DNA of 64,000 nt from the IMG/VR virus record IMGVR_UViG_3300034107_001363, positions 1 through 64,000 of that record. The stretch is one strand, 5' to 3'. The DNA comes from a virus. Positions within the stretch are counted from its first letter, which is position 1. Each line of letters opens with the position of its first letter. This document shows positions 1 to 64,000 of the stretch, piece by piece. Under the pieces are notes generated by a model that ran no database searches, was not told where the DNA came from, and saw only the letters and a program-made list of their open reading frames with translations. The translations under genes were made by a program, and so were the position numbers.

Positions 1-123
1 TTCACACCCACACTCTGGCTCGTCGCTGGTTTTTACCACCTTGCGGGATAGCGCGATAAGCCGAACAAGGCGCTGATCTGAACCGCCATCAGACGGTTTT
101 TGGTTGTGACAGCTTTCACTCAT
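1..123 (-). CDS. Hypothetical protein, 3' part cut by window edge
   Basis: An open frame starts with ATG at 123 and reads 41 codons leftward off the edge (begins MSESCHNQKPSDGG). Its start overlaps the last bases of the next gene upstream (stop at 116-118), the usual junction style here. It is short and polar, with two Cys near the visible end. I do not recognise it. Confidence 0.5.
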   Translation of the reverse strand, partial: MSESCHNQKPSDGGSDQRLVRLIALSRKVVKTSDEPECGCE

Positions 124-553
124 GGCGGTCAGATACCTCGGTGTGCTTGCGGTCCTGGCGCTCTTGCTCTAGCTTTGCCTCAACCAGATCCGCGCGCAGC
201 CGGTAGGTTTTGGCGAATCCGACAAGCCGCTTTTCGTCGCTGCGGAGGATGGTGATCTGCTCCCGCTCGGCGGCTAGCTGTTCCTCCAGCTCCTCCAGCC
301 GGTCGGCGGCGGCGTCGAATATGCCACCTAAGTTGTATTGCCGCAGATCGGCGGCTAGTTCTTTGGTGTCGCAGTCGATGTCGGCCATGAGTTCGCACCT
401 GACGCAATCATGGTCATACCCATCGGCGTCGCGATAAGACGAACAAGCCGTCGCATCCGATGGACTCAACGGCTTCTCTTTGGCTGGCGGATTCCAGCAG
501 CCTCCATACATCTCGCACTTTTCCATGTCTTGGCAGTTTTCGCAGTATCTCAC
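116..553 (-). CDS. Cys-rich and coiled-coil hypothetical protein (145 aa)
   Basis: The N-terminal third is rich in Cys (CENCQDMEKCEMYGGC, later CVRCELMADIDC) and could bind zinc. The rest, from about residue 70, is a charged helix likely to form a coiled coil (AADRLEELEEQLAAEREQ). The start overlaps the stop of the upstream gene by ATGA at 550-553. The same AADRLEELE helix occurs in that upstream neighbour, so the two may share ancestry. No function can be assigned. Confidence 0.7.
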   Translation of the reverse strand: MRYCENCQDMEKCEMYGGCWNPPAKEKPLSPSDATACSSYRDADGYDHDCVRCELMADIDCDTKELAADLRQYNLGGIFDAAADRLEELEEQLAAEREQITILRSDEKRLVGFAKTYRLRADLVEAKLEQERQDRKHTEVSDRHE

Positions 554-912
554 GGCATTGGCTTTTCAGTTGCGTCCACGGATGGACTTTGTTCGTTCTC
601 CCAAGGGAAAAGGAGTCTAGCTGGTGATGCCTTTTCGATCTCGCCCGCGAGCCTGTCCGCAAGCGCCCGCTCGGCAGCTAACTCAGCAAACGTCTTTTTT
701 TCCAGATCAATCACCTCGCGGTTTAGTTGCGTTTGAAAATCGAGCGATTGAGCGGATTCGGCAAGCTCTCGCTCAAGCTCTTCCAGCCGGTCGGCGGCTT
801 CGTCGATAACCGCGCCGACCCACGCGGCTGACGGCTGGTCTAGCGTCTCGTTGCCTCGCCTCCACGCGTTGTATTCGCGGAGCTGGCTGCATAGGTTGTT
901 GGTCGGTGTCAT
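550..912 (-). CDS. Coiled-coil hypothetical protein (120 aa)
   Basis: A short N-terminal part with SQLREYNAWRRG is followed by a long charged helix (EAADRLEELERELAESAQ). This type of protein is common in phage early regions, where it is usually annotated only as hypothetical. The ATG at 912 follows a 65-base gap from the next gene. It is translationally linked to the gene downstream by a four-base overlap. Confidence 0.7.
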   Translation of the reverse strand: MTPTNNLCSQLREYNAWRRGNETLDQPSAAWVGAVIDEAADRLEELERELAESAQSLDFQTQLNREVIDLEKKTFAELAAERALADRLAGEIEKASPARLLFPWENEQSPSVDATEKPMP

Positions 913-977
913 GTCGTTTCGTGGTTAGAACTCTGGGATGCACCGGACGCCGTTGCACCGGTGATCTCGCTGTTCTC

Positions 978-1226
978 TTAATCCAAGACGGGCGGAGTCT
1001 GTTTGATCCAGCGTGTCCCGGCGTCCGAGCGCAGATTGATGTTATCACAGCGCGTCCAGCAGCCGCCAGTGGTCCACGCCAGCACACGCTCTTGCACGGG
1101 TTCGCCAGCGTCTTCCCAATAGATCATTTCGGCCTTGCCAATTTTCCATTCGTCGCCGTGCTTTCCGCGATAGTGACGCCACCACCACCCTTCCGAGTCC
1201 GGGCGGATTTTCGCTGTGTTTTTCAT
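978..1226 (-). CDS. Small Trp-rich hypothetical protein (82 aa)
   Basis: A compact, soluble-looking protein with many Trp (GWWWRHYRGKHGDEW, WTTGGCWTRC). The start at 1226 overlaps the upstream gene's stop (ATGA). Such Trp-rich small proteins are frequent in phage genomes, but no family is assigned. Confidence 0.6.
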   Translation of the reverse strand: MKNTAKIRPDSEGWWWRHYRGKHGDEWKIGKAEMIYWEDAGEPVQERVLAWTTGGCWTRCDNINLRSDAGTRWIKQTPPVLD

Positions 1227-1432
1227 TGGTCGTTTTCAGGTTTCCACCAGTCGGCAACTTCGGTTAGATCTTTGGTATCAGGCTGCTCGATCATCCCTGC
1301 CAGACGGCAGAGTGATTCCGTTTCCGCTTTCTGCATTTCAAGCGCGGCTTCGATGTCGCCTTTTTCGGCGGCGTCCCATTTGAGTTGAGCGAAGCCGTGA
1401 GCCTCGGCGTTGGTTATCTCTTTGTTATTCAT
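1223..1432 (-). CDS. Small acidic hypothetical protein (69 aa)
   Basis: Starts MNNKEITNAEAHG. The reading frame also extends to an upstream start at 1456, but the ATG at 1432 has a GAAAG stretch just before it and gives a more natural N-terminus. The body is a helical, Ala/Glu-rich segment ending with VADWWKPENDQ. Function unknown. Confidence 0.6.
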   Translation of the reverse strand: MNNKEITNAEAHGFAQLKWDAAEKGDIEAALEMQKAETESLCRLAGMIEQPDTKDLTEVADWWKPENDQ

Positions 1433-1487
1433 GGCTTTCGGAAATTCAGAGAACAAGGTGGCCGGTTAGAACTTTGATCTTCCCTCT

Positions 1488-2003
1488 TTAATCAATGCTT
1501 GAATTGCCTGAGGCCCATGCCTGCCAAATGATGATCATGTCCCGGACTTCCTGCGATTGCACGTAGAGGTTATCGAGTTCTTGCTTGGCTTTGGTGGCTT
1601 GCTTTAACGATGAATTTGATCCGTCATCAGCGAAAGTGGATGCTGCATCTAGGCAAGACAGGATCTCACTGACGATGGCGTGCATTTCCACGGCTTCGAG
1701 CCATGCTTCTCGCAGTTGGTCTCCGCAGGGTATTTTGGGGTTGGTTGTTTTCATTTGGTTGGATGGTGGGTTAAGAGCCAAAATTGCCTTGTCGAGTTTT
1801 TGGCGCTCGTCTTCAGGCATCGACTCGTAGGTGGCTCGGATGGCCTCACTGAGTGAGACAGCTTCATTGAAGCTATTTGGCATGGTGGTTTCTTTTGGTC
1901 CTTTGACACAGAACTGGTGCTTCCAAGGCCCCCTGCCAAAAAACCCACGGAAAGTTGGTTGTCCTTTCACGATGGGTTCTTGGCAGAGAGGGCAAATTTT
2001 CAT
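1488..2003 (-). CDS. Hypothetical protein with N-terminal zinc-finger-like motif (171 aa)
   Basis: Residues 3-8 carry CPLCQE and a third Cys lies near residue 32 (HQFCVKG), so one small metal site is possible. The remainder is predicted helical (AVSLSEAIRATYESMPEDER, LKQATKAKQELDNLY). The start overlaps the upstream stop at 2000-2003. No family is recognised. Confidence 0.65.
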   Translation of the reverse strand: MKICPLCQEPIVKGQPTFRGFFGRGPWKHQFCVKGPKETTMPNSFNEAVSLSEAIRATYESMPEDERQKLDKAILALNPPSNQMKTTNPKIPCGDQLREAWLEAVEMHAIVSEILSCLDAASTFADDGSNSSLKQATKAKQELDNLYVQSQEVRDMIIIWQAWASGNSSID

Positions 2004-2182
2004 GGCTTCAAGGTATTAACTTCGCAGGAGTCGCATCCCCAAAAAGCCTCATTGTCTTCAGTCTCGGCAATTGTTCGCCAGCGCTGCTCTAGTCCATCGA
2101 GCAGGATCTTGAATGGAATGTCCTCAAACTCCTCCCATGGGCCCTCAACGCTAAAGGCTACGTCAACAAGGAAGTTTCTCAT
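2000..2182 (-). CDS. Small hypothetical protein (60 aa)
   Basis: A 60-residue acidic protein (MRNFLVDVAFSVEGPWEEF) with one CDSC pair near the C-terminus. It sits between the DUF932 gene and the zinc-finger-like gene with four-base overlaps on both sides, so all three are probably co-transcribed and translationally coupled. Function unknown. Confidence 0.6.
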   Translation of the reverse strand: MRNFLVDVAFSVEGPWEEFEDIPFKILLDGLEQRWRTIAETEDNEAFWGCDSCEVNTLKP

Positions 2183-3159
2183 GATGCGAGCATGGCTTCT
2201 CCGGCCTTGACGAACTTGTCCCAGTCACGCTCGAAGCCTTCCATCACGAAGCGCTTGACCTGTGCGCCGGAACCGAATTCGGACGAGTAGAGCTGGTTGC
2301 CAGCTTCGCGCGAGGACTCGTGGCTGTAGAACTCGGTGATGCCCATTGCAGCGTCCAGCCGGGTGCGGCCGGAGTTGCCCTTGCCGCCGTCGAACAGCTC
2401 GACGATGCGGGCGGTGCGCTGCTTGATCGAGTTGCTCAAGTCCTTGGCATTTCGTGTTTCCACGCCAGTTACCCAAGCACGGGCTTCGTCACGCGAGCAG
2501 GGCTCCTTGTCGGACGTTTCCATCAGGTGCTGGAAGTAGGCCGAGGTTCCGGCGAAGGTGTCGAGCGCGTCGATGACCTTCTGGATGTTGCCGTCGAGGT
2601 TGCCGGAGTGGCGGGCCTTGCCGACCACGCTGCCCGCCTGCAGGTTGGCAAGGAAGGTGTTGAGGCAGACCGTGACGATGGAGGAGTAGACCGCCGTAAT
2701 CGAGCAGCTTTTGTCGAAGCTGTCGAGCAGGGTGATGTAGTCCTTGACGATGCGGTCTCCGACCCGGAAGCCGTCGGTCACCTTGATCGAGGCGAACACC
2801 TTGCCACGGTTGTCGGTAGTGCCGGCCGAGATGACGGTGTAGGGGGTTTCGCCCAGTCCCTTTTCGAGGATGTTCCAGAAGCCCGCAATGGAGCTTGGTG
2901 TGTAGCTAGGGGCGAACGGGTCGCCGACCGGCAGGAAGTCGTCGGTCGCGATCAAACGACGCCAGTTGGGGTCTTCGATAATCTTGTCAGGGACTTCCCC
3001 GAACGGGTCGTTTGACGGGATGCGGTAGCAAAGCGGGGTGGAGACAACTTCGAACGGGGTCGAGTTTTCTTTCGTTACCTCCGGTACGATGTTGGTGAGA
3101 CGGTGCCAGGCGTTTTCTAGTCCGCTCTGGATGTCGCGATTGGTGAGTCCGTGGGCCAT
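2179..3159 (-). CDS. DUF932 family protein
   Basis: A 326-residue protein that resembles the DUF932 (phage/plasmid-like TIGR03299) family in length and layout. It has an N-terminal segment with PFEVVSTPLCY, a central YTVISAGTTDNRGKVFASIKV stretch, a later KDYITLLDSFDKS strand and a helical C-terminus. DUF932 proteins are common on phages and plasmids, but their biochemical role is not established. The ATG at 3159 is preceded by AAGAAAGGAA, one of the few SD-like leaders in this window. It heads a coupled cluster running left to 116. Confidence 0.75.
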   Translation of the reverse strand: MAHGLTNRDIQSGLENAWHRLTNIVPEVTKENSTPFEVVSTPLCYRIPSNDPFGEVPDKIIEDPNWRRLIATDDFLPVGDPFAPSYTPSSIAGFWNILEKGLGETPYTVISAGTTDNRGKVFASIKVTDGFRVGDRIVKDYITLLDSFDKSCSITAVYSSIVTVCLNTFLANLQAGSVVGKARHSGNLDGNIQKVIDALDTFAGTSAYFQHLMETSDKEPCSRDEARAWVTGVETRNAKDLSNSIKQRTARIVELFDGGKGNSGRTRLDAAMGITEFYSHESSREAGNQLYSSEFGSGAQVKRFVMEGFERDWDKFVKAGEAMLAS

Positions 3160-3187
3160 GGTAGGTTCCTTTCTTGGTGTTGTTGGT

Positions 3188-3499
3188 TTAGAGAAGCCGT
3201 GGATTGTTCCAAGGCTGGGATTCGACGAGAGACATGAGTCGGGCGATTTGGGATTCCAGCTCGAACAAGCGTAAGTGGATGTCGTTTTCGGACTTTTGCT
3301 GGTTGCTTTTCCAGCCGAGGTCTTGCCGGATGCGGTTATACATGCTTTCGGACATCACAAGGAATCCGGCTTCCTTGAGCGTTTTGATTCCTTCGCTGGC
3401 ACTTTGGCGTTCCAGCGTTTCTTTGTTGTCGCTCATCCATTGCATCACCTTGAAGGTGTCGGTTCGGTTGAGGCGGGTTATTTTCTTTTGTGTGTTCAT
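3188..3499 (-). CDS. Hypothetical protein, possible DNA-binding (103 aa)
   Basis: Basic N-terminus (MNTQKKITRLNRTDTFKVMQWM), a central segment that could form a helix-turn-helix (IKTLKEAGFLVMSESMYNRIRQDLG), and a C-terminal helix (LFELESQIARLMSLV) that could dimerise. A regulatory role is inference only. The leader reads CCCCCAACACC then ATG, with no SD. Confidence 0.6.
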   Translation of the reverse strand: MNTQKKITRLNRTDTFKVMQWMSDNKETLERQSASEGIKTLKEAGFLVMSESMYNRIRQDLGWKSNQQKSENDIHLRLFELESQIARLMSLVESQPWNNPRLL

Positions 3500-3555
3500 G
3501 GTGTTGGGGGCCCTTTGCGGGCGCGATTCTTCACAGAGAAGTCATCAAAATCTCA

Positions 3556-3568
3556 AGCGCGAAGCGCT
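3556..3568. repeat. GAA-triloop mini-hairpin (AGCGC-GAA-GCGCT)
   Basis: A perfect five-base-pair stem closes a three-base GAA loop in the gap between the 3188-3499 gene and the HNH gene. The core GCGAAGC is a known exceptionally stable DNA mini-hairpin. The identical 13-mer recurs at 7113 and 16536. Confidence 0.6.
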
Positions 3569-3634
3569 CAAGGAAAAGGAATTGAACTTGGCCACCCGCT
3601 GCGTCCCCCCCCGGAGTGCAGCCGATGACCAAGC

Positions 3635-4117
3635 TCAAAGTTTGCGTGCAGCCCGCTCGTCGTCACCGACCTTGGCGTGGCATTCGTGGCACAAAATTTG
3701 GTAACCTTCAGATTCGATGTAAAGCCGTCGGATTACTTCACTCCAGTCGTATCCGAGGAAATGGTTGCCTTCTGCCCAGTCGTGCTGAAGAGGAATGACT
3801 GGTTCGGTATGGTCTGCATGAACTCCGTTTTGGGGAAATTGGCGCTGACAATGCTGGCACTGGTGTAGTTTGCACTGGCGGCCGGTTGCCGGGTTGGTGC
3901 CATGTCCTACAAAGGCTTTTTTGAGGGCTTGGTGGCGCTGTGGCCACTGGGCACGACGAAGGGCGGACATCACGAAGCTACGCATCCGTGCAAGGGTCCA
4001 TTCGCCTCCATTGAACGGACGCTCAATCCCGCTCCGGGGAGTAGGTCGCTTTTTTGCGAAATGCTTGGGCTTTTTTGTGGTAGAGGCCGGAGCCTTTTTT
4101 TTGCGTCGGAAGGGCAT
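3635..4117 (-). CDS. HNH endonuclease-like protein
   Basis: A 160-residue protein with a very basic N-terminus (FRRKKKAPASTTKK), typical of DNA-binding tails. The core has a Cys pair (CQHCQRQF), then ADHTEPVIP with the HNH-type His, an NHFLGYDWSEV stretch and a second pair, CHECHAK, near the C-terminus. Together these form a zinc-stabilised beta-beta-alpha-metal fold as in HNH homing or packaging nucleases. The gene is in the early arm, not beside the terminase, so a free-standing or homing role is as likely as packaging. ATG 4117 is preferred to TTG 4120. The N-terminal part overlaps the next gene by 95 bases, so a later start at an internal Met is possible. Confidence 0.7.
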   Translation of the reverse strand: MPFRRKKKAPASTTKKPKHFAKKRPTPRSGIERPFNGGEWTLARMRSFVMSALRRAQWPQRHQALKKAFVGHGTNPATGRQCKLHQCQHCQRQFPQNGVHADHTEPVIPLQHDWAEGNHFLGYDWSEVIRRLYIESEGYQILCHECHAKVGDDERAARKL

Positions 4118-4364
4118 CAAAATTGAGCTGGTTTAGCTTGTCGGCAATGGTCTGCAAATTGGCCGCTGTAAGCGGGGTAGTGTCCAAAATTGCCATTGGG
4201 TAAAACGACCATTGTCCTGATTGTTCATCAAGCCGAAACTCTCCTAGTTTCAATCCTACCATCCACACGACATCGGTGAAGCCAATGGCTTGCACCGTTG
4301 TTTCTGCAAGCTTGCCGTCAATCCATTCAACGGCTCGGTAAGTGAATATAGTGATAGGGTTCAT
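4023..4364 (-). CDS. Hypothetical protein (113 aa)
   Basis: Starts MNPITIFTYRAVEWIDGKLAET after the leader AACCAACACC, which resembles the leader of the 3188-3499 gene. It is beta-rich in the first half (VVWMVGLKLGEFRLDE) and basic at the C-terminus (TQKKGSGLYHKKAQAFRKK). The 95-base overlap with the HNH gene is unusually long for this genome. One of the two N-/C-terminal ends may be shorter than drawn. Confidence 0.55.
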   Translation of the reverse strand: MNPITIFTYRAVEWIDGKLAETTVQAIGFTDVVWMVGLKLGEFRLDEQSGQWSFYPMAILDTTPLTAANLQTIADKLNQLNFDALPTQKKGSGLYHKKAQAFRKKATYSPERD

Positions 4365-5092
4365 GGTGTTGGTTTTGAAAAAGGTGAGAAAGGCCGGTCT
4401 TACCCCGGCTCTAGGCTGATCGGGCCCAAGATCTACAGCATTTGTTTGAGTTTCACGCCGCCGCGTTACTATTTGCGTCGGGAATTAACGGATGCGTTAT
4501 CCATTAACCTCACCCGATAACTGACTCAAACCTCATACTGCGACTCATCTGCGTGTCTAAGAATTTCCACGCCGCTTTCTCATTTGGAAAATGGTGGCCT
4601 GTCCGGATCGGCATTGTGAACTCAACTGGCTCTTGAATGGCGTACGGCCAGTAATCAGAGGAGCTTAGTGGTGGGTTTTCAGCCGCAGACCATTGGGTCC
4701 GGTTACCGTATCCGGTGCCAGCTTGACGCTACTGGCGGTTCCACGGCTTGCGCCGTGCCTAAGGCAGCGTCTTTCCGCTGTGTCACTGCACCTGTTTTGT
4801 CAGGAGGTAGTCAGCTTCTCCTTATGTGGCGGGAGGATTCGAACCTCCGGACGTTGATACGTTGCAGCACGCATCCCCGTTCTATCTGCATCAACCTTAG
4901 ACCTGTCTCGGTCACAACCACATTCCAACCCCCGATCAGGTCGCTCACCGTAAGCAGTGCCCTGCGAAGGTGCCCTCACTGCGGAGGCTGGAATGAGGTG
5001 ACCGCTTACGGCGGTCAGTCGTGGGCGGGGATGGACGCCACTCCATCTTTCTCGGCTTAACCGGACAGTTCCGGCTTCTCCCGCTCAAAATG
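4365..5092. other. Gene-poor structured gap (728 bases)
   Basis: I see no convincing protein gene here. The stretch contains the tRNA-like element at 4824-4922, a perfect hairpin CACGGC-TTGC-GCCGTG at 4742-4757, a perfect hairpin TGACCGC-TTACG-GCGGTCA at 4999-5017, and an inverted pair CCGTAAGC (about 4947) / GCTTACGG (about 5005). The density of stems suggests one or more structured RNAs on the leftward transcript, or a replication or packaging landmark. Confidence 0.5.
4824..4922 (-). tRNA. Class II tRNA-like element with enlarged anticodon loop
   Basis: On the minus strand a perfect T-arm (GGAGG-TTCGAAT-CCTCC) lies next to a 3' acceptor strand CGCCACA. This pairs 6 of 7 (one G-U) with TGTGGTT at the 5' end. 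A D-arm-like ACC-loop-GGT with CCGAG and AGG, and a class II variable stem ACGT-ATCA-ACGT, are in the right order. The anticodon stem TGCAG/CTGCA is perfect, but its loop is 18 instead of 7 bases. Removing 11 bases after ATAGAA would give a normal loop with U33 and anticodon AGA (Ser). No CCA is encoded. It may be a decayed tRNA, a tRNA with a small insertion, or a mimic. Confidence 0.45.
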
Positions 5093-5410
5093 TCATTCCG
5101 GATTGTTGGCTGTCCGCCAAACCCGAATCACGGAACCGTCAAGCCGAGCGATAAACTTGGCTTGTGGCTCGTAGTTTTTGGCGTATTGCCGACTGCTCAG
5201 GATCACTGACGACAATTGACGCTGGGCATGGGAGGAATCATGCAAGGCAGGGAAGGAGAACGAATCCCCGGGTTCCAATTCATGGAATGGAAACACCGAC
5301 CGTTTGGTTGGAATTTCTTCTGGAATTGGAATGTTTCGTTCCCGAACGATTTGCTCCCGCTTGATCCTTGAGATAATTGGGCGGGATGGCTTTCTTGATT
5401 TGGTGCTCAT
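5093..5410 (-). CDS. DUF7303-like small protein (105 aa)
   Basis: Starts MSTKSRKPSRPIISRIKREQ. A longer frame exists, but it would overlap the upstream gene by 128 bases, while ATG 5410 lies 7 bases after that gene's stop. The core reads FPFHELEPGDSFSFP, then RQLSSVILSSRQYAK and a C-terminal IARLDGSVIRVWRTAN. The pattern of a GDSF strand, a Ser-rich helix and a closing RVWRT strand is typical of small phage proteins related to DUF7303. These often lie near ssDNA-binding and nuclease genes, as here. Biochemical role unknown. Confidence 0.6.
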   Translation of the reverse strand: MSTKSRKPSRPIISRIKREQIVRERNIPIPEEIPTKRSVFPFHELEPGDSFSFPALHDSSHAQRQLSSVILSSRQYAKNYEPQAKFIARLDGSVIRVWRTANNPE

Positions 5411-5417
5411 CCGGGCC

Positions 5418-5966
5418 TTAGAAAGGGGCAGGTTGTTCGCCAAATTCGCTAGACTCCGGTGTTTCGCCGGTTTCGGAGTAGTGGGCATACACCTTGGCAA
5501 GCTGGAGGACCAAGGCTTGGGCGGAGAACACGTCACCACCGACACCCATCGAGGTTACCAGCGCCGTGGCGTGGGCAAGGCTGTTCTGGCGGATGATGGT
5601 AGAGTCCTTGGGAGTAACACCGGCAGGGCCGTGTTGGGCTGCAGGAGCTGCGTGAGCGGCTTGCGAGGGATCTCCCCCTGCAACTGCCAGCCCGTTCTCA
5701 CCGGACAACTGTGGAGTGCCCTTGTAGTCGCCGCGCTTGAGCGGTCCTTGCAGAGTGATCGTCTGGCCATCTTGGATGGGTAGGGAAGCGGCGGCGCCCC
5801 ACAAGGAGACGGCAATTTGGCCACTGCCGTCGGACAGCGTGATGTTGCGCATCATCTTGCCGGTAGAAGTAGCTTTGGCTGGCCACTTGGCTTGCGCCGT
5901 GACATTTTCGAGGGACATCACTTGTCCCCCGACAGGAGTGCTGATTGCTTGGAATACCGTAGGCAT
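5418..5966 (-). CDS. OB-fold single-stranded DNA-binding-like protein
   Basis: A 182-residue protein whose first 100 residues look like an OB fold. It has alternating strands with AKWPAKATSTGKMMRNITLSD, SGQIAVSLWGAAASL and GQTITLQGPLKRGDYKGTPQLS. A flexible Ala/Pro/Gly linker and a helical segment follow, and the acidic tail ends EQPAPF, like the acidic tips of SSB proteins that recruit partners. The likely role is coating ssDNA in replication or recombination. A Cas4-like nuclease gene lies just upstream in the same transcript direction. The leader CAAACAACACA before ATG has no SD. Confidence 0.65.
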   Translation of the reverse strand: MPTVFQAISTPVGGQVMSLENVTAQAKWPAKATSTGKMMRNITLSDGSGQIAVSLWGAAASLPIQDGQTITLQGPLKRGDYKGTPQLSGENGLAVAGGDPSQAAHAAPAAQHGPAGVTPKDSTIIRQNSLAHATALVTSMGVGGDVFSAQALVLQLAKVYAHYSETGETPESSEFGEQPAPF

Positions 5967-6030
5967 TGTGTTGTTTGGTTATGATTCTTCCTTTTCTCCG
6001 GAAGTGGGGAGATGGTTGCTGCTTTGCTTG

Positions 6031-6047
6031 ATTTAGCTAGGCTAAAT
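6031..6047. promoter_or_regulatory. Palindrome TTAGCYNGGCTAA, loop TAG (longest copy)
   Basis: ATTTAGC-TAG-GCTAAAT: a perfect seven-base-pair dyad with a three-base centre, in the 81-base gap upstream of the SSB-like gene. It is the longest-armed member of a dispersed family with ten exact cores in this window. By uniform base composition about 0.06 copies would be expected for ten fixed bases in 64 kb. Function unknown: operator, promoter part, RNA hairpin or protein-binding site are all possible. Confidence 0.7.
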
Positions 6048-6251
6048 TTACTGGATCACGCCGGGGATGTGGAGGGTCAGCTCGTCGCCGAAGACTGAGC
6101 AGCGGTAGCGCGGCCGCACTAGGTCGAATAGACGCTGAGCGTTTTGGACGGTGCCGCACTGGATGAACAAGTCGTTCTTAAGCCGGGACAGCTGATCGGG
6201 ATCGACCTTGAGGTCTTCCAGCAGATTCTTGATGTCGGCTGGCAGGTTCAT
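6048..6251 (-). CDS. Small hypothetical protein (67 aa)
   Basis: Starts MNLPADIKNLLEDLKVDPDQLSRLKNDLF and is helical in the first half with short strands at the end (RYRCSVFGDELTLHIP). It overlaps the stop of the upstream Cas4-like gene by four bases and is probably translated with it. No family recognised. Confidence 0.65.
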   Translation of the reverse strand: MNLPADIKNLLEDLKVDPDQLSRLKNDLFIQCGTVQNAQRLFDLVRPRYRCSVFGDELTLHIPGVIQ

Positions 6252-7093
6252 TCCTCGAAGTTGGGTTCAGCTGCAGACTCGCGCTTGAATTGAGGACAGT
6301 GCATGTGGAAGCCGCAGAAGTATTTGCAGAAGGTTTTCTCCCCTTTGCGCGTCTGGATGATTTGCCCGGGCTTTTTTTCGGCTTCAGCTTCGGCTAGCGT
6401 GGCGCACAGCTTGGAAGCGCGCTTTGCTCCCGGCTTCATCAGGGCAAAACTGTCAGGTTTAGCCCATTGCTCGTCTGGTGTGCAGGGACGGGGGTTCCCA
6501 GCCACTGCAGCAAGGTGTTCAGGAATTCTTGTCAGGAACTCTTTCTCGGCACCTACAGAGTCGTAGTCGGCAAGAAATACTCGAAACGGGCTTTTGGGGT
6601 AGGCTGGGTTGACGGTGCTTTGTAGGTAGGACCAATCGCGCTGGAGGTAAACCACAGCCACTTGGTTGACTGGCACGCCGTTGATTGAGGCTAGGAAGCC
6701 ATTCATCTGGGCTTGGGCCCGGTGGTCAGGTTTAGCTTCTTCTTGGGTTCCTCCCGTCACCTTGTAGTCGAAGATGGTGCCGTTTTCGTAGAAGTCGATT
6801 TGACCGGAGACTACGGTGTCGAGGATGGTGTGGAAAAAACGCTCTTCCGCCCGCTCGCCGTTGGTCAGGTCAACGTGATGCTCTAGCACGGAATGCACTG
6901 CAGTGCCCAGCAAGGCGGCGAACGACGAGTAGCCGCTTTCCACTTTGGTTGAGAAGGTGCCAAGGTAGGTCCGCTGAGGAGGGGACAACAAGCCTGTTAC
7001 CGAAAACTGGGAGTGACCCTTGTTGTAATTGTCACGGTTGAGCGCGCGCAAGAACGGGGTAGGGAAACTCACGAGGTCTTTTCTTAATTCCAT
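6248..7093 (-). CDS. Cas4/RecB-like PD-(D/E)XK nuclease
   Basis: A 281-residue protein with the motif order of Cas4/RecB-type nucleases. A His lies in GTAVHSVLEHH (about residue 70), then GQIDFYENGTIFDYKV supplies the metal-binding D and the D-x-K pair, and QAQMNGFL matches the Q-rich helix. The C-terminus has a Cys cluster (CKYFCGFHMHC) like those that hold an iron-sulphur cluster in Cas4 and AddB. Its likely activity is exonucleolytic trimming of DNA ends in replication or recombination, working with the SSB-like protein. ATG 7093 is preceded by TTGAAG; a GTG at 7111 is an alternative. It is separate from the similar domain inside the giant virion gene. Confidence 0.75.
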   Translation of the reverse strand: MELRKDLVSFPTPFLRALNRDNYNKGHSQFSVTGLLSPPQRTYLGTFSTKVESGYSSFAALLGTAVHSVLEHHVDLTNGERAEERFFHTILDTVVSGQIDFYENGTIFDYKVTGGTQEEAKPDHRAQAQMNGFLASINGVPVNQVAVVYLQRDWSYLQSTVNPAYPKSPFRVFLADYDSVGAEKEFLTRIPEHLAAVAGNPRPCTPDEQWAKPDSFALMKPGAKRASKLCATLAEAEAEKKPGQIIQTRKGEKTFCKYFCGFHMHCPQFKRESAAEPNFEE

Positions 7094-7112
7094 AATCTTC
7101 AAAATAATCACC

Positions 7113-7125
7113 AGCGCGAAGCGCT
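7113..7125. repeat. GAA-triloop mini-hairpin, second copy
   Basis: The same AGCGC-GAA-GCGCT core as at 3556, lying between the Cas4-like gene start and the ribbon-helix-helix gene stop. Flanking bases differ from the other copies, so the conserved unit is the hairpin itself. Confidence 0.6.
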
Positions 7126-7136
7126 TTGTCGAATCT

Positions 7137-7149
7137 TTAGCTAGGCGTG
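7137..7149. repeat. Degenerate half copy of the TTAGC palindrome
   Basis: Reads TTAGC-TAG-GC and then diverges (GTG instead of TAA). It overlaps the stop codon of the ribbon-helix-helix gene. It has the same orientation as the exact TAG-type copies. Confidence 0.35.
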
Positions 7150-7337
7150 TTAATGTGCTGTCGCCGTAATTCTTTTTCTACTTTGTCTAGCCAGTCATTC
7201 AAAGCGCCTTCGACCATGCGCGACACTGGAACCTTCCCAAGTTCAGCAAACGCTTTTGCTCTCAAGATTAGGCTTGGAGGCAACGTCAGCGCGATTTGCT
7301 GGCGATGGAATCGCTTGGGTATGGTTGGTCTTGTCAT
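7137..7337 (-). CDS. Ribbon-helix-helix DNA-binding protein (66 aa)
   Basis: A 66-residue protein with RQQIALTLPPSLILRAKAFAELGKVPVSRMVEGALNDWLDKV. A short strand (QIALTLP) followed by two helices is the classic RHH/Arc-type layout, in which paired strands contact the DNA. It is probably a small phage transcription regulator or part of a nucleoprotein complex. It overlaps the gene upstream by ATGA and is a candidate to bind one of the palindromes nearby, although that link is speculative. Confidence 0.65.
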   Translation of the reverse strand: MTRPTIPKRFHRQQIALTLPPSLILRAKAFAELGKVPVSRMVEGALNDWLDKVEKELRRQHINTPS

Positions 7338-7567
7338 GGCTTTATCTGATTGCTTTGCTCTTTGACGATTAAACGGTCAATCATGTCGTCCCACAGTTCG
7401 CCTTCGAGGTTGCGGCGTTGTAGTGAGGTGAATTCAACGGCGTTGAGAGTCCGCATTTTTTCATAGCGAAGCCATCCTTTGGTTGCTTCGTGCTGGCCGA
7501 TTTGGTCGGAGGTGTCGAGGATGAGGTTGCGCAGCTGCTGCTGGGTCTTGTTTTGTTCCGGAGTCAT
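7334..7567 (-). CDS. Small helical hypothetical protein (77 aa)
   Basis: Fully helical, polar protein (NKTQQQLRNLILDTSDQIGQHEATKGW). It is linked by four-base overlaps to both neighbours. No family is recognised. Confidence 0.6.
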   Translation of the reverse strand: MTPEQNKTQQQLRNLILDTSDQIGQHEATKGWLRYEKMRTLNAVEFTSLQRRNLEGELWDDMIDRLIVKEQSNQIKP

Positions 7568-7911
7568 AGTGGTCGGCGTGCGGCAGGGAATTCGGTTTTC
7601 CCAAGTTCAATTCCAATTGAATTGACAGCAGGAATCCAATAATTGCTGCTCATTAGTTGGTCTCCTTCTTCAAGGACTTCGGACATGCTTAATGCGCGGT
7701 AGACCAGTTTGGACGGTGTTTCGCCGTCCATCCAAAAGGTGCTGGCGAGGGTGCAACGGACGATGGCTATTGCCTTGAGGATTTCGAATACGCCTCCAGG
7801 ATGTTGGTCGGACAGTCGCTCAGCTTCAATCTGAGCTTCCTCAAGGGTTGGGTGCTGGATTTTTGGTCCACGGTTTTCGTCGGTTCGGTAAATGTAGTAG
7901 TAGGGCTTCAT
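7564..7911 (-). CDS. Hypothetical protein (115 aa)
   Basis: Begins MKPYYYIYRTDENRGPKIQHPTLEEAQIEAERLSDQHPGGVFEILKAIA. A strand, a helix and a further strand resemble small phage alpha/beta domains that end in an FEIL-type strand. The C-terminus (SSNYWIPAVNSIG) is unremarkable. Its ATG overlaps the stop of a 50-residue gene upstream. Confidence 0.6.
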   Translation of the reverse strand: MKPYYYIYRTDENRGPKIQHPTLEEAQIEAERLSDQHPGGVFEILKAIAIVRCTLASTFWMDGETPSKLVYRALSMSEVLEEGDQLMSSNYWIPAVNSIGIELGKTEFPAARRPL

Positions 7912-8060
7912 GGGAATTTATCGGGATTTGCGGGCGGTGCCATTTCTTCGCAGCGGAGGCAAATGAAACACCGGACAACCCGGCCGTCGCACTCCATTTC
8001 TTCACCGCAGCACTCTGGGGGGTCGAGGTAATCCGGTGGGTTGTTTAAGTAGTCTTGCAT
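7908..8060 (-). CDS. Small Cys-rich zinc-ribbon-like protein (50 aa)
   Basis: A 50-codon gene with ATG at 8058-8060 and TGA overlapping the next start. It has a CC pair at 17-18 (PPECCGEE) and C-x2-C-x2-C at residues 31-37 (CFICLRC), enough for a zinc knuckle. Its start shares one base with the upstream stop (TAATG). The perfect fit between its two neighbours is the main support. Confidence 0.6.
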   Translation of the reverse strand: MQDYLNNPPDYLDPPECCGEEMECDGRVVRCFICLRCEEMAPPANPDKFP

Positions 8061-8422
8061 TACCAAGGGGCTGTGTCGGGGTTGAAAGCGGTGTTTTCGT
8101 CGAGACCGTCATGCGGATCAGGTCCAATTTCTTCGATGTTGCGAATGAGGCGTTGCTGGAAAGTTTCTGGTGCTGGTTTTTTGGCCCGTGGAGTGCCTCG
8201 TGGCTGCCTTGTGTTTGATTTCCTTCCTTTGCCCTTGGCCGATGCTTTGGATAGCTCCAGACGGGGTTCTAGGGCTAATGCCAGCTCGGCTGCACGATTG
8301 AACCCATCGATGTTGTCGCGGCACCATTGGACGTAGCCCGGATCTTTGAACAGCACCTTGGATAAGTGCATTCCTCGGTATTTGCCAAAGTTGAAGCAGC
8401 CGTCACCTTTGAAGGGTTTCAT
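8060..8422 (-). CDS. ExoX C-terminal-like domain protein (120 aa)
   Basis: Residues 10-40 (FNFGKYRGMHLSKVLFKDPGYVQWCRDN) match the short domain found at the C-terminus of exodeoxyribonuclease X and in many free-standing phage proteins: G-K-Y/H-x-G, then D-P-x-Y-x-x-W. The second half is a basic, disordered linker (KGKGRKSNTRQPRGTPRAKK) that could contact DNA. No exonuclease catalytic domain is present, so it is probably an accessory DNA-binding protein. The ATG lies three bases after a TTAGC palindrome. Confidence 0.65.
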   Translation of the reverse strand: MKPFKGDGCFNFGKYRGMHLSKVLFKDPGYVQWCRDNIDGFNRAAELALALEPRLELSKASAKGKGRKSNTRQPRGTPRAKKPAPETFQQRLIRNIEEIGPDPHDGLDENTAFNPDTAPW

Positions 8423-8425
8423 GAT

Positions 8426-8438
8426 TTAGCTAGGCTAA
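8426..8438. promoter_or_regulatory. TTAGC palindrome, loop TAG
   Basis: Exact core at 8426-8438, overlapping the stop codon of the winged-helix gene and ending three bases before the start of the ExoX-C-like gene on the minus strand. Confidence 0.65.
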
Positions 8439-8692
8439 GGACTTTTTCGAACTGAGTAGAAAGTGGCTCGATCAGCTGGTCCTCCGCGTGGAGGCACTTT
8501 AGATGGCCTCACTAGCTTTTTGTTGGCTAGGGCCCGTAGCTCGCGGCGGATGGTTGCGTCGGACACTCCGCTCAAGGCAACTAGTGTGGCTACGTCTTTT
8601 GGTCCTGATTCACGGAGAAGCTTGAGGATAACGAACTGGCTGAGCTTGAGTCCTCGGGCAACGGCATCCTTGAGTTCAGCAGGTAGGGTCAT
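8435..8692 (-). CDS. Winged helix-turn-helix protein (85 aa)
   Basis: LSQFVILKLLRESGPKDVATLVALSGVSDATIRRELRALANKKLVRPSKVPPRG followed by ATFYSVRK fits a MarR/ArsR-like winged helix. It has a first helix, a helix-turn-helix with SDATIRRELRAL as recognition helix, and a wing ending in a tyrosine strand. It is probably a phage transcription regulator. ATG 8692 overlaps the upstream stop (ATGA), which decides it over a longer GTG start at 8713. Confidence 0.65.
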   Translation of the reverse strand: MTLPAELKDAVARGLKLSQFVILKLLRESGPKDVATLVALSGVSDATIRRELRALANKKLVRPSKVPPRGGPADRATFYSVRKSP

Positions 8693-8934
8693 GGGTCTAG
8701 TTCGCGCTGGCACTTGTTGTCGTGGTCAGCTTTGTCAGCTTCGTCAAGAAATCGGTGTTCAAGGCAGACCGAACAGTAACCGTTTGACCAGCCTTCTTGT
8801 TTTAGACCGAATTCCCTCAAAGCTTCAATTAGCTTGTCGTCTGGTTCGTCTAGAAGTTCGCGTGAAGCCACTTTGAATTCACATTCCACTCCGCAATTCC
8901 GGCAGGTTTCCCCGAAGGTGATAGCGATGTTCAT
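8689..8934 (-). CDS. Zinc-finger-like hypothetical protein (81 aa)
   Basis: Starts MNIAITFGETCRNCGVECEF. The Cys pairs CRNC and CSVC (GYCSVCLEHRFLDEADKADHDNKC) could form one treble-clef-like zinc site. It overlaps by four bases with both neighbours and lies between two winged-helix genes. A DNA- or protein-binding adaptor role is inference. Confidence 0.6.
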   Translation of the reverse strand: MNIAITFGETCRNCGVECEFKVASRELLDEPDDKLIEALREFGLKQEGWSNGYCSVCLEHRFLDEADKADHDNKCQRELDP

Positions 8935-9224
8935 TGGACAATTCCGTTGATGAAAGCGTGGGCTTTCGGGGTGAGCTGGTAGGTTGGAAACGATCCTCCT
9001 GTGGCTTGCTCTAGCATGTGTTTCATTCGCAGATGGCAAAGCACGCCGCGCACATGGTCGCTGTCGAGCAAGGTCTTGGCTTGCACTTTGCGCGCGCTGT
9101 TGGCGCCGGTCAGGTGCATGACCAGCAAGATGCGTGCTTGTTTGATTCCAAGGCCGTGTTCGGAAAGGCAGTCGACGACGTGGAGGGCCGACAAAGCGTT
9201 AATGCAAGGACGTGTAGCGGTCAC
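8931..9224 (-). CDS. Winged-helix-like hypothetical protein (97 aa)
   Basis: Helices LSEHGLGIKQARILLVMHLTG and KTLLDSDHVRGVLCHLRMKHMLEQ, then a possible wing TYQLTPKAHAFI, suggest a winged helix similar in layout to the 8435-8692 product. The GTG start at 9224 overlaps the upstream TGA (GTGA), which supports it. Probable regulator. Confidence 0.55.
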   Translation of the reverse strand: MTATRPCINALSALHVVDCLSEHGLGIKQARILLVMHLTGANSARKVQAKTLLDSDHVRGVLCHLRMKHMLEQATGGSFPTYQLTPKAHAFINGIVQ

Positions 9225-9406
9225 AAATTGATTCCTCTGGGGTAGGTGTCCTTGATTTCAGCGGCAATTTTTTCCATCTGCTCGACGAATCGGTCAAAGC
9301 CTCCAATTGAGTCGGCAATTTGAATTCGCACTTCTTTTCCAAAATAGAGGTGGATGCTGTAGTGGTTTTCGCCACAGGACTTTTCAACAGAAAAGTATGC
9401 TTTCAT
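9221..9406 (-). CDS. Small hypothetical protein (61 aa)
   Basis: Starts MKAYFSVEKSCGENHYSIHLYFGKEVRIQIADS: strand-rich first half, then a helix (FDRFVEQMEKIAAEI). The ATG at 9406 is preferred to a GTG at 9532, because the longer version would run through the stable hairpin at 9426-9469. It closes on a four-base overlap with the next gene. Confidence 0.6.
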   Translation of the reverse strand: MKAYFSVEKSCGENHYSIHLYFGKEVRIQIADSIGGFDRFVEQMEKIAAEIKDTYPRGINL

Positions 9407-9425
9407 GGTCGTGGTAATAATAAAG

Positions 9426-9469
9426 AAGGCACCCCGGGAACCTTGGGCAGATTCTCGACGGGGTGCCTT
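9426..9469 (-). terminator. Strong hairpin, terminator or attenuator in leader
   Basis: An 11-base-pair perfect stem (AAGGCACCCCG / CGGGGTGCCTT) lies 19 bases upstream of the 9221-9406 gene start. On the minus strand it is followed by CTTTATTATT, a moderate U-run. It may end transcription arriving from the 9652 gene or attenuate entry into the 9406-8060 cluster. Confidence 0.6.
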
Positions 9470-9584
9470 ATTTCTTGGCTGGTTGCGCGCTTTGTTAAAT
9501 TGCCCCTTGTCTCCGGGGTCTTCGAGGTTCACCTGTAAGCAGGTGATTCGAAATTAACACAAAACGCAAGAATGGCAAGGATTG

Positions 9585-9597
9585 TTAGCTTGGCTAA
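9585..9597. promoter_or_regulatory. TTAGC palindrome, loop TTG
   Basis: Exact core in the 245-base gap between the 9652-10068 gene and the 9221-9406 gene, upstream of the 9426-9469 hairpin. The gap otherwise shows an imperfect stem AGAGGGCC...GGCTCT at about 9602-9630 and nothing gene-like. Confidence 0.65.
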
Positions 9598-9651
9598 ACA
9601 AGAGGGCCGCTATAGGTAGTGGCTCTTAGGGTTTCGAAGCACAATCCACTG

Positions 9652-10068
9652 TCATTGATTTGCAGGAATTGAACATTCTTGGTCCGGCTCATAGTCTTTT
9701 ATCTCTTCAGCTCTGTTCCGGCCATCCTGATTGATTCCGTTGGCGTCCCACAGTGATTCATCGTCATGCAGCATTTGCAGGCTGGCCCAGAAATCCCACG
9801 GGGCGTTTGCCACTTCAGGTTGCAACACTTCGCACAATTCGAAGCCGAGTTTTTCGGCAAATTCGTCTGGTTGCTGGTTGTTGAGTCCTTGTGCTAGTTC
9901 GTCCATTTTTTGGAGGCGGCTGATTGTCTCTTCGTCATTGCGGCAAAACATTCCAACGGCACAACGGGTATTGTTCTCTCCAAGGTAGCGGCAGGAATGG
10001 ACAACCATTGACCGGTTTCCAAGATGGAAGTGACCGGTAACCTTGTCGATGATTTGGTGCAGGGTCAT
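9652..10068 (-). CDS. Hypothetical protein (138 aa)
   Basis: Starts MTLHQIIDKVTGHFHLGNRSMVVHSCRYLGENNTRCAVGMFCRND. The RCAVGMFC stretch, an acidic middle and WDFWASLQMLHDDESLWD resemble a group of uncharacterised phage proteins. No catalytic motif is seen. Confidence 0.6.
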   Translation of the reverse strand: MTLHQIIDKVTGHFHLGNRSMVVHSCRYLGENNTRCAVGMFCRNDEETISRLQKMDELAQGLNNQQPDEFAEKLGFELCEVLQPEVANAPWDFWASLQMLHDDESLWDANGINQDGRNRAEEIKDYEPDQECSIPANQ

Positions 10069-10072
10069 AGCT

Positions 10073-10540
10073 TTATGCTTCGATAGCTGGAGTGTAGCCC
10101 ATTACTTTTTCAAGCAGCTGATCAAGGGCTGGAGCCACCTCGGAGTTGTCGAGAAGAGGGTTTGGTGCTGCGAGCCCTTGCTTGATTTTTTGCTTGGTCG
10201 CTTCTTCATCAAAGCGCGACGGATGGAGCCGGCTGATCTGTTTTTTGAGCTTCATAATCAAAGGAGTTGAAAGATCGATGACGCATTTCAGTGGTTGGTC
10301 TTCGTTGAAGTAGCGCACGCTCGTGTCGATTTCGAAGTCGATGGGTTTAATTCCTTTTAGCAGCTTGATGGCTTCTAAACGGAGCTGTTCTTGAACCTCC
10401 AGCGACTGCTTTTCGACGCGTTCTCCTTCTTTGGCGTGGGCAATCTTGGCCCGCTTAAGCAACGCTTCGGCAATTTGGGTCTTGGTTGGCTTTGGCTGGG
10501 CTTTTGAGACTTTGCCCGGGATGATGATGTTGGTGTTCAT
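10073..10540 (-). CDS. Hypothetical helical protein (155 aa)
   Basis: Lys-rich N-terminus (KVSKAQPKPTKTQIAEALLKRAKIAH), a long charged helix (VEKQSLEVQEQLRLEAIKLL), a short beta region (CVIDLSTPLIMKL) and an acidic tail. It is co-directional and coupled by ATGA to the gene upstream. Unknown. Confidence 0.6.
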   Translation of the reverse strand: MNTNIIIPGKVSKAQPKPTKTQIAEALLKRAKIAHAKEGERVEKQSLEVQEQLRLEAIKLLKGIKPIDFEIDTSVRYFNEDQPLKCVIDLSTPLIMKLKKQISRLHPSRFDEEATKQKIKQGLAAPNPLLDNSEVAPALDQLLEKVMGYTPAIEA

Positions 10541-10731
10541 TTGTCGTTGAGGATGGACCTGCCGGACATCAGCAGGATTTGGAGGTATGGAGTGGCAAGC
10601 CGGTCATCTGCAAACATTGCTCCTATTAGGAAAGATTGCTCGGTGATTGCGGCTTGCTTGGAGCCTTCCTTGATTGCGCTGTTTTTGAGTAGCTGGCGAA
10701 GACGGTCCTTGAGGTCTTGTTCAGTTTTCAT
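10537..10731 (-). CDS. Small hypothetical protein (64 aa)
   Basis: MKTEQDLKDRLRQLLKNSAIKEGSKQAAITEQSFLIGAMFADD: helical with one moderately hydrophobic stretch too short for a confident membrane segment. Four-base overlaps on both sides. Confidence 0.6.
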   Translation of the reverse strand: MKTEQDLKDRLRQLLKNSAIKEGSKQAAITEQSFLIGAMFADDRLATPYLQILLMSGRSILNDK

Positions 10732-10916
10732 GCGGGTCGTTTGGTGATGAATATCGCTTCCGGCTCGTAGTCGAGTGGGCTGCGAGTTAGCTTTTTGGCT
10801 TGGTTGATTGCTTTCTTGATTGTCTCAGCGGCGATTACAATTATGCAGTCGTCGACTTCCAGCGTGATGGCCCAGAGCGAGACGCGTTCTTGAGCTAGAT
10901 ACAGAGGGCCTTTCAC
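10728..10916 (-). CDS. Small hypothetical protein (62 aa)
   Basis: GTG at 10916 overlaps the stop of the GHKL gene (GTGA), which decides the start over a longer frame to 11015 that would run 103 bases into that gene. Sequence MKGPLYLAQERVSLWAITLEVDDCIIVIAAETIKKA has an alternating strand pattern followed by a helix. Unknown. Confidence 0.55.
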   Translation of the reverse strand: MKGPLYLAQERVSLWAITLEVDDCIIVIAAETIKKAINQAKKLTRSPLDYEPEAIFITKRPA

Positions 10917-12079
10917 AGCGCAAACTTCAGCCTCCGTTTGGCCTGACCAATTAGCTCGTTGATCAGGTGCTGTTGGAAAGCTAGCGAGTAGTCGTCGTAG
11001 CCGTTGGAGTGGCACTGCTCTTCGAACAGGGTGGCGACCATTTCAAAGCAGCCCTTGTCGAATGCCTTCTGGCTGAGGAGAATGTCGCCGTCATGGTAGT
11101 AAGCGATTACGTTCTGGTTGTCGCAGTGGACTTTTTTGATGCGGGCATTGACCGGGTAGCCAGCTAGTGCAAGGAATTCCTTGGCACGCTCGACCATAGC
11201 TTCCTCGTCGTTGACCATCTCGAGCTGCGCAAACCCGGCGGTGGGGTTCTTGCGCTTGTAAATCAACGCGATGGCAGGATTGAGGTCAGTCGGACGGGTT
11301 GCCCACAGGCGACTGACGACATCGGTCATTTCATCCGACCATGGGTTGTCGTAGTCGAGGTTTTGCTCAAAGCCTTTGGCCGTTACGAAATACTCGAGAA
11401 GCTTGGCGTCTTTGACATGACCGCAAACCGAATCGCCGATGCGGTAGCGCAAGGTGTATTCATTGGCGATGGTCCGGTCTTCGGTCAGCTCCATTTCGCA
11501 CAACAGCTCGTAGTCGTAATGGGCGCCTTCCAGCTCCTTTACCTTGACCCCGCGATAGAACACCTTGCCGTTCCCTTGATAGATCCGAAGGTTGCGCGAT
11601 TCGTGGATAGGTTCGCGGTCACCGATGAACAGTTGGTCGTGATTGGAGTGGGCCTTGAGGATGTCAGGACCGGTGACGACGATTGAAGTGCCGTCTTCCA
11701 TTGCTTCGCCTGTGAACCAGATGCCGCCTTCGTCTATGGTGTTGGACACCAGCTCACGGTAGGCGCCAGCAACCTGCCACTTCTTGCCGTATTCAGTGGT
11801 GAATGGCAGTTCCCTGCCGTTGCAGGTGACTTGCTGGAAGTCCTTGCCTCGGAAGCTGATGTCGGCAAGGCCAAAGGACCAATGCTTGCCGTTGCTGTGG
11901 ATGTCGACCTGATGGCCTTCACGCAGCAGCACGGCGATGGCATACTTGAGGCCGGTGCCAAACAGCCCGATTGGGTTGCCGGTTTCTTTTGCCGAGATTC
12001 CCATCAGTTCCCATGATTTGGGATCGATCGGGCCATTGGAGTGAAATACGACGGAGGTTGGTTTGGTTATCGTGTTCAT
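10913..12079 (-). CDS. GHKL-type ATPase domain protein (rIIA-like candidate)
   Basis: A 388-residue protein with two signatures of the Bergerat (GHKL) ATP-binding fold. GLFGTGLKYAIAVL at about residues 38-51 resembles the Gly-rich lid motif, and YRELVSNTIDEGG at about 107-119 resembles the N-box (E109, N113). In histidine kinases, Hsp90 and MutL the N-box comes first; here the Gly-rich motif precedes it, so either the domain is permuted or one match is not a true equivalent. The rest holds strands and a C-terminal helix ending GQAKRRLKFAL. T4 rIIA is another phage GHKL ATPase, but no rIIB partner is seen. Confidence 0.6.
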   Translation of the reverse strand: MNTITKPTSVVFHSNGPIDPKSWELMGISAKETGNPIGLFGTGLKYAIAVLLREGHQVDIHSNGKHWSFGLADISFRGKDFQQVTCNGRELPFTTEYGKKWQVAGAYRELVSNTIDEGGIWFTGEAMEDGTSIVVTGPDILKAHSNHDQLFIGDREPIHESRNLRIYQGNGKVFYRGVKVKELEGAHYDYELLCEMELTEDRTIANEYTLRYRIGDSVCGHVKDAKLLEYFVTAKGFEQNLDYDNPWSDEMTDVVSRLWATRPTDLNPAIALIYKRKNPTAGFAQLEMVNDEEAMVERAKEFLALAGYPVNARIKKVHCDNQNVIAYYHDGDILLSQKAFDKGCFEMVATLFEEQCHSNGYDDYSLAFQQHLINELIGQAKRRLKFAL

Positions 12080-12444
12080 GTCGGTGAATTATCCAGCCCG
12101 CAGGGCTTAGGTTGAATTTTGGAAACAAAATCAAAGACGATTTCAGCTAGCTCATAAGCGCCGATTGGCTTTTCCCATGCTTTGAGGATGGTTTTTATGA
12201 GCGCGTCTTTATTGAGGTGTAATCCTGCTAATTGGGTAGCTGGAAGTGGTAAGTCTTCTAGGGTTGAAATGAATGTCATGGCTCGGCAGCTTCCTCCTAC
12301 GGAAGTGTGGAGCCATAGCCCATCTTTACGCGTGCGATCCCAGCATCCGCCTTCTTTGAGGTAAGGAGAGTTTACGGTTCCGATTGGGACGTAGCGTTTT
12401 CCAATTTTTCGGTAAATTGGTTCTCGTGGATCTTTGATTTGCAT
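12076..12444 (-). CDS. Hypothetical protein (122 aa)
   Basis: Starts MQIKDPREPIYRKIGKRYVPIG, with a strand-rich N-terminal half carrying WDRTRKDGLWLHTSVGG and a helical C-terminal half (ALIKTILKAWEKPIGAYELAEIVFDFV). It overlaps the GHKL gene start by four bases and heads that coupled group. Unknown. Confidence 0.6.
   Translation of the reverse strand: MQIKDPREPIYRKIGKRYVPIGTVNSPYLKEGGCWDRTRKDGLWLHTSVGGSCRAMTFISTLEDLPLPATQLAGLHLNKDALIKTILKAWEKPIGAYELAEIVFDFVSKIQPKPCGLDNSPT
12095..12107. repeat. GCA-triloop mini-hairpin
   Basis: AGCCC-GCA-GGGCT, a perfect five-base-pair stem with a GNA-type loop, inside the 3' end of the 12076-12444 gene just before the GHKL start. Same geometry as the GAA-loop hairpins. 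Confidence 0.4.
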
Positions 12445-12641
12445 TTTGTGAGGCAGTGTAAAATTTAAATGACTATGAAGATGAGTGCGATTCGGAATAC
12501 CATTTTAGCTGTGACTAAAGGAAAGCTTGCACCCCGGTCCCAAAGGACGGAGCATCGGGGCGCGTTGGTGTGCCGGATTTCGCTCCAGAGTCCGGGAGGC
12601 GGTTCATAGCCTCTTCTTTCTTGGTTCCTTGCTACGGGAAA
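12445..12641. other. Gap between leftward genes (197 bases)
   Basis: Holds an AT-rich segment (TAAAATTTAAATGAC near 12464) that could be a promoter for the leftward GHKL group. A possible 30-codon minus frame lies at 12515-12607, and a competing 45-codon plus frame at 12469-12606. Neither short frame is secure. Confidence 0.4.
12515..12607 (-). CDS. Possible microprotein (30 aa)
   Basis: ATG at 12605-12607 is preceded by AAGAAGAGGCT, an SD-like leader rare in this genome. The peptide MNRLPDSGAKSGTPTRPDAP is low-complexity and polar, with no recognisable domain. It starts 34 bases past the stop of the 12642-12854 gene. Confidence 0.25.
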   Translation of the reverse strand: MNRLPDSGAKSGTPTRPDAPSFGTGVQAFL

Positions 12642-12644
12642 TTA
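12624..12644. repeat. 20-base direct repeat at a stop codon, copy A
   Basis: TTCCTTGCTACGGGAAATTA ends with the TAA stop (read on the minus strand) of the 12642-12854 gene. An identical copy sits at 13147-13166, at the stop of another gene. A TTCC/GGAA dyad inside could form a small hairpin just past the stop. Confidence 0.55.
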
Positions 12645-12854
12645 AATCAGGATAGAAAGCACTTTTGGCATCCGGTGGACGCCTTTGTTGTGGTTTTCAC
12701 GGCGTGTTGCCTTTGCTTGCCGATGCTCTTCCAGCATGTGCTGGTGACGAGCGTGTGGCATCATACATTTCAGCCTATCCCGCTCAAAGGTAGGGGTGTA
12801 GGTGTAGCTGAATTTGACTTCCGTGTTTGGGTGGGTGGTGGTGTATGGTTTCAT
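12642..12854 (-). CDS. Small basic hypothetical protein (70 aa)
   Basis: MKPYTTTHPNTEVKFSYTYTPTFERDRLKCMMPHARHQHMLEEHRQAK: His/Arg-rich and basic, perhaps nucleic-acid binding. Its ATG overlaps the stop of a 42-residue gene upstream (ATGA). Confidence 0.55.
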   Translation of the reverse strand: MKPYTTTHPNTEVKFSYTYTPTFERDRLKCMMPHARHQHMLEEHRQAKATRRENHNKGVHRMPKVLSILI

Positions 12855-12979
12855 TTGGCTTGGTTGCGTTGGTCGAGGAGCTTATCGATAAGGACTAGCA
12901 TTGCCCGTTTGGTTTTTTCGGTTTTGGTTGACCGCAATTTGCGGTAGGCGTCGAGCAGTTGTTGGTCGAGCAGGTTCAC
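12851..12979 (-). CDS. Small helical protein (42 aa), GTG start
   Basis: Reads MNLLDQQLLDAYRKLRSTKTEK then a second helix AMLVLIDKLLDQRNQAK. The GTG at 12977-12979 overlaps the TGA of a hydrophobic microprotein (GTGA), and its own TGA overlaps the next ATG. This chain of overlaps is the main support. Confidence 0.55.
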   Translation of the reverse strand: MNLLDQQLLDAYRKLRSTKTEKTKRAMLVLIDKLLDQRNQAK

Positions 12980-13035
12980 TTAAAAAAGAGGTGGAGTAGG
13001 AGGAGAATGACAATCAAGAAGATCAGTTTGATCAT
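12976..13035 (-). CDS. 19-residue transmembrane microprotein
   Basis: MIKLIFLIVILLLLHLFFK is one uninterrupted hydrophobic helix flanked by Lys, long enough to span a membrane. The ATG follows TTAATTTCCCCGTCC, similar to the 20-base repeat nearby. Its stop overlaps the next start (GTGA). It may be a membrane-active early peptide; function unknown. Confidence 0.45.
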   Translation of the reverse strand: MIKLIFLIVILLLLHLFFK

Positions 13036-13163
13036 GGACGGGGAAATTAACAACGTCTTCCTTTGCGGGAAAAGGCGTAACGTGTCAGGTTGGTGGTCGG
13101 AAGCGGCCTCACGCTTCTGCTTGTGTTTTGTTACAGGTCCGGTTGATTCCTTGCTACGGGAAA
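13036..13163. other. Short gap with a degenerate repeat copy
   Basis: On the minus strand TTTTCCCGCAAAGGAA (about 13062-13077) is a shorter relative of the TTTCCCGTAGCAAGGAA element found at 12624 and 13147. No start codon for a gene is seen in this gap. Confidence 0.35.
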
Positions 13164-13166
13164 TTA
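13147..13166. repeat. 20-base direct repeat at a stop codon, copy B
   Basis: Identical to the 12624-12644 copy. Its last three bases are the TAA stop of the 13164-13448 gene on the minus strand. Confidence 0.55.
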
Positions 13167-13448
13167 TGGAAGCGGAGGGATTTCGATTTCGTGACAGGCG
13201 ATGCGGTCGATTCCGCGGTTAAAATCGGCAGCCATTCGCCTTGGCCAAGTCGAAAAGCACTCGTTCGGATACTCGTTGATCCAAACTTTGCGCGGCTTCG
13301 GGGCGATTCGATAGTCGTCCTTTGGTCCTTGAAATGTCATATCGCCCGTTGTTATCCACTCGTTTTCAAAGCTGAGAGTTTGCACATTCTTGCCCTCCGC
13401 AAAAGCTGTGATGATCGGCAGTAGTTCTTTGGCGTGTTCTCGTGTCAT
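13164..13448 (-). CDS. Hypothetical protein (94 aa), common phage type
   Basis: MTREHAKELLPIITAFAEGKNVQTLSFENEWITTGDMTFQGPKDDYRIAPKPRKVWINEYP. The pattern of an N-terminal helix, a W-containing strand pair, then YRIxPxPRxxWIN is a recurrent small phage protein, often annotated only as hypothetical. The C-terminal half carries a Trp and a Cys-His near the end. The leader GCAGGACAAC before ATG contains a weak AGGA. Confidence 0.65.
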   Translation of the reverse strand: MTREHAKELLPIITAFAEGKNVQTLSFENEWITTGDMTFQGPKDDYRIAPKPRKVWINEYPNECFSTWPRRMAADFNRGIDRIACHEIEIPPLP

Positions 13449-13479
13449 GTTGTCCTGCGGTTTTGTAAATTAGAAATGC

Positions 13480-13818
13480 TTAATCCCGCCACAAAGCCAG
13501 TGTTCGGAGAAAGGCTTCGGCTCGTTGAGCTGCGGGAGCAAAAGCAACAAATACATTTTTTTTGTTGCTTTTCTTTAGGGCGCTCACGATGGCCCCCCCA
13601 TATCTAACGAGGTCGGCCAACGACAACACCTTCTCCGCTTCGTGCATGGCGTTGAGGTCGTTGAGGTAGTCGGGGACATAGCGCACATTCCGGCTTACGT
13701 AGTTTACATCCGGTGGGTAGCCCCTGACATCGTCGCAAAGACCTTCCTGCTGGCATATGGTTACCCACCTCCACCCGCAAGCCTCGGCGATGGCGATTCT
13801 TTGTGCTTCTGGTTTCAT
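13480..13818 (-). CDS. Phage ABA-sandwich-like protein (112 aa)
   Basis: Starts MKPEAQRIAIAEACGWRWV, continues with a Cys/Gly loop (GLCDDVRGYPPDV), PDYLNDLNAMHEAEKVL, then a long helix and a C-terminal AQRAEAFLRTLALW. The IAEACGW opening and NAMHEAE motif are hallmarks of the phage ABA-sandwich domain family. Its molecular role is unknown. ATG 13818 overlaps the upstream stop; the frame itself is open further. Confidence 0.65.
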   Translation of the reverse strand: MKPEAQRIAIAEACGWRWVTICQQEGLCDDVRGYPPDVNYVSRNVRYVPDYLNDLNAMHEAEKVLSLADLVRYGGAIVSALKKSNKKNVFVAFAPAAQRAEAFLRTLALWRD

Positions 13819-13988
13819 GGTTTCCAGAGGTTGGCCACAAACCGCGAGAACGGCGAGGGGTGATACGGATGCGGCGCCTTCCGCGCCAACCACCGCGCCA
13901 GCTCCTCCTCCGCGAGTTTGCGGCCAGCCTTAGACTTTGCGCTGGCCACGTTGGCATGGAGCGCTTCGGTGATGGGGTTGGCGTTCAT
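13815..13988 (-). CDS. Small basic protein (57 aa)
   Basis: MNANPITEALHANVASAKSKAGRKLAEEELARWLARKAPHPYHPSPFSRFVANLWKP. One amphipathic helix with a Pro/His-rich tail. It starts with an ATGA overlap on the upstream gene and ends with another. Unknown. Confidence 0.55.
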   Translation of the reverse strand: MNANPITEALHANVASAKSKAGRKLAEEELARWLARKAPHPYHPSPFSRFVANLWKP

Positions 13989-14185
13989 GGTTGGTTTCCT
14001 TTCACGGTGGCGATTGCCTTATCTAGCGGACTGGGACGGGTGTGTTTGCCAAACTCCGATACCGCCCATTCGCAAGCGGCGAGAAGCTCGTCGCGCTGGC
14101 GCTCAAGCCGTTTCGATGTTTCGTAGACCCGGACGATGCTCTCGTTGGCTGCCGCGTCTGTCTCCGGTGTCGGTCGGTCACTCAT
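13985..14185 (-). CDS. Small coiled-coil phage protein (66 aa)
   Basis: MSDRPTPETDAAANESIVRVYETSKRLERQRDELLAACEWAVSEF. This short protein type, with a TPETDA opening and a helix ending in RDELLAA, recurs in many phages next to other small coiled-coil proteins. Role unknown. Confidence 0.65.
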   Translation of the reverse strand: MSDRPTPETDAAANESIVRVYETSKRLERQRDELLAACEWAVSEFGKHTRPSPLDKAIATVKGNQP

Positions 14186-14499
14186 GCGCCCTCCTTTCTT
14201 GCCACGAGCATGGCGTCGGCAACAATGTAAGCTGCCTTGGCAACATTGCGCGCTTGGTCTCCTTCATCTATGCCGTCGTCCATCGTTAATGGCTGGCTAT
14301 GGGGTGGCATTTCGTCATCTAGCAACGAATCAACGCCTTTCATGCGCTCCCACTCAATACACCCCTGCAAAGCCGCCGCTGCGAAGTAGTCACGAAGGTT
14401 CATTCCGTTAGGGTCTCCGTTTTCTTCGCAATCCCAGAATTCGCGTTGGCCAACTGGCACAGGGAACGCTGGCCCGCCGTCGTTTTGTGGTTTGTTCAT
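14182..14499 (-). CDS. Phage protein of the GGPAFPV/LRDYFAA type (105 aa)
   Basis: MNKPQNDGGPAFPVPVGQREFWDCEENGDPNGMNLRDYFAAAALQGC ... ARNVAKAAYIVADAMLVARKE. The GGPAFPVP opening, GMxLRDYFAAAALQG core and AYxxADAMLxARK ending form a widespread small phage protein family of unknown function. ATG 14499 is favoured over an upstream start because the family begins there. Coupled by overlap to the gene downstream. Confidence 0.7.
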   Translation of the reverse strand: MNKPQNDGGPAFPVPVGQREFWDCEENGDPNGMNLRDYFAAAALQGCIEWERMKGVDSLLDDEMPPHSQPLTMDDGIDEGDQARNVAKAAYIVADAMLVARKEGA

Positions 14500-14567
14500 G
14501 ATTTTGAGTGTCAGAAGGGGTCTGTGGCTGAGGTTTGGGGATCTTTTGCAACCGATGCCCAAACATC

Positions 14568-14580
14568 AAGCCGAAGGCTT
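14568..14580. repeat. GAA-triloop mini-hairpin (AAGCC-GAA-GGCTT)
   Basis: A five-base-pair stem with GAA loop. It begins directly at the stop codon of the 28-residue zinc-ribbon-like gene when read leftward. Sequence differs from the AGCGC copies but the geometry is the same. Confidence 0.45.
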
Positions 14581-14666
14581 CAGTGAAGCCGTAGGGACCG
14601 GCACCAGTAGCATGGCCCGGAGTGGTTTTGCCATTGGTAGCAGTGCGGGCAGTAATAGTTTTTCAT
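14580..14666 (-). CDS. Zinc-ribbon-like microprotein (28 aa)
   Basis: MKNYYCPHCYQWQNHSGPCYWC followed by six residues. Two C-x2-C pairs 10 residues apart are a minimal zinc ribbon. The ATG is 10 bases after the stop of the 14676-14828 gene and the stop is followed by a small hairpin. The conserved-looking Cys spacing is the main evidence that it is real. Confidence 0.45.
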   Translation of the reverse strand: MKNYYCPHCYQWQNHSGPCYWCRSLRLH

Positions 14667-14675
14667 GGTTTTGGA

Positions 14676-14828
14676 TCAACCAACAAGATGACGGTCGTTT
14701 TTCCATTCTCGTAGCACCAACCAAAGTAGGCCGGCCAAAGTGGCTGCGTCATACATCCAGCAGGAATGCAGCAAGACCCAGCGGGCGTCTTCAGAGAACA
14801 CTCCTGCTTTTTCTTTGAACAATTTCAT
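14676..14828 (-). CDS. Small hypothetical protein (50 aa)
   Basis: MKLFKEKAGVFSEDARWVLLHSCWMYDAATLAGLLWLVLREWKND: one moderately hydrophobic helix (TLAGLLWLVL) that might touch a membrane. The ATG is four bases from a near-copy of the TTAGC palindrome. The frame extends upstream but without a better start. Confidence 0.5.
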   Translation of the reverse strand: MKLFKEKAGVFSEDARWVLLHSCWMYDAATLAGLLWLVLREWKNDRHLVG

Positions 14829-14832
14829 GGTT

Positions 14833-14845
14833 TTAGTTTGGCTAA
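14833..14845. promoter_or_regulatory. TTAGC palindrome variant, loop TTG
   Basis: TTAGT-TTG-GCTAA: one arm base changed to give a G-T pair. It lies four bases upstream of the 14828 start, the same position as the exact copies before other genes. Confidence 0.5.
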
Positions 14846-14949
14846 TGAAAAAAGGTGTTGCCAAGTGGGCAGAAAGAAAGCATTTTGCTGTCGTCACTGC
14901 TGGCACGGATCGACAAGACTTTCTCACCGGCCGAGAAGCCATAAAAGCC

Positions 14950-14983
14950 CCGGACCCTGTGCCAGCAGGACCGGGGTTTTTCA
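14950..14983. terminator. Bidirectional intrinsic terminator
   Basis: A stem CCCCGG-A-CCCTG / CAGG-A-CCGGGG with loop TGCCAG is followed by TTTTTCATTTT on the plus strand and CTTTTA on the minus strand. It probably ends the leftward transcript that carries the 15829-15255 genes. Confidence 0.65.
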
Positions 14984-15254
14984 TTTTCCCCGACATCGAC
15001 CCTCGTGGTCTTCGGAGGCAAAGGGGGAAACCTCATGCTGGAAATCATCGTTTGTTCAACGACCGTGGTGGAAACAACACTCAGGACGCTGAAAGGGGCA
15101 GAAGGACGATGAGGCGGGCAACCCGGAAGGGACCAGTTTCGCTACTCAGTGACTCAGCTTTGCACCTGCCAGAGGTACGCGCGCGCGTGTATGGTACACG
15201 GAGTTCCGACCGGATGTTTCAATCCTCGAACAACTGAAGGGGCAGCTGGAGGAA

Positions 15255-15479
15255 CTAGGCACCTAGGCTACGGAACAACAAGGCATCGGTTTCCAGATCC
15301 ATTAGAGTGTTACGAGGCATGATTGAGACCAGTAGGTCATCTGACTTACCCCACACTTCCATTACTGACTTGAGGTAGGCTTGAAGGTCGGACCCGTTGG
15401 CCATGTAGAGAATTCCCTTGTTGTTGAGGACGAGGGTTATTGGCACTGGCTCCCCTAGCTTGCGTTTTGAGGCGGTCAC
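15255..15479 (-). CDS. Small hypothetical protein (74 aa)
   Basis: GTG start at 15479 overlaps the upstream TGA. Sequence MTASKRKLGEPVPITLVLNNKGILYMANGSDLQAYLKSVMEVW combines two strands and helices. Followed downstream by a long gap and terminator, so it is the last gene of its transcript. Unknown. Confidence 0.55.
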   Translation of the reverse strand: MTASKRKLGEPVPITLVLNNKGILYMANGSDLQAYLKSVMEVWGKSDDLLVSIMPRNTLMDLETDALLFRSLGA

Positions 15480-15829
15480 GGGACAAGGGGCTTAAGTAGC
15501 TCGATGCTGCGGGCTTCAATGAGTTTCAAGATTCCGCTGGCTTGCTTTTGCCATTTTGCCGTTTGTTCCAAATAATTCCATGAATGGCTGCTTTCCATTG
15601 AGAAAATTGCTTCGCTGAAGTCGTGACCTAGTTCGGCTAGCTCGTTGTCTAATGGCTCGCCACTTCCCTTTCGGGGAATGGCTGCACACAGGTTTCCGCA
15701 GGCACAGGTTACCCATTCCCCTGCGAGATCACTGGCGTTTATCAGCTGGTCGGCGGTGAATTCTTTTTGGGATAGAAATGCATTCCAGTCGAATGGTGGC
15801 TTACCATTTAGTTGGGTGAAGGTTTCCAT
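15476..15829 (-). CDS. Hypothetical protein (117 aa)
   Basis: METFTQLNGKPPFDWNAFLSQKEFTADQLINASDLAGEWVTCACGNLCAAIPRKGSGEP then LDNELAELGHDFSEAIFSM and a closing helix. The WVTCACGNLC Cys cluster followed by P-L-D-x-E-L-x-x-L-G is a recurrent phage motif of unknown role. Confidence 0.6.
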   Translation of the reverse strand: METFTQLNGKPPFDWNAFLSQKEFTADQLINASDLAGEWVTCACGNLCAAIPRKGSGEPLDNELAELGHDFSEAIFSMESSHSWNYLEQTAKWQKQASGILKLIEARSIELLKPLVP

Positions 15830-15924
15830 GCTGTTTGGATTGAACGTCTGAAAGTCTGGGTGTCACTGAACAACGGCCGGGGCGCGGGAGCTTGGTGTGC
15901 GGTGCCGGTGGGATTGATCGTAGC

Positions 15925-15964
15925 AAAAAAAGGGAAGGGGGCGAGGCCGTGAAGCCCTGCCCCC
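15925..15964 (-). terminator. Intrinsic terminator after the 15974 gene
   Basis: On the minus strand GGGGGC...GCCCCC encloses a smaller stem and is followed by TTCCCTTTTTTT. It lies ten bases past the stop of the 15974-16447 gene. Confidence 0.7.
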
Positions 15965-15973
15965 GTGGGTGGA

Positions 15974-16447
15974 TTAGAACGCGCTGCCGGACTCTTCGCC
16001 CTTGCCGAACGCGGCGGCGAACTCGGAGTAGCCCTTGAGCACTTCGAAGGCCTCGGCGTCGAGGATCTTACCCGCGAAGTAGGCCTGCGGTGGTGTTGAG
16101 CCGGAGGAACGGCTGCCGTCCTCGCGGGTCTTATTCCAGCTGCGGATCACGGTGACCTCGCCAAGCTGGGCTGCGATGTCCAATGGTAGTCCCGTGGTGA
16201 CGATGCGGGTGCCTTTGCTGGCGGCACTGAGCAGGGCCATCTGGGACTCGCTGGATAGGCCGTGGACGACCTTGCGGAGGTCCGCCACCTTTTCGAGGTC
16301 GCAGTTGGTCGAGAGCGCCGTGTAGTCGGCAGCGTCTCGGGTGTGGATCAGTGCGGCGGTCGGTGTGACGACGGCGGTGGACGATTCGCCAGCGTCGGAG
16401 AACTCGGAGGCTTCGTTGCGGGCGATGTTTGCGAATGCGGTCTTCAT
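15974..16447 (-). CDS. Hypothetical protein (157 aa)
   Basis: Starts MKTAFANIARNEASEFSDAGESSTAVVTPTAALIHTRDAADYTALSTNCDLEKVADLRKVVHGLSS. A helical middle (SQMALLSAASKGTRIV) is followed by GLPLDIAAQLGEVTVIRSWNKTREDGS and a C-terminal helix. An isolated single-gene unit with its own terminator; expression may be high. No family recognised. ATG 16447 is preceded by ACAACACGACC with no SD. Confidence 0.6.
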   Translation of the reverse strand: MKTAFANIARNEASEFSDAGESSTAVVTPTAALIHTRDAADYTALSTNCDLEKVADLRKVVHGLSSESQMALLSAASKGTRIVTTGLPLDIAAQLGEVTVIRSWNKTREDGSRSSGSTPPQAYFAGKILDAEAFEVLKGYSEFAAAFGKGEESGSAF

Positions 16448-16532
16448 GGTCGTGTTGTCTTTTCTATTGAGGTGTGAGACAAGGGCGGACGGGCAACAGC
16501 GCCCATCCACCCTCATCTCGATCACTGAACTC

Positions 16533-18362
16533 TCAAGCGCGAAGCGCTCCGCGCAAGGCCTGCTCCAAAGCAATGGCGAAGGTGTCTGCTACCTCTTGCT
16601 CGTGGGTTCCGGCTTCAAGCTCTTCGCTGATCATTGCGCGTAGGCGAGCCTTGAGCGTAGGTGAGGCATTGCGGGCCGTTAGTGGTGCTTGTGGCAGAGG
16701 ATCGATGCGTTTGGCTACGAGTCCGTGTTTGGTTTCCACTAGGGCCGTGGTGCCTCGTTTGACGCGATTCATCACTGATACTCGATGTGGCGGCAGACTA
16801 TCGGCTTGCTTGACCTTTGGTTCAGGGACTGCGTTAGCCGGGCTAATAGCCATGAATGGCTCTGTGCGGATAGGCTCCATTAGCGGCGGATGTGACTCCG
16901 TTCCGCGCATGGATGCAAATCCTTTGCAGTTGGCTGATTCTGGACGTGTGTTCTCGAAGGTGATGGTGAAGGGTTCACCACTATGGACGTAACGGATGTT
17001 GGTCCAAGTCCGCTTCTCGACCAGCTCCGACTGGCTTTCGAGGTCGGTCAACTGGTCTTTGAACGAGCGCATAAGCTGACTGCGCTGGTTTTTGAGCCTA
17101 AACTCCATCTTCCCCAACTCCATGTGCCTCATTTGGAGGTCAAACTTTTCGAACCCCTCCAGCTGATCGCGTAGGATGATGCCGACAATCTTCCGCATTT
17201 GAGCGCGAATGATCTGGATACGCTTGGTGAGTTGGTGCCGCTCTTTTCTAACCTCGCTGGCGATTAGGGCCAACTGGTCACGAAGTTCTGGGTGGTCCCA
17301 AATGGCTGAGCCATTACGAAGCTCAATGGACAAGCCCATGTTGGCTGCAGCCTGAACCAGCAGGAAGGACTCCATAGGCTCAGGTTCGTCGCTTTCGTCC
17401 CGCATCAAGCCCTGAAGCACCAGTTCCTCGTCGTCGTTCATGTAATCGACAACGTATCCCTCTGCGTCCTCAATCTCGCCTTCTGCTGCACCTTTGAGTA
17501 GGTGGTAGTCCAATTCGGACAAGGTGAGACGATCTTCCGGTGATCCAGCCATAGTCAGTTCACCCTCACCTTTGTAGTAGGATGACTGGGTGATCTTGGG
17601 GTCGCCCTGCCAACCAACGATGACTAGCCACTGGTTGCGGTGCCAAACCGTGGTGTAGGCAGGGATAATGCCCGTGATGCCGGTCAGCACTTGCACGATG
17701 CTGTGGGCACCGCCGCGAACGGTGATTCCTGCTCGCTTGGCAATGCGCTGCATGGCGACATCGGGCCCGTCCGACATGATCGGCTTGAAGCCATCTTGCG
17801 TCTGCCCAAGGTCGAAGTAGCGGCCGTCTGGTAGCCGGATGGCGTAGCGTGCTTCCTCGTGCTTGAGGCTTTTCCCTTCGCTTTGCATTAGCGGAGGTAG
17901 TTCGTAGACTGTAGCGTCAACCCACTGCCTCTTGCCGTTGACCAACTGCTTGCTGGTTTCTGACTTGAGATAGTGCCGCTGTGCGCGACGGATCACCGTT
18001 TGTTCGGCTTTCCATTTTTCCAAGTCAGCAATGCGCTGAACGTTGAAGACTGTGGATGCGATGAGGTCGGACGCATCCAACGGGTATCCACGCTCCTTAG
18101 CGTGTTCCGTGAGATACTCGTTTGTGGCCGCTATGATTGCATCGGCTCCTTTGGGCAGCCACTTGCCGAATTGGCGTCGCAGCATTGCCCGTGGGATGCG
18201 GGGAAGCAGTCCGTGGGTGATTTGGAGGTCATCGAACAATGCCTCCGGTTCCTCGCCGTTAAAGCGAGCCTCCATCTCCATGATGATCGAGGCGGGGTCC
18301 AGTTGCGAGGACGCGACAAGTTCCGGGTCAAGCCCGGTGATGGTTTTCAATGCTAACTTCAT
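16533..18362 (-). CDS. Large hypothetical protein (609 aa), unknown family
   Basis: The largest left-arm protein. Residues 1-110 are helical. A middle region from about 150 to 270 is strand-rich (YAIRLPDGRYFDLGQ, TVWHRNQWLVIVGWQGD). An acidic linker (DDEELVLQGLMRDESDEPEPMES) leads to a long Arg/Lys-rich helical part from about 370 to 460 (VRKERHQLTKRIQIIRAQMRK), likely a coiled coil. I see no Walker, nuclease or polymerase motif. By position it could be a replication or virion-assembly factor, but this is a guess. An exact TTAGC palindrome lies inside the gene at 16834. Confidence 0.65.
   Translation of the reverse strand: MKLALKTITGLDPELVASSQLDPASIIMEMEARFNGEEPEALFDDLQITHGLLPRIPRAMLRRQFGKWLPKGADAIIAATNEYLTEHAKERGYPLDASDLIASTVFNVQRIADLEKWKAEQTVIRRAQRHYLKSETSKQLVNGKRQWVDATVYELPPLMQSEGKSLKHEEARYAIRLPDGRYFDLGQTQDGFKPIMSDGPDVAMQRIAKRAGITVRGGAHSIVQVLTGITGIIPAYTTVWHRNQWLVIVGWQGDPKITQSSYYKGEGELTMAGSPEDRLTLSELDYHLLKGAAEGEIEDAEGYVVDYMNDDEELVLQGLMRDESDEPEPMESFLLVQAAANMGLSIELRNGSAIWDHPELRDQLALIASEVRKERHQLTKRIQIIRAQMRKIVGIILRDQLEGFEKFDLQMRHMELGKMEFRLKNQRSQLMRSFKDQLTDLESQSELVEKRTWTNIRYVHSGEPFTITFENTRPESANCKGFASMRGTESHPPLMEPIRTEPFMAISPANAVPEPKVKQADSLPPHRVSVMNRVKRGTTALVETKHGLVAKRIDPLPQAPLTARNASPTLKARLRAMISEELEAGTHEQEVADTFAIALEQALRGALRA
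16536..16548. repeat. GAA-triloop mini-hairpin, third AGCGC copy
   Basis: Immediately next to the stop codon of the 609-residue gene, in the context TCTCAAGCGCGAAGCGCTC, which is shared with the 3556 copy (CTCAAGCGC...). Confidence 0.6.
16834..16846. repeat. TTAGC palindrome, loop CGG (intragenic)
   Basis: Exact core inside the coding sequence of the 609-residue protein, encoding part of ISPANAV. It is one of only two exact copies not at a junction. Confidence 0.5.
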
Positions 18363-18400
18363 GTGTAGTCACTTTCTATTACTAAGCCCCCACTGCTCCC

Positions 18401-18411
18401 GCCCGAAGGGC
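18401..18411. repeat. GAA-triloop mini-hairpin (GCCC-GAA-GGGC)
   Basis: Four-base-pair stem in the 72-base gap between the DUF4326 gene and the 609-residue gene. A wider CTGC/GCAG pair encloses it. Confidence 0.4.
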
Positions 18412-18434
18412 TGGCAGAGCAATGGAATGAATGG

Positions 18435-18779
18435 TCACGGGGTGATGGTTTCGAGTGCGCGGCGCTTGATTACGTCGCAATGACAGGCCTGCGGGTAGCA
18501 GTGGCAGTAGAGAGCCACTGATTTGCCTTCTGAGAGCCTCAAGGCGATGCGCTGAATCACTTTGAGGTGTTGCTCCCGGTGGGGCTGCCAATCCTGTTCC
18601 AGAGACAGTTTGTAGGCCTCGCAAACGGCATTCCTCATGTCCTCGTGGGTCATTTCGAACGGATTGCCCAAACCTGCATTGGTCAGGTGGGGATATTTCC
18701 AGTGGTTGCGTCCACAATAGAGGTGGAGGTCGGCTTTAACGCCGGTTTCCCGGACGTGGTGGATGGTGATAGTGCTCAT
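18435..18779 (-). CDS. DUF4326 family protein (114 aa)
   Basis: Matches the DUF4326 pattern closely: an early strand, LYCGRNHWKY, then GLGNPFEM, a helix with VCEAYKLSLEQ, and the signature SVALYCHCYPQACHCDVIKRRALE near the C-terminus. The Cys/His-rich CHCYPQACHCD motif suggests metal binding or a nucleotide-processing site. The family is widespread in phages and bacteria with no proven activity. ATG 18779 overlaps the upstream stop. Confidence 0.75.
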   Translation of the reverse strand: MSTITIHHVRETGVKADLHLYCGRNHWKYPHLTNAGLGNPFEMTHEDMRNAVCEAYKLSLEQDWQPHREQHLKVIQRIALRLSEGKSVALYCHCYPQACHCDVIKRRALETITP

Positions 18780-19135
18780 GGTTTTTTTGATTCGAGGTCG
18801 TGGATGAGGGCCCAAAGCTGTGAGCGTTCCGAGATGAGGGCTTCGGCTTGAGCCGAATCCTCTTGTTGTTCTTTCTCCCCAAAGGTCTCAATGGCCCATT
18901 GGGTGTGCTTCCATTTTCCGGTCAGCTCATCCAAGCGTTCTTCGATTTGCCAAATCCGGAGATCGGCTTCGCGGAGCTTGGTGTCACGAGGCGACTCAAC
19001 GTGGCTGGTTAGCTGGGAGCGGACGATGCTTTCGGCTTCAAGGCAGGCTCCCGCTTCATTGTGGGACTGCACTGTCACTAGGGCGTATGCTCCCTGAAAT
19101 CCGGGAGCGCTCACTTTTACGTGGTAGGTTTGCAT
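18776..19135 (-). CDS. Hypothetical protein (119 aa)
   Basis: MQTYHVKVSAPGFQGAYALVTVQSHNEAGACLEAESIVRSQLTS is strand-rich and resembles small phage domains with a repeated beta hairpin and helix. The second half is a coiled-coil-like helix (READLRIWQIEERLDELTGKW). ATG 19135 lies 17 bases from a TTAGC palindrome and is the first gene of the long leftward cluster. Unknown function. Confidence 0.6.
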   Translation of the reverse strand: MQTYHVKVSAPGFQGAYALVTVQSHNEAGACLEAESIVRSQLTSHVESPRDTKLREADLRIWQIEERLDELTGKWKHTQWAIETFGEKEQQEDSAQAEALISERSQLWALIHDLESKKP

Positions 19136-19214
19136 ACTGCGTGTTCTCTGTTTTAGCTTGGCTAAGACGCCCAAGCGTGCGTGGTGGACAAGTTCCACCG
19201 AAATCTGTAGGTTA
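19136..19214. promoter_or_regulatory. Divergent intergenic region
   Basis: A 79-base gap separates a leftward gene from the rightward small-terminase candidate. It must hold promoters for both directions unless transcripts read through. The TTAGC palindrome occupies its left part. I see no clear -35/-10 pair. Confidence 0.45.
19153..19165. promoter_or_regulatory. TTAGC palindrome, loop TTG
   Basis: Exact core in the divergent region, 17 bases from the leftward start at 19135 and 49 bases from the rightward start at 19215. Confidence 0.65.
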
Positions 19215-19754
19215 ATGGGCATGGAGCAACCATCCCATCTAGCCGAAGGCTCATCGCCTGTCGTGCCGCGTCCTGTTCTCACCCGCAAAGACCCGAATAA
19301 GAAGGTCAGCGACGAGGACAGGGAAGTCCTGAAAGCCTTGTATTGCCAAGGTGTGCCCGCGCCTTTGCTTGCTGAACGCTACGGAATCAAGCCCCGGACG
19401 ATCAACGGTTGGGCGAGCAAGGAGAAGTGGCCATCACCGGGACGTGTGTCCCGGGCCCAGAAGCACCCTGTAGCTGAAGCAAGCGATCCTGCTGCTGCTC
19501 TTGCCCAGTTGTGGCTTGAACGCGGCACAGCAGGACGTGAGGCCATTTATCAGGGAAGCAAGCGAGCCATCGACCGGTTCTTTGCCATGCAGCCCGTGCC
19601 ACAGACCTTCGCTGAAGCTGCCACTGCCGTCAAACTGATGAAGGAAGCCATCAATCCCAACGAGGGCAAGGAAGTGAGCCAAACCGGCATCAGCATTCAA
19701 GTGCTAACCCAGCAGGGCTTCGTCCCCAAGCTGGCCACAACCATCGATGTCTAA
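19215..19754 (+). CDS. terS: Terminase small subunit candidate
   Basis: A 179-residue protein with a Pro-rich N-terminus and a helix-turn-helix (EDREVLKALYCQGVPAPLLAERYGIKPRTINGWASKEKW) like those that recognise the packaging site in small terminases. A helical middle that may oligomerise and a C-terminal tail (TQQGFVPKLATTIDV) follow. It would bind the pac or cos site and load the large terminase encoded at 23043. It is a solitary rightward gene between leftward operons, 3.3 kb before the large subunit, which is unusual. ATG 19221 is an alternative start. A regulatory HTH protein is the main alternative call. Confidence 0.6.
   Translation: MGMEQPSHLAEGSSPVVPRPVLTRKDPNKKVSDEDREVLKALYCQGVPAPLLAERYGIKPRTINGWASKEKWPSPGRVSRAQKHPVAEASDPAAALAQLWLERGTAGREAIYQGSKRAIDRFFAMQPVPQTFAEAATAVKLMKEAINPNEGKEVSQTGISIQVLTQQGFVPKLATTIDV
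19241..19251. repeat. GAA-triloop mini-hairpin (AGCC-GAA-GGCT), intragenic
   Basis: Four-base-pair version near the 5' end of the small-terminase gene; may be fortuitous. Confidence 0.25.
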
Positions 19755-20153
19755 TCGCAACCCAGCTGCATTAGTCGGGAGGGGCATTCAGGGGGAGCTT
19801 GAACTTAGCCATCCCCTAATAACCATAACAGCAATGGACACCAGACCATCCGCAACCCCGGACGGACGCCCATCACCCACCCACCGGACCCTTATTGGCT
19901 TGTCCGTGTGAGGAAAGTGTGCTACATTTTGAGCAAGCGGAAGCCGAGGGTTATAGGGTGTGAAATCCCTTCCAGCGCAGCGAGTTAGGCCGACCGGGAC
20001 GATAGTTGCCGTAATCCGCCGAAGCAGACTGGGGGTTCTTTAGCCAAGTGAAACTGCCTGAATTGAGCGGAAACTGAGAGGTTTGCCGCTATTTCTGTGT
20101 CATGCAGTCGGGATGATGGTCTGGATCGTGGATGGCACTGAATGGACCCCTCC

Positions 20154-20164
20154 AGCCGAAGGCT
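20154..20164. repeat. GAA-triloop mini-hairpin (AGCC-GAA-GGCT)
   Basis: Same 11-base hairpin as at 19241, here in non-coding sequence of the 583-base gap. Confidence 0.4.
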
Positions 20165-20305
20165 TAGGTTCCTGCCCCTCCGTCCCATTGACATGAAAGT
20201 CACCCCAAGCCAGCCTGCACCCACCGATGATTGATGGAGGAAACAAGCTGGCCCCATCTGGAAGAGGAAATCGGGCTGGGTTTGGTCCAGTCCCGGGAAG
20301 AACCC

Positions 20306-20326
20306 TCACCGGTTAAGGTGAGGGCC
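20306..20326 (-). terminator. Hairpin past the leftward 22025-20338 operon
   Basis: CCTCACC-GGTTAA-GGTGAGG, a perfect seven-base-pair stem 12 bases past the stop of the last leftward gene. On the minus strand it is followed by GTTCTTC, a weak U-run, so termination is plausible but not certain. Confidence 0.45.
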
Positions 20327-20337
20327 CATGCCCGAGA

Positions 20338-20493
20338 CTAGTCCATGGGAATCCAGCGGACGCGGTGCTTGCCGTCCAGTTTTGATTCCTTGCTGTCTCC
20401 AGTGGTCCAGCGCTTGGGGGTGCGCGGCTGGATGTGGCGGAGGCCGAGGGCGAGTCCACCGAGGTGGAGTGCGACTGCGATTAGGTAGGTCAT
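20338..20493 (-). CDS. Small membrane protein (51 aa)
   Basis: MTYLIAVALHLGGLALGLRH gives one N-terminal membrane helix, followed by a basic soluble tail (RTPKRWTTGDSKESKLDGKHRVRW). The ATG overlaps the upstream stop (ATGA). It is the last gene of the leftward operon that starts at 22025. Unknown role. Confidence 0.55.
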   Translation of the reverse strand: MTYLIAVALHLGGLALGLRHIQPRTPKRWTTGDSKESKLDGKHRVRWIPMD

Positions 20494-20711
20494 AGGTAGT
20501 GCTTTCTAACGTGTTGAGTGGGGAATTGGACGCTTCTGGTTCCCCCGAATACCAGCGTGGTAGTATGGCTGTCAGAAACCGACACTGTAGCTGTCGATTT
20601 GGTTCGCCGGGACGTCAGCACCAATCCCGGGTAAAGCTCGCTCACAGGTGCCTTGTAGCCCTCACAGAGAGCCAGCATCCGTTCGGCCCATTGCTCATCG
20701 CTCTCGCTCAT
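20490..20711 (-). CDS. Small hypothetical protein (73 aa)
   Basis: MSESDEQWAERMLALCEGYKAPVSELYPGLVLTSRRTKSTATVSVSDSHTTTLVFGG: an N-terminal helix followed by a strand-rich half. It overlaps both neighbours by four bases. Confidence 0.55.
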   Translation of the reverse strand: MSESDEQWAERMLALCEGYKAPVSELYPGLVLTSRRTKSTATVSVSDSHTTTLVFGGTRSVQFPTQHVRKHYL

Positions 20712-20800
20712 GAGAACAAGAGGATGAGAATGTAGAGGAAGCAGGCCCCGAATGCCAGCAGCGAAGCCAGCACCGGGTCGATTGGTTCGTGGTCAATCAT
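20708..20800 (-). CDS. Transmembrane microprotein (30 aa)
   Basis: MIDHEPIDPVLASLLAFGACFLYILILLFS: an acidic N-terminus followed by one membrane helix running to the end. ATGA overlaps at both ends lock it between its neighbours. Confidence 0.55.
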   Translation of the reverse strand: MIDHEPIDPVLASLLAFGACFLYILILLFS

Positions 20801-21060
20801 GCTACCACCTCCTTCGAGTAGCTGATCTTCACCAAGTTTTCACCCGCCTTGCGGAAGGTGAACTTCTCCTCGGTGACGTCCATCACCTCGTTGCCTCCAT
20901 CGAAAGCCTCTCCATCCCCCTTGCGGTAGGTCAGCTTCCTCAAGGATGTCCCATTGGGCTCCCAGTCAGCCATTTCCCTCCACAAGGCCACGGCCTCAGA
21001 GCGGGAAACGATGAGGTTCTTCTGTTTCACCCAGGTCACCTTGCAGGCGAGCAGGGGCAT
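20797..21060 (-). CDS. Hypothetical protein (87 aa)
   Basis: MPLLACKVTWVKQKNLIVSRSEAVALWREMADWEPNGTSLRKLTYRKGDGEAF: strand-rich with one helix. Two starts compete. ATG 21060 has a TTAGC palindrome ending four bases before it, as seen at several other starts. ATG 21090 adds MNTTISQAKT and has GAAGAG directly against it. I prefer 21060 by analogy. Confidence 0.55.
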   Translation of the reverse strand: MPLLACKVTWVKQKNLIVSRSEAVALWREMADWEPNGTSLRKLTYRKGDGEAFDGGNEVMDVTEEKFTFRKAGENLVKISYSKEVVA

Positions 21061-21064
21061 TGTC

Positions 21065-21077
21065 TTAGCTTGGCTAA
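21065..21077. promoter_or_regulatory. TTAGC palindrome, loop TTG
   Basis: Exact core, four bases upstream of the preferred start of the 20797-21060 gene on the minus strand. Confidence 0.65.
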
Positions 21078-21192
21078 TTGTCGTGTTCATCTCTTCAAAT
21101 ACCCGCATTGGTTCGTGGCGGGAGCACGTCATCAGTTTCCCCGATGAGCTAAGGACTTACACACGGTCTAGCCGTGATGCCCCAGCGAGGGA

Positions 21193-21534
21193 TTAGGCCT
21201 CTTGGTGATCGAGCGCGAACTCGTCGGCGAGATCATCGGCCTCGCTTGCGCGGAGCTTCTGCCACCACTCTTTCTTAGTGCGATCCCAGTCGAGGTTGCC
21301 GACGCCCCCATTCATAATGCGAACGGCTTCTTCGAGACTCCAGTCGTGGGTATCGGCCATAACCTCCGACATGAAAGACGCCATCAAGGCATCCTCCCAT
21401 GTTTCGGGGTTAAGCGCCAAGAGGCAGACGGCCTGCCTCTTTTGGGCATTCACCATCCACGCCCCCTCATTAGGGAACGTTGCCATTGCTCCGTTTGCGA
21501 TCATCTGGAGGCGGGTGATATTGTTCATGTTCAT
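21193..21534 (-). CDS. Hypothetical protein (113 aa)
   Basis: Starts MNMNNITRLQMIANGAMATFPNEGAWMVNAQKRQAVCLLALNPETWEDAL, then a helical Trp-rich segment (NLDWDRTKKEWWQKLRASE) and an acidic end. A GTG at 21549 would add five residues. Unknown. Confidence 0.55.
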   Translation of the reverse strand: MNMNNITRLQMIANGAMATFPNEGAWMVNAQKRQAVCLLALNPETWEDALMASFMSEVMADTHDWSLEEAVRIMNGGVGNLDWDRTKKEWWQKLRASEADDLADEFALDHQEA

Positions 21535-21704
21535 AGTAACGTTTGCCACTCCATCGGCGTGTCGCGGATTCAGTCAACCGCGAAGACATCCCTGAACGTC
21601 GGGATTGGACGTGCTGGTGCCTATGCCAGCGTAAGGCCCTAGAGGGCTGAGTGGTGTCCACCCAGCGAGGGCGGCAGTTTAACGACGTGCCGAGGTCGTG
21701 GGGA

Positions 21705-22025
21705 TCAGAATGGGACGTCGGTCGCCCAATTTTCTGGAGGCGGCAAGATCACCATCTCCTTGTCGTCGAGCGGCTCCGACTCGGTGATCCAGCTGTTGAC
21801 CAGCACCTTGCTGGCCACCTTACGATAGCGGCGCGTGCCATCCTTGGTGACCTTCCAGTCACCGAAGAAGCGCTCGGCCATCAGGGCCTTGAGGGCCTCT
21901 AGCTCGAACTCCGCGTCCCTTAGCTGTTGCAGGACCGCCCGCGTCTCCTGTTTGGAGACCTGAAGGTCAATGGCTGGGACCACGCCCATAAGGCGGCAGA
22001 GCAGGCTTTCAATCATCGTTGTCAT
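21705..22025 (-). CDS. Hypothetical protein (106 aa)
   Basis: MTTMIESLLCRLMGVVPAIDLQVSKQETRAVLQQLRDAEFELEALKALMAERFFGDWKVTKDGTRRYRK: a helical N-terminal half with coiled-coil character, and a strand-rich basic second half ending in an acidic segment. First gene of the leftward operon; a 280-base gap lies behind it. Unknown. Confidence 0.55.
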   Translation of the reverse strand: MTTMIESLLCRLMGVVPAIDLQVSKQETRAVLQQLRDAEFELEALKALMAERFFGDWKVTKDGTRRYRKVASKVLVNSWITESEPLDDKEMVILPPPENWATDVPF

Positions 22026-22305
22026 GGTAGCGTGTTTGTTTGTTGTTCCCCATGTGCATACGTTGTGTATACATATGGAAGGTAGCGAGCACTGGGCTCA
22101 CTGGTCACACTACTAAGGCGACTACAGGCTACATCATCGTGATGCAGTGGTTACTGAGGGGCGACGGGTCTACCTCGACTCCGCCTATCCTCACACAGCT
22201 ACAGGGGGACAGTCATGGCATGAGCGTGGGAATTTTTATTTAGCCACGGAAAAAGTAAAAAGGGGGCGTGAAATTTTGAATTGGTGGATGGTTTGGGAAA
22301 GTGTA
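22026..22305. promoter_or_regulatory. Divergent control region between the arms (280 bases)
   Basis: Separates the leftward operon from the rightward structural arm, so late and early promoters are expected here. An AT-rich block with GTGCATACGTTGTGTATACATATG (about 22054-22077) contains GTATAC and CATATG dyads and a possible -10 (TATACA) with TTGTTC 19 bases before it. No exact TTAGC palindrome is present. Confidence 0.4.
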
Positions 22306-23046
22306 ATGGGGGTGATGCCGAAGGTGCCTGTGAAGCTTGCGAAGAAGGTTTTGGATCAAAGCCGTCAGGTTCGTTTGAGTCCTGAGCAGGCGGCTCAATT
22401 TGAGTTGGCGAAGGAGCCGATGAAGAAGGCGGCGGCTGGGGTGGTTTTGAAGCAGCCGGACTTGTCGGAGGAGGAGGTGGATCAGGCTGGGGTGGTGGAG
22501 GCGTTGGCGGAGGCTGGGGAGTTGGGGGAGTCTGGAGCTTCGACGTTGGCGATGGGTGCTGGTTTGGCTTCTTTGTTAAAGGTGAAGGGGGCTGCGGGAT
22601 TGGCGGGCAAGGCTGGAAGGGCGGCTGGGGTGGCGACGGTGGCGTTGAACGCGGTCGATTTGGCGCGGACGTTGGTGGATGATGATTACCGTGAGGAGGT
22701 GAAGGCGTCGTTGGAAGGGATGGATGGGTGGGACGGGTTTCAGCAGGGGTTGACGAGGGCCCCGTCGCTGGTGACTGCCTTGCAGTCGGTGAATGAGGAG
22801 ACGGCGGATCAGTTTGAAGGAATTGAGGAGCAGGATGCCCGGACTGACCGGCAGTTGTATGAGATGCGGCTGAGGAAGAAGGCGCGGCAGCAGGAGACAG
22901 AGCGGGTCAATGAGGAGCAGAGGAGGGCCTTGGAGGCTCCGAGTGCTGAAGAAAAAATCCGGATGGCGAAGCTTGAGGATGAGATGGAAAAACAGAATGC
23001 GCGGAACATGGTGCGTTCTTACTTGGAGGAGCAGGGATTGGTATGA
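22306..23046 (+). CDS. Hypothetical structural-arm protein (246 aa)
   Basis: Ala/Gly-rich and helical, with KVPVKLAKKVLDQSRQVRLSPEQ, a Gly/Ala hydrophobic middle (STLAMGAGLASLLKVKGAAGLAGKAG) and a charged coiled-coil C-terminus (RLRKKARQQETERVNEEQRR). Candidate starts are ATG 22288, 22306 and 22315; a GGGGGTG block sits just before the last. It overlaps the terminase gene by ATGA. It may be a virion or packaging accessory protein, but no family is recognised. Confidence 0.55.
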   Translation: MGVMPKVPVKLAKKVLDQSRQVRLSPEQAAQFELAKEPMKKAAAGVVLKQPDLSEEEVDQAGVVEALAEAGELGESGASTLAMGAGLASLLKVKGAAGLAGKAGRAAGVATVALNAVDLARTLVDDDYREEVKASLEGMDGWDGFQQGLTRAPSLVTALQSVNEETADQFEGIEEQDARTDRQLYEMRLRKKARQQETERVNEEQRRALEAPSAEEKIRMAKLEDEMEKQNARNMVRSYLEEQGLV

Positions 23047-24788
23047 TCATTGATGGAGCTGAGTTTCCGGACGGGACATGTCCCATTGCGGCGCATTTGT
23101 GGTTGTATGCGCAGGCGGGAGAGGGCAATGGTTGGATCCGGACGCCGGAGCAGCGGTTTCAGAATTTCAAGGCGGCGGTAGACCTTGCGTTCAACTGCGA
23201 GGGTTCCATCCGGCGGGTGGTTTGGAATCGATGGACTGAGTTGATTGTCCGGTCCTACATTGGCAACTGGGACAAGAAGCGGTTTTTGGCTCTTGCTGGA
23301 TGCTCGAGTTCTGGAAAGTCGGACGGCATTGCGTTGTGCGGGCTGATGGATTACTGGGCACGACCTGCGGAGACGTTCTTCTTGGTGATGTCGACGACCA
23401 AGCAGGCGGCTCGGATGCGTATTTGGAAGTCGATTACGCAGCTTTGGGGGCAGGCCGTGGAGAAGGGGTGTCCGGGCAAGCTCATTGATTCTGACGGCTA
23501 CATCAAAGGGGTGAACCAGAACGGGATGCTGTGGAGGAATAGCGGCATCATTTTGATGGCTGCGGGCAATTCGGATGCTGAGCAGGCCTGCAAGGACTTG
23601 CTGGGGATCAAGAACCCGAATGTCATCATCGGTGCGGACGAGTTCAACGAGCTGGGGGACGGCATCTTAAAGACGGCGTTTGAGAACATGACGTCGAACG
23701 ACCGGCTTAATTTCACGGGGATGGCGAATCCGGACAAGCTGACCGACCCGTTTGGGGAACTGGCGGAGCCGTTGCACGGGTGGAAGTCCATTACTGAAGA
23801 CGACGAGCAGTGGTTGACCAAGTATGGCCGGTGCGTCCGGTTGAACGCGGAGAATTCGCCCCGGATCAAGGACGAGGGGGGCGAGAAGTTCCATTGGCAG
23901 CCTGACCAAGCTTACTGCGACCGGATTGCCAAAGCGCGAGGTGGGGTGAAGAGCCGGGGTTACTATCGCTTCGTCAAGGCGTTCTGGTGTCCGGACGGCG
24001 CCACCAATTCGATTTACTCGGAAGTCGAGCTGATGAATGGCTGTGCCCTTGATTTGGAGGAGCCGCGTTGGGACTCCCAGCCAATTACGTTGTCTGGCTT
24101 GGACCCGTCGTTCAGCCGCAACGGCGACCGCTCGTGCGACGTCAAAGCAAAGCTGGGCAAAGTGGAAGGGCGAACCCATCTTCATTTCTGCCACTACCAG
24201 ACGCTGGTTGAGGACATCCAAGACAAGGAAGTGGCGTTGTCGCACCAAATTGCCCGTCAGTGGAAGCAGTCGTGCGAGGACTGGGGAGTGAAGCCGTTTC
24301 ACGCGGCGATGGACAACACCGGAGCTGGCACGCCGTTCGGCCACATCGTCGACATGGAGTGGAGTCCGGCGGTGATGAAAGTGAACTTCCAAGGCAAGGC
24401 ATCCGACCGGACGGTGGTGTTCCGCAACGAGGACGTTGGTTTCTACAACAAGAACTCGGAGCTGTGGATTCAACCGAAGGAGTTTATTCGGGCCAACCAG
24501 ATTAGCGGCATCAGCAAGGAGATGATGGCCGAACTGGTCGACCGCGAGTATCACGACAAGGAGGGACGCTTGTTGCGGGTCGAAAGCAAGGAGGAGGCCA
24601 AGAAGCGGCTCAAGCGGTCTCCTGACTTGGTTGACGCGGCGTTGCTTGTCATCGAGAAGGCGGTCAGTCTTGGAATGTTGCGCAGCGAAGAGGTCCGGCA
24701 GGTAGCCAAGATGGCCAATTCGGGCTGGGCCTTGAGCCGTGTCAAGAAGATGATAGCGACGGTTTGCGGGCGGCGGTTGCGCCGGTAA
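23043..24788 (+). CDS. terL: Terminase large subunit
   Basis: A 581-residue DNA-packaging motor. Walker A is GCSSSGKS (about residues 85-92) and Walker B is NVIIGADEFNEL (about 194-204). The RNase H-like nuclease half supplies acidic residues in LSGLDPSF (about 355), AAMDNTG (about 422) and PDLVDAAL (about 530). The protein translocates DNA into the procapsid and cuts the concatemer. The length is normal for the family. It is coupled by ATGA to the gene upstream. The portal follows after one small gene, the classical order. Confidence 0.9.
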   Translation: MIIDGAEFPDGTCPIAAHLWLYAQAGEGNGWIRTPEQRFQNFKAAVDLAFNCEGSIRRVVWNRWTELIVRSYIGNWDKKRFLALAGCSSSGKSDGIALCGLMDYWARPAETFFLVMSTTKQAARMRIWKSITQLWGQAVEKGCPGKLIDSDGYIKGVNQNGMLWRNSGIILMAAGNSDAEQACKDLLGIKNPNVIIGADEFNELGDGILKTAFENMTSNDRLNFTGMANPDKLTDPFGELAEPLHGWKSITEDDEQWLTKYGRCVRLNAENSPRIKDEGGEKFHWQPDQAYCDRIAKARGGVKSRGYYRFVKAFWCPDGATNSIYSEVELMNGCALDLEEPRWDSQPITLSGLDPSFSRNGDRSCDVKAKLGKVEGRTHLHFCHYQTLVEDIQDKEVALSHQIARQWKQSCEDWGVKPFHAAMDNTGAGTPFGHIVDMEWSPAVMKVNFQGKASDRTVVFRNEDVGFYNKNSELWIQPKEFIRANQISGISKEMMAELVDREYHDKEGRLLRVESKEEAKKRLKRSPDLVDAALLVIEKAVSLGMLRSEEVRQVAKMANSGWALSRVKKMIATVCGRRLRR

Positions 24789-24825
24789 GCTTGACATTCA
24801 TCGGGTCTTATGGACAACTCCCGAA

Positions 24826-25137
24826 ATGCCAGCAGGAATTATCACCATTGGAACTACCCCGGTTTCTCAACTTGTCCCGGTGCCGCGCGGCCGCACCTTC
24901 ACGATGGCCTTGCGAGGAACCCCTGGAACCCTCACTTCGTTCAAGGCCCAGTGGTATGACGGCACCAACTGGAACAACTTCGTCTCCACCGACCTTGATT
25001 TGGCAGTGGCAGGAGAAGCAACCGGGGTAAATGTTGGCGCGATCAACGAGATTTTGGTGGTTTCAACAGGAAATACCGCTGGGACAACGATGATTGCGGT
25101 GATCAATGTCGAACCGCTGGAAGCTCACTCGATGTAA
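24826..25137 (+). CDS. Small beta-rich structural protein (103 aa)
   Basis: MPAGIITIGTTPVSQLVPVPRGRTFTMALRGTPGTLTSFKAQWYDGTNWNNF: nearly all strand, with repeated Thr/Gly turns, like small virion decoration or fibre-associated domains. Lies between terminase and portal. Leader CAACTCCCGAA before ATG without SD. The 30793-31113 product has similar composition. A virion role is inference. Confidence 0.55.
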   Translation: MPAGIITIGTTPVSQLVPVPRGRTFTMALRGTPGTLTSFKAQWYDGTNWNNFVSTDLDLAVAGEATGVNVGAINEILVVSTGNTAGTTMIAVINVEPLEAHSM

Positions 25138-25150
25138 TTTGTTCCTTTCA

Positions 25151-25165
25151 TTTAGCCCGGCTAAA
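25151..25165. promoter_or_regulatory. TTAGC palindrome, loop CCG
   Basis: TTTAGC-CCG-GCTAAA, six-base-pair arms, ending two bases before the ATG of the portal gene. Confidence 0.65.
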
Positions 25166-25167
25166 GC

Positions 25168-27474
25168 ATGTCACTTTTCTACGACTCCGAAAAAGCCCTA
25201 GCCGATCTTAAGGGATTGGATGATGATCTGGAGGCCGCAGAAGAGCGGCTGGGTTCGCCAGAAGCGGCCCGGGCCATCTATGACACGCTGAAGGAGGCCG
25301 ACGGAGACAGTTCGTTTAACCGTGGGCTAGTGCAGGGACAAATGAATTTCCTTCCTCCCCACGATGAGAGCGAACTGGAGAACAAGGGGCAGTCGGATCG
25401 CTTTAACATTACCACTGGCGAGGGCCCTGCCATCAAGAACGAGGCAGTGGCTGCCTACATGGACATCTACACCACGCCCCGGATGCTGGTGGACATCCCT
25501 CTTAATCCGTCGATTGACAGGAACTACGCTACCACTTGGGGTCAGGTGATGGCCGAGGAGTTCACCACGATGGACCGTTCCGACGACAGTTCGTTACCAA
25601 CCCACCTCCAGCTGGCAGACACCTACGTTACCCACGGTGTAGCCATCGGTTACTTCGACGATCCGGAAACCATGCAGTTTTCGGTGGCTGGGCTTGACCA
25701 TTTCAAGTTTCCGCGCAAGACCGGCATCGTTTCCTCGAAAGCCGAGTTGGTCACAGCCTTGGGCGAATACAGTGCCAGCCAGCTTTACCGCAAAATCGGC
25801 AACAAGGGATGGGACGAAAACGCAATCCGTAAAGCAATTCGGTCGACTGCTGGCCGCTACCAAAAGGACTGGGATAACTGGGAGCTGATCCAGCGTGAGA
25901 TTAAGAGCAACGAGATGTACATCGATTCGGTTTGCGAACCGATTGAGGTCATTTTCACATGGGTTCAGGAATTCGACGGTAGCTGGTCCTACTATGTCTC
26001 AGCCCGCTCCGGCCTCGACAGCAAGGGGCGCAAGGACGATCAGGAAACCTTCCTATTCAAGTCGCGCAACCACTACGAATCGGCGGACCAGTGCTTCCAG
26101 ATTTTCCCTTTTTCGGTGGGCGACGGCGGGCGACTCTACACCGTGCGTGGCTTGGGCTACCTGATCTACCAGCTTTGCAACGCGATGGACATCATGCACT
26201 GCAAGTTGCTGGACAACGCGCGGGTCGGTTCTTCGCTGCTGGTTCAGCCTGCCACTACAGAGGATGCTCAAGACATGCAGCTCATCGACTTCGGCGGAGG
26301 CATTGCATTACCGCCAACGATGCGGATTCCTGAGCAGCGGGTCGCTCAAAACCTGAACAACTCCCTGATCCCGGCCATCAACGAGTCTCGCCAGATCCTC
26401 AACCGGGCAACCGGCGGGCTGGCGTCCGGCCAGATGATGCTGCAGCCCGAGCAAGACCGCCGGACCAAGTTGGAAGTGTCGTCCCAGCTGGACTACATGA
26501 ACAAGCTGAACAGCTTTGCGATCAACCTGTTCTACGGGCCCTACGACAAGATTATGAGGGAAAAGGTTCGCCGGGCATTCACTGTGCCCCAGAAGGACCG
26601 CGCCGCAGCAAAGAGGGTCAAGGAGATGAAGCAGCGCTGCCTTGAACGGGGAGTTCCTGAACAGGCTTTTTCTTCGATTGATCTCAAGGGCGTCCGGGCT
26701 AGCCGGATCATCGGTACTGGCAGTCGAGCTAGCCGGATTATGCTGATGGACCAGATGCAGCAGATGTACAGCACTTGGGATGCGGTTGGTCGGTCTAATT
26801 TCGAGTTCGACTATTTGGTCGAGCTGGTGGGCCCTGAAAAAGCCGAGCGTTACGCTGGACAGCCGAACCTCAAGCGCGAGACCTACGACGACTCCATTGC
26901 AATGCTAGAAAACTTCCAGTTGCTGGAAGGCGACTACATGGCGCCGAAGGAAGGACAGGACCAAATGGTTCACCTACCGAAACACATCGACGAACTGGAA
27001 GTTGGCCTCAAGGAAGTTGACGAAGGTCAGGTGGATTTGATGCAGTGGACCATCGAGCATGAACCGCTCTACCGTCACTGTGTTGCCACTCTCGAGATCA
27101 CGGTGGTCCACGAGACCGTCCAGCCCGAACTCAACATGTATCGCCAGCGGGTGCAGCAAATCGGCGAGCTGGTAGTCAACGGGATGAAGATGATCAACAA
27201 GGCCCAGCGGGAAGGAAAGTTTGATCCACAGCAAGCTCAAGAAGGCGAAAGCCCGGAACAGGCCAAGTTGAGCGAAGAAATGCGCGCATCCCAACTTAAG
27301 CACAAGCAAGAGATGGAGCAGAACTGGCAGAAGCACATGGCAACGCTTGAGCAGATCAAGCAGACCGGCCAACAGAAGATGGTCATTGAGGCTCAGCGGG
27401 CAATGGGCAAGGTAGCGGAACGGGATGTCGAGGTTCAGGAGCGGATGAACCGCTTGCGTGCCAGCCAGATTTAG
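25168..27474 (+). CDS. Portal (head-tail connector) protein
   Basis: A 768-residue protein directly after the terminase, with podovirus-type portal features. The N-terminal domain has FNITTGEGPAIKNEAVAAYMD, the central part has VRGLGYLIYQLCNAMDIMHCKLLDNARVG and SRQILNRATGGLASGQMMLQPEQDRRTKLEVSSQLD, and a long Gln/Lys/Glu-rich C-terminal helix from about residue 670 to the end could form the barrel. It would assemble as a dodecamer at the capsid vertex, seat the terminase and attach the tail. The stop TAG is part of the next palindrome. Confidence 0.85.
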   Translation: MSLFYDSEKALADLKGLDDDLEAAEERLGSPEAARAIYDTLKEADGDSSFNRGLVQGQMNFLPPHDESELENKGQSDRFNITTGEGPAIKNEAVAAYMDIYTTPRMLVDIPLNPSIDRNYATTWGQVMAEEFTTMDRSDDSSLPTHLQLADTYVTHGVAIGYFDDPETMQFSVAGLDHFKFPRKTGIVSSKAELVTALGEYSASQLYRKIGNKGWDENAIRKAIRSTAGRYQKDWDNWELIQREIKSNEMYIDSVCEPIEVIFTWVQEFDGSWSYYVSARSGLDSKGRKDDQETFLFKSRNHYESADQCFQIFPFSVGDGGRLYTVRGLGYLIYQLCNAMDIMHCKLLDNARVGSSLLVQPATTEDAQDMQLIDFGGGIALPPTMRIPEQRVAQNLNNSLIPAINESRQILNRATGGLASGQMMLQPEQDRRTKLEVSSQLDYMNKLNSFAINLFYGPYDKIMREKVRRAFTVPQKDRAAAKRVKEMKQRCLERGVPEQAFSSIDLKGVRASRIIGTGSRASRIMLMDQMQQMYSTWDAVGRSNFEFDYLVELVGPEKAERYAGQPNLKRETYDDSIAMLENFQLLEGDYMAPKEGQDQMVHLPKHIDELEVGLKEVDEGQVDLMQWTIEHEPLYRHCVATLEITVVHETVQPELNMYRQRVQQIGELVVNGMKMINKAQREGKFDPQQAQEGESPEQAKLSEEMRASQLKHKQEMEQNWQKHMATLEQIKQTGQQKMVIEAQRAMGKVAERDVEVQERMNRLRASQI

Positions 27475-27483
27475 CCTGGCTAA
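27471..27483. promoter_or_regulatory. TTAGC palindrome, loop CTG
   Basis: Exact core containing the portal stop codon and ending six bases before the next ATG. Confidence 0.65.
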
Positions 27484-27489
27484 CGATTT

Positions 27490-27741
27490 ATGTCAGTATT
27501 CAGCGACGAAGAGAAACGAGAGTTGGCGCGCCATCTGGAAGCGCCAGTAGTAAAGAAGGCAATCGGAGAAGCCTTGCATACCCTGTGGCGGTCCAAGCGT
27601 GGCCTTGAGACGCTTGAAGCAAGCGCCATGGCGTTCAACTACCACAGTGGGGCCTGCGACGCTTTAGAAGCCCTTTACGGCCTTGCCGAGACGCCAAAGG
27701 ATTTTGCCATCAACCCGAGAAAGCTACGGGCGAACGGCTGA
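27490..27741 (+). CDS. Small hypothetical protein (83 aa)
   Basis: MSVFSDEEKRELARHLEAPVVKKAIGEALHTLWRSKRGLETLEASAMAFNYHSGACDALEALYGL: all-helical. Small helical proteins at this place between portal and scaffold are common in short-tailed phages and of unknown role. Confidence 0.6.
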   Translation: MSVFSDEEKRELARHLEAPVVKKAIGEALHTLWRSKRGLETLEASAMAFNYHSGACDALEALYGLAETPKDFAINPRKLRANG

Positions 27742-27760
27742 GCACGAAACACCGAATACC

Positions 27761-28975
27761 ATGAGCACTGAAAGCACTGAGACATTGGAAGCAACCAATT
27801 GGGCCGATCCTTCCGGCAAAGGGATGATGGCCGCGATGGAAGACATTTCCTTCACTGACGACTTTGGCGCGCCGTCGATTGCGCCTACTCCGGTCGTAAA
27901 GCCTGCCGTGACGCCCGATCCGGCTCCAAAAACGGCTGAAACCGTCGTGACGCCGGTTGAAATCCCGGAATCGCTAATCGATGAGGACTTTTTTGGCAGC
28001 GAAACCAAAGAGACTCCGGTAGCCGAAACCAAGGTGGATGGCTTCGACGAAAAAGGCTTTGACGCCGAGACTGAAGAGCAGGCAAAAGGCCTTGATGCCA
28101 AGGCGGGCGATAAGTTCAAAGCTTTGCGGGCTGAACTAAAGGAGTTCAAGGCCAAGCCGGTCGAAACCGTATTGCCGGAAGAAACGCGGCTCAAGTTAGA
28201 AACTCTCGAGCTCAAGGCACAGGAAACTGAAGGGCTTAAACAACGGCTGGAGGAAATCAGTTCTCAGTCGGCCAAGTTGAAGATGGAAAACAGCGAGGTC
28301 TACAAGCGTGAAGTGCTAGACCCTGCTGCTGAAACCTTCAAACGTAGTGATGCTTTGGCTGAAATGTATGAGAAAGAGCCAGCTATCCTGCGAGCCATCA
28401 TCAAGGAGCGTGACCGTCGGGTTCAGAACGAGCTGATCAAGGAACACCTTGGCGAGTTCTCCGACTTCGACCGCTCCGAAGTTTATCGTCAGATTCAGGA
28501 CTTCAACGGCTTTGTTGCCAAACGAGAGAGCTTGTTGGCTAATGCCGAGCAGGAACTAGAGCTACAGGAAGTTCAAAGAGCCGAAGCGACTGGCAAGCAA
28601 CTAGCCCAGCAGCGGAATGCGGTGCAGACTATTCAGAAGGAAATCTGGGAGAAGTATAAGGACACTATCCCCGGCTTTCTTGACGACAGCGGCGAGACCA
28701 AGGACTTCCGTGAACTGATGGCCAAAGGACTATCGATCGATTTTTCAACAGCCCGGGCCAAGGATCAGGCTTTTGCCGCATTTGCAGGAACTGCTTTGCC
28801 ATTTGCGGTCAAGCAAATCGCCGTGTTGCGCAAGGAACTTGCTGAAGCGAACAAAACTGCAGGCCGTGAGGTCAAGGGGCGGCCCTCTGCCGGTTCCGTG
28901 ATCAAGGCTGATTCGGCGGAAAGCAACGCTCCGAAGACCTTCATGGAAGCGATGGCAATGGATCTCAGTAGCTAA
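27761..28975 (+). CDS. Scaffolding protein candidate
   Basis: A 404-residue, strongly acidic and helical protein between portal and major capsid genes. The N-terminal 130 residues are Pro/Thr/Val-rich and look disordered. Residues 150-330 form long charged helices (LKFKALRAELKEFKAK-like, RLKLETLELKAQETEGLKQRLEEI). The C-terminus has AVKQIAVLRKELAEANK and a basic patch that could bind the capsid protein. Its order, composition and length fit an internal scaffold that is lost on maturation. ATG 27761 follows the previous stop after 19 bases. Confidence 0.75.
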   Translation: MSTESTETLEATNWADPSGKGMMAAMEDISFTDDFGAPSIAPTPVVKPAVTPDPAPKTAETVVTPVEIPESLIDEDFFGSETKETPVAETKVDGFDEKGFDAETEEQAKGLDAKAGDKFKALRAELKEFKAKPVETVLPEETRLKLETLELKAQETEGLKQRLEEISSQSAKLKMENSEVYKREVLDPAAETFKRSDALAEMYEKEPAILRAIIKERDRRVQNELIKEHLGEFSDFDRSEVYRQIQDFNGFVAKRESLLANAEQELELQEVQRAEATGKQLAQQRNAVQTIQKEIWEKYKDTIPGFLDDSGETKDFRELMAKGLSIDFSTARAKDQAFAAFAGTALPFAVKQIAVLRKELAEANKTAGREVKGRPSAGSVIKADSAESNAPKTFMEAMAMDLSS

Positions 28976-29006
28976 TTTTGCGGCTGCCTTCGATTTTGCT
29001 TCACAA

Positions 29007-29084
29007 GAGCGGACAATCGGGGTTAGAAGACCAACGAACTTGCCGACCGGGCAGGTTCGGAAACTTCTCCCGGTTCGTCCGCTC
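29007..29084 (+). ncRNA. Long nested stem-loop, RNA structure candidate
   Basis: Outer arms GAGCGGAC (29007-29014) and GTCCGCTC (29077-29084) pair perfectly, continue with AATCGGG against CTCCCGGTT (one G-U), and enclose a ten-base-pair hairpin CGAACTTGCC/GGCAGGTTCG (29035-29059, one G-U) with a five-base loop. It could act in RNA processing, mRNA stability or translation of the capsid gene, or as a DNA signal. Confidence 0.5.
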
Positions 29085-29114
29085 GGTTCGTCATCCGTTC
29101 TAGCAATTCGTTTC

Positions 29115-29142
29115 AGAGCCGCTTTCTGCGGGCTCCGTTTTC
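29115..29142 (+). terminator. Terminator-like hairpin before capsid gene
   Basis: GAGCCGC-TTTCT-GCGGGCTC (one bulged G) followed by CGTTTTCG. The U-run is short, so partial termination after the scaffold gene is the most that can be claimed. Confidence 0.4.
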
Positions 29143-29213
29143 GCTCGCCCCCATCCGTGAGGGCAAAGAACCGACCAATCTACATTCATACCGCGCCTTA
29201 GCGCACACACACT

Positions 29214-30716
29214 ATGCCCTATACCGTTCAAGACTTCCTCGTGGAGCAATCGCCGATCATTGGAACCGACATCAACCAGAAACTGATGGAGCAGCCCACG
29301 CCGTGGATCTCGCTCTACAAGCAGGAGTTCTGGGATGATGAGAAATCCAACATCCAGAAGACCTTCCAGTTCGACCGTGCCAAATTGGTCGATGCCAACA
29401 ACACCCTTGCTGACGACCTGGTCGACGAAGTGAGTTGGGCCAACGTTGCCAGCACCGTTTCGTTTGACGACAACACGGCGAACCATCAAAGCGGCACCGG
29501 CGACGGTCTGCCTCCTTCCGACACCGTAGAGTTTACCCAGACCCTTCGTAGCTACAATCTGCAGCACAAGGCCATCTGGGGTCCGCCGATGAACACCAAC
29601 CAGCTGCGCGACAAGTTCGAGCGGGTTAAGCAGATGGGCGCCTGTGTCAAGGCTCTAGCTGACCAGTCCCGTGAAATCTGGATTGAACGCAAGCGTGATG
29701 AATACAAGCGCATTGCCTCCAACTTGGTGGTTCTTGACTCTTCGTTCAACCTTGGTGGAACCGACCTCTACGACAAGTTGGCTTTCCCGGCCGCAAGCGC
29801 GACCGATCAGTCGATCCTGACCAACGGCTTCACCGATTCGATCTACGAGTATCTTAATCTCCACGGCGCAGGAATGGGCGCAATGGGCCGCGCTGAAAAC
29901 CGTCCGGTCTACGGGCTGGTCACCAGCTCCCGCCAGTCGCGCCGCCTGATCATGGCCGACCCGGACGTCCGCGAGGACTTCCGTTACTCGAGCCGCAACG
30001 AAAGCCTGCTTGGGCCGATGGGCGTGAAGTGGACTTACAACGGCTTCACCCACATCATCGACGAAAAGCCTGATCGCTGGGAGTTTGTTGCTACCGGTGG
30101 CACCCCGAACATCACTCTTTCGGGCTCTTCTGGGAACAACGTGAACGCTGTCATCACCGCCGCGTTGAGCCCGACCATCAACGGTGCGGTCAGTTCCTCG
30201 ACTTGGCCAGTCTACAAGGGAAGTCAATTCCACATCAACAGCAAGACATATGAGGTAGTTAGCCGCTCGACGGCTTTGGCCTTCGTGCTGAAGACGGTTG
30301 ATGGCACAGCTGCCGAAAACCGGATCGCGAGCAATGCCTTCACTGCATGGCTCAAGGTGCCCCAGTTCGTCACCGCTTCGGTTTCCGGAGTGATGAAGCG
30401 AGTTCCCAATTCCCGCTGGCTTACCGGCACATGGGAAGACTCCTATGTCTTCCACCAAGACGTCTGCTGCTCGCTGGTTCCTCGTCCGATCACTTCGGTC
30501 GGCATGGCCACCTTCCCTGCTGTCAACTACTCCGGCACGTTCAGCTGGAAGAACTACGATAACAAGGCGGATAACCCTGACGGCACGATTGGTCAGTTCC
30601 GTGGCGTTCTGTCGAACGGCACCAAACCTGAAAACCCCGAGTTTGGCATTGTTATCCGCCACCTTGCGGTCCCAACCCCTGATGGCCGCGTGATGAACGG
30701 CAGTTCTCTTGGTTAA
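29214..30716 (+). CDS. Major capsid protein
   Basis: A 500-residue protein after the scaffold, isolated by its own leader and followed by a strong terminator, as expected for the most highly expressed gene. It begins MPYTVQDFLVEQSPIIGTDINQKLMEQPTPWISLYKQEFWDD. The middle has REIWIERKRDEYKRIASNLVVL (spine-helix-like) and GLVTSSRQSRRLIMADPDVREDFRYSSRNESLLGPMGVKWTYNGFTHIID. The C-terminal part reads LVPRPITSVGMATFPAVNYSGTFSWKNYDN. The layout fits an HK97-fold capsid protein of a larger type with an inserted beta domain. The start has no SD. Confidence 0.8.
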   Translation: MPYTVQDFLVEQSPIIGTDINQKLMEQPTPWISLYKQEFWDDEKSNIQKTFQFDRAKLVDANNTLADDLVDEVSWANVASTVSFDDNTANHQSGTGDGLPPSDTVEFTQTLRSYNLQHKAIWGPPMNTNQLRDKFERVKQMGACVKALADQSREIWIERKRDEYKRIASNLVVLDSSFNLGGTDLYDKLAFPAASATDQSILTNGFTDSIYEYLNLHGAGMGAMGRAENRPVYGLVTSSRQSRRLIMADPDVREDFRYSSRNESLLGPMGVKWTYNGFTHIIDEKPDRWEFVATGGTPNITLSGSSGNNVNAVITAALSPTINGAVSSSTWPVYKGSQFHINSKTYEVVSRSTALAFVLKTVDGTAAENRIASNAFTAWLKVPQFVTASVSGVMKRVPNSRWLTGTWEDSYVFHQDVCCSLVPRPITSVGMATFPAVNYSGTFSWKNYDNKADNPDGTIGQFRGVLSNGTKPENPEFGIVIRHLAVPTPDGRVMNGSSLG

Positions 30717-30728
30717 TCGGTAGTGCTC

Positions 30729-30773
30729 AAAACCCCGGTTCGGATGCCCATCCGGGCCGGGGTTTTTCTTTTT
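30729..30773 (+). terminator. Strong intrinsic terminator after capsid gene
   Basis: AAAACCCCGG / CCGGGGTTTT with an inner GGATG...CATCC stem, followed by TTTTTCTTTTT. It begins 13 bases past the capsid stop. Confidence 0.85.
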
Positions 30774-30792
30774 ACATAGCTTTTTTCTTACT

Positions 30793-31113
30793 ATGAAACC
30801 AATCATTTTAGCTCTTCCAACTTATCGAAACACCCTCGGTAATGCTACGGTCACCAGCGACCTGTCGCGTCGAATCACCCACTTTACCGGTGCAACCGGT
30901 CAAACCCTGACTCTCCCGTCCGCTACCGGAAAACGCAAGGAGTTCATTATTGTCAACACCTCTGTTAACGTCGTGACGATTGCAGGACCAACCGGCAAAT
31001 TGAATGGGATTAATGCCACTTCGACCGCAGTGGTTGCTGGCAATTCTATTACCCTTGCCGCCGCTAGCGTTGGTCACTTCCAAGCAGTTGATGGCAAGTG
31101 GTTCCGCGTGTAA
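30793..31113 (+). CDS. Small beta-rich virion protein (106 aa)
   Basis: MKPIILALPTYRNTLGNATVTSDLSRRITHFTGATGQTLTLPSATGKRKEFIIVNTSVNVVTIAG: strand-rich with Thr/Gly turns. The TGQTLTLPSATGKRKEFIIVN pattern is seen in phage proteins that pack against capsid or tail fibre surfaces. It lies between two terminators as its own transcription unit, suggesting high expression. Decoration protein is the best guess. Confidence 0.6.
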   Translation: MKPIILALPTYRNTLGNATVTSDLSRRITHFTGATGQTLTLPSATGKRKEFIIVNTSVNVVTIAGPTGKLNGINATSTAVVAGNSITLAAASVGHFQAVDGKWFRV

Positions 31114-31119
31114 CTTAGA

Positions 31120-31156
31120 GGGCTCCTCCCTGCTGAAGGGAGGGGCTTTTCTTTTT
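31120..31156 (+). terminator. Intrinsic terminator
   Basis: GGCTCCTCCC-TGCTGAA-GGGAGGGGCT (one G-U) followed by TTTTCTTTTT, just past the 30793-31113 gene. Confidence 0.8.
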
Positions 31157-31161
31157 CCAAC

Positions 31162-31174
31162 TTAGCTAGGCTAA
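31162..31174. promoter_or_regulatory. TTAGC palindrome, loop TAG
   Basis: Exact core right after a terminator and four bases before the ATG of the esterase fibre gene, so a promoter or translational role here would make sense. Confidence 0.65.
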
Positions 31175-31178
31175 AGCC

Positions 31179-33584
31179 ATGAAAAGCAATCAATCGTTGG
31201 TCCTTGTTGAAGACGGAGTGGTTAAGGGCGCAAGCAAGGGCCATAAAGCTTTTGCTTTTCGAAATGGAGAGCCAACAACGGTTGATTACAAAGGCAATGA
31301 AGTCCCTCTCGTCTCCGGCGACGGCACGGGCATCACGGACGCGGGGGCGTTTCTCCGCGCTGCCCGCGTCAACGGCTTCGGGAGTCTCGTCAATGTCCCC
31401 TCTAAGCTCTGGCGGCTGACGATGGCGCTTTACCGTATGAGCTACACCCCCTCAGGATACAACACGCCGTATCGCGTTCGGGCCGTTGCTTTGGGGGACT
31501 CCGTGGTGTGCGATATTGCAGAAGAGCTTGGCGCTTACTTTGGGATGGGCGGCGGGGACTTGAACTTGCAGCAGTGGGCCAAGCAGGGTGCCGCCGTTCC
31601 AACTGATGCAGTCGGAGGAAATTATGCGGCATGGTCCAATGGCGTTTACAGCCTCTACGACGAGTGGACGCGGACGATAAAAGGTCTGGTAGTGCATCTC
31701 GATCAATCTTTTGCAACCGGGACTTATATCGAGCAACTCAACTACCGCGCACCTCTCGCCACCTTGCAAGTCGGCTACCTTGCCGGGAGTGGCTATGGGA
31801 GTTTCAAGCTGGAGTATAAGATCAATGGTGCAGGGTCATGGATTAGCGCCACTGCCGCCACAATCCTCACCCCGTCAGGAGGGGGGGCGGCGGCGGCTGG
31901 CATTGTGAACTCGGGCGGCGCGGGAACCTCAGCTACCGAGGTTTACGCGATTGCTGCGTTTGCTTTACCCAAGGCCGATGTCTATCACCTGCGGTTGACC
32001 GCTACGGCGGGTCGCGTTCGACTTGTGCATGTCGCCGCGGTTCTCATGGCGAGCGGGCAGGGTGCCGCGGCTGGGCAGGGACAGATTGGCGGAGCCATGG
32101 GTTACGACTTCTCACAAGGAAGCAAGGGCATTGGATCCCACTTCTCGCAATGGTCGCAGGCAGTCCTCAGTTCCGCATTGGGTGTCATCGACCCACAGAT
32201 CATAGTTTACAAGTCACTCAACGAGTGGAGCCTCGCGAACTATCAGACCTACTGGCCGACACTTGCCGCGAAGCTGTTCACGGCTGCCCCGAATGCAACC
32301 CTCGTGGTTTGTGGTTCGCATCCTCGGGGAGCGGCACCGGAAAGCGCCAATGCTGGAGACATCGCGGTGGATGACTACTTGCGGGAATGGTGCGCCACGC
32401 AGAACGGGGCGATTTTCGTGGATGTTCGGCAGTCGTGCCCGCCGCACTTGGTTGCATACAACAGCTCCACCACCTCGACCGATGATCTTTGGTCTGACGG
32501 CGTCCATATGAATGCCGAAGGGGGGCACTTGGCATCTGGCTTTCGTTGGATTCGCGCTCTGGTTTTTGAGCACCTTCGGCCTGCGTTCCAGTCAGCTACG
32601 CTCTCCCGCCCAATGGCGGCAATTAGCACGGTCATGCCCTTTGTCTCGAACGAAATTCGCTTGTTCGACGGGTTGACGCGAGAGGGCACCAATCCGCATT
32701 GGAACAAGTTGATTCTCAGCACGTATCCACGTCTGCGGAGCGAGGTGATGCTGCGTCCGGTGGACAGCACCTACAACTCGGGCATTGGACTGTTTGAAAA
32801 CGATTCGGGATTTGGGGCTCAGTCCAGTTCCGCATCTTCGCCGCGTGGGCTTTATCTCAAGAGCAACGGGCAAGACGCCATTGTTTTCGGGCATAATTCT
32901 AGCGGGCCGTTCCAGGGTTTCTGCGTGGGAGTCTCCGGTGCTTCCGACGGAAACCTGGCACGCGCTGCCAGCGGGTATCGCTTTAAGATCCCGTGGGGCA
33001 TTTACGGGATGAAGAACGGCCTGATTTCGGAGGGGCGTGACGACTCGCCTGCTGATGCTCGACTGCTGGGGGTGGACATCAATGCGACGGAGGCCGCCGC
33101 AGGAACACAACTCTGGAGTTGGTATAACGGTTCGACCTCGACCCGCACGGGAGGTGCTACGACCAACGCAAGCCCCAACATTTCGTTCACGGCGGGAATT
33201 GCTCCTCCGGTTGGAGCATTGGTGACCGGAGCCGGGATTCAGGTCAACACGGTCGTTGTCAGTTCAACGACGACAACGGCAGTCCTGAGTAAGAACGCAA
33301 CGGCGACGGCGTCCGGTCTGACGTTTACCGTCGTCGTACCCTCTACGGTCGTTCACCACGGTCGCGTCGATGACGCGAACGTCACCACGTTCACTTACGA
33401 CGAGCCTACTTCGGTTGCGACGATTCACACCCCGGTATGTTCGACCGCTGGAACCGGCGTCCGCGTCCGATCCGTCGCCGTCGTCGGCAGTTACGCCACC
33501 AAAGCAGCCGGAGAAGCAGCTGTCGAAGTTGGAGAGGTCTTCTACGACGAAGGCACCGGTAAAACCCGCACTCGATTGGTTTAA
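31179..33584 (+). CDS. Tail fibre/spike with SGNH/GDSL esterase domain
   Basis: An 801-residue protein. After about 100 N-terminal residues an SGNH hydrolase domain starts with VALGDSVV (GDS motif, about 106-108). It continues with FKLEYKING and AATAGRVRLVHV-type strands, NEWSLANYQTYW and TLVVCGSHPRG. It closes with DLWSDGVHMNAEGGH (about 436-450), which supplies the catalytic Asp-x-x-His. The C-terminal 250 residues are strand-rich. Such domains deacetylate surface polysaccharide during adsorption. Bacterial surface O-acetyl groups are the likely substrate. Confidence 0.75.
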   Translation: MKSNQSLVLVEDGVVKGASKGHKAFAFRNGEPTTVDYKGNEVPLVSGDGTGITDAGAFLRAARVNGFGSLVNVPSKLWRLTMALYRMSYTPSGYNTPYRVRAVALGDSVVCDIAEELGAYFGMGGGDLNLQQWAKQGAAVPTDAVGGNYAAWSNGVYSLYDEWTRTIKGLVVHLDQSFATGTYIEQLNYRAPLATLQVGYLAGSGYGSFKLEYKINGAGSWISATAATILTPSGGGAAAAGIVNSGGAGTSATEVYAIAAFALPKADVYHLRLTATAGRVRLVHVAAVLMASGQGAAAGQGQIGGAMGYDFSQGSKGIGSHFSQWSQAVLSSALGVIDPQIIVYKSLNEWSLANYQTYWPTLAAKLFTAAPNATLVVCGSHPRGAAPESANAGDIAVDDYLREWCATQNGAIFVDVRQSCPPHLVAYNSSTTSTDDLWSDGVHMNAEGGHLASGFRWIRALVFEHLRPAFQSATLSRPMAAISTVMPFVSNEIRLFDGLTREGTNPHWNKLILSTYPRLRSEVMLRPVDSTYNSGIGLFENDSGFGAQSSSASSPRGLYLKSNGQDAIVFGHNSSGPFQGFCVGVSGASDGNLARAASGYRFKIPWGIYGMKNGLISEGRDDSPADARLLGVDINATEAAAGTQLWSWYNGSTSTRTGGATTNASPNISFTAGIAPPVGALVTGAGIQVNTVVVSSTTTTAVLSKNATATASGLTFTVVVPSTVVHHGRVDDANVTTFTYDEPTSVATIHTPVCSTAGTGVRVRSVAVVGSYATKAAGEAAVEVGEVFYDEGTGKTRTRLV

Positions 33585-33588
33585 CGCC

Positions 33589-33651
33589 ATGAAGTCCCTC
33601 CTCACCTACGCCTTCCTCGCCGCCTACGTCCTCTGGACGATAGTATTCTGA
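33589..33651 (+). CDS. Transmembrane microprotein (20 aa)
   Basis: MKSLLTYAFLAAYVLWTIVF is one hydrophobic helix. It starts four bases after the fibre stop and ends 11 bases before the holin-like gene. It may be a small membrane component of lysis or a leader peptide. Confidence 0.4.
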   Translation: MKSLLTYAFLAAYVLWTIVF

Positions 33652-33662
33652 CCCACCCTGCC

Positions 33663-33881
33663 ATGAAAGACAACGCCGTCATCCTCGCCATCCTGCTGGT
33701 CATCAGCGCGTCCATTGGTCCTGCATGGAACCTGACCATTGCCGAACTTGCCGACGCCACCGATACCAGCGCCACCACGATGTTCCAGCCCGAGCTTTTG
33801 ATTTCCGCATGGGGATCGGCCATCGCCGCCATTGCTGGCGGGATCGTGATCTACTTCACCCGCAATCAACCGAAACCGTGA
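33663..33881 (+). CDS. Holin-like membrane protein (72 aa)
   Basis: Two hydrophobic segments: AVILAILLVISASIGPAW near the N-terminus and ISAWGSAIAAIAGGIVIYF near the C-terminus, with a short charged tail RNQPKP. Size, two-helix topology and position before spanin-like genes fit a class II holin that forms holes in the inner membrane. No endolysin is directly adjacent; the YkuD-like protein at 38969 or the domain in the giant protein could provide wall cleavage. Confidence 0.6.
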   Translation: MKDNAVILAILLVISASIGPAWNLTIAELADATDTSATTMFQPELLISAWGSAIAAIAGGIVIYFTRNQPKP

Positions 33882-34183
33882 GCAAAGACGACCTCTACGA
33901 CGCCGCCCAGCGTGACAGCCCCAACTATGTGGATCTCCCGAAATCATGGCCCGGAATCTTCGCATGGATCACGATCAAGCTTGGCCCTTGGGCCGTCATT
34001 GCCGTGGTCTGCGGATGGGCCACCTCGGTCGTCTACACCCACCAACGTGAGGACCAGCAACTTCTCCTAGCTGCCTACCAAGCCAACATCAGGGCTATGG
34101 ACTCTTTTACCTCGCAGCTTCAAAGTATGCAGGACACGATTGACGAGGCCCATCGCCGTGTAGTTTCTGATTCCCTGAAGTAA
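33878..34183 (+). CDS. Inner-spanin-like protein (101 aa)
   Basis: GTG 33878 overlaps the holin-like stop (GTGA), which decides the start. After about 38 residues a single membrane helix (GPWAVIAVVCGWATSVVY) is followed by a periplasmic coiled-coil-like segment (REDQQLLLAAYQANIRAMDSFTSQLQSMQDTIDEAHRR). This is the layout of an inner-membrane spanin, although the N-terminal cytoplasmic part is longer than usual. The lipoprotein gene next door would be its partner. Confidence 0.55.
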   Translation: MSKDDLYDAAQRDSPNYVDLPKSWPGIFAWITIKLGPWAVIAVVCGWATSVVYTHQREDQQLLLAAYQANIRAMDSFTSQLQSMQDTIDEAHRRVVSDSLK

Positions 34184-34194
34184 AAATCAACATT

Positions 34195-34341
34195 ATGAAA
34201 GCCATCCTAATCCTCCTTGCTTCCACTCTTGTGCTTGCTTTCACGAGCTGTTCCGTATCCATTTCTCCCGATGGCGCAAAGTCGTTCAGCATTGATGCAG
34301 CACAAGCCACCAAGGCAATTGAACTTCTCAATCAAAAGTGA
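34195..34341 (+). CDS. Outer-spanin-like lipoprotein (48 aa)
   Basis: MKAILILLASTLVLAFTSCSVS has a lipoprotein signal with Cys at residue 19 (AFTSC, slightly off the consensus lipobox). It leaves a mature peptide of about 30 residues with DAAQATKAIELLNQK. Small lipoproteins directly after a single-span coiled-coil protein are typical outer spanins, which fuse inner and outer membranes at lysis. A lipoprotein unrelated to lysis is the alternative. Confidence 0.55.
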   Translation: MKAILILLASTLVLAFTSCSVSISPDGAKSFSIDAAQATKAIELLNQK

Positions 34342-34344
34342 TCG

Positions 34345-34605
34345 ATGAAAAAGGACTCAAGACTTTCCAGTGCTGGAGTGTCTGGCTACAACAAGCCGAA
34401 GAAGACTCCCAGTCATCCAACTAAAAGCCACGTTGTCGTCGCCAAGTCGGGCGAGCAGGTCAAGACCATCCGCTTTGGCCAGCAGGGCGTCAGTGGCTCC
34501 CCTGATGGCTCCAAGCGCAACGCGGCATTCAAGGCCCGCCACGCAGGCAACATTGCCAAGGGCAAGATGTCAGCGGCTTATTGGGCCGACAAAGTGAAGT
34601 GGTAG
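34345..34605 (+). CDS. DUF6321-type basic protein (86 aa)
   Basis: MKKDSRLSSAGVSGYNKPKKTPSHPTKSHVVVAKSGEQVKTIRFGQQGVSG then FKARHAGNIAKGKMSAAYWADKVKW. The GYNKPKxTP opening, KTIRFGQQGVSG centre and SAAYWADKVKW ending match a small family found in the structural region of many short-tailed phages (DUF6321). It is highly basic, so DNA or capsid-interior binding is plausible. Confidence 0.7.
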   Translation: MKKDSRLSSAGVSGYNKPKKTPSHPTKSHVVVAKSGEQVKTIRFGQQGVSGSPDGSKRNAAFKARHAGNIAKGKMSAAYWADKVKW

Positions 34606-34614
34606 CTTTCTCCT

Positions 34615-34743
34615 ATGAAAAACAAAGCAATGGCCGAATACGGTAACAAGATGGCAGCTGGCAAAATGCCCGCTGGGAAGATGGCTAAGAAAATGGCTCC
34701 ACCAGCCAAGAAGATGGCCAAAAAGATGGGTAAGAAAATGTAA
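34615..34743 (+). CDS. Lys/Met/Ala-repeat basic peptide (42 aa)
   Basis: A low-complexity peptide built from KMA, KKM and GKM units (MKNKAMAEYGNKMAAGKMPAGK onward), with about one third Lys. It resembles small DNA-condensing basic proteins. It starts nine bases after the DUF6321 gene and ends before a terminator. Confidence 0.5.
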   Translation: MKNKAMAEYGNKMAAGKMPAGKMAKKMAPPAKKMAKKMGKKM

Positions 34744-34750
34744 CCTACCG

Positions 34751-34786
34751 GGGGCGCGGTTGTGCAGCCAGCCGCGTCCCTTTTTG
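34751..34786 (+). terminator. Intrinsic terminator
   Basis: GGG(G)CGCGG...CCGCG(T)CCC followed by TTTTTGCTTT. It ends the lysis/basic-protein group. Confidence 0.75.
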
Positions 34787-34831
34787 CTTTATGAATCCGG
34801 GCGTTCCGCCAGTGACTAAAACAAAATCACC

Positions 34832-35161
34832 ATGACTCCCGCCAGCACCCCCCTGCCGATCTACAAAGGCGCCAAGTTTGAACACACGCTGACTTTTTAC
34901 GAAAGCGACAGCGATACGGTGATCAACCTAACTGGGCTTGGCACGTTCTCGGCTGCAATCAGCCACGCGGCAAGGGACGAGGTACTGGTGGTGCCTACCG
35001 TCACTGTTACCAACGCTGCAGGAGGAACAATGGTAATCACCGCCACTCCTGCCCAAACCGACAGCTTAAAACTAGGCACTGTCCGATTCGGATTGCAAGA
35101 TGGCCAAGGTAATCCTTACTTGGCTTCGGTCTGCCCGGTCTTGTTCTTCTCTCACTCTTGA
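34832..35161 (+). CDS. Small beta-rich tail protein (109 aa)
   Basis: Begins MTPASTPLPIYKGAKFEHTLTFYESDSDTVINLTGLGTFSAAIS and ends FGLQDGQGNPYLASVCPVLFF. The opening YKGxxFxxTLTxxDxxxxxxNLTG is typical of small proteins upstream of fibre genes, resembling the N-terminal domain of baseplate or receptor-binding proteins. It probably connects or assembles with the fibre encoded next. Confidence 0.6.
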   Translation: MTPASTPLPIYKGAKFEHTLTFYESDSDTVINLTGLGTFSAAISHAARDEVLVVPTVTVTNAAGGTMVITATPAQTDSLKLGTVRFGLQDGQGNPYLASVCPVLFFSHS

Positions 35162-35163
35162 TC

Positions 35164-36954
35164 ATGTCGAACACCATCATCCGCATCGACGCTGCTCCCA
35201 TTCGGATGAATGTGTCGGCGGCGCAAGGCCCGGGAGGTCTTCCGGGTATTCCGGGGCCAAACTCGGTCACCTCAGCCACGGCGAGCAACAGCACTGCCGA
35301 TCTCGACCTGCTCAACGTGGAAACGGTCACCGCGACCGTCAGCGGCACGCTCACTGCTAATCACATTCATGGTAATCTGGCTGGGAGTGTCTATGCACAC
35401 ATTCGTGCTGGAGAAGCTTTGACCAAAGGTGATCCGGTGTATGTTTCCGGCTTCCATCCCGGTTCATCGACAGCCGAGGTCATGAAGGCTGATGCGAGCA
35501 ACGCGGCAAAGATGCCCGCCATCGGCATCATGGATGCAAATGTGGCCCACAACAATACAGGGCACATGGTCATTGTCGGTAACGTCATCGACATCGACAC
35601 CTCCACCTTCTCAGTCAACGCCGAACTCTACGTCAAAGCAGGTGGAGGGCTTACGGGGACACCTCCAACGGCACGAGCGCAACCGGTGGCCCGCGTTGAA
35701 AGGGTCAACCTGAACAACGGGGCCATCATCGTCAAAGTCAACGGGCTGTCGGCATCGGACGCGACGGCGAACACGCTGGTGCGGCGGGATTCAAGTGGCG
35801 GGGCTCAGTTTTCAGACCTTGTGGCTACAACGTCTTTTGACGCTGGAATGTTTGCTGTTGACTCACTGGTAGGCAGCACCTTTGAGGCTGGCTCTAGCAT
35901 AGCATTTAACTCAACCACCTACACCTACGGCACCGGAGCCGCCTCCGCGCACCGAATCGCCCTCGGCGGGGTTGGCGACAGCAGCACCGGCACGGCGCTG
36001 TTTGGGGCGGCTGATGTAACGGCTGCTCTAACGACTCTCGGCGGCGGTAACGCAGCAACCGGAACGGGAGCGATTGTGCGGGCAACTTCGCCGACGCTGG
36101 TGACGCCTAACATTGGAGCGGCCACAGGACAGAGTCTAACCCTAACCGGTGATATAATCATTCCGAACGCCTCCTCTTTTAGAGGAGTTGAGAGTAGAAA
36201 CTCTATCATTCCGAACATTGGAGGCTCCCTTACAGTTAGTGGTTTCCTCGGAATTGCTTTCAGGACCGGAGCGACACCAACAGTCAGAGGTAGCATTTCA
36301 TCCACAGGTTGCCTAATTCTAGGATCAAATCCGGATACTGGGGTAGGTGGCGTTTCCGCGACAACCGTCACCGCCAGCGGCACCCTCGCTGTCACCGGAG
36401 CCAGCACGTTGACGGGGGGCGCGACATTCGGCGGGGGCACGCAGCAGGCAGCAACCCGCTTCGCCCTAGGCGCGACCACGACCGGCACCGGGCTGTTCAC
36501 AGCAGTAGATCCGGGAGCGGCGAGGACGGTCCTCGGTGCAACCACAACCGGAACGTCCGTGTTTACCGCAGCCAGCGCATCAGACGCCCGCATTGCGCTG
36601 GGTGGGGTTGGCGACAGCAGCACTGGAACGGCACTTTTTGGTGCAGCGACGGTGCCAGCGGCGAACACGATCCTAGCGAACAACATCGTCGAGAAGAACG
36701 CCGACTTCACGCTCGCGCAGACCGACGCCGGAACCTACATGCGGCTGACCAAAACCGGCAGCACGCAGCAGATCACGCTACCGGTATCAGGCATCTCGGC
36801 GGGCGCGGAATTCCAGTTCTACCGCATCACGACCCAAGCCCTTGCGTTCGCTGGCAGCGCGACCGTGAACGGCGCGGCGAACCTCGCGAGCGTCCCGACC
36901 AACGGCGCGTTCGCCCTGAAACACATCTCAAGCGGCACCTACGATTTCATCTGA
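35164..36954 (+). CDS. Tail fibre with collagen-like start and repeats (596 aa)
   Basis: Starts MSNTIIRIDAAPIRMNVSAAQ followed by a short collagen-like run (GPGGLPGIPGPN). A domain with VTATVSGTLTANHIHGNLAG and SVYAHIRAGEALTKGDPVYVSGFHPG follows. Then comes a long Gly/Ala/Thr-rich repeat region with two near-identical LGGVGDSSTGTALFGAA units. The C-terminal IVEKNADFTLAQTDAGTYMRLTKTGSTQQITLPVSGISAG is typical of trimeric fibre shafts. It is probably a trimeric host-recognition fibre. ATG 35164 is preferred to TTG 35158. Confidence 0.75.
   Translation: MSNTIIRIDAAPIRMNVSAAQGPGGLPGIPGPNSVTSATASNSTADLDLLNVETVTATVSGTLTANHIHGNLAGSVYAHIRAGEALTKGDPVYVSGFHPGSSTAEVMKADASNAAKMPAIGIMDANVAHNNTGHMVIVGNVIDIDTSTFSVNAELYVKAGGGLTGTPPTARAQPVARVERVNLNNGAIIVKVNGLSASDATANTLVRRDSSGGAQFSDLVATTSFDAGMFAVDSLVGSTFEAGSSIAFNSTTYTYGTGAASAHRIALGGVGDSSTGTALFGAADVTAALTTLGGGNAATGTGAIVRATSPTLVTPNIGAATGQSLTLTGDIIIPNASSFRGVESRNSIIPNIGGSLTVSGFLGIAFRTGATPTVRGSISSTGCLILGSNPDTGVGGVSATTVTASGTLAVTGASTLTGGATFGGGTQQAATRFALGATTTGTGLFTAVDPGAARTVLGATTTGTSVFTAASASDARIALGGVGDSSTGTALFGAATVPAANTILANNIVEKNADFTLAQTDAGTYMRLTKTGSTQQITLPVSGISAGAEFQFYRITTQALAFAGSATVNGAANLASVPTNGAFALKHISSGTYDFI
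35965..36011 (+). repeat. 47-base intragenic direct repeat, copy 1
   Basis: Encodes LGGVGDSSTGTALFGAAD in the fibre. The partner at about 36599-36645 differs only at a handful of mostly silent positions, evidence of duplication and possible recombination within the fibre gene. Confidence 0.55.
36599..36645 (+). repeat. 47-base intragenic direct repeat, copy 2
   Basis: Encodes LGGVGDSSTGTALFGAAT, 634 bases after copy 1. Confidence 0.55.
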
Positions 36955-38324
36955 TGTCCTCATTGCTTTCAATCATGTCGGCGGGCCGCAAACGAAACCT
37001 ACTCGGTGGGTTGGTCGATTGGTGGGATTCAGGCCTGACCAACGGGCAGCATTCGGGAATTGCGTTCACGAATGCGAGCTACAGTTTGACCACTGACCCT
37101 TTCGGGGGCAGCCTTGCTTACTACGCGGTTGCCGGGAGTGATACATTTCGTCCCGGACTACCCACGGCTATTTCGGCCCAGAATCCGTGGACGGTTGCTT
37201 GCGTTTTCTACAGAGGTGCAGGGGTTGGAATCTACGCCCTCGCACAGTCCGGTGGCACCTCACCAGCCGTTCTCCCCCAACCTGATGGGTCGGTATTCGT
37301 TCAAAGTTGGTTTGAACAGGCTGGACTAGGCACGATTATGCCCGCAGGAACAGTCTCTACGGGATGGCATTCTTTCGTGACAAGCTATGCCAGCGGAGTG
37401 GTTAACTTCTATTTGGATGGGGTGCTCCGCGCTACCAGATCGGTTTCACACACCACCTCAACTTGGCAGCCAGCATTCGTCTACTTCTTCAGGTTAGGAA
37501 CTGAAGCTCGATGCGCCGTCGGCGCTATCGCAACCCGAGCTTGGTCGTTGGGAGATGCCATTTCGTTCCACAATTCCGGCAGCTTCAAAAGGTATCGGGA
37601 TTTTTCCGGCTTTGAACCGGAGACCAACGTCTACCTTGCCAGAATTGTCGCGGCAGGCAGTTCGATCAGTTCTGGCAATTTGGGTGCGGTCAATACATTC
37701 ATCGCCGGATGCAAGGCGGATGGAATCTGGAACGCGATCAAGGCAAGCTGTCTGCTTGCCGGTGCCGACACTCTGGCGGGGGCGCTGATTCCGCTAGTTG
37801 GTCCAGTCCCGACGAATGGCGGCGGACTGTTTGTCTCTGGCGACTATTCAAGGACGACAGGATTACTGGGTGGAGGGGGACGACGGATTATCACCAATAG
37901 AGTGAACAGCGCGGACCTGCAAGACGACTGCCACGCAGCGATTTGGGTCACGGAAACAGGGTCGGGAACAACCGTTGGCCTTATTGGATCGAACAGCAAT
38001 ACCGGCGTCGCACAGCGTCGAATTTATCGGACCTCTACCGCTTGCAATGATATTTCTGGTAGTGCATACTCCGCTCCTGCCTCAGGGCTAATCGGAATAA
38101 GCCGATCGTCGCCAAGTAGCTATATTCGCCGCTCCAGCAATTCCGATGCGACGTTAAACGTTGCTTCTACAGGAAACCCCAGTTTTAACATTGCAATTTT
38201 TGCTCGCGACTTCCTCGGCGCGAGCAGTTGGGGTGGGCGTGCGTCTTTTTACTCCCTCGGCGGAAACCTCAACCTCGCTTTGCTCGACGCTCGCCTCGCA
38301 ACCTACATGTCATCCCTGACCTAA
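36954..38324 (+). CDS. LamG/ConA-like tail protein (456 aa)
   Basis: Begins MSSLLSIMSAGRKRNLLGGLVDWWDSG at the stop of the fibre gene (TGATG overlap). Residues 30-210 form a strand-rich domain, including WTVACVFYRGAG, GWHSFVTSYASGVVNFYLDGVLRAT and GAIATRAWSLGDAISFHNSG. Ligand-binding LamG/concanavalin-like domains read this way. The second half (TFIAGCKADGIWNAIKASCLLAGADTL then a strand-rich tail) resembles phage proteins with an additional adhesin domain. It is a likely carbohydrate-binding tip or accessory fibre. Confidence 0.65.
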   Translation: MSSLLSIMSAGRKRNLLGGLVDWWDSGLTNGQHSGIAFTNASYSLTTDPFGGSLAYYAVAGSDTFRPGLPTAISAQNPWTVACVFYRGAGVGIYALAQSGGTSPAVLPQPDGSVFVQSWFEQAGLGTIMPAGTVSTGWHSFVTSYASGVVNFYLDGVLRATRSVSHTTSTWQPAFVYFFRLGTEARCAVGAIATRAWSLGDAISFHNSGSFKRYRDFSGFEPETNVYLARIVAAGSSISSGNLGAVNTFIAGCKADGIWNAIKASCLLAGADTLAGALIPLVGPVPTNGGGLFVSGDYSRTTGLLGGGGRRIITNRVNSADLQDDCHAAIWVTETGSGTTVGLIGSNSNTGVAQRRIYRTSTACNDISGSAYSAPASGLIGISRSSPSSYIRRSSNSDATLNVASTGNPSFNIAIFARDFLGASSWGGRASFYSLGGNLNLALLDARLATYMSSLT

Positions 38325-38328
38325 TCCC

Positions 38329-38775
38329 ATGTCCCTACTCACCCCAACCGAATCCGTCACCGCCCGCATCGCCGCCGATGCTGGCGCTCTCGCCGCACAT
38401 CTGCGAAACGCCATCGTGCTCGCGAACCGCATCACCGGCCACGCGCTCGACCTGCCGACTGCCGAGTTGAACGAGTGGCTGAACGCCCGACCGATGGAGC
38501 AGCGATACGAAGAGTTCACCGCGCACGGCGTGACGGGCGACGCGCTCAACGAAGCAGCCTTCAACAGCGAGGTCGCAACGGGCGCACTGAACCACAGCCT
38601 CGGACGCGTGGACACCCGCAGCGTCCTCGACAAGCTCCTCGATCAGGGTCGCACGCTCGACATCGTCAATGGCGCGTTCGTGGTGGCAGACATCCCGGAG
38701 GAAGAACCTGAACCTGAACCCGAGCCTGAGCCGCAGCCTGAGCCTGAACCGGAGCCTGAACCGGAGATTGAATGA
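38329..38775 (+). CDS. Hypothetical tail-region protein with Glu-Pro tail (148 aa)
   Basis: Helical body (MSLLTPTESVTARIAADAGALAAHLRNAIVLANRITGHALDLPT...) ending in a run of about ten Glu-Pro pairs, encoded by a GAACCT/GAGCCT hexamer array. The EP tail is stiff and extended and could act as a spacer. It overlaps the next gene by ATGA. Confidence 0.55.
   Translation: MSLLTPTESVTARIAADAGALAAHLRNAIVLANRITGHALDLPTAELNEWLNARPMEQRYEEFTAHGVTGDALNEAAFNSEVATGALNHSLGRVDTRSVLDKLLDQGRTLDIVNGAFVVADIPEEEPEPEPEPEPQPEPEPEPEPEIE
38704..38769 (+). repeat. Hexamer tandem repeat encoding Glu-Pro
   Basis: About eleven units of GA(A/G)CC(T/G/C) with minor variation. Slippage could change its length. Confidence 0.6.
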
Positions 38776-38972
38776 CCCAAGACTTTATCGCGGACGCCTG
38801 TGACGCGCTTGTCCAAGGAAAACAGGCATTCTTGATTATTGTCTTTACTGAAGACTCGTCGATTGTCCACTCCTCCCTCGATGAGAAACACCCTTCCGTT
38901 CTTCACGACTGGATGACCAGCGGGCATTGGAACCTGATTCTGCAAGAACACCTCGACAGCCTCGGCTCATGA
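38772..38972 (+). CDS. Small hypothetical protein (66 aa)
   Basis: MTQDFIADACDALVQGKQAFLIIVFTEDSSIVHSSLDEKHPSVLHDWMTSGHWNLILQEHL: alternating helices and one strand. Joined by ATGA to both neighbours. Unknown. Confidence 0.5.
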   Translation: MTQDFIADACDALVQGKQAFLIIVFTEDSSIVHSSLDEKHPSVLHDWMTSGHWNLILQEHLDSLGS

Positions 38973-39580
38973 AAACTCCTCAGGCATCCCGTGAAACCGT
39001 GTTGGAATTGGCCCGTGAAGAATGGGCGCGTTCAGGCCCGGACCTGCCATTCCCGTTGTATGTCATTGTTGCCTTTCGGGGATATTGGCCGCAGTCGATG
39101 GGTCCGACTCCCGGAAACGACCCCAGCGTGTGGGATGACGCGTGGTATTTCATCGCTCCCGGCAAATTGAGGAAGACTGATGCCAATACCGACCCGAGTC
39201 GGTATGGTTGGAACTCCGGGACAGACAAGCCAATGGCCGTGCTCAACACCGGCTGCTGGCCTTTCCGCAGGGGGCCGCACAAGGGCCGCACTCCGGCGCT
39301 GCGTCAGTTCACCGAGCAGGAAGCCCGCAAGGCCAAGGTGCCTGACGACGGGCGCTTCAGCGTGACGCGGACCTACAAGGTGGGTGATCCACGAAACTAC
39401 GTTGAGGGCGGATACTACGCGATTAACTGCCATCCGGGCGGGATCAACGTAACGTCCTCCGAGGGCTGCCAGACTCTGCCTCGCGACGTTGCTGACGACA
39501 TCCTGTGGGACATCTGGAAAACAACCGAGCGGGCCGGAGTGGACGTGATTTGGTACATCCTGATTGAAGGCCCGATTTAG
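38969..39580 (+). CDS. YkuD-like (L,D-transpeptidase fold) cell-wall protein (203 aa)
   Basis: The C-terminal half contains YYAINCHPGGINVTSSEGCQTLP (about residues 150-172). A His followed at a short distance by S-x-G-C is the catalytic signature of L,D-transpeptidase/carboxypeptidase (YkuD) domains, with the Cys as nucleophile. The N-terminal part (YVIVAFRGYWPQSMGPTPGNDPSVWDDAWYFI) forms a strand-rich region common in phage homologues. It could cut or remodel peptidoglycan cross-links and serve as an endolysin. ATG 38969 overlaps the upstream stop; a longer frame is rejected. Confidence 0.6.
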   Translation: MKTPQASRETVLELAREEWARSGPDLPFPLYVIVAFRGYWPQSMGPTPGNDPSVWDDAWYFIAPGKLRKTDANTDPSRYGWNSGTDKPMAVLNTGCWPFRRGPHKGRTPALRQFTEQEARKAKVPDDGRFSVTRTYKVGDPRNYVEGGYYAINCHPGGINVTSSEGCQTLPRDVADDILWDIWKTTERAGVDVIWYILIEGPI

Positions 39581-39590
39581 TCAGGCTAAA
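39576..39590. promoter_or_regulatory. TTAGC palindrome variant, loop CAG
   Basis: TTTAGT-CAG-GCTAAA (one G-T pair). It contains the TAG stop of the YkuD-like gene and lies 44 bases before the next start. Confidence 0.5.
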
Positions 39591-39634
39591 ACGAGAAGTC
39601 TTGATAGTTCCCCAAGTTTTACTACTCTCCTGCA

Positions 39635-42600
39635 ATGGCCAAGGCATTACCTGATCCCTCTCCTGAACGGTTCCCGGTCCTCAGTTTCGAGGGGATCGGC
39701 GCCGATCTGTTCTTTTGGGAAAAGGTCGACCTTAAGATGCGGCGCAATCGGGACGCTGCAATTGGAACCCCTCATTGGGACATTGTCCTCTATCCCAACC
39801 ACAAGTTGGTACACAAAACCCCGCTCGATGCGGCAGGTCAATGGTACAAGTTCTTCTACGCTGCTGACAGGGAAAATCAGGACGATTACAACTGGCAGTT
39901 TGATGGCAGTTCCTTGACCCGGACCTACGTGCTGCCCCGGGAGGCCTACTTGCAGAACATTGGCACGCTCTACGGGGCTGAGGCACGGGCCGCCACGGTT
40001 GGGGTGGCTGATGAGGTGTTCGGCCTTTACGGTTTCACCCATGAGGAAGTTCAGCGGGCTCCCAAGGAGCTGGAATCGCTTTACGTCATTCTGACCCGGG
40101 TGTTCCAGCAGATTACCAAGACCAAGCAGTTTTTTGACAATGAACTGGGAGTGAAAGTGCTTGAAACCACCCAAATCGTAGCACGCGGCAGCATGGCCGC
40201 TTCTTCTGCGGCGGGTCTGGTGGTCGAGATCAATCCGGTCAACCAGTTCTACGACATCAAGGTAACTCAAGCGGTTGGAACAATCACGCTGTCGGCAGGC
40301 GTTCCTGTGGTGACCCCGCTGGCCTACCCTTTTAAGCGTGATTCGTTGCCATCGGATTCGAGCTATCAGTTTCCACCGCTCTTGCGGAACGTCTCGATTG
40401 AAGCCGCGTGGGCCTACGCTGATTCTGCCACTGCTGCTCGGGCTTACGACGAAGCTTGGTATTTCAAATATGAATTGATCGAACCGGCGCCGGGGCCTTA
40501 CGAAGCTCGCATCTTGCGTTATCTCACTGGAGATCCTGACGAGTTGTCTACCCAGTTCACCGTCGACACTCCACCTGCTACCCCGCGTGAAGTCATCGGC
40601 ATTGCAGGCTGGTGGTTCCACGCTTCGACCAAGGGCAACAGCGCCTTCGCTGAGGCTCGCGAGGAAGTAATCCCCTCGTCGATCCACGAGCGGCTTGAAA
40701 TTGATGTGAATGGCATTGTGGCGCTCAGCAACCGGCTTTCCACGACCGTGCTCGAAGAGACTCCCGGCTTTGAGGAGTTTTCCACGCGCCGTTCGATGAT
40801 CATTGGCTACGAACCCCGGATCACGCGCTACGGCCTCTACGAAATCAGGATCATTGAACTCAACACCACTGGTCTTTACGGAGGAGTCAAAGTGCCAATG
40901 GGGTCAGTGGAAGGAGATGGAGGCTCAACTGGTGCCTCAATTCCCGGCAATACCCTCAAGCCGGAGGCTCCGGTGGCCATGATTAGCGCCGACAACCTGA
41001 CCGTTTCAGGCACCACCTATTCTAATGGGGCCGTGACAGTGATTGAGACGTCAACAGGAACTGTGGTTGGCCGAGTGACTGCTGACATCAACGGGGACTA
41101 CTCGCTTCTTCTGACTGCCGAATACCTCGACCCGGTTGGATTGACCGTGATAGTTCGTTACAACGGTCAGACCAGCTACTCTACTACACTGACCACCTAC
41201 GATTTGACCCCGTTTGCTCCTCTGGCATCGATTGATTCAGGTGGCACTACCGTGACGGGAATTACCGAGCCCGGTGCCACTGTAAGCATTCTTCTTAAAA
41301 GAGCGCAAGTTGAGTCCATCGTTACGATTGGTGCTGCTACTAGCACTGCCGACGTGATTGTCACCGTGTCAGGAATGGATATTATTGGCAGCCCGCTAGC
41401 CATTAATGTCCCTGTAACTTCCGGTGATTCAGATGTGGTTGTTGCTGACGCAATTAAATCGAGTATTGGAATGACTACCGCCATCACCGATTTCTATACG
41501 GTCGGAGGATCTGGCACCACGATTACCTTGACGGAGATTTCTCCCAATGGCGATGACAACACTCTTAACATCGCAATCGACGGAACCACCAATGCGACCG
41601 GAATTTCGGATGTCCCGACGTCCACTGACGACACTCCCGGATTGGTCGATTCATTTTCTTCTACCGCTAATGGCAGCGGGAATTTCAGCTATACTTTTTC
41701 TCCGACCTTGTTGAATGAGGACATTCTGGAAATCACTGCCACTGATAACGGTGGGACAAGCCCCGTGACGACCGTAAGATTTGATGGCGATCCGCCGACC
41801 ATCACAAGTGCAACGTTTCTTACTGCAACTAGCATTACCGGCGTTTGCACTCCTTTGAGTATTGTTCGAGCCTACCTTGTTGATGGTACCGAAATTGGCA
41901 ATAATACGGCGGGGTTTTCAGGATCGTTTGCTATCACCTTGTCCGTTAGCCGGATTCGCGGCGAGGTTGTGCGACTGGTGGCGGAAGATCCAAGCGACCC
42001 AGCCAATCGCAGCGGGGTAACAACCATCACTGCGCCTGATTTGAACTTGGCGATTCCTGTTCTTACTTATACTTCGGCTGGCTGGATTGGAACAAAGCCA
42101 ATTGGATCGACCAGCATTGTTTATCGAATTGCAACCCTTGCCTTAGCTGAAGTGGTGGTCACTCCATTTGCCAATGGTAATTTCGCCTTCAACCTGCCGA
42201 CCTACGGAGGAGAGCGCTATCAAGTGGTTGCTCGCTATGCTAGTGGTGACTCCGACCCGGTTTACATCAATGCTCAAGACATTCCGCTCGCTCCGATTAA
42301 AACGGCTTTTATTGCCAGTGGTGCTTTTCCAAATAATTGGCTCGATGGCGCCCCGGGTGGCAGTTACGCTCACGTTAATGGATATTATGGCGCTATCTAC
42401 AAAAGTGGTTACTCTAACTGGCTAATTGACGCCGTTAAGCCTGGCGACAACGGAATCTTTTTTTACGTTCCTTACCAAGCAGGGATGACGGTCCAGTTTA
42501 CTTTCCCCGGTCAGGCCCTTAATACTGTCAACCATTCTCCGGGAGGCACCAACTTTGGCACTGACTACCGCTACAAAATCGGGGTTTCGCCTCTTAATAC

Positions 42601-42736
42601 TAGTCCGTTGACCACTACCGTCTTGCCGACCTTGATGAACATTGTTGCCACCTATCCAGACGGGCGAACGGTTTCAGCATTTTTTGACCGGGCCGTTCTT
42701 AACTATAAATACCTTAACTCTTTTTTGATTCAGTGA
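39635..42736 (+). CDS. Large tail/adhesin protein with Ig-like repeats (1033 aa)
   Basis: An N-terminal region of about 430 residues, without recognised family, begins MAKALPDPSPERFPVLSFEGIGADLFFWEKV. It probably attaches to the particle. From about residue 445, PEAPVAMISADNLTVSGTTYSNGAVTVIETSTGTVVG and PFAPLASIDSGGTTVTGITEPGATVSI start bacterial Ig-like domains with the typical GTVTGxTEPGATV pattern. At least four such domains follow. The C-terminal 150 residues (FIASGAFPNNWLDGAPGGSYAHVN) may be a receptor-binding tip. Likely a long, flexible host-recognition protein. Confidence 0.7.
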   Translation: MAKALPDPSPERFPVLSFEGIGADLFFWEKVDLKMRRNRDAAIGTPHWDIVLYPNHKLVHKTPLDAAGQWYKFFYAADRENQDDYNWQFDGSSLTRTYVLPREAYLQNIGTLYGAEARAATVGVADEVFGLYGFTHEEVQRAPKELESLYVILTRVFQQITKTKQFFDNELGVKVLETTQIVARGSMAASSAAGLVVEINPVNQFYDIKVTQAVGTITLSAGVPVVTPLAYPFKRDSLPSDSSYQFPPLLRNVSIEAAWAYADSATAARAYDEAWYFKYELIEPAPGPYEARILRYLTGDPDELSTQFTVDTPPATPREVIGIAGWWFHASTKGNSAFAEAREEVIPSSIHERLEIDVNGIVALSNRLSTTVLEETPGFEEFSTRRSMIIGYEPRITRYGLYEIRIIELNTTGLYGGVKVPMGSVEGDGGSTGASIPGNTLKPEAPVAMISADNLTVSGTTYSNGAVTVIETSTGTVVGRVTADINGDYSLLLTAEYLDPVGLTVIVRYNGQTSYSTTLTTYDLTPFAPLASIDSGGTTVTGITEPGATVSILLKRAQVESIVTIGAATSTADVIVTVSGMDIIGSPLAINVPVTSGDSDVVVADAIKSSIGMTTAITDFYTVGGSGTTITLTEISPNGDDNTLNIAIDGTTNATGISDVPTSTDDTPGLVDSFSSTANGSGNFSYTFSPTLLNEDILEITATDNGGTSPVTTVRFDGDPPTITSATFLTATSITGVCTPLSIVRAYLVDGTEIGNNTAGFSGSFAITLSVSRIRGEVVRLVAEDPSDPANRSGVTTITAPDLNLAIPVLTYTSAGWIGTKPIGSTSIVYRIATLALAEVVVTPFANGNFAFNLPTYGGERYQVVARYASGDSDPVYINAQDIPLAPIKTAFIASGAFPNNWLDGAPGGSYAHVNGYYGAIYKSGYSNWLIDAVKPGDNGIFFYVPYQAGMTVQFTFPGQALNTVNHSPGGTNFGTDYRYKIGVSPLNTSPLTTTVLPTLMNIVATYPDGRTVSAFFDRAVLNYKYLNSFLIQ

Positions 42737-43032
42737 GCGAGCCTGTATTCCAGACTATAATTGTCCGGTCGTCTTCCTCGAGTTTGTTTCCGGGAGGATG
42801 GCCTCGTCTTGTCTCGCGTGATTCCCGCCCTAAAAGCGGAGGAAAAACCAAGAACGAAGCAGTTGGGGGTGACGGAACTTTGACGTTCATTGACTGCGAT
42901 GGAGCCACTTTGGCAAGCATTGGCTGGCAACGAGGAGAAATTCAAAACAGTGGCAATCAAGTTGTTGAAGTGGGCAGTTGTCCCGAAGGAACAGGCACAG
43001 GCTCAGGCACAGGCTCAGAACCACCACCATGA
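42733..43032 (+). CDS. Small protein with Gly-Thr/Ser tail (99 aa)
   Basis: GTG at 42733 overlaps the preceding TGA (GTGA). Body MSEPVFQTIIVRSSSSSLFPGGW ... GGDGTLTFIDCDGATLASIGWQRGE; the C-terminus repeats GTGSGTGSE, encoded by a 12-base unit. Possibly a tail-associated peptide. Confidence 0.5.
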   Translation: MSEPVFQTIIVRSSSSSLFPGGWPRLVSRDSRPKSGGKTKNEAVGGDGTLTFIDCDGATLASIGWQRGEIQNSGNQVVEVGSCPEGTGTGSGTGSEPPP

Positions 43033-43706
43033 TTCACACTGCCGTCATCATTCAAGATCCTGCTGGTTATTCCGAGCGATGCAGAGCTTTGAAGCAGGCT
43101 CATCCACACGCTTTTGCGGTTTCGCCAGAGGACAAGCCTCATGCTCACACCTTGTCGGTGGCCATTCCGGATGAATGGCTTCCGGCTGACCTGACAATTT
43201 CCTTTAGTCGACGTTGCTGGCACCGTGCCCACACCTTGGGCCTTGCTGCCGTCCAAAAGCTCGCCATTGACGCTGACTACTATTGGTTCATCGAATCGGA
43301 TTGCGTTGCCTCACAGGAGCGCTGGAAAGCCTTGTTTGCTTCTCACGCCACAAACCCGGCCGATTGCGTCTCCAATCGATTTCGTTCCCGGGCTGAAACC
43401 AAAGACAACTTTTGGTGGACTCATCCCGGCACCCCTGACTGGGCGACCCATTTTTACGTCCCGGCTTGCCATCGATTGTCCCGACGGGCAGTCGACGAAC
43501 TAATCCGGACGGCCGAGGAGACTCGCGAGTGTTTTTGCGAACATGCGTTAGCCAGCACCATCGTCCGGGCTGGCTTGACGTTCTCAAACGCAAACATTCC
43601 AGTTACTCACTGGAACCGTCAAACCTACCGATTTTCTGCTGAGGCTGTAATCCCTAATCCAAACTTTCTTTGCCATCCGGTGAAGGAGAATAGTTTCGGT
43701 CCTTGA
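43029..43706 (+). CDS. Glycosyltransferase-like protein (225 aa)
   Basis: MIHTAVIIQDPAGYSERCRALKQAHPHAF opens like a GT-A fold, and DADYYWFIESDCVASQERW (about residues 80-98) has the acidic E-S-D triad after a hydrophobic strand, where DxD motifs bind metal and nucleotide-sugar. HWNRQTYRF near the end could be the closing His motif. It could modify phage proteins, host surface sugars or DNA bases. It lies among tail genes, which is unusual. ATG 43029 overlaps the upstream stop. Confidence 0.5.
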   Translation: MIHTAVIIQDPAGYSERCRALKQAHPHAFAVSPEDKPHAHTLSVAIPDEWLPADLTISFSRRCWHRAHTLGLAAVQKLAIDADYYWFIESDCVASQERWKALFASHATNPADCVSNRFRSRAETKDNFWWTHPGTPDWATHFYVPACHRLSRRAVDELIRTAEETRECFCEHALASTIVRAGLTFSNANIPVTHWNRQTYRFSAEAVIPNPNFLCHPVKENSFGP

Positions 43707-43737
43707 AGTTTTCCTGATTGTCTTCATTATCGTCCCA

Positions 43738-44673
43738 ATGGCCAAGCTCATGACCTACTCCCAAGCGATCAGCCGGTTTGCCAATTTGGCGACTACCGGG
43801 ATCGGCATCGAGGAAGCAATCCGTGAAGCGGTTGACCGAATTTACGAAATGGGTCGATGGCCGGGCACTACGGTTGAGGTTGAGTTAGCCGAGTCTGACT
43901 TCATCGCTGGGGAGAATGACCACGAGTGGTTTGTCTACTTCAACGAGGATACCTACGACGGGGCAATTGGCTTCCGTAATAACCACCGTGGCTGGTCAAT
44001 TGTTGACCACTCCTCGCTCTATCGCGACGGGATTAATGCTGGCGACCGGGAGTTTGTGGACTATGGGACAGTTCAGTATGCAACTGGCAATCTCACTTTC
44101 ACGGGCGCTTTGACTAGCAATGGATCAACCGTTGTGACCATCCCGCTTTTAATCCCAACCACTAATGGCGACAACATCCAGACGTGGTCTGACACCGGGG
44201 ACTGGGACACTGCTGACTACGCCTACCACATTTCTGACGCCAATTCCAACAACCGTTACATTACTGCGGTTGGGGGAACGGTAAACTGGTCTTCTACCAA
44301 TGGTGGCACTACGTGGACTCCTGCTGGCTCTGCAACCGGTAGTCCAGTGCTGGAATTGGAATATGAAAGCCGAAGGAAATACCGCGCTCCACTAGGCTTC
44401 TGTCCGGATCAAGGCCCTTACTTTGCGCTGATGAAGCTGGAAGCTCCTGAACTCGAGGACGACACCATCATTCCAATTCATTCGGCTGGGGCACTCAAGA
44501 CTGCCATCCTTGCGGTTTGCCAGGAGTATGTGAACGACGACGACCGAGCGATGCTCAATTGGCAGAAGTTCGATTCATTCATCACCAAGGCAGCCAAGCA
44601 GGTTGACGGGCCGAAGCGCTGGTCAATTGGAATGGATTCGTCGCTTCGCCGCAAACCAACCCAATTTCTCTGA
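43738..44673 (+). CDS. Tail adaptor/tubular-like protein candidate (311 aa)
   Basis: The N-terminus MAKLMTYSQAISRFANLATTGIGIEEAIREAVDRIYEMGRWPGTTVEV resembles the helical start of head-tail adaptor or tail tubular A-type proteins. A strand-rich insert (EWFVYFNEDTYDGAIGFRNNHRGWS to TTWTPAGSATGSPVLELEYESRRK) follows. The C-terminal helix pair is APELEDDTIIPIHSAGALKTAILAVCQEYVNDDDRAMLNWQKF. Placed just before internal virion proteins, it may form the ring below the portal. Confidence 0.5.
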   Translation: MAKLMTYSQAISRFANLATTGIGIEEAIREAVDRIYEMGRWPGTTVEVELAESDFIAGENDHEWFVYFNEDTYDGAIGFRNNHRGWSIVDHSSLYRDGINAGDREFVDYGTVQYATGNLTFTGALTSNGSTVVTIPLLIPTTNGDNIQTWSDTGDWDTADYAYHISDANSNNRYITAVGGTVNWSSTNGGTTWTPAGSATGSPVLELEYESRRKYRAPLGFCPDQGPYFALMKLEAPELEDDTIIPIHSAGALKTAILAVCQEYVNDDDRAMLNWQKFDSFITKAAKQVDGPKRWSIGMDSSLRRKPTQFL

Positions 44674-44676
44674 ACC

Positions 44677-45798
44677 ATGGCTGAAAACGAAATTATTACG
44701 CCCAAGGAGAACCTGAAGGCCAATACGGTTGCCGACACCCGGGCCATTGCGGCCAAGCGTGGGGCCATCAATGCCGAGCGGCAGGCAATGCAGACAGAGC
44801 GTTCGTTGCAGCGGAAATACCGCCGTGCTGTGCGCAATGACGACTTTGGAGGAGCTGCGGACATCAGCAAACTGCTTGCCCAGACCGGTGGAAGCACGGT
44901 GGGTCCGGTGATCCGCCAAGCAGAAGAGGAGAGGGCGGTGGCTGGCCAACGTGCCATCGACCGGGCCGACCAGCAGAACAAGATCCGGGCCGGCGGAACC
45001 GCTGCCTTGATGCCCGGTGACCAGCGTCCGGTGGAACCCGATCCGGCTAACCCTCCAGCAGCGGTCAATGCTGGCAACCAGCCGGGTGCTGACGAGGTGG
45101 CTGAACAGGCAACCGCCAATCCTGAAGCCAAACCTGGGGCGGGCAATGGCACCGCGTTGAAGGGTTCGCAGCGCGCCGCAAAAGGCGGCGGTAACCGAGC
45201 TGTTGGTGATCGAAATGAAGCTGCTGATTCTATCGAGGCTCAAGCAGCTGCTCCGGCAGCGCAAGCAGCTGAACCGCCTCCAAAAGCCTTTCAACCTGAC
45301 AGTCGCCAACGGTTCATCGGCGATTTGAGGAAAAGTGATTCTTTCAGCAAGAAAGATCCCAATGCAATTAACAAGGCCATTGAGCGTGGATCCCAATTCG
45401 GAATTTCCCGTGATCAAATTAAGGCCTTTTCAGAAGACCCCACTTCAGCAACACCCTCCTTACGAGCTCAAGCAGCCAAGGATGACCTAGCTCGGGAGGT
45501 CGAAGAAAACTGGAACAAGGAAGTGTCGGGCCGCGAAGCCGTGATCAGGAGCAAGGCGCTTGACCTCGACAACGGCTTCATGTCCGGCCCGGCGTTTGAT
45601 GAGCTCTACGGTAAGGCAAAGACCGAAATAAAAAACCTGAGGGAGCTGCAAATTCCAGGCTACGAACGGCCGGCATCCGGAGCTTCGAATGCCACGTCTT
45701 ACGTCAATCCAAAGATTGAGCGGGCCTTCAGCGTGTCGCGCGAACGTATTGCCAGTTCGGAACAACGCTTCGAGAAGATGCGGCAAATCCTTGCGTAA
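44677..45798 (+). CDS. Internal virion protein candidate (373 aa)
   Basis: Ala/Gln/Arg-rich and helical: MAENEIITPKENLKANTVADTRAIAAKRGAINAERQAMQTERSLQRKYRRAV. A Pro/Ala/Gly-rich central linker (about 115-200) is followed by a second helical block (RQRFIGDLRKSDSFSKKDPNAINKAIERGS). Starts three bases after the previous stop. Resembles ejection-protein genes of short-tailed phages in order and composition; no family match is claimed. Confidence 0.55.
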   Translation: MAENEIITPKENLKANTVADTRAIAAKRGAINAERQAMQTERSLQRKYRRAVRNDDFGGAADISKLLAQTGGSTVGPVIRQAEEERAVAGQRAIDRADQQNKIRAGGTAALMPGDQRPVEPDPANPPAAVNAGNQPGADEVAEQATANPEAKPGAGNGTALKGSQRAAKGGGNRAVGDRNEAADSIEAQAAAPAAQAAEPPPKAFQPDSRQRFIGDLRKSDSFSKKDPNAINKAIERGSQFGISRDQIKAFSEDPTSATPSLRAQAAKDDLAREVEENWNKEVSGREAVIRSKALDLDNGFMSGPAFDELYGKAKTEIKNLRELQIPGYERPASGASNATSYVNPKIERAFSVSRERIASSEQRFEKMRQILA

Positions 45799-45804
45799 CC
45801 ATTC

Positions 45805-47262
45805 ATGAGCACTGACCAAGAACTTGCCGCAGCGTCTGCCGGTTTGACCAACAACCTGCCCGGGATGAACATCTTCGGGGCCGGCCGTTCGACCATGGCG
45901 GTGCTGCCGGAAATGATGCAGCTGGGCGAGGTGATGCGGATGCGCGCCGACCAGACCAAGGATGCCTATGCTATTCGGGGCTTAGACCGGGCTGAACAAT
46001 CGGCGTTTGCTGAAGCTGATGAGTTTGGAGCGTTTCAGGAGCACCTCAAGTCAACTGCTGGCATGAGCGATATTGATCGGGCAAAAGCCAATCAGAATGC
46101 TCTTATTTCCAATCCCAAATGGACCGCTAATCCGTTCATCAAAGACTCCCTCAGCCAACTGGATCAGTCGGGAGCTTCTTTGCTTTCTGCCCGCAAGAAT
46201 GAATTGGAGGTAAAGCAGGTTGAGCAAGGGATGTGGGCTGCCGGGATCGAGGAGTCAATGAGGGAAGAGGCGGTGAAAACGGCTCGGATCAACAGTCGCA
46301 CCGCCCTCAAGCAAGCGGAAGATGGAGCAGTTGAATATGACGCCAAAGTCGAGCAAGGCCAGTTCGACAACGCACTGTCTTTGAGCGAGGCCTTGCATTC
46401 TTCCGGAATGGGGCAGAAGGCCAAAGAGAGAGTGGCAGTGTTGGCCGACCGTTTTGGTGCTGATCCTGTTGATCAGGCCCGGGTCCGGGGGATCAGCAAG
46501 ATTGTCGGCTCGTTTAGCCGGGCCCCGGCGGTGGCGCGGGTCTACGCTGCAGAGTTGACTCCTTACCAAGAGGTTTACAACCAAATGAAGTCTGATGGTC
46601 TTGCGGTGGATCCGACCGACCCGAACCAAACCCCTCAATCCATTGCGGCCAGTTTTGATCAGGCCATGTCCAATGTAGGGAAAACTGGCGCGCGGTTAGA
46701 GGATCAAAGCAAGATGTTGGCTAGGATTACCGAAGCCAAGGCGGCGATGATGGTGCTGGCTAATCATGTTAGCCTGGCTAATACCGCCGAAGCGGAATTT
46801 GTCGCCGGGTTGGAAGAGAAGATGAAGGACTCCTCCCCCGGAGGGAAACAGGCGTTGCGCGAGTTTACCGTGGAGTGGGGAGTGAAAGCGGGCGAGTTCA
46901 GCGGGATCTACAAGCAGCAGATGGAGGAACATGCGCTGAAGCTAAAAACCGAAGAGGAACAGCTCAAGCAGGATGACGTCCGCTCAAAAATTGCGGCTCG
47001 GGTCTCCGGAGCCACTGCAGCCGAAGCCCGAATTGTGCTTCAGGAATACGGTTTCGTATTTAAGGCTTCTCAGAACAAGTCGGCTCAAATCGCTTCGGTG
47101 CTCAAAGCCATTCTTCCCGACGAGATTTCCGAGGAAGATGGCGTAATCGACATTGAGGCTTACGAACAGAAGGCTAGGGAGATCGTTGAAGCCAATGACG
47201 CTACCCCGCTGGTTCCTGACGTTTCGAAGAAGCTTCCCGGCACCAACGACGCTCTCGACTAA
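45805..47262 (+). CDS. Internal virion protein candidate (485 aa)
   Basis: Almost fully helical with many Gln/Ala/Glu: MSTDQELAAASAGLTNNLPGMNIFGAGRSTMAVLPEMMQLGEVMRMRADQTKDAY, then long amphipathic helices to the end. Helical internal proteins next to a giant protein are typical of the ejectosome that extends the short tail across the cell envelope. An exact TTAGC palindrome is inside (46769). Confidence 0.55.
   Translation: MSTDQELAAASAGLTNNLPGMNIFGAGRSTMAVLPEMMQLGEVMRMRADQTKDAYAIRGLDRAEQSAFAEADEFGAFQEHLKSTAGMSDIDRAKANQNALISNPKWTANPFIKDSLSQLDQSGASLLSARKNELEVKQVEQGMWAAGIEESMREEAVKTARINSRTALKQAEDGAVEYDAKVEQGQFDNALSLSEALHSSGMGQKAKERVAVLADRFGADPVDQARVRGISKIVGSFSRAPAVARVYAAELTPYQEVYNQMKSDGLAVDPTDPNQTPQSIAASFDQAMSNVGKTGARLEDQSKMLARITEAKAAMMVLANHVSLANTAEAEFVAGLEEKMKDSSPGGKQALREFTVEWGVKAGEFSGIYKQQMEEHALKLKTEEEQLKQDDVRSKIAARVSGATAAEARIVLQEYGFVFKASQNKSAQIASVLKAILPDEISEEDGVIDIEAYEQKAREIVEANDATPLVPDVSKKLPGTNDALD
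46769..46781. repeat. TTAGC palindrome, loop CTG (intragenic)
   Basis: Exact core within the helical virion gene; encodes part of HVSLANT. Confidence 0.5.
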
Positions 47263-47280
47263 TTTCCGATCACTCTCATC

Positions 47281-50200
47281 ATGGATTTTTCCAACCTGAC
47301 CCGTCTCGCTCCGCCTAAGTCGCTTTTCACCAAGGAACCAGAAGTTCCGGAAGTGCCAGAAGAAGAGCAAGAGGAACTCGACCTGAAGCGGCCGGAGACC
47401 TACTTGCTTTCATCGAAATGGGTCAATGCCAAGTCCGTTGAGGAGCGGGTGGCGTTGGTCGACAGGATTGCTTTGAAGCAACTGGAAGCACTGGAAGCTG
47501 ATAAGGAGGGCACCATCGAGATGGAGGTCTACCGCAAGGAAGCCGACGGCAGCCGGTCGGGCAAGCCGGTGCGCGACCAAGTAAAGACCTATGGTCCGGA
47601 TGGGTTATTGAGCCGGCAGTCGCTTGAGTTCCTTGAGCAAAGCCGCCAAACCCTTCTTCAGGCTGCTCAGGATCCGGACGGCGGGGTTCGCCTCAACGGT
47701 TTTTCCGGCAAGCTGGAGGCATCCAACTGGATTGACCAGGCGGTGCGTGGCAATCGGGCTCCGGTTGAAGACGATCCGTCTCTCAAGCCTTACGACGAAT
47801 TCATCAAGGACCAGTCGGTGTTGGCAACCGAAGAAACCAAGCCCGATTTCTCGTGGGAGAAATACACCAAGTGGAGCAACGACCGCCAGACCGACCCCTC
47901 CAAGCAGGTTGACCCAAAAGACGAAAAGCAAAAGAGGAAGTTTGATGAGCATGTCGGATGGGCGACCTACGACCCGACCAGCATGGGGCCCGACAAGGTG
48001 ATTGACACCTTCAACGGTCGGGTGACGGTCAATCCGACCAACTTGTTTGAGTATGACCAAGCTGAGCGGGAGCTTACCGAGCGCACTGATTTGACTCCTG
48101 CCGCCAAGAAGCTGGCTTGGATGGACTACGAAGCCAAAGTCAACCAGCACATCATGGACGGGGTCAACCTGTTTGCTTCGGCGGATGCTGGAGTGGAGTT
48201 TTTGTTTGGTGATTTTGTTTCTTCTGCGGAAGGCCTCGCAATGGAGGAAAAGATCAAAGGGTGGAGTGATGAGGACAAACAGGCGTTTCGGCAGGAGCAA
48301 GCGGCTAAATTCAGCGGACGGATGGGACTCGGAGCAAAGCCTTTGATCAACGAGCTGGAAGCTCATCTTGAGGCAGGAGGGTCCGGCATCGACTTTTTGC
48401 GCGCCAACAAAGAGCGCATGAGTCGGGATTCGTATGGTCCAGTTAGCGAGTTGGCCGCCAAGACCCGTGACGCGTTTCTGGCAACCGGTGGCGGAATCAA
48501 CTGGGCGATCGGTCATTACGTTAACCAAGCGCCCGGCGTTGGGACCATGTTTCGCATGGCGACGGGAACTGATGGCACCGAGTTTAGCCGTCCAGCCCAA
48601 GAGTGGGGAATCTTGGCCGAGGAAACAGCACAGGCCTATCGCAATCCTGAATATAATTTGCTGATCACTAAGGTCAACCGCCGTGACCTCACCTCATTGG
48701 GCGGACAGCTTGCTTCGTTTATCGGGTTGGGAAGCTTGGGGATAGCAGCAACTAAGGGAGCAACTTTGAGTGCGGCGAAAGCGGCTTTGGCCCAAGGCAC
48801 CGCGATGGCAACCGCGAGCACGGCGACACGGCTGGCGACGGCTACTGGCGGTCGTCTTGGCCCGAAGACAGCAGCTTTTTTGGTTGAGACGGCAACAGAC
48901 GCCACTGCTTATCTTGGTGCCATCCAAGCGTCAGGGATGTCGTTTGGCGGAACTCATGACGCGATTCTCAAAAAGACCGGCGACGCGAAGGAAGCCTACC
49001 GGGTGGCTTCGATTGACGCCGTGGCTGACGGACTTGGAGCACTCATTGCCACCTCGGTGATGAACCGGGTCGCACCCGGAGCGGAACGGTTGTTTGGTCT
49101 CCAACCTGGCAAGGCCGGTGGTTCGTTGGTTCAGCGCTTTCGCGCAACCCGGGCGAATACCGTTGGCGCCAGTGGTTTGGCAGACATCAAGAATAGCTTG
49201 AGCAAGCTTCATCCAAAACTTGGCAAGCAGTTTGCCAAGGACATGAAGGCTGCGATTCGCCACGAAGCTGCCCAAAAGGGTCTTCGTGGTTTTGGGGTGT
49301 TCAAGTCAATGGGAGCGGAAGGAATCGAGGAGTTCTCCGACGAAGCGATTTCCGACGTGATCAAAATGATTATCGATGACTCCAAAAGCTGGTCAGCCGG
49401 CGACTGGGGCAACATCCACGACAACTTCCGCGACTATTTGAAGGCCGGTGTGTTGGGGATGATCGGCGGGGCAGTGGGCGACGCCAAGGCAATGGCCTCA
49501 TCGGGCTGGAAAGCAACCGTTGGCAACGACGATAAACGCAAGGCTGAAATCAAGCGGGCCGTCACCGACCGGTGGGCATTTATCAAGGCCGATGTGGCAG
49601 GGGCAATGGCTGACAAGGACACCGTCAATCCGATTTACGACGGCACGGATCCGGATGCGTTGAAGCTGGCTGCGGTGCTGGCGTCAGACGATCCGAAGTT
49701 CGATTTGAAATACAAGTCGCGGATGCTGGTGGCGGCAGCCCGCAAGGGGGCGGCGAGGCCGTTCAGCGAAGCGGTCGAGAATGCTCAAGAAGATGGTCAG
49801 AAGCCGTCCAAGCGCACTTCGGCTGTCACTACTCCGGCGACGGGCTCAGCGAGTCCTGTGGTGCCTTCTGGGGGCTCTAGTATTGAAGAAGCGAGGCAAG
49901 CGGCGGTGCTTGGTGTTTCCAAAGCTCCCGCAGGCACCCGGGCCAGGCAGAAAATCGAGGTTGAGGAGTTGCCTGCGGTGACGTTGCCCAACGGCAGCAC
50001 CTTGACCCCGTTGAAAATTGGCGGGGTGGGAGCGGCTGGAGCGCGGCTTTTGGTAGCGGGGCCGGACGGTAGTGTCACGGTCAGCTACCTCGATGCGACC
50101 GAAGCTGCGGCGCTGGTAGGCACGACCGACAAGAAGCTGCGCAAGGAGTTCGAGCAGACCGCCAAGGACCAGCAGCAGGAACTGGCCGGAGGCAAATTCA

Positions 50201-53200
50201 GCGACGCATGGACCGAGGCTGAGAAAAAGACGGATAGCAAAGCGGCGCAGAAGCAGGCTGAAGTGAAGCCTGCTGACCGGCTCAAGGCCGCAGCGGCCGT
50301 GAAGCTCAAGCGCAAGCCGCCCGCCCTAGGCACTTCAAAAGAGCGCTTTGAAAAAGCCCAGCCGCCGAAAGAGGTAATCAAGAACAAGCCCGTCAATTCG
50401 ATGGGCGAGGCCACTCACAATTACAGGACCAAGAAAGGCATCCTTGAGTCGGTGACCACCATTCTCGGAAAGTCCCGCCGGTTCTTTTTTGACAAACAGA
50501 AAGCACTTGTTGCGGCAGTCAAGGGCACGGGGATGACCGTGCAGGAGAAGGCTGCCGAATGGGACGCCGATACCGAGGCTGGCACCTTGCTGCACGAGCA
50601 AGTGTCCGCGGTGTTGTCCGGCGGTAATCCGTCCAGCGATCCGTTGGTGACGAAAATTGTTGAACTGGTTCGGGAGAATGCAGCCGACGTTCCATTGTCG
50701 GAAGTGATCATCAGCAGCAAAACCTATGCGGGGTCCATCGACATCCTTGTGCCCCTGGCTGACGGAAGCTGGCTGTTGATGGACATCAAAACCCTCAAGG
50801 ACAACCCTCACGAGACCGGATCCAAGCCGTCTCTCCGTCATCGCGACAAGGGTTCCAAAATCGACGCATGGGCCATTCAGCTGCTGGCTTACAAGACGGC
50901 TCTTGAGGCTCGCGGCTTGGTGGTGAGCGAGATGAAAATCATCCCGGTTGACCGTGTCGGGCGGGAGGTTTTTGTCGACAGCGAGGGCAATGCGCTACTG
51001 GATGTGGCCCCTACTCCAGAGCAGGAGGAGTGGTTCAACGAAATTTTCCAGCAAGATGACACCGACCAAGGAGCCGACGATGTGGCAGTTGATGAGCAAG
51101 ATTCAGGTCCCAAGCCAAAAGGTGCTGGAGTGGATGCAGCTGCCAAAGTCGGAAGCGGTCAACAAGATGCAGGCAATCGGCCAGCTGGAGAAGAATCAGG
51201 CAGAGAGACTGCACCAGATGCTGCAGCCGAAGTAGCAAGGAGCAAAACTCCCTCCAAGGTGTTGCTACCAAAGGCAACCGAAAATGCTCCGCCACGTCCA
51301 CCACAAGAAGGTGGCCGGGAAGGGCGAGACGCACGTCAGGCGTGGGACGACCAGTATGCGTTCACCCACAACCCCGACGGCAGTCCGATTCAACCGACAC
51401 TCACAGAAGAAACGGTTCAAGCTGCTCAAAAAGCGGGCAAGCTCGCCACGGGAGATTCGCGGATTGATGCGTTAGGCGTGTTCGATCAAGCCGGGGTGGG
51501 AACAGCCGTTGAGCAGCTTCTCGATGCTGGGTGGAACTGGAACGGGCAGCGCATGGAGAACCCCGACGACCTGGCTGAAACCCCAGCCGTTGGGTTGCAG
51601 CGAATCCGTGCCGCCCGCGACAATGCTCAACAGGCACCTACACCGGCGGCACCTGCACCCGCAACCCCTTCAGTCTCCCCCCAAGCCCCCCTCGAACCCG
51701 CTGCCGAAGTAACCTACGAAGCGGTGAACGGCAACCGGCTTCCAGCCAAGGTTGTCGGGGTCAATCCCGATGGAACCTACCAAATAGATGTTCCAGGATT
51801 CGGCGAGTTGACCCGTGTCACTCGCAACCGGTTGGAACCAACCCCGACAACCAATGAAGAACAAAACCAAGTCGAAGTTCCGGTTGTGGAAGCTCCTGCT
51901 TCATCTGGCCTAACTGTTCCGAAGCTGGTGACCCGGTTACGCCTCTTGCACGGCATTGTGTTTGAGCCGAAAGCCAGAGACGCGGGTGCCCGTAACCTCA
52001 ACAACAAAGACCGCTATCCTGGCAATAACGACGTCTGGATGCAGGCAAACAACGGCGCGTTGTTCTTCCATCCGGACTTTCTCGAGAAGGTGTTGGCTAA
52101 CGACGAAATTTCCGACAAGGTGGGCTTCGTGGAAGCGACTGTTGAGGCGGTCCGCACTGGCACCGACATCCCGTTGATGCCCGAGCAAACCGAAGAGGTT
52201 ACGGTGGAAGAACAGACCGAGGAAGAGCAGGAAGCTGCCGCGGTGAAGGAGACCGAGGAAGTCAAAGCAGAGCTGGAGCAAGAGGAGACCAAGCTGGAAC
52301 AACTTCCGGACGATTCGACTGTCGATGAGGTTCGCGAGGTGGCACCGCAGCTGGTGGATACCGCGACGTTGGCTGCCCTCAATGCTTCCGACCGCGAGTC
52401 GTTCCTGACTTGGCTCAAGGGATTCTCCAAAGGCCTCTCTCGTTTCGGCGACAAGATTTGGCGTGCTGCCAAGGGGATGGCAGTTGCACTGGCCGGCATC
52501 TCGGTAGCTCCTCAAGCGACCAACCATGAAATTGCTTCGGTGGCTCAGGTTTCCCCTGAACTGGTTGAGGTGGTTAGCGGTAGTTTGCCTAACTGGGCAA
52601 CCCCTTCCGACGTCTCCATTGAGGCGGAGTTTTCCGATGGCACCCTGCCGCTGCCTCTCAACGAAACTGACAATGTGGCGGCGCTGGATGTCAGCACCTT
52701 GCCTCAACCGGCTTTGGTCAGCATCGATGTGCCTCAGCCTCGTCAGGTCATCAAAGATGTGCAGGCGCCGAAGGTTGGCAGCGTGGAAGCGACCCAGTCG
52801 CTTATCGATGAAATGAACCTTGGCAACGTAGGCACGACTCTTCCCGGCGGTTTGGCCAAGTGGTGGCTGAAGCAAGGCAAGAATCCGGCGGTCAATGCGG
52901 CAGCTGCCTTGCTGGGAGAACACGAGAAAGGTTCATCCCGAATCAAGTCGATGCTGGTGAGCATGGGGGTTTCTGAAAATCCCTCGTCCTTCCCGTGGTG
53001 CAGCGCTTTTCTTTCGTGGAGCCTGAACCAAGCTGGACTCAAGACCAAGACCATGTCGTCACGGGCTTTTCTTGGTCTCGGCCAGAAAACCACTGCTCCT
53101 GCCTATGGTGACGTGGTGGTTCTGTGGAATGATAATCCAGCTACCGGCGGCAAGGATGGCTGGGGTGGACACACTGGGTTTTACCTCGGCGAGACCGATA

Positions 53201-56200
53201 CTCATGTGATTGTGCTCAGTGGCAATTCGGGCGACTCGGTAGATGTTTCGGCTTTTGTCAAAACCCGTGTTCTTGGCTATCGAGCTTTTGGCAACACACC
53301 GGGATTGCTCGCTTCTCGCGGACGGCCGAAGCGCCGGGCTCGTTCCCGTCGGTCCTTGCCGCCGTTGAAGGGATTGGCGGGGGGGCCTGCTCAGCCGGCT
53401 CCAGCGGTTCGCAAGATCAGGAACTTGTCTGTCACCGAAGCGGAACTGACGGAGGAATCGGCGGAAGGCAAGTGGCAGCAAAAGGGGAACGACTACCTTT
53501 TCACCCCGGCCAAGGGCAAGATGGTGCGGCTTGCTCCGGGCGAAGTAGTGCAAATCGCCGGTAGCGACGACTTGTTGTTTCTCTACTCGGTCGGCGACGG
53601 GGTGTGGCAGTTCAAGCGGATCAATCCGGAAAAGCTCTCCGAGATGTGGAGCGACGGCAATACTCGGGTCAAGGTTGGCCATTTGCAGCAGGAATGGGCG
53701 AGGACTCGGTTGGACCAGACTGCGGCCGATGTCGAAGGCTTGCTCGACGACTTGCTTGGCTCGGACGCCGCACCCAAAGCCAAGCTGATCACCGGGCTGC
53801 GCAAGCTGCTGCGGAAGGTAATGGCGGAAGTTGCTCCTAATGCTGATCCAGTTGCTCCTGATGGTGATCCGTTTGTCGAGGTGAAACTGGAAGGCGACGA
53901 TTTCATCCAGGCTCGCATTGAAACGGTGCTGGTTGAAAGTTCCCAAGAAACCAAAGAGAAACTAGGAAAGGAGTTGGCTAGGCTTGAAGCGAACCCGGAG
54001 TTGCAGCAACTAAAGGATGAAATCAAAAGGATTCTCGGGAGTTTGCCTAAGCATGATGACCCAGGCCGCATGGCGGCTGAAGCTCCGCTAAAACCACTTC
54101 AGGATCGCTTGAAAGCCCTTGAGCTTGAAATCAATAAAGTCAAAACCGCCATCAGTCGGACGATTAAGCGTATTGAAACTGAAGCTGATTATTACGGTGA
54201 AGCTGCAGTTAAGACCATGGAGGTGGACTTGGTCAATTTGGTGGCCAAGCTGCGCCGCGAGCTGGGAGGGGTAATGCTGGCCAACGACGAGACTCGCGCC
54301 CATGCTGCGCTCGAGGTGGCGCGCCTGCTGGCCAAGTGGGTCGACGAAGAGCAAATCCACTTCCTTACTTTTGACGAAAAGCGTTTCCCGCGACTTGAGG
54401 TGGAGGGCATGGTCGGAGCTATTTTCAAAGACGTGAAGCATCCGTTCCGGCCAATGCTGCTGGAGACGCTGGACGAGCGTTTTCCAGACCGTTCGCTGGA
54501 TGAGGCCGATGACACTTTCCTCGACGACGACAACGGGTTTTACACCCTTGGCGCCGAGTTGCTGCGGAAGATGCTTCAAAAACAACTCACTGGCACGACT
54601 TCGGAGGATGCGGTTGCTCAAGCAAACTACTTGGCTGCTGCAATGGCTGCTGACTTGCGCGCTGGCAAGATGACCAGCAAGGGCAAGCCGTCGCTGTTAC
54701 AGACCATTGGGGCTTTGCTGCGGCGCTACAGTGAGCGGATGCGTTCGATCCTTGGGATGCGTTGGGCCGTCGGCCAGTTGCCGGAAGGTCAATATCGTCT
54801 GTTCCACCGCCTGATGCAGGACTACCGCAAGGCCAACTTGCGCGGCGACGTCGATCTGGCGCGCGAGAAGCTGGTGATTGCCACTGCCACCCGCTTGCAG
54901 CTGCACAGTTCGGACATGGAGGAGCGGCTCAACAAGATCGGCCGCAAGCACACCGAGGGCCTTGAGCAGATCAAGCGTTTGCCCAAGGTGCTGCTGGACA
55001 TCGGTCAGGAGGATTTCCTTGTCCTTAATGCCGAGGGTGAGCTGACGTTGCACGAAGAGGTTGAGAAGTTCATCAATCGCAATCCTGACAAGTTCAGCCA
55101 CTCGCTCATTTACGACGCCTTAGAAGCGATGCAGTCGGAAGATGGTTACCAAGCCGCTTGGATGGACGCCGCGCTTGCTAGGAATGCCTTGGAGGCCCGG
55201 GAATTGGCCTTCGACTTTAACCCCGCCGAGTTGTTTGGTGATTCGTCGACTTTTGACCCTGAATCTGCCGTCGGCAAGATCATCGCTGGTTCGCCGCAAG
55301 CTGCTTACAATCCGCTGGTGCGGATGCGCCGCGACGAGCTGGCCGCGATGGACAAGCAAATCGAAGACCGTGCGGCTGGCTTGGTGGTGTCGGAACTCGA
55401 ACGAGTTGAGAATCTTGATCCTTCCGATAAGAAAGATCAGCGGGGTTTGATCAAGTTGGCGGGAGCGCTTGGCGTGATGCCGGCTTCACTCCCTTCGTCC
55501 AATGAAGATTTCGCCAGGCTAAAGGAACAAATTGCTGTTCACATGGAGGTGATGTTCGAGCAGGGCGGTCCTCGTCCGTGGGAAGGCAATTACGACCCAG
55601 CTTCTGGCCGCTTGGATGGCGCGGTGTATGGGGGGCCGTTACCGTCCGGTTCGTGGTCGATGGGGGACGAAACAGCTGAGGCTCAGCCGTCTATTTTCAG
55701 GCAAGAGCAGGAAGCTTTGGCCGCGTTGCGCGAGCAGCGGTCCCGCAAAGCCGACGACCTACTTATCCTGCAAGGGGTGCTTCAACGCGACGCCAACGGC
55801 CAGATTGTTTCCGGACCGACCACCGAGGAAGTGCCTGAAACCGACCGCACTGGGGCTTTGTGGCAACTTAACAGGGAACAACGCCGGAACGCCGAAGTGC
55901 TGCGGATCCGTGACCGGATGCGTCAAGCCGAGAAGGACGTCGACATGGTGGAAGCCGAGCGGCGCTACGCTCAACTGGTCGACTACCTCGAAGCGCTGGA
56001 TGAATACAATCGACGGGTCACCCACATGAAGCGGCGGGCAATCGGCGACTTTTACGACTGGGAGAAATCTGACTATGGCCTGTTTTGGCAGGACACTCGG
56101 GTCGACAGCGAGAAAGCCGAGGATCCCCGTATGTGGGATAAGAGCGACCCGGCGCCGGTAGCTATGACCGCTAGCGACGTGTTTGGTTACCAAGCGCTGC

Positions 56201-59200
56201 CGCCCGAAGCGACAACCGGGGAAGGGATTAAGCCGGGCTTCGGCCATCCCCGCAATCCACCGAAAGACGCCGACCCCAAGGAAGCCGAACTGTTCCGCGC
56301 TTACGACCGCGCGACCAAGAGCAACGCGGCGTTCCGAGGCCGGGAATGGCGCAAGGACTTCACGCTGGCCCAGTGGATGGAGGAGCTTCCACTCAATTTC
56401 GACCAGCAACTTTACACCGCAACTGGCGGCTTTCGCTTCCCATCGATCGAAAAGGACGAGTTTGGCCGCTTGAGTTACGAGACCTCCGAGCAGGCGTTTC
56501 CTAGTTTTGACGGCTTTGACGAGCTGTATGCGATTCATCGAATGGGAGAGGAGAACGAGGAACTGAGCCAGCAGCAGCGCAACCTGCGGGATGCCCCTTT
56601 GTGGATCGATCAGTTTATCGGTTACGTCGACAAGGCTGAACGCTGGCTGGCCCACGTCCAACTTCGGGCTGGCTTGGATGAGTTTGACACTGGTCCTGAC
56701 ATTGTGCGCGAGATGAACGGTAAGCCGACGCTGGCGGCGCAAAGCCAGTTGCTGCTCGATCCGGTGCTAGAGGCGTTTAGCGACAGGCTTGCCGCACTCA
56801 AGAAGGATTTCCTATCCAAGATGGGGCCTCACTTGGACTACTCCGCGAAGGAGAACTTCCGCGACAGTTTTGCTCGTGAACGGGGCAAGCTGGCTCCCCT
56901 GACTGACGAAACTCAGATGGCTCAGGCGTTCTTGAAGATGATCAAGGCCAAGGAGTCCTTCAGCCCGTTTAAAGTGGCGATGGAAGCTACCCAGCAGGCC
57001 AACACTGCGGTCAAATTGGTTCGACGGGCTCTCCATGAGTTTAGCAACTTGCGTTGGCAGGAGAACTTGGAGAAGGAAATGATGAAGACGGTGCGGGACT
57101 TGTCCTACACCCCTGAGCATTCCGAGTTTTTGCGGTTGCGCGATACTACCCTCGACCCGGCGACCATCCGATTCCTTGAGTTCAATCTCAAATACATCTC
57201 GCAGTTCCCCGATTCTTACCACGTCGGGGCGGGTTACGCCTACGAGTTCCTCGAGCAGCACCGCAAGGTCAACAAGGGTGGCGGCGGGGAGCCATTCATG
57301 AAGGTCTACTTGGACAGCCAAAAGCGCGCGCTGGCCAAGGGTCTTCCAGTTGAAATTAACGAAGAGGCCCAGGTACTGACGATTGACGACACGGGGCCGG
57401 ATGGACAGGCCTATAACGTGTTTGCTTCAGGCGAACAGGGGGCTGACTATAACGCTTTCACCAACGAACGGATTGGCAATGGCTGGCAGACCCAACAGGA
57501 GAAGGCGACCAAGGATGCCAACATCGCATTTCAGGCCCGCAAGATCCGGCTGTCGACTTGGCTGACTCTTATCGGTTTCCGGATTAGCGAGAGCACGGGC
57601 AACGTCGAGGACGCTAAGAGCTTTCGCAGTGACGTCGTGCGCAAGATGCTGACCGGTGAGGGTGACTCGCTGGAGTTGGTTGGTCGCGGAATTCGAGGAA
57701 TGTTTACCGCCGCTTTGTTCAACGACGAGTTGCATTCCACTTTGGTTGAGCAGTTTTTGGAAGCTAATCCGCACTGGAAGGATTTGCCGTCGCTGGATGA
57801 AGAACTGAATCAAGAAACGACATCCCGACGTGTTGCTGGAGGATTTGATGCCGAGGCTTTTGCGGTGGATTTGCTTGAGTTCAAGGAGGGTTTCGAGCGA
57901 GAAGTGCTGCAATCGGCGCTGGTCAACGACAAGGACCAGATGGCGACGGCCTTGGCTACCGTGCTGCGGGTCGGCACAGCAGGCATCAAGGACATCGTGA
58001 TTGATCCTGAGTTTAGCGGTCTGAGTGCTGCCTACCGGCTGAAGCAGGACTACCAAGCGTTCGGCAAGGCCCATCAGGAGAAATACGGCGTGGACATCCT
58101 CAACGCCGACGAGCAGGTGTTTTCCAACGTCACTGCCGAGGAAGCGACTTTGGTCGCTCAAGTGATCCAGCAGCAGATGCTCAACGGCGACTTGCGGCCA
58201 TACGACGGCCGGCTGGTCACTGGCGACTTATGGCTGGCAACCAACCCTGTGTTGGCTTTGCTAGCGGGGTCTCAACCCGGCTCGCGCTGGGTGCCCGATC
58301 TGGTCAAGGAAGGTGAGGAAGAGACCGGTAAATGGGTGCCGGTGCAGACGTTGATCATTAGCCCTGACGAGAAGGCGATGGCGGTTGCTGGCGCGGATGT
58401 CGGGTTCCGGGTCTTTCCCGGCAGCGACGGGATGCCTGACGTCATCTGGGCCCCGCTCAAGCCAACTGGCCAGCAGGACGCCCAGTTTGCCATTCAGCAG
58501 TTGCTGCAGGTTTACGGGGAGGTGCCGGCGATTAAGAGCAACTTGCGCGAACTGGCACGGATTTTCCGCGAGACGCTGGCCCCCGGCTTCCTTGCCAACG
58601 ATGTGATGGCTGCGTTGGACGATAAGATGGTCCGGCTTCGTAGCGATGTCAGTAACCGCAATTTGTTGGGCACGACCACTACCGGGAATTCCAGCACTTG
58701 GCAATCAGTGGCGCTAGATTTGGGAGTGACCGAGTTTTTGGGAGCGACTTGGGAAAGCGAGTTGGCCAAAATGGGGGTCGATTTCAAGTCTCCGGCTTTT
58801 GAGGAAATCCGCCAGCTGATCAAGTCAAGCAAGCACGGGCCGAGCCGCCATTGGAAAATGCTCCACAACGCTCTTAAAGCGCAGAAGTTGACTGCTACCA
58901 TGGGCGAGCTTAGCGAAAGCCTGCGCGCCCGCTTTGCCGACCGGATTTCTGAGTTGTCGAAGGAAGAATCCGAGCTGTTCGAGCAACTGCTGGCCGACCA
59001 CTACTATTCCGCTTCCCGGTCGCTGGCTGAGTCGTCGATCACCGAGGCCGAGATCAAGAGCGAGGGCTGGGGTGCCGACGTGCTGCTCATTTCGCTGATG
59101 CTTAGCGATCCTGCCTACAAGCGGGCTTTTGACGTGTCCTATGTCGGCGACGAGTCGGAAAATCCAGCGGGTGACGACAGTCTTTCGCCGGTGATGCGTG

Positions 59201-62200
59201 ATGCCCTTCAGCGGGCCATCAGCCAGCTCCGCAGCGTGGCTCAGGACTACGAGCAGGCGGACGAGGGCCGGACGGCTAACGATGCCGTGCAGGCCTTTGG
59301 CGAGAGCGATCTGGTAGATGACCAGCAAGTGGCTGATGAAGACGACCAGGCTGGGGCACAACGGGTGGAGAGCAGCACCGAAGAGGAATCCCCTCGTGCA
59401 CGAGGCAAGGGCAACCTACAAGCCGACCCGCTTGCTCTTCTTAAGTTGCTAGCTCCGAACCGAATGACCTCGCCGCGCCGTGACGAAGGGGTGATTCCTC
59501 CGTCTGACGCCTTGTTGTTTAACTTGCTGGAAAACGTTTTTGTGGCGGCCAACAAGTGGAATGATCGGCTGAACTACCCTGAGTCTCCGCTCCGCAAGCC
59601 GTCTGTCCGAAAAATGATCAAGAAGTCGACCAATGCCAACAAGGGTTTGGCGGCGCCGATCTACGAGGAAACTGGCAAGCCACAGAATGCTCGTGCTCGT
59701 GCGAGATCAATGTATGTCGGGAGCATCCTAAATCTTGGCAATCCGGGCTCGCTCGGCAAGACCCGCATCTCGGCGGCGATGAATCGGACCCGCCACGCAA
59801 CGATCAGTGCCGCGTTGCTGGGCAGCGACGAGTATACCCGCGAGGAGATCGACAGCGAGATTGGGATGCGCGCCGACAAGGCGGAGAAGCGCGGGATGGA
59901 CTACGGCATGATCGAGCAGAAACTGGTGCTCCATCCTTACATGATGGACCGACTGGCTTTGATGCTGCCAGGCTTGGAAGAACAGCGCGACAAAGCCCGA
60001 CAGGCGTTGAACAGCCTTGACAGCCGGCTTGACTATCTCGACGGGACCTCCACTGCAGCCGAGAAGTTCTTGCGAGAAACACGGTCCAGCACGCTGATGC
60101 TCGACCGAGTTCATGCCGCTTTGCGTGTAGAGAAGCAGCAGCTTGAGGTTGACATGGCTGGCTACGAGCCGTCCCAAGCACAGGAAATTGATTCAATTAA
60201 ACGCGAGATTGCTCGAATTGATGGCTTGTTAGCCAAGAAGGATTTGGGCGAGTTCATCGAGTTGGCTGACCTACATGGGGATTTTGTGGCAAACCACTTG
60301 GCTGATGCCGTGGTGGAGATGGCGGAAGAGTTTGGCTATCAAGCCGATCGGTTGGCCGCTACTTCTGTTCGTCTGGTGGAAAAAAGCCTGTTGGCCCGTC
60401 TTAAGCTGATTCATGGAGGACAAGGGGCTCGGGTTGAAAGCGGGATGGTTCCTGCAATGACCCAAACGATTGAGGCGATGCGCTTCCTGTTGCGCCAGCG
60501 GGATGCTGTTCTTGAGACCGATCCTTTTGGGCAGGTGGCTTCAATCAATCAGGAGCTGGAGGAGAAGATTGCCGAATTTGGCGAACTAGCCGGACAGCTG
60601 GAAGGAGCGGTTCGGGCCAATCTGAATGCTAGTCTGAAGGAACTAGGGCTCAAACCGCGTTCCGGTCAGGCGTTCCCGTCGTTTAAATTTGGCCCAGCGG
60701 AAGGCTTGGATGACAACCAGCTTGAAGGAATGTCGCGCCGCTTGTCTGCTCGCTCAATCCTTCGCCAGGCTAAAACTGGTGAAGCGCTGCTTGAGGGCAC
60801 TCTTGACTGGGCAACCCGTGAATTCCGCGACGGCATTGGCAACTTGCTCAATAAGCGAGGAGGAGGGCAGAAGCCGAAGACTGCCAAAGACAAGGAGGCC
60901 AAGGAGCAGGCCATTGGTTTGCTTCACAACTTCTTGCGGGGGATGACCGGCAAGAGCAAGACCGATGTGGTAGCCGCGCTTAACGCGCTGGTCAGCCGGG
61001 TTGAGGAGGCCGCAGCTCCAGAACAGGTCAATATTATCAACCTGACGGTCAATCCTGATTGGGAGAGCGTCAAGGAAGCGGCACGGAAACAAGCTTCGCC
61101 ATTGTTTGCGATGCTGCGGATGCTGGCGCTAAGTACGGAAGAAGGTCAGGCTTTGCTCGACAACAACACCACCACTGCTGGCGAATTGAAACGTCAAGCC
61201 AAGGCCCGTAACCATATCACGGAAGCTGCTCGTGAAAAAAGCCGGCTATTGAAGCAAAAGTCGATGATGCTTGGCGGTGACGGCACTTACTACGTTGGAC
61301 GCTATAGCCATGTCAGTCCACACCTTAACCGGGCGGGCGATCCTTACGTGGTGCCGGTGGCTATGACCTTGGCTGCACCACAAGTAGATCCCAACTCGCG
61401 GGTCCAGTCTTTGACTCAAGAACAGGTCAGCAAACAGAAGCAGTCTGTTGAAGAACAGATTCGTCGCGAGTTTTATATCAACCGTTCGGCATTGAATCGA
61501 ACTTTGCAGATTTTGGCGGTCGACCGGATTGACGCTCACTACAAGCTGCTTCGTGGCGAACTGGACAACTACAGCACTTTCGATCCATCGTTGATGGTAA
61601 ACGAGGCAATCGATCGGGTTAGGATTGCCGACGCGGTGATCAAGACTCGCCACGAGCAGGCTTTGTCTGACCAGGAGCAAGCTGCCAGCCGTGGGATGAC
61701 CCAGGAGTCGCTTGGGATGTTGCTGGAAGACCACAGCGAGTTTTTTACTGGCGAGCCGGTGTTGCCAGCTCATCTACAGAAGCACGGCACGGTGGCCGGA
61801 ATGAAGCGGCGCAGCGAACTGCGGGCCAAGGTCAACCGGCTTCCCGCTAGCTACGAGGCCCGTAACCGGCTTTACGGCACACTTTACGATAACGGCACTC
61901 CGATTGTACTGATGGCTCAGGATGCTCGTCAGCGGCTGATGGACGCTTTTCCTGAGACTATTACCCCGCGCAACATCAACCGGACGGTCAACAACATGGT
62001 GTTGCGTGCGCTGGCCAAAACCCCGGCTGCTCGCGGCAAGCCGGCGTTTATGATCCACACTTACGCTGACCTGAGCGGCAAGTTTACCGGAGACTTTGAG
62101 CTGACCAATGGCAAAGATTTGAATTTGGAGCAAGCTGGCAAGGCGTTTTCGGAACGGATCAGCGGTCACCTGCAGCAGTGGCTTGACGGCAAGCGGGGCA

Positions 62201-64000
62201 AGGAGGTTGCCCTGACTGGTGCGACCTCATCCCGCACGCTTGGCTTGTTCAAATCGTTGGTCGAGCAGCTGGTGCATGTCTATGGCGATCCTCGGATGCG
62301 CAACCAAAAGGGAGAACTCAACAACACTGGCAAGAAGGTGGAAGCGTTGCTTCGTCAGATCGACGGGAATGGGTTCTCTGCCGACATTCAGGTAGCCAAG
62401 TTTGACCTGATTGGCACTTTTGCTGAAGCTTTTGCTGAGACCGAAGCGGAGCTGGTGATGCGCGACTTGGTGGCCGGTCTGGTTACTCATAACGACGTAT
62501 TCAGACTGACCACGATGAAAATACTTCATCATTCGTCGGCTCGTAATCGGATTCGATTCAACAAGACTCACGTCGCTCGCGAGACTGCGATGTATTTGCA
62601 AGCTTACTTGGAGCGCGGCTTTGACGGCGAGAGCGGACGCGAGGGCCGGCAGACTGCCCACGAGGAGCAGCGAGCCCGTCTTTCTACGGCGTCTAAGAAG
62701 ATCAGTAGCATTGGCCAAGACAAGACGCTTGACCAGTCGTTGGCTTACGTGGTGGCCCAGCTGGACGGCTTGCAACACGCTAACGGCTTAGACCCTACTC
62801 AGGCGCTAGGTGAGTGGTATGAGGCATTCAAAGCTGGCTACCGACAGCTGAAAGAACTCGACAAGCAGCAAGGCAAGAAATGGAACAGTTTTGAGAGGTT
62901 CTTTGTGGCCAACCATGTCAATCTGATCCGCGATTTGCCGCTGGCCAACAAGCTGGCGGAGATCATGAACGCATCGCGGGCGATGGACGACTTCGGCTTG
63001 GTTGATCCGACTAGCACCAAAAACCACGATGAATATCGCAACGACGAATCGCTGCGGATCATTGCTCAGCTTAAGGAGGCTTTGCTTAAGGCCTCCACTG
63101 ACCGGGCAGGCACAGAACATTACGCTGCCGAGATGGGAGCCGTGCTGCTGGACGCCTACAATGCGACCGCTTTGGCTTTGGCGGTGATGTCAAAGGTTAG
63201 CGGTCCTCGGATCGACACCGGGATAGAGCAAGAAGACGACGCTTCGATTGCTTGGCAGAATCGGGAGATTAAGCCGTGGCGGCGGACTTACGGCGCGGTG
63301 CCGATTCGATTGGCTTACGCTACCAACCCGGGGATGCTCGAAAAAGTTCAAGGCCGCGAGGGCAAGTGGATCCCCGATCCGGCCGACACGGTAGCAATTA
63401 CCGACAGCTCGTTCTTCGGCGGCCTTGGCAAGAAGGAGACCAACCGTCGCTCGCTGGAAGTTTTGCGGCCGATGTCGGTGAACGGCTTGTCGGCTCCGCT
63501 GGCAATTTTGGACGACGCGATTTACCGGTTGAACGTGGCTCCCAATTACGAGGTACTGCGGCGCTTGACGGGCAAGGTGGAAACCCAGTCTGGGGTGCCC
63601 GAGGTTGGCGATTCGATGATGCTCAACGCCGCCAACCGCAACAATCGCGGGATTTACGACCAGGACAGCAACTGGCGTTTCGCTATGGCGGCAGTGGCCA
63701 GCGAGATTGAAAGCAACTTGTTCAACGACGCGCGGTCAGGGGTTCTCGACACAGCTTTTGCCGAGGCGACCAGTTGGCTTTCTTCTGCTTTCATCGTTCG
63801 CTCGTTGTCATCGGTCCTTCAGCTTTGGGACCAAACGGCGTCTGCTACTGTTGGCTTTGTTTTGAAGAAAGTGCTAACCGGTCAGCCTCAGGTGGCTGGA
63901 GATTTCATTTACGCGGTGGCTCATCAAATTGGCAGCCTTTGGAGCGGGGAGGACGGTTTCAATAGGCGTTTGTCGCGGTTTACCTACAACATTTCGCCTT
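47281..64000 (+). CDS. Giant virion polyvalent protein, incomplete at right edge (more than 5,573 aa)
   Basis: One frame runs from ATG 47281 to the edge without a stop. I read every codon. Order: a helical N-terminus; a hydrophobic Gly/Ala stretch near residues 470-530; a PD-(D/E)XK nuclease domain with H1105, D1154, D1168-x-K1170 and Q1200-x3-Y1204; acidic/Pro linkers; a TIGR02594/CHAP-like peptidoglycan hydrolase with C1907 (PWCSAF), H1964 (GGHTGFYLG) and N1982; then over 3,500 residues mainly of long helices with coiled-coil parts near residues 2270-2300 and 4300-4320. It probably enters the host with the DNA, opening the wall and acting on DNA. No single-subunit or double-psi-barrel RNA polymerase motif was seen. 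Confidence 0.85.
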   Translation, partial: MDFSNLTRLAPPKSLFTKEPEVPEVPEEEQEELDLKRPETYLLSSKWVNAKSVEERVALVDRIALKQLEALEADKEGTIEMEVYRKEADGSRSGKPVRDQVKTYGPDGLLSRQSLEFLEQSRQTLLQAAQDPDGGVRLNGFSGKLEASNWIDQAVRGNRAPVEDDPSLKPYDEFIKDQSVLATEETKPDFSWEKYTKWSNDRQTDPSKQVDPKDEKQKRKFDEHVGWATYDPTSMGPDKVIDTFNGRVTVNPTNLFEYDQAERELTERTDLTPAAKKLAWMDYEAKVNQHIMDGVNLFASADAGVEFLFGDFVSSAEGLAMEEKIKGWSDEDKQAFRQEQAAKFSGRMGLGAKPLINELEAHLEAGGSGIDFLRANKERMSRDSYGPVSELAAKTRDAFLATGGGINWAIGHYVNQAPGVGTMFRMATGTDGTEFSRPAQEWGILAEETAQAYRNPEYNLLITKVNRRDLTSLGGQLASFIGLGSLGIAATKGATLSAAKAALAQGTAMATASTATRLATATGGRLGPKTAAFLVETATDATAYLGAIQASGMSFGGTHDAILKKTGDAKEAYRVASIDAVADGLGALIATSVMNRVAPGAERLFGLQPGKAGGSLVQRFRATRANTVGASGLADIKNSLSKLHPKLGKQFAKDMKAAIRHEAAQKGLRGFGVFKSMGAEGIEEFSDEAISDVIKMIIDDSKSWSAGDWGNIHDNFRDYLKAGVLGMIGGAVGDAKAMASSGWKATVGNDDKRKAEIKRAVTDRWAFIKADVAGAMADKDTVNPIYDGTDPDALKLAAVLASDDPKFDLKYKSRMLVAAARKGAARPFSEAVENAQEDGQKPSKRTSAVTTPATGSASPVVPSGGSSIEEARQAAVLGVSKAPAGTRARQKIEVEELPAVTLPNGSTLTPLKIGGVGAAGARLLVAGPDGSVTVSYLDATEAAALVGTTDKKLRKEFEQTAKDQQQELAGGKFSDAWTEAEKKTDSKAAQKQAEVKPADRLKAAAAVKLKRKPPALGTSKERFEKAQPPKEVIKNKPVNSMGEATHNYRTKKGILESVTTILGKSRRFFFDKQKALVAAVKGTGMTVQEKAAEWDADTEAGTLLHEQVSAVLSGGNPSSDPLVTKIVELVRENAADVPLSEVIISSKTYAGSIDILVPLADGSWLLMDIKTLKDNPHETGSKPSLRHRDKGSKIDAWAIQLLAYKTALEARGLVVSEMKIIPVDRVGREVFVDSEGNALLDVAPTPEQEEWFNEIFQQDDTDQGADDVAVDEQDSGPKPKGAGVDAAAKVGSGQQDAGNRPAGEESGRETAPDAAAEVARSKTPSKVLLPKATENAPPRPPQEGGREGRDARQAWDDQYAFTHNPDGSPIQPTLTEETVQAAQKAGKLATGDSRIDALGVFDQAGVGTAVEQLLDAGWNWNGQRMENPDDLAETPAVGLQRIRAARDNAQQAPTPAAPAPATPSVSPQAPLEPAAEVTYEAVNGNRLPAKVVGVNPDGTYQIDVPGFGELTRVTRNRLEPTPTTNEEQNQVEVPVVEAPASSGLTVPKLVTRLRLLHGIVFEPKARDAGARNLNNKDRYPGNNDVWMQANNGALFFHPDFLEKVLANDEISDKVGFVEATVEAVRTGTDIPLMPEQTEEVTVEEQTEEEQEAAAVKETEEVKAELEQEETKLEQLPDDSTVDEVREVAPQLVDTATLAALNASDRESFLTWLKGFSKGLSRFGDKIWRAAKGMAVALAGISVAPQATNHEIASVAQVSPELVEVVSGSLPNWATPSDVSIEAEFSDGTLPLPLNETDNVAALDVSTLPQPALVSIDVPQPRQVIKDVQAPKVGSVEATQSLIDEMNLGNVGTTLPGGLAKWWLKQGKNPAVNAAAALLGEHEKGSSRIKSMLVSMGVSENPSSFPWCSAFLSWSLNQAGLKTKTMSSRAFLGLGQKTTAPAYGDVVVLWNDNPATGGKDGWGGHTGFYLGETDTHVIVLSGNSGDSVDVSAFVKTRVLGYRAFGNTPGLLASRGRPKRRARSRRSLPPLKGLAGGPAQPAPAVRKIRNLSVTEAELTEESAEGKWQQKGNDYLFTPAKGKMVRLAPGEVVQIAGSDDLLFLYSVGDGVWQFKRINPEKLSEMWSDGNTRVKVGHLQQEWARTRLDQTAADVEGLLDDLLGSDAAPKAKLITGLRKLLRKVMAEVAPNADPVAPDGDPFVEVKLEGDDFIQARIETVLVESSQETKEKLGKELARLEANPELQQLKDEIKRILGSLPKHDDPGRMAAEAPLKPLQDRLKALELEINKVKTAISRTIKRIETEADYYGEAAVKTMEVDLVNLVAKLRRELGGVMLANDETRAHAALEVARLLAKWVDEEQIHFLTFDEKRFPRLEVEGMVGAIFKDVKHPFRPMLLETLDERFPDRSLDEADDTFLDDDNGFYTLGAELLRKMLQKQLTGTTSEDAVAQANYLAAAMAADLRAGKMTSKGKPSLLQTIGALLRRYSERMRSILGMRWAVGQLPEGQYRLFHRLMQDYRKANLRGDVDLAREKLVIATATRLQLHSSDMEERLNKIGRKHTEGLEQIKRLPKVLLDIGQEDFLVLNAEGELTLHEEVEKFINRNPDKFSHSLIYDALEAMQSEDGYQAAWMDAALARNALEARELAFDFNPAELFGDSSTFDPESAVGKIIAGSPQAAYNPLVRMRRDELAAMDKQIEDRAAGLVVSELERVENLDPSDKKDQRGLIKLAGALGVMPASLPSSNEDFARLKEQIAVHMEVMFEQGGPRPWEGNYDPASGRLDGAVYGGPLPSGSWSMGDETAEAQPSIFRQEQEALAALREQRSRKADDLLILQGVLQRDANGQIVSGPTTEEVPETDRTGALWQLNREQRRNAEVLRIRDRMRQAEKDVDMVEAERRYAQLVDYLEALDEYNRRVTHMKRRAIGDFYDWEKSDYGLFWQDTRVDSEKAEDPRMWDKSDPAPVAMTASDVFGYQALPPEATTGEGIKPGFGHPRNPPKDADPKEAELFRAYDRATKSNAAFRGREWRKDFTLAQWMEELPLNFDQQLYTATGGFRFPSIEKDEFGRLSYETSEQAFPSFDGFDELYAIHRMGEENEELSQQQRNLRDAPLWIDQFIGYVDKAERWLAHVQLRAGLDEFDTGPDIVREMNGKPTLAAQSQLLLDPVLEAFSDRLAALKKDFLSKMGPHLDYSAKENFRDSFARERGKLAPLTDETQMAQAFLKMIKAKESFSPFKVAMEATQQANTAVKLVRRALHEFSNLRWQENLEKEMMKTVRDLSYTPEHSEFLRLRDTTLDPATIRFLEFNLKYISQFPDSYHVGAGYAYEFLEQHRKVNKGGGGEPFMKVYLDSQKRALAKGLPVEINEEAQVLTIDDTGPDGQAYNVFASGEQGADYNAFTNERIGNGWQTQQEKATKDANIAFQARKIRLSTWLTLIGFRISESTGNVEDAKSFRSDVVRKMLTGEGDSLELVGRGIRGMFTAALFNDELHSTLVEQFLEANPHWKDLPSLDEELNQETTSRRVAGGFDAEAFAVDLLEFKEGFEREVLQSALVNDKDQMATALATVLRVGTAGIKDIVIDPEFSGLSAAYRLKQDYQAFGKAHQEKYGVDILNADEQVFSNVTAEEATLVAQVIQQQMLNGDLRPYDGRLVTGDLWLATNPVLALLAGSQPGSRWVPDLVKEGEEETGKWVPVQTLIISPDEKAMAVAGADVGFRVFPGSDGMPDVIWAPLKPTGQQDAQFAIQQLLQVYGEVPAIKSNLRELARIFRETLAPGFLANDVMAALDDKMVRLRSDVSNRNLLGTTTTGNSSTWQSVALDLGVTEFLGATWESELAKMGVDFKSPAFEEIRQLIKSSKHGPSRHWKMLHNALKAQKLTATMGELSESLRARFADRISELSKEESELFEQLLADHYYSASRSLAESSITEAEIKSEGWGADVLLISLMLSDPAYKRAFDVSYVGDESENPAGDDSLSPVMRDALQRAISQLRSVAQDYEQADEGRTANDAVQAFGESDLVDDQQVADEDDQAGAQRVESSTEEESPRARGKGNLQADPLALLKLLAPNRMTSPRRDEGVIPPSDALLFNLLENVFVAANKWNDRLNYPESPLRKPSVRKMIKKSTNANKGLAAPIYEETGKPQNARARARSMYVGSILNLGNPGSLGKTRISAAMNRTRHATISAALLGSDEYTREEIDSEIGMRADKAEKRGMDYGMIEQKLVLHPYMMDRLALMLPGLEEQRDKARQALNSLDSRLDYLDGTSTAAEKFLRETRSSTLMLDRVHAALRVEKQQLEVDMAGYEPSQAQEIDSIKREIARIDGLLAKKDLGEFIELADLHGDFVANHLADAVVEMAEEFGYQADRLAATSVRLVEKSLLARLKLIHGGQGARVESGMVPAMTQTIEAMRFLLRQRDAVLETDPFGQVASINQELEEKIAEFGELAGQLEGAVRANLNASLKELGLKPRSGQAFPSFKFGPAEGLDDNQLEGMSRRLSARSILRQAKTGEALLEGTLDWATREFRDGIGNLLNKRGGGQKPKTAKDKEAKEQAIGLLHNFLRGMTGKSKTDVVAALNALVSRVEEAAAPEQVNIINLTVNPDWESVKEAARKQASPLFAMLRMLALSTEEGQALLDNNTTTAGELKRQAKARNHITEAAREKSRLLKQKSMMLGGDGTYYVGRYSHVSPHLNRAGDPYVVPVAMTLAAPQVDPNSRVQSLTQEQVSKQKQSVEEQIRREFYINRSALNRTLQILAVDRIDAHYKLLRGELDNYSTFDPSLMVNEAIDRVRIADAVIKTRHEQALSDQEQAASRGMTQESLGMLLEDHSEFFTGEPVLPAHLQKHGTVAGMKRRSELRAKVNRLPASYEARNRLYGTLYDNGTPIVLMAQDARQRLMDAFPETITPRNINRTVNNMVLRALAKTPAARGKPAFMIHTYADLSGKFTGDFELTNGKDLNLEQAGKAFSERISGHLQQWLDGKRGKEVALTGATSSRTLGLFKSLVEQLVHVYGDPRMRNQKGELNNTGKKVEALLRQIDGNGFSADIQVAKFDLIGTFAEAFAETEAELVMRDLVAGLVTHNDVFRLTTMKILHHSSARNRIRFNKTHVARETAMYLQAYLERGFDGESGREGRQTAHEEQRARLSTASKKISSIGQDKTLDQSLAYVVAQLDGLQHANGLDPTQALGEWYEAFKAGYRQLKELDKQQGKKWNSFERFFVANHVNLIRDLPLANKLAEIMNASRAMDDFGLVDPTSTKNHDEYRNDESLRIIAQLKEALLKASTDRAGTEHYAAEMGAVLLDAYNATALALAVMSKVSGPRIDTGIEQEDDASIAWQNREIKPWRRTYGAVPIRLAYATNPGMLEKVQGREGKWIPDPADTVAITDSSFFGGLGKKETNRRSLEVLRPMSVNGLSAPLAILDDAIYRLNVAPNYEVLRRLTGKVETQSGVPEVGDSMMLNAANRNNRGIYDQDSNWRFAMAAVASEIESNLFNDARSGVLDTAFAEATSWLSSAFIVRSLSSVLQLWDQTASATVGFVLKKVLTGQPQVAGDFIYAVAHQIGSLWSGEDGFNRRLSRFTYNISP

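What the first reader, a model, noticed from the sequence alone, without database searches (positions are those of the whole stretch)
47281..64000. Single open frame of at least 5,573 codons running off the window
From ATG 47281 every codon to base 63999 is open in one frame, so the gene is longer than 16.7 kb, about a quarter of this window, and its 3' end is not seen. Its product exceeds the 3,500-residue virion RNA polymerase of phage N4. The placement after two helical internal-protein genes suggests it is packaged and ejected into the host. Proteins of this size in short-tailed phages are rare and mostly unstudied.
Basis: seen in the sequence. Interest (0 to 1): 0.9.

Follow-up and report, generated by a model that had tools for sequence, protein, structure and literature searches.

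The report
Giant phage protein with swappable cargo
This virus of bacteria devotes a quarter of its genome to one 5,977-residue protein, found in every near-complete relative examined, that looks like an injection machine with a slot in which different enzymes are swapped in and out.

Summary
The frame opened by ATG 47281 stays open to the window edge and, in the 73,295-base parent record, ends at TGA 65212-65214: 5,977 residues, 656 kDa, 24% of the record. It is not an assembly accident: 14 complete genes of 4,652-5,977 residues were recovered from uncultivated phages, including all seven TerL relatives at least 60 kb long, at the same place (adaptor-like gene, two internal-type proteins, giant gene, end of late operon). 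Alignment shows a conserved N-terminal region, a hypervariable 'cargo bay' (380-1,230 residues), a block with an invariant EExxH motif, and a strongly conserved all-helical C-terminal region. The bay here holds a RecB/Cas4-type nuclease and a TIGR02594/CHAP peptidoglycan hydrolase; relatives carry other sets, including HExxH metallopeptidase-like segments. Two relatives 99.9% identical over 10 kb differ by an exchanged bay segment, direct evidence of cargo swapping. The C-terminal model matches pieces of phage 'polyvalent' proteins. Best reading: a giant polyvalent ejection protein packaged with two smaller ones and injected ahead of the DNA. Virion presence is inferred. No evidence for an RNA polymerase or a tape measure. 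Novelty: new variant of a known kind.

The parts
47281..64000 (+). Giant ORF (continues to 65214 in the parent record; 5,977 aa, 656 kDa)
   Evidence: homologues of 4,652-5,501 aa in seven near-complete relatives and six further complete copies
47281..49770 (+). Conserved N-terminal region (residues 1-830); Gly/Ala-rich helical segments around residues 400-740, invariant E680, E683, E684, D687
   Evidence: 14-sequence alignment; no PDB profile match of weight
49771..53430 (+). Hypervariable cargo bay (residues about 831-2050; 378-1,230 residues among the 14 homologues)
   Evidence: conservation profile; cargo differs between relatives; bay segment exchanged between two otherwise near-identical phages
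50311..50973 (+). Cargo 1: RecB/Cas4-type PD-(D/E)XK exonuclease domain (residues 1011-1231); motif-like residues H1105, D1153 (GSID), DIK 1168-1170 and QxxxY 1200-1204 are present
   Evidence: phrog_298 exonuclease E 4.4e-13; motif positions; homologous to the nuclease in the G005 bay, E 6e-15, itself phrog_298 E 2.7e-11
52888..53283 (+). Cargo 2: TIGR02594/CHAP-like peptidoglycan hydrolase (residues 1870-2001) with Cys (PWCSAF), His (GGHTGF) and Asn (SGNSG)
   Evidence: TIGR02594 E 1.1e-18, 67.8 bits against a cut-off of 70.55; phrog_1259 tail lysozyme E 1.1e-19; 325 phage records match by tblastn, every listed match falling in this segment
53398..55440 (+). Conserved block after the bay (residues 2040-2720) with invariant EExxH (E2356 E2357 H2360, bases 54346-54360) and invariant E2426, Q2433; possible metal site
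   Evidence: invariant in all 14; AlphaFold2 model pLDDT 77; no fold match in PDB at E<=0.001
55858..61797 (+). Moderately conserved long middle region (residues 2860-4839), no recognised domain
61798..64000 (+). Strongly conserved, all-helical C-terminal region (residues 4840-5977, to base 65211 of the record); ends with a hydrophobic segment (residues 5759-5777) followed by an acidic DDDD run
   Evidence: AlphaFold2 pLDDT 75.6, pTM 0.78; BFVD matches to phage polyvalent proteins, best E 1.9e-12; hydropathy
45805..47262 (+). Internal-type protein 2 (485 aa), predicted ejection protein
   Evidence: homologues directly upstream of the giant gene in G001, G002, G004, G005, G007
44677..45798 (+). 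Internal-type protein 1 (373 aa), predicted ejection protein
   Evidence: homologues in the same place in G001, G002, G004
43738..44673 (+). Predicted head-tail adaptor (311 aa), assigned by position
   Evidence: homologue upstream in all 7 relatives; SU10_adaptor only E 0.14; no PDB match of weight
23043..24788 (+). Terminase large subunit
   Evidence: weak tblastn match to the terminase of Pseudomonas phage AF, E 8e-5; a diverged relative matches a Streptomyces phage Marky terminase, E 7e-5; 47 viral loci with a relative
25168..27474 (+). Predicted portal protein (768 aa), assigned by position and size
   Evidence: 49-66% identical in 7 relatives; no library match

Best explanation
The gene encodes a giant phage ejection protein of the polyvalent type. 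Most likely it is packaged in the head with the two smaller proteins encoded just upstream, leaves the virion before the DNA, and helps build the passage through the cell envelope. The conserved ends form the carrier: the N-terminal region and the all-helical, partly hydrophobic C-terminal region are thought to serve packaging, threading and membrane passage. Between them lies a cargo bay whose enzymes are exchanged among related phages: here a peptidoglycan hydrolase that would open the wall locally and a RecB/Cas4-type nuclease that would act on nucleic acid once delivered; in relatives metallopeptidase-like domains take the place. Shown here: the intact conserved frame, its position, the enzyme domains with their key residues, the variable bay, the exchange of a bay segment between near-identical phages, and the C-terminal fold similarity. 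Inferred: packaging, ejection, the division of labour and the activity of each enzyme.
For: Conserved frame in 14 phages. Conserved order adaptor-IVP1-IVP2-giant, where relatives could be matched, and giant as the last late gene with opposite-strand genes after it in most genomes, including this one. Nuclease and TIGR02594/CHAP domains with key residues present. The C-terminal model matches 39 viral models at E<=0.001, several named large polyvalent protein, ART-PolyVal, MuF C-terminal or LT_GEWL, and one named structural protein of a Flavobacterium phage with a podovirus-type name; a weaker match (E 2e-3) is to Celeribacter phage P12053L gp42, which lies where cobaviruses are described as encoding internal virion proteins (PMC6775973). 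G005 and G019 are 99.87% identical over 9,990 nt and 99.1% over 3,123 nt of the gene, but the bay segment between them is replaced, nuclease present in one and absent in the other. G015 and G017 share a 181-nt linker at 91% identity inside otherwise diverged genes. Precedents: N4 ejects a 383-kDa vRNAP with gp51 and gp52 (PMC12633501); T7 gp16 carries a transglycosylase and builds the channel (PMC8954989); phage polyvalent proteins are proposed to be packaged (PMC5512222).
Against: No virion proteomics and no cultured member. No sequence-level match to any known ejection protein. No Pfam LPD domain in any giant region scanned. Portal, adaptor and capsid assignments, hence the short-tail inference, rest on gene order. 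Five of 14 homologues have no recognised enzyme in the bay. TM scores of the C-terminal matches are moderate (0.48 or lower) and the model rests on only 13 sequences.
Confidence: 0.72

Rival explanations
1. Polyprotein: the 656-kDa chain is made whole but cut by a built-in metallopeptidase (the invariant EExxH block, or HExxH cargo) into several virion or early proteins.
For: EExxH with a downstream Glu is invariant in 14 of 14; HExxH segments in the bay of six relatives by inspection, three weakly SprT-like; autoprocessing is proposed for polyvalent proteins and P1 DdrB is processed before packaging (PMC5512222).
Against: EExxH is not the canonical zincin motif and the model has no zincin match in the PDB; HExxH cargo is missing from most members, this one included; no cleavage-site evidence; the N4 vRNAP stays intact (PMC5512222).
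Confidence: 0.15
2. Tape measure protein of a long-tailed phage with a built-in wall hydrolase.
For: Very long, largely helical, late, and tape measures can carry hydrolase domains (general knowledge).
Against: Last late gene: no tail-tip genes follow, and opposite-strand genes come next in most genomes; it lies directly after the adaptor and internal-type genes; the length varies by more than 1,300 residues through cargo alone, which would change the tail length; the C-terminal fold matches polyvalent and internal proteins.
Confidence: 0.05
3. N4-type virion RNA polymerase embedded in a larger protein.
For: Similar layout of two smaller internal-type proteins next to one giant; N4-type RNAPs are fused to MPTase and lysozyme domains in polyvalent proteins (PMC5512222).
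Against: Profiles of five regions find no RNA polymerase among PDB chains; the only conserved 'xxxGR' (residues 5117-5120) lacks the T/D of the TxxGR motif in most members (by inspection).
Confidence: 0.04
4. Giant adhesin or other surface protein with no part in DNA ejection.
For: Size; many giant bacterial proteins are adhesins (general knowledge).
Against: No beta-rich repeats, signal peptide or binding modules; the two modelled regions are mainly helical; enzymes act on wall and DNA; virion-gene position. Fibre-like genes lie elsewhere, 31179-42736.
Confidence: 0.03

Closest known systems
Phage polyvalent proteins (Iyer et al. 2017, PMC5512222)
   Same: Several unrelated enzymatic domains in one chain; phage genome with a terminase; C-terminal all-helical fold shared with proteins annotated as LPD, ART-PolyVal or MuF-C.
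   Different: No Pfam LPD domain found; the cargo lies in one defined bay rather than spread out; size of 4.7-6.0 thousand residues conserved through a whole phage group.
N4 vRNAP gp50 with gp51 and gp52 (Schitoviridae)
   Same: One giant plus two smaller ejection proteins; beads-on-a-string chain (PMC12633501).
   Different: No RNA polymerase found; 1.7 times longer; carries a nuclease and a wall hydrolase; no sequence similarity found.
T7 gp14-gp15-gp16 ejection proteins
   Same: Gene order after the adaptor/tail genes; a peptidoglycan-degrading domain in the largest protein (PMC8954989).
   Different: gp16 is far smaller and its hydrolase is a transglycosylase, whereas this one is a TIGR02594/CHAP type; no sequence similarity found.
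Celeribacter phage P12053L gp42 (1,487 aa; Cobavirinae)
   Same: Weak fold match of the C-terminal region (E 2e-3, probability 0.91); lies in the internal-virion-protein area (PMC6775973).
   Different: About a quarter of the length; no sequence-level similarity.

Membership tests
Phage polyvalent proteins | Two or more unrelated functional domains in one polypeptide | tested here: met
   nuclease and peptidoglycan hydrolase in one chain
Phage polyvalent proteins | Domains shared with other polyvalent proteins | tested here: inconclusive
   no Pfam LPD hit, but the C-terminal fold matches LPD/ART-PolyVal/MuF-C annotated proteins, best E 1.9e-12
Phage polyvalent proteins | Encoded by a phage with a terminase-portal packaging system | tested here: inconclusive
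   terminase supported by weak similarity; portal by position only
Phage polyvalent proteins | Packaged and delivered to the host | not testable with these tools
   needs virion proteomics
Podovirus ejection (internal virion) proteins | Position in the late operon beside adaptor/tail genes, as a set of three | tested here: met
   adaptor-IVP1-IVP2-giant order in relatives; IVP1/IVP2 homologues not detected in every member
Podovirus ejection (internal virion) proteins | Sequence or structure homology to T7/P22/N4 ejection proteins | tested here: not met
   no PDB profile match; C-terminal fold has no PDB match at E<=0.001
Podovirus ejection (internal virion) proteins | Found inside the virion and ejected | not testable with these tools
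   no cultured member found
N4-type virion RNA polymerase | Single-subunit RNAP catalytic core | tested here: not met
   profiles A4, A5, A6, A8, A9 find no RNAP
Tape measure protein | Followed by tail-tip genes | tested here: not met
   last gene of the late operon; opposite-strand genes follow in this and most genomes
TIGR02594 peptidoglycan hydrolase (domain) | Score above the curated cut-off | tested here: not met
   67.8 against 70.55 bits, E 1.1e-18; a relative's domain passes the Pfam CHAP cut-off, 26.6 against 26
TIGR02594 peptidoglycan hydrolase (domain) | Cys-His-Asn active site | tested here: met
   PWCSAF, GGHTGF and SGNSG present, by inspection
RecB/Cas4-type PD-(D/E)XK exonuclease (domain) | H, GxxD, DxK and QxxxY motifs | tested here: met
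   H1105, D1153, D1168-K1170 and Q1200-Y1204, by inspection; phrog_298 E 4.4e-13

The most novel reading that the evidence does not exclude
A hitherto undescribed phage family has turned its ejection protein into a general delivery chassis: conserved ends thread a chain of up to 656 kDa through the tail while a bay in the middle accepts exchangeable enzymes (wall hydrolase, nuclease, metallopeptidases) by recombination at disordered linkers, so that the injected effector set evolves independently of the carrier.
Probability: 0.4. Interest if true: 0.82.

Novelty: new variant of a known kind. Interest (0 to 1): 0.66.

Why it matters
If the protein is ejected, its diameter-limited passage through a tail would be an extreme case of protein translocation, well beyond the N4 polymerase. 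The exchange of a bay segment between near-identical phages marks natural insertion borders for foreign domains in an injected protein and makes the polyvalent-protein idea directly testable: which cargo helps against which host. It also marks a diverse uncultivated phage group whose structural proteins are hardly recognised by current libraries.

Tried and rejected
(1) Patterns from the giant protein itself and an 8-sequence C-terminal alignment found no relatives; the terminase, then N-terminal and narrower C-terminal alignments, did. (2) Cultured phages: no tblastn match to the C-terminal third of this protein or of a distant member, none to the portal. (3) Bacterial genomes: no prophage or host found with the C-terminal alignment or the terminase, so the host is unknown; no tRNA gene in the window. 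(4) Profiles against the PDB: only chance-level, mostly helical matches. (5) The EExxH block was modelled and compared by fold with no match; I do not call it a protease. (6) Sequence-profile comparison with cobavirus gp42 gave nothing, so that link rests on fold only. (7) I looked for literature on giant phage proteins and on a largest phage protein and make no record claim. (8) The Pfam KH_DUF2096_C, Flu_NS1 and similar matches lie far below their cut-offs and were ignored.

Full report
Observation. The ORF list gives 47281..63999 as open at the 3' end. The window is the first 64,000 bases of a 73,295-base virus record. Reading the rest of that record puts the stop at 65212-65214: 5,977 codons, no ambiguous bases, 656 kDa, pI 5.4. 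In 200 shuffles of the same 17.9 kb no open run exceeded 311 codons.

Relatives. The terminase found 47 relatives among viral contigs. All seven records of at least 60 kb carry a homologous single frame of 4,652-5,501 residues, with genome G+C from 39 to 58%; the records without a match are fragments below 38 kb. Searches with alignments of the giant protein added six records, five with complete frames and one whose frame closes across the ends of a record with a 123-base terminal repeat. Of 14 complete genes the one in the window is the longest. Four of these records have direct terminal repeats of 123-127 bases, consistent with complete genomes of 67-76 kb. No match was found in cultured phages to the C-terminal third, nor in 84,980 bacterial and archaeal genomes.

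Setting. The late genes run from the terminase (supported by weak similarity) through a predicted portal, scaffold and capsid gene, fibre-like genes including a Big_6 protein and a weak GDSL-lipase match, a predicted adaptor (43738), two internal-type proteins (44677, 45805) and the giant gene. The adaptor is found upstream in all seven relatives; IVP2 homologues are detected in five and IVP1 in three. After the giant gene, opposite-strand genes follow here and in most relatives, with a primase-helicase among them here. Portal, capsid and adaptor have no library match, so the short-tail inference rests on gene order.

Anatomy. The alignment of 14 proteins shows: residues 1-830 conserved; about 831-2050 hypervariable, 378 to 1,230 residues long; 2050-2720 conserved, with E2356, E2357, H2360, E2426 and Q2433 invariant; 2860-4839 moderately conserved; 4840-5977 strongly conserved. 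In this protein the bay holds a phrog_298 exonuclease (E 4e-13) with the H, GxxD, DxK and QxxxY residues of RecB/Cas4-type nucleases and a TIGR02594/CHAP-type hydrolase (E 1e-18, just below the curated cut-off; phrog_1259 tail lysozyme E 1e-19) with Cys, His and Asn in place. Among relatives, G004 and G016 carry the hydrolase, G005 the nuclease, G002, G003, G006, G016 and G018 a HExxH segment, and G017 a different HExxH segment (by inspection; weak SprT-like matches); five have no recognised enzyme.

Cargo exchange. G005 and G019 are 99.87% identical over 9,990 nt and 99.1% over the first 3,123 nt of the gene; between these, 697 nt of G005 are replaced by 325 unrelated nt of G019. The replaced stretch of G005 holds the nuclease, and G019 has none. 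Further smaller blocks of difference all lie within or next to the bay. G015 and G017, which are otherwise barely alignable as DNA, share 181 nt of linker at 91% identity, also in the bay. The bay is thus exchanged in frame, probably by recombination in linkers; the mechanism is inferred.

Structure. The C-terminal region is predicted as an all-helical body (pLDDT 75.6, pTM 0.78). It has no PDB match, but 39 viral models match at E<=0.001, the best at 1.9e-12 with probability 1.00 and TM-score 0.48. Named matches include large polyvalent protein, ART-PolyVal-like, MuF C-terminal and LT_GEWL proteins and a Flavobacterium phage structural protein. A weaker match (E 2e-3) is Celeribacter phage P12053L gp42, 1,487 aa, which lies where cobaviruses are reported to encode internal virion proteins B and D (PMC6775973); sequence profiles do not support that pair. 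A hydrophobic segment lies about 220 residues from the C-terminus in this protein and at the same place in two relatives. The EExxH block is predicted with fair confidence but has no fold match.

Interpretation. Order of genes, set of three, wall hydrolase, C-terminal fold and precedent (N4: PMC12633501; T7: PMC8954989; polyvalent proteins: PMC5512222) together favour an ejected polyvalent protein. Packaging, ejection and enzyme activities are inferred. A polyprotein cut by its own metallopeptidase is the strongest rival; a tape measure and an RNA polymerase fit poorly.

Verdict. Real, conserved, and more than a long frame: a giant carrier with an exchangeable cargo bay. It is a new variant of a known kind, and interesting because of the scale, the family-wide conservation and the visible cargo swap.

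Noticed in passing
L065/L063 record G004 12441-15338 (-) and G005 63634-66426 (-): The terminase gene of several relatives carries an intein-like insert of about 350-370 residues, starting CVSGDTR and ending IHHN, exactly in the Walker A motif; the copy in the window has no insert.
   Followed up: partly
window 42978-43706 (+): Glycosyltransferase-like gene (weak, Pfam E 0.011) inside the structural operon, just before the adaptor.
   Followed up: no
window 31179-33584 (+): Structural-region protein with a weak GDSL lipase/acylhydrolase match (E 5e-4, below cut-off), possibly a deacetylating tail spike or fibre.
   Followed up: no
window 6248-7111 (-): A second nuclease-like protein with apparent PD-(D/E)XK motifs, early-strand; BLAST shows no similarity to the nuclease in the giant protein.
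   Followed up: partly
window 22147-23046 (+): 299-aa Gly/Ala-rich helical protein before the terminase; a homologue in G003 lies elsewhere, next to the fibre genes.
   Followed up: no
L113 (G017 bay) residues about 742-1386 of that protein: HExxH segment with a downstream EAN, resembling ImmA/IrrE-type metallopeptidases by eye; no library match.
   Followed up: partly

What the first reader, a model, noticed from the sequence alone, without database searches (positions are those of the whole stretch)
50580..50960. Complete Cas4/RecB-type nuclease motif set inside the giant protein
Residues about 1105-1204 contain, in order, an H (GTLLHEQ), D (YAGSIDIL), D-x-K (LLMDIKT) and Q-x3-Y (QLLAYKTAL). 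This is the full signature of RecB/Cas4 PD-(D/E)XK nucleases. A nuclease fused to an ejected wall-opening protein could attack host DNA, protect or process the incoming phage DNA, or counter a defence system at entry.
Basis: partly seen in the sequence, partly recalled or inferred. Interest (0 to 1): 0.75.

Follow-up and report, generated by a model that had tools for sequence, protein, structure and literature searches.

The report
Exonuclease domain inside ejected phage giant
A bacterial virus carries, inside one enormous protein that is probably injected into the host together with its DNA, a DNA-cutting enzyme domain of the RecB/MGME1 kind next to a cell-wall-cutting domain; similar enzymes sit inside the injected proteins of crAss-like gut phages, so it is a new arrangement of a known kind.

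Summary
Confirmed and enlarged. A loose four-motif pattern proves little (161 of 1000 shuffles). Profile evidence is strong: PHROG 298 'exonuclease' E=3e-14, and a profile of 36 relatives gives 54.6 bits against 2.4 for the best of 200 shuffles. It is not Cas4: no cysteine in the domain. The whole protein holds one cysteine, C1907, in its CHAP wall-hydrolase domain. Near-absence of cysteine is a published trait of giant proteins ejected through phage tails. crAss001 gp47, found in virions by others, carries the same nuclease family. Best reading: an entry-delivered exonuclease acting on DNA ends or single strands. Activity, virion location and substrate are untested. PD-(D/E)XK domains in large crAss-phage proteins are already in print, so this is a new variant of a known kind.

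The parts
47281..64000 (+). Giant ORF, 5977 aa in all; it runs on past the window to base 65214 of the 73,295-base record
   Evidence: open without a stop from ATG 47281 to the stop at record base 65214; starts 18 bases after the preceding ORF's stop (47262); no clear Shine-Dalgarno seen upstream
50332..51021 (+). RecB/MGME1-type PD-(D/E)XK nuclease domain, residues 1018-1247
   Evidence: PHROG 298 E=3.1e-14 over residues 1018-1231; profile envelope 1018-1247; predicted structure mean pLDDT 82.6, pTM 0.80 for residues 1021-1250
50593..50595 (+). H1105, aligned with MGME1 His180 (metal ligand)
   Evidence: role of His180 from passages of PMC6237815
50701..50703 (+).
50740..50742 (+). D1154, aligned with MGME1 Asp238
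   Evidence: invariant in the 37 rows of A2
50782..50790 (+). D1168-I-K1170, aligned with MGME1 Asp251-Trp-Lys253
   Evidence: invariant D and K in the 37 rows of A2
50878..50892 (+). Q1200-x3-Y1204 motif
   Evidence: both invariant in the 37 rows of A2
50161..50340 (+). Linker before the domain, residues 961-1020, poor in order-promoting residues (0.13 against 0.30 for the whole protein)
51061..51240 (+). Linker after the domain, residues 1261-1320, poor in order-promoting residues (0.08)
52885..53283 (+). CHAP / TIGR02594 peptidoglycan hydrolase-type domain, residues about 1869-2001
   Evidence: TIGR02594 E=8.4e-19, 68.2 bits, just under its cut-off of 70.55; PHROG 1259 3.5e-20; Pfam CHAP 1.5e-4, under cut-off
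52999..53001 (+). C1907, the only cysteine of the 5977-aa protein, in FPWCSAF of the CHAP domain

Best explanation
Residues about 1018-1247 of a 5977-aa phage protein form a discrete RecB-superfamily PD-(D/E)XK nuclease domain, nearest among solved structures to human MGME1, set between disordered linkers and about 620 residues ahead of a CHAP-type cell-wall hydrolase. Computed here: family, predicted fold, full active-site set, linkers, near-total loss of cysteine. Inferred: the protein is packed in the virion and passes, partly unfolded, through the tail at entry; the CHAP part opens the wall; the nuclease part refolds in the cell and, with two metal ions, trims single-stranded DNA or free DNA ends. 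The most likely substrate is the ends or single-stranded tails of the incoming linear genome, or of pieces made by restriction, preparing them for circularisation or recombination, because MGME1-type enzymes prefer single-stranded DNA and the newly arrived linear genome is the main free-ended DNA present then.
For: PHROG 298 'exonuclease' E=3.1e-14. Profile of 36 relatives: 54.6 bits, best shuffle of 200 2.4 bits. Alignment A2: G, A, G, D, D, K, T, Q, Y invariant in 37 rows, H and E in at least 90%. Profile A2 against PDB sequences: MGME1 5e-15, AdnAB 8.5e-5. Predicted structure pLDDT 82.6, pTM 0.80; Foldseek best MGME1 1.3e-5; VIA-align MGME1 Z 13.9, rmsd 3.1 over 171 residues, then AddA 12.0, Cas4 10.6, RecE 9.3, RecB 8.3, lambda exonuclease 7.5. 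Ejection: 1 cysteine in 5977 residues against 46 expected at the rate of 16 late-strand ORFs (59 in 7609; P 3e-19) or 82 at the rate of 13 other ORFs (49 in 3580); N4-like virion RNA polymerases have none, which authors tie to passage through tail and periplasm (PMC2784036, PMC3715699, PMC3915230, passages). Virion-detected crAss001 gp47 has the same nuclease family (E=1e-6) and 1 cysteine in 2341 residues. End processing: the standalone relative in Xanthomonas phage Rb1 lies beside a single-strand annealing protein.
Against: No activity, virion or expression data. No close homologue of the giant protein, so selection on the active site cannot be measured. The fold is a prediction from an alignment at 15-28% identity; the loop at residues 1181-1188 has pLDDT under 50. 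By single-sequence tblastn the crAss proteins are not significant (E 0.8-1). crAss gp47 and cr85_1 have D in place of the H, so that context may be less active or inactive. The phage has a separate PD-(D/E)XK exonuclease gene (6248-7111), so end processing need not rest on this domain. The P values treat residues as independent, and the ORFs used as yardstick are mechanical ORFs.
Confidence: 0.6

Rival explanations
1. Injected attack nuclease: the domain is delivered to degrade host DNA, plasmids or rival phage DNA at the start of infection, as proposed for DNase domains of polyvalent proteins.
For: Iyer 2017 (PMC5512222, passages) proposes that ParB-like DNase domains of polyvalent proteins act in this way; here too a nuclease shares a chain with a wall hydrolase.
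Against: The nearest solved relative, MGME1, is an exonuclease preferring single-stranded DNA (PMC6237815, passages); an intact circular chromosome offers no free end. Nothing here shows how the phage's own ends would be spared.
Confidence: 0.2
2. Counter-defence at entry: the domain destroys a nucleic acid intermediate of a host defence, such as prespacers, RecBCD products or an R-loop.
For: Delivery before any phage gene is expressed would suit it; RecB/Cas4-type nucleases handle such substrates (one search lists Cas4/Cas1/Cas2 and AddAB structures as fold relatives).
Against: No defence-related neighbour or specific signal was seen; no padloc search was made.
Confidence: 0.1
3. Virion-side role: the domain works in the infected cell late, or in the capsid, trimming DNA ends during packaging or maturation, and ejection is incidental.
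For: Flavobacterium phage FpV4 has a standalone relative between structural genes (profile E 8.7e-18); Yutin 2021 reports a PD-(D/E)XK nuclease in the structural block of crAss-like phages (PMC7886860, passage).
Against: Does not explain the loss of cysteine or the fusion to a wall hydrolase.
Confidence: 0.15
4. Relic or DNA-binding scaffold: the fold is kept for DNA binding or folding of the giant chain, without catalysis.
For: In crAss001 gp47, cr85_1 and the Bajarodcaudo protein the histidine is replaced by D.
Against: All five MGME1 active-site residues are present in the window protein, and cr1_1 also keeps H, D, DxK and Q.
Confidence: 0.1

Closest known systems
PHROG 298 phage exonucleases (standalone, e.g. 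Xanthomonas phage Rb1, mycobacteriophage Optimus gp109, Flavobacterium phage FpV4 gp24)
   Same: Same order of motifs from the SVTxIL strand to QxxAY
   Different: Those are 208 to 292 aa single-domain proteins; here the domain is a cassette in a 5977-aa chain
Human MGME1 (mitochondrial genome maintenance exonuclease 1)
   Same: Best fold match (Z 13.9), best PDB sequence match (5e-15), all five active-site residues aligned
   Different: About 15% identity over the aligned part; mitochondrial single-domain enzyme
Crassvirales virion cargo protein gp47 of crAss001 and its relatives
   Same: PD-(D/E)XK domain of the same family inside a very large, almost cysteine-free protein; gp47 is detected in virions (PMC10172136, passages)
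   Different: Only the nuclease part is alike by BLASTP (cr85_1 and Bajarodcaudo); gp47 is called RNA-polymerase-associated; no CHAP domain was listed for cr85_1 or the Bajarodcaudo protein by PHROG or Pfam; H replaced by D
Polyvalent proteins (Iyer et al. 2017, PMC5512222)
   Same: Several unlike enzyme activities in one phage chain, including a peptidoglycan-cutting domain
   Different: The terms RecB, REase, Cas4 and crAss do not occur in its main text; the named nucleases in the passages seen are ParB-like and RadC; no zincin peptidase motif (HExxH) in this protein
N4-like virion RNA polymerases
   Same: Giant, ejected, free of cysteine (PMC2784036, PMC3715699, PMC3915230, passages)
   Different: Those are polymerases; no polymerase match was found here
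Cas4
   Same: RecB-type fold (Cas4/Cas1/Cas2 structure Z 10.6)
   Different: No cysteines in the domain; NCBIfam Cas4 model far below cut-off

Membership tests
RecB/MGME1-type PD-(D/E)XK nuclease superfamily | Alpha-beta core of the fold | tested here: met
   Predicted structure pLDDT 82.6, pTM 0.80; MGME1 Z 13.9, AddA 12.0, RecE 9.3, RecB 8.3, lambda exonuclease 7.5. A prediction, not a solved structure.
RecB/MGME1-type PD-(D/E)XK nuclease superfamily | Active site H, E, D, D-x-K | tested here: met
   H1105, E1141, D1154, D1168, K1170, aligned with MGME1 His180, Glu223, Asp238, Asp251, Lys253 (residue roles)
RecB/MGME1-type PD-(D/E)XK nuclease superfamily | Q-x3-Y motif of the RecB branch | tested here: met
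   Q1200, Y1204, invariant in the 37 rows of A2
RecB/MGME1-type PD-(D/E)XK nuclease superfamily | Match to curated or clustered family models | tested here: met
   PHROG 298 3.1e-14. Pfam PDDEXK_1 only 16.4 bits, under its cut-off of 22, and not listed at E 0.01 for the 230-aa piece
RecB/MGME1-type PD-(D/E)XK nuclease superfamily | Metal-dependent DNA cleavage | not testable with these tools
   needs purified protein
Cas4 | Four cysteines binding an iron-sulphur cluster | tested here: not met
   No cysteine in the domain; the only one in the protein is C1907. That four cysteines define Cas4 is from the abstract of PMC4176176 in the listing.
Cas4 | Score above the curated Cas4 model cut-off | tested here: not met
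   TIGR00372 14.4 bits, cut-off 65
Cas4 | Linkage to cas1/cas2 | not tested
   no dedicated search was made
Polyvalent protein | Two or more unlike enzyme domains in one phage polypeptide | tested here: met
   Nuclease plus CHAP/TIGR02594
Polyvalent protein | Delivered with the DNA at infection | tested here: inconclusive
   Cysteine depletion and position at the end of the plus-strand gene block fit; no virion data
Polyvalent protein | Known LPD or zincin peptidase domains | tested here: inconclusive
   None listed by Pfam on the pieces scanned; residues 3269-4268 and the C-terminal 1737 residues included; no HExxH
Crassvirales RNA-polymerase-associated cargo protein | Similarity beyond the nuclease domain | tested here: not met
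   BLASTP of the whole giant against gp46, gp47, gp49 of crAss001, cr85_1 and Bajarodcaudo giants: only the nuclease stretch of two of them at E below 0.1
Crassvirales RNA-polymerase-associated cargo protein | Polymerase DxDxD motif | tested here: not met
   No DxDxD in the 5977 residues. In crAss phages the motif belongs to the polymerase protein, not necessarily to gp47.

The most novel reading that the evidence does not exclude
One polypeptide serves as a disulphide-proof entry machine: purged of every cysteine except the nucleophile of its wall hydrolase, it opens the wall and brings in a ready-made MGME1-type exonuclease that acts on DNA before any phage gene is expressed; and such nuclease cassettes have been built into giant ejected proteins more than once (here and in Crassvirales).
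Probability: 0.45. Interest if true: 0.7.

Novelty: new variant of a known kind. Interest (0 to 1): 0.5.

Why it matters
If true, phages inject a pre-made DNA-end nuclease with the genome, a step of infection that current models of ejection (channel proteins and virion RNA polymerase) do not include. It also gives crAss001 gp47, a virion protein of a much studied gut phage that is filed as RNA-polymerase-associated, a testable second activity. The single remaining cysteine, placed in the wall hydrolase, suggests a simple sequence test for ejected giant proteins.

Tried and rejected
Cas4 identity: rejected (no cysteines, model far under cut-off). Chance motif match: rejected on the profile result, although the loose pattern alone would not have excluded it (161 of 1000 shuffles).

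Close relatives of the giant protein: none found with the nuclease domain in viral contigs and phages at E 0.01, with the C-terminal 869 residues in viral contigs, the C-terminal 1737 residues in phages, residues 1-1040 and a later piece in genome contigs, or residues 2269-4268 in viral contigs. These scans use exact short peptides, so distant relatives would be missed. The first 2600 residues against phages gave 322 records; all of the 40 rows listed were the CHAP part, the other 282 were not viewed. Against plasmids they gave 133 records; of the 10 rows listed, 9 were the CHAP part and one, a Picosynechococcus plasmid protein of 223 aa, was the nuclease part. Twenty of the 74 records reached by the tail-fibre gene were searched for the nuclease and for residues 1801-3300: no match; the closest ones (L003-L006) end before or do not hold the giant gene. 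The alignment-based scan A1 and the Rb1 exonuclease scan found nothing. No RNA polymerase motif (DxDxD) or Walker A was found in the giant protein. VIA-align lists are no evidence about families not listed. No tree was built, so separate acquisition in Crassvirales and here is inferred only from the lack of similarity outside the domain.

The P values for cysteine use mechanical ORFs chosen by eye (16 on the late strand, 13 others) as yardstick; some may not be genes.

Full report
What was checked. The ORF from 47281 is open to record base 65214 and encodes 5977 residues. The record is a virus record of 73,295 bases.

Is it more than chance? A stricter family pattern occurs once in the protein and in 0 of 1000 shuffles. 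A profile built from 36 relatives without the window sequence scores 54.6 bits at residues 1036-1211, against 2.4 bits for the best of 200 shuffles (all). That profile is partly circular, as 35 of its members were fetched by a DNA pattern modelled on the core of this domain. The independent PHROG 298 model 'exonuclease' matches residues 1018-1231 at E=3.1e-14. Weaker matches: Pfam PDDEXK_1 E=0.0094, under its cut-off, Cas4 TIGR00372 E=0.025, under its cut-off.

What it is. None of the 80 frames is longer than 565 codons, so those relatives look like standalone nucleases. Thirty-five of them, one crAss-like sequence (L083) and the window domain form alignment A2: G1101, A1150, G1151, D1154, D1168, K1170, T1171, Q1200 and Y1204 are invariant, and H1105 and E1141 are kept in at least 90% of rows. 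Of the 37 members, 27 match Pfam PDDEXK_1 and 4 Pfam Cas4 at E 0.01; the window piece itself matches none there. The A2 profile finds human MGME1 among PDB sequences at 5e-15 and mycobacterial AdnAB at 8.5e-5 to 1.8e-4. The predicted structure (pLDDT 82.6, pTM 0.80) matches MGME1 best by Foldseek (1.3e-5) and by VIA-align (Z 13.9, rmsd 3.1 over 171 residues), followed by AddA, Cas4, RecE, RecB and lambda exonuclease. MGME1 residues His180, Glu223, Asp238, Asp251 and Lys253, whose roles were read in passages of PMC6237815, align with H1105, E1141, D1154, D1168 and K1170. So the domain has the complete active site of MGME1.

The nearest single sequence found is a 223-aa protein of a Picosynechococcus plasmid, 28% identical over 198 columns, encoded right after a DNA/RNA helicase gene. 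It shares with the window domain a longer stretch between D-x-K-T and Q. Its relatives include RecB-like exonucleases of mycobacteriophages and an exonuclease of Flavobacterium phage FpV4 that lies among structural genes.

It is not Cas4. The domain has no cysteine, and the Cas4 model is far under its cut-off. The phage has a separate PD-(D/E)XK gene at 6248-7111 on the minus strand with cysteines near its C-terminus.

The setting. The domain lies between stretches poor in order-promoting residues (0.13 before and 0.08 after, whole protein 0.30), like a cassette on a string. About 620 residues further on is a CHAP/TIGR02594 domain. The protein is encoded at the end of a plus-strand block with a tail-fibre-family protein (PHROG 17104) and an ORF with a Walker A motif that may be the terminase.

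One cysteine. The 5977 residues hold a single cysteine, C1907, inside FPWCSAF of the CHAP domain; that this is the catalytic nucleophile is recalled knowledge of CHAP enzymes, not a result of a call. At the rate of 16 late-strand ORFs (59 in 7609) 46 would be expected, at the rate of 13 other ORFs (49 in 3580) 82. Several of those late ORFs also have none or one, so low cysteine is partly a trait of the structural block. N4-like virion RNA polymerases have no cysteine, and three papers tie this to passage through the tail or periplasm (PMC2784036, PMC3715699, PMC3915230, passages read). In crAss001, gp47 has 1 in 2341, gp49 1 in 1349 and gp46 0 in 534. This is the best evidence here that the giant protein is ejected; it is indirect.

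The crAss parallel. By single-sequence tblastn two crAss-like giant proteins gave only E 0.8 and 1, but they match PHROG 298 themselves at 9.5e-9 and 2.2e-10, as does crAss001 gp47 at 1e-6. A profile of the 35 standalone relatives alone finds the window protein (4.5e-17), the Bajarodcaudo protein (4e-7), gp47 (3e-6) and cr85_1 (2e-5), and the 2007-aa protein of cr1_1 (2.6e-15). The predicted structure of the crAss-like domain L083 (pLDDT 74.1, pTM 0.69) matches AddA (Z 10.7), AdnA/AdnB and MGME1 (10.2). gp47, cr85_1 and the Bajarodcaudo protein have D where the window domain has H; cr1_1 keeps H. gp47 was detected in virions by mass spectrometry and is placed in the capsid cargo zone by PMC10172136, in whose main text the word nuclease does not occur (passages). 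That some crAss-like phages carry a PD-(D/E)XK domain in a large transcription-associated protein is in print (PMC7886860, passage; repeated in PMC10136315, passages). In the structure library of viral proteins, 88 entries match at E 0.001 or better; among the 50 shown, 10 have a suffix that I take from recall to mark pieces of long proteins, several of them crAss-like and others from Podoviridae sp. ctz6O13 and Virus NIOZ-UU157. These were not followed up.

How it most likely works. Ejection, refolding and action on free ends or single strands of the incoming DNA is the best-supported story, at about 0.6 for the whole and clearly more for the identity of the domain. MGME1 prefers single-stranded DNA (PMC6237815, passage), and the Rb1 relative lies beside a single-strand annealing protein; both point to end processing rather than to attack on intact host DNA. 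The substrate is inference.

Novelty. The family, and its presence in large crAss-phage proteins, are known. The library lacks most subscription papers, so this is no proof of absence.

Noticed in passing
window 52999-53001: C1907 is the only cysteine in a 5977-residue protein and lies in the CHAP domain motif FPWCSAF.
   Followed up: partly
window 6248-7111, minus strand: Separate PD-(D/E)XK exonuclease gene (PHROG 2139 E=2e-25) with a GTAVH motif and cysteines near the C-terminus, more Cas4-like than the domain under study.
   Followed up: partly
L204, L078, L079 (crAss001 gp47, cr85_1 and Bajarodcaudo giants): Each giant crAss-like protein has a single cysteine, within four residues of its C-terminus, preceded by a conserved stretch ending in an A-x-K/R-C type tail.
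   Followed up: no
window 39635-42736: Protein with four bacterial Ig-like domains (Pfam Big_6, E=1e-24).
   Followed up: no
window 31179-33584: Weak GDSL-type lipase/acylhydrolase match (E=5e-4, under cut-off) in a structural-block protein.
   Followed up: no
window 36309-38324: Tail-fibre-like protein: PHROG 17104 (5e-51) plus a weak laminin-G/concanavalin match; 74 relatives in viral contigs, four of them with 57-74% identity.
   Followed up: partly
window 23043-24788: ORF with a Walker A motif (GCSSSGKS at residue 86) but no PHROG match; may be the large terminase. None of the main capsid or packaging genes of this phage matched PHROGs.
   Followed up: no
L207 (Flavobacterium phage FpV4 gp24): Standalone nuclease of the same family lies among structural genes, between a peptidase and a virion structural protein.
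   Followed up: no
window 2179-3159, minus strand: DUF932 protein (Pfam PF06067, E=1e-16; PHROG 1221).
   Followed up: no
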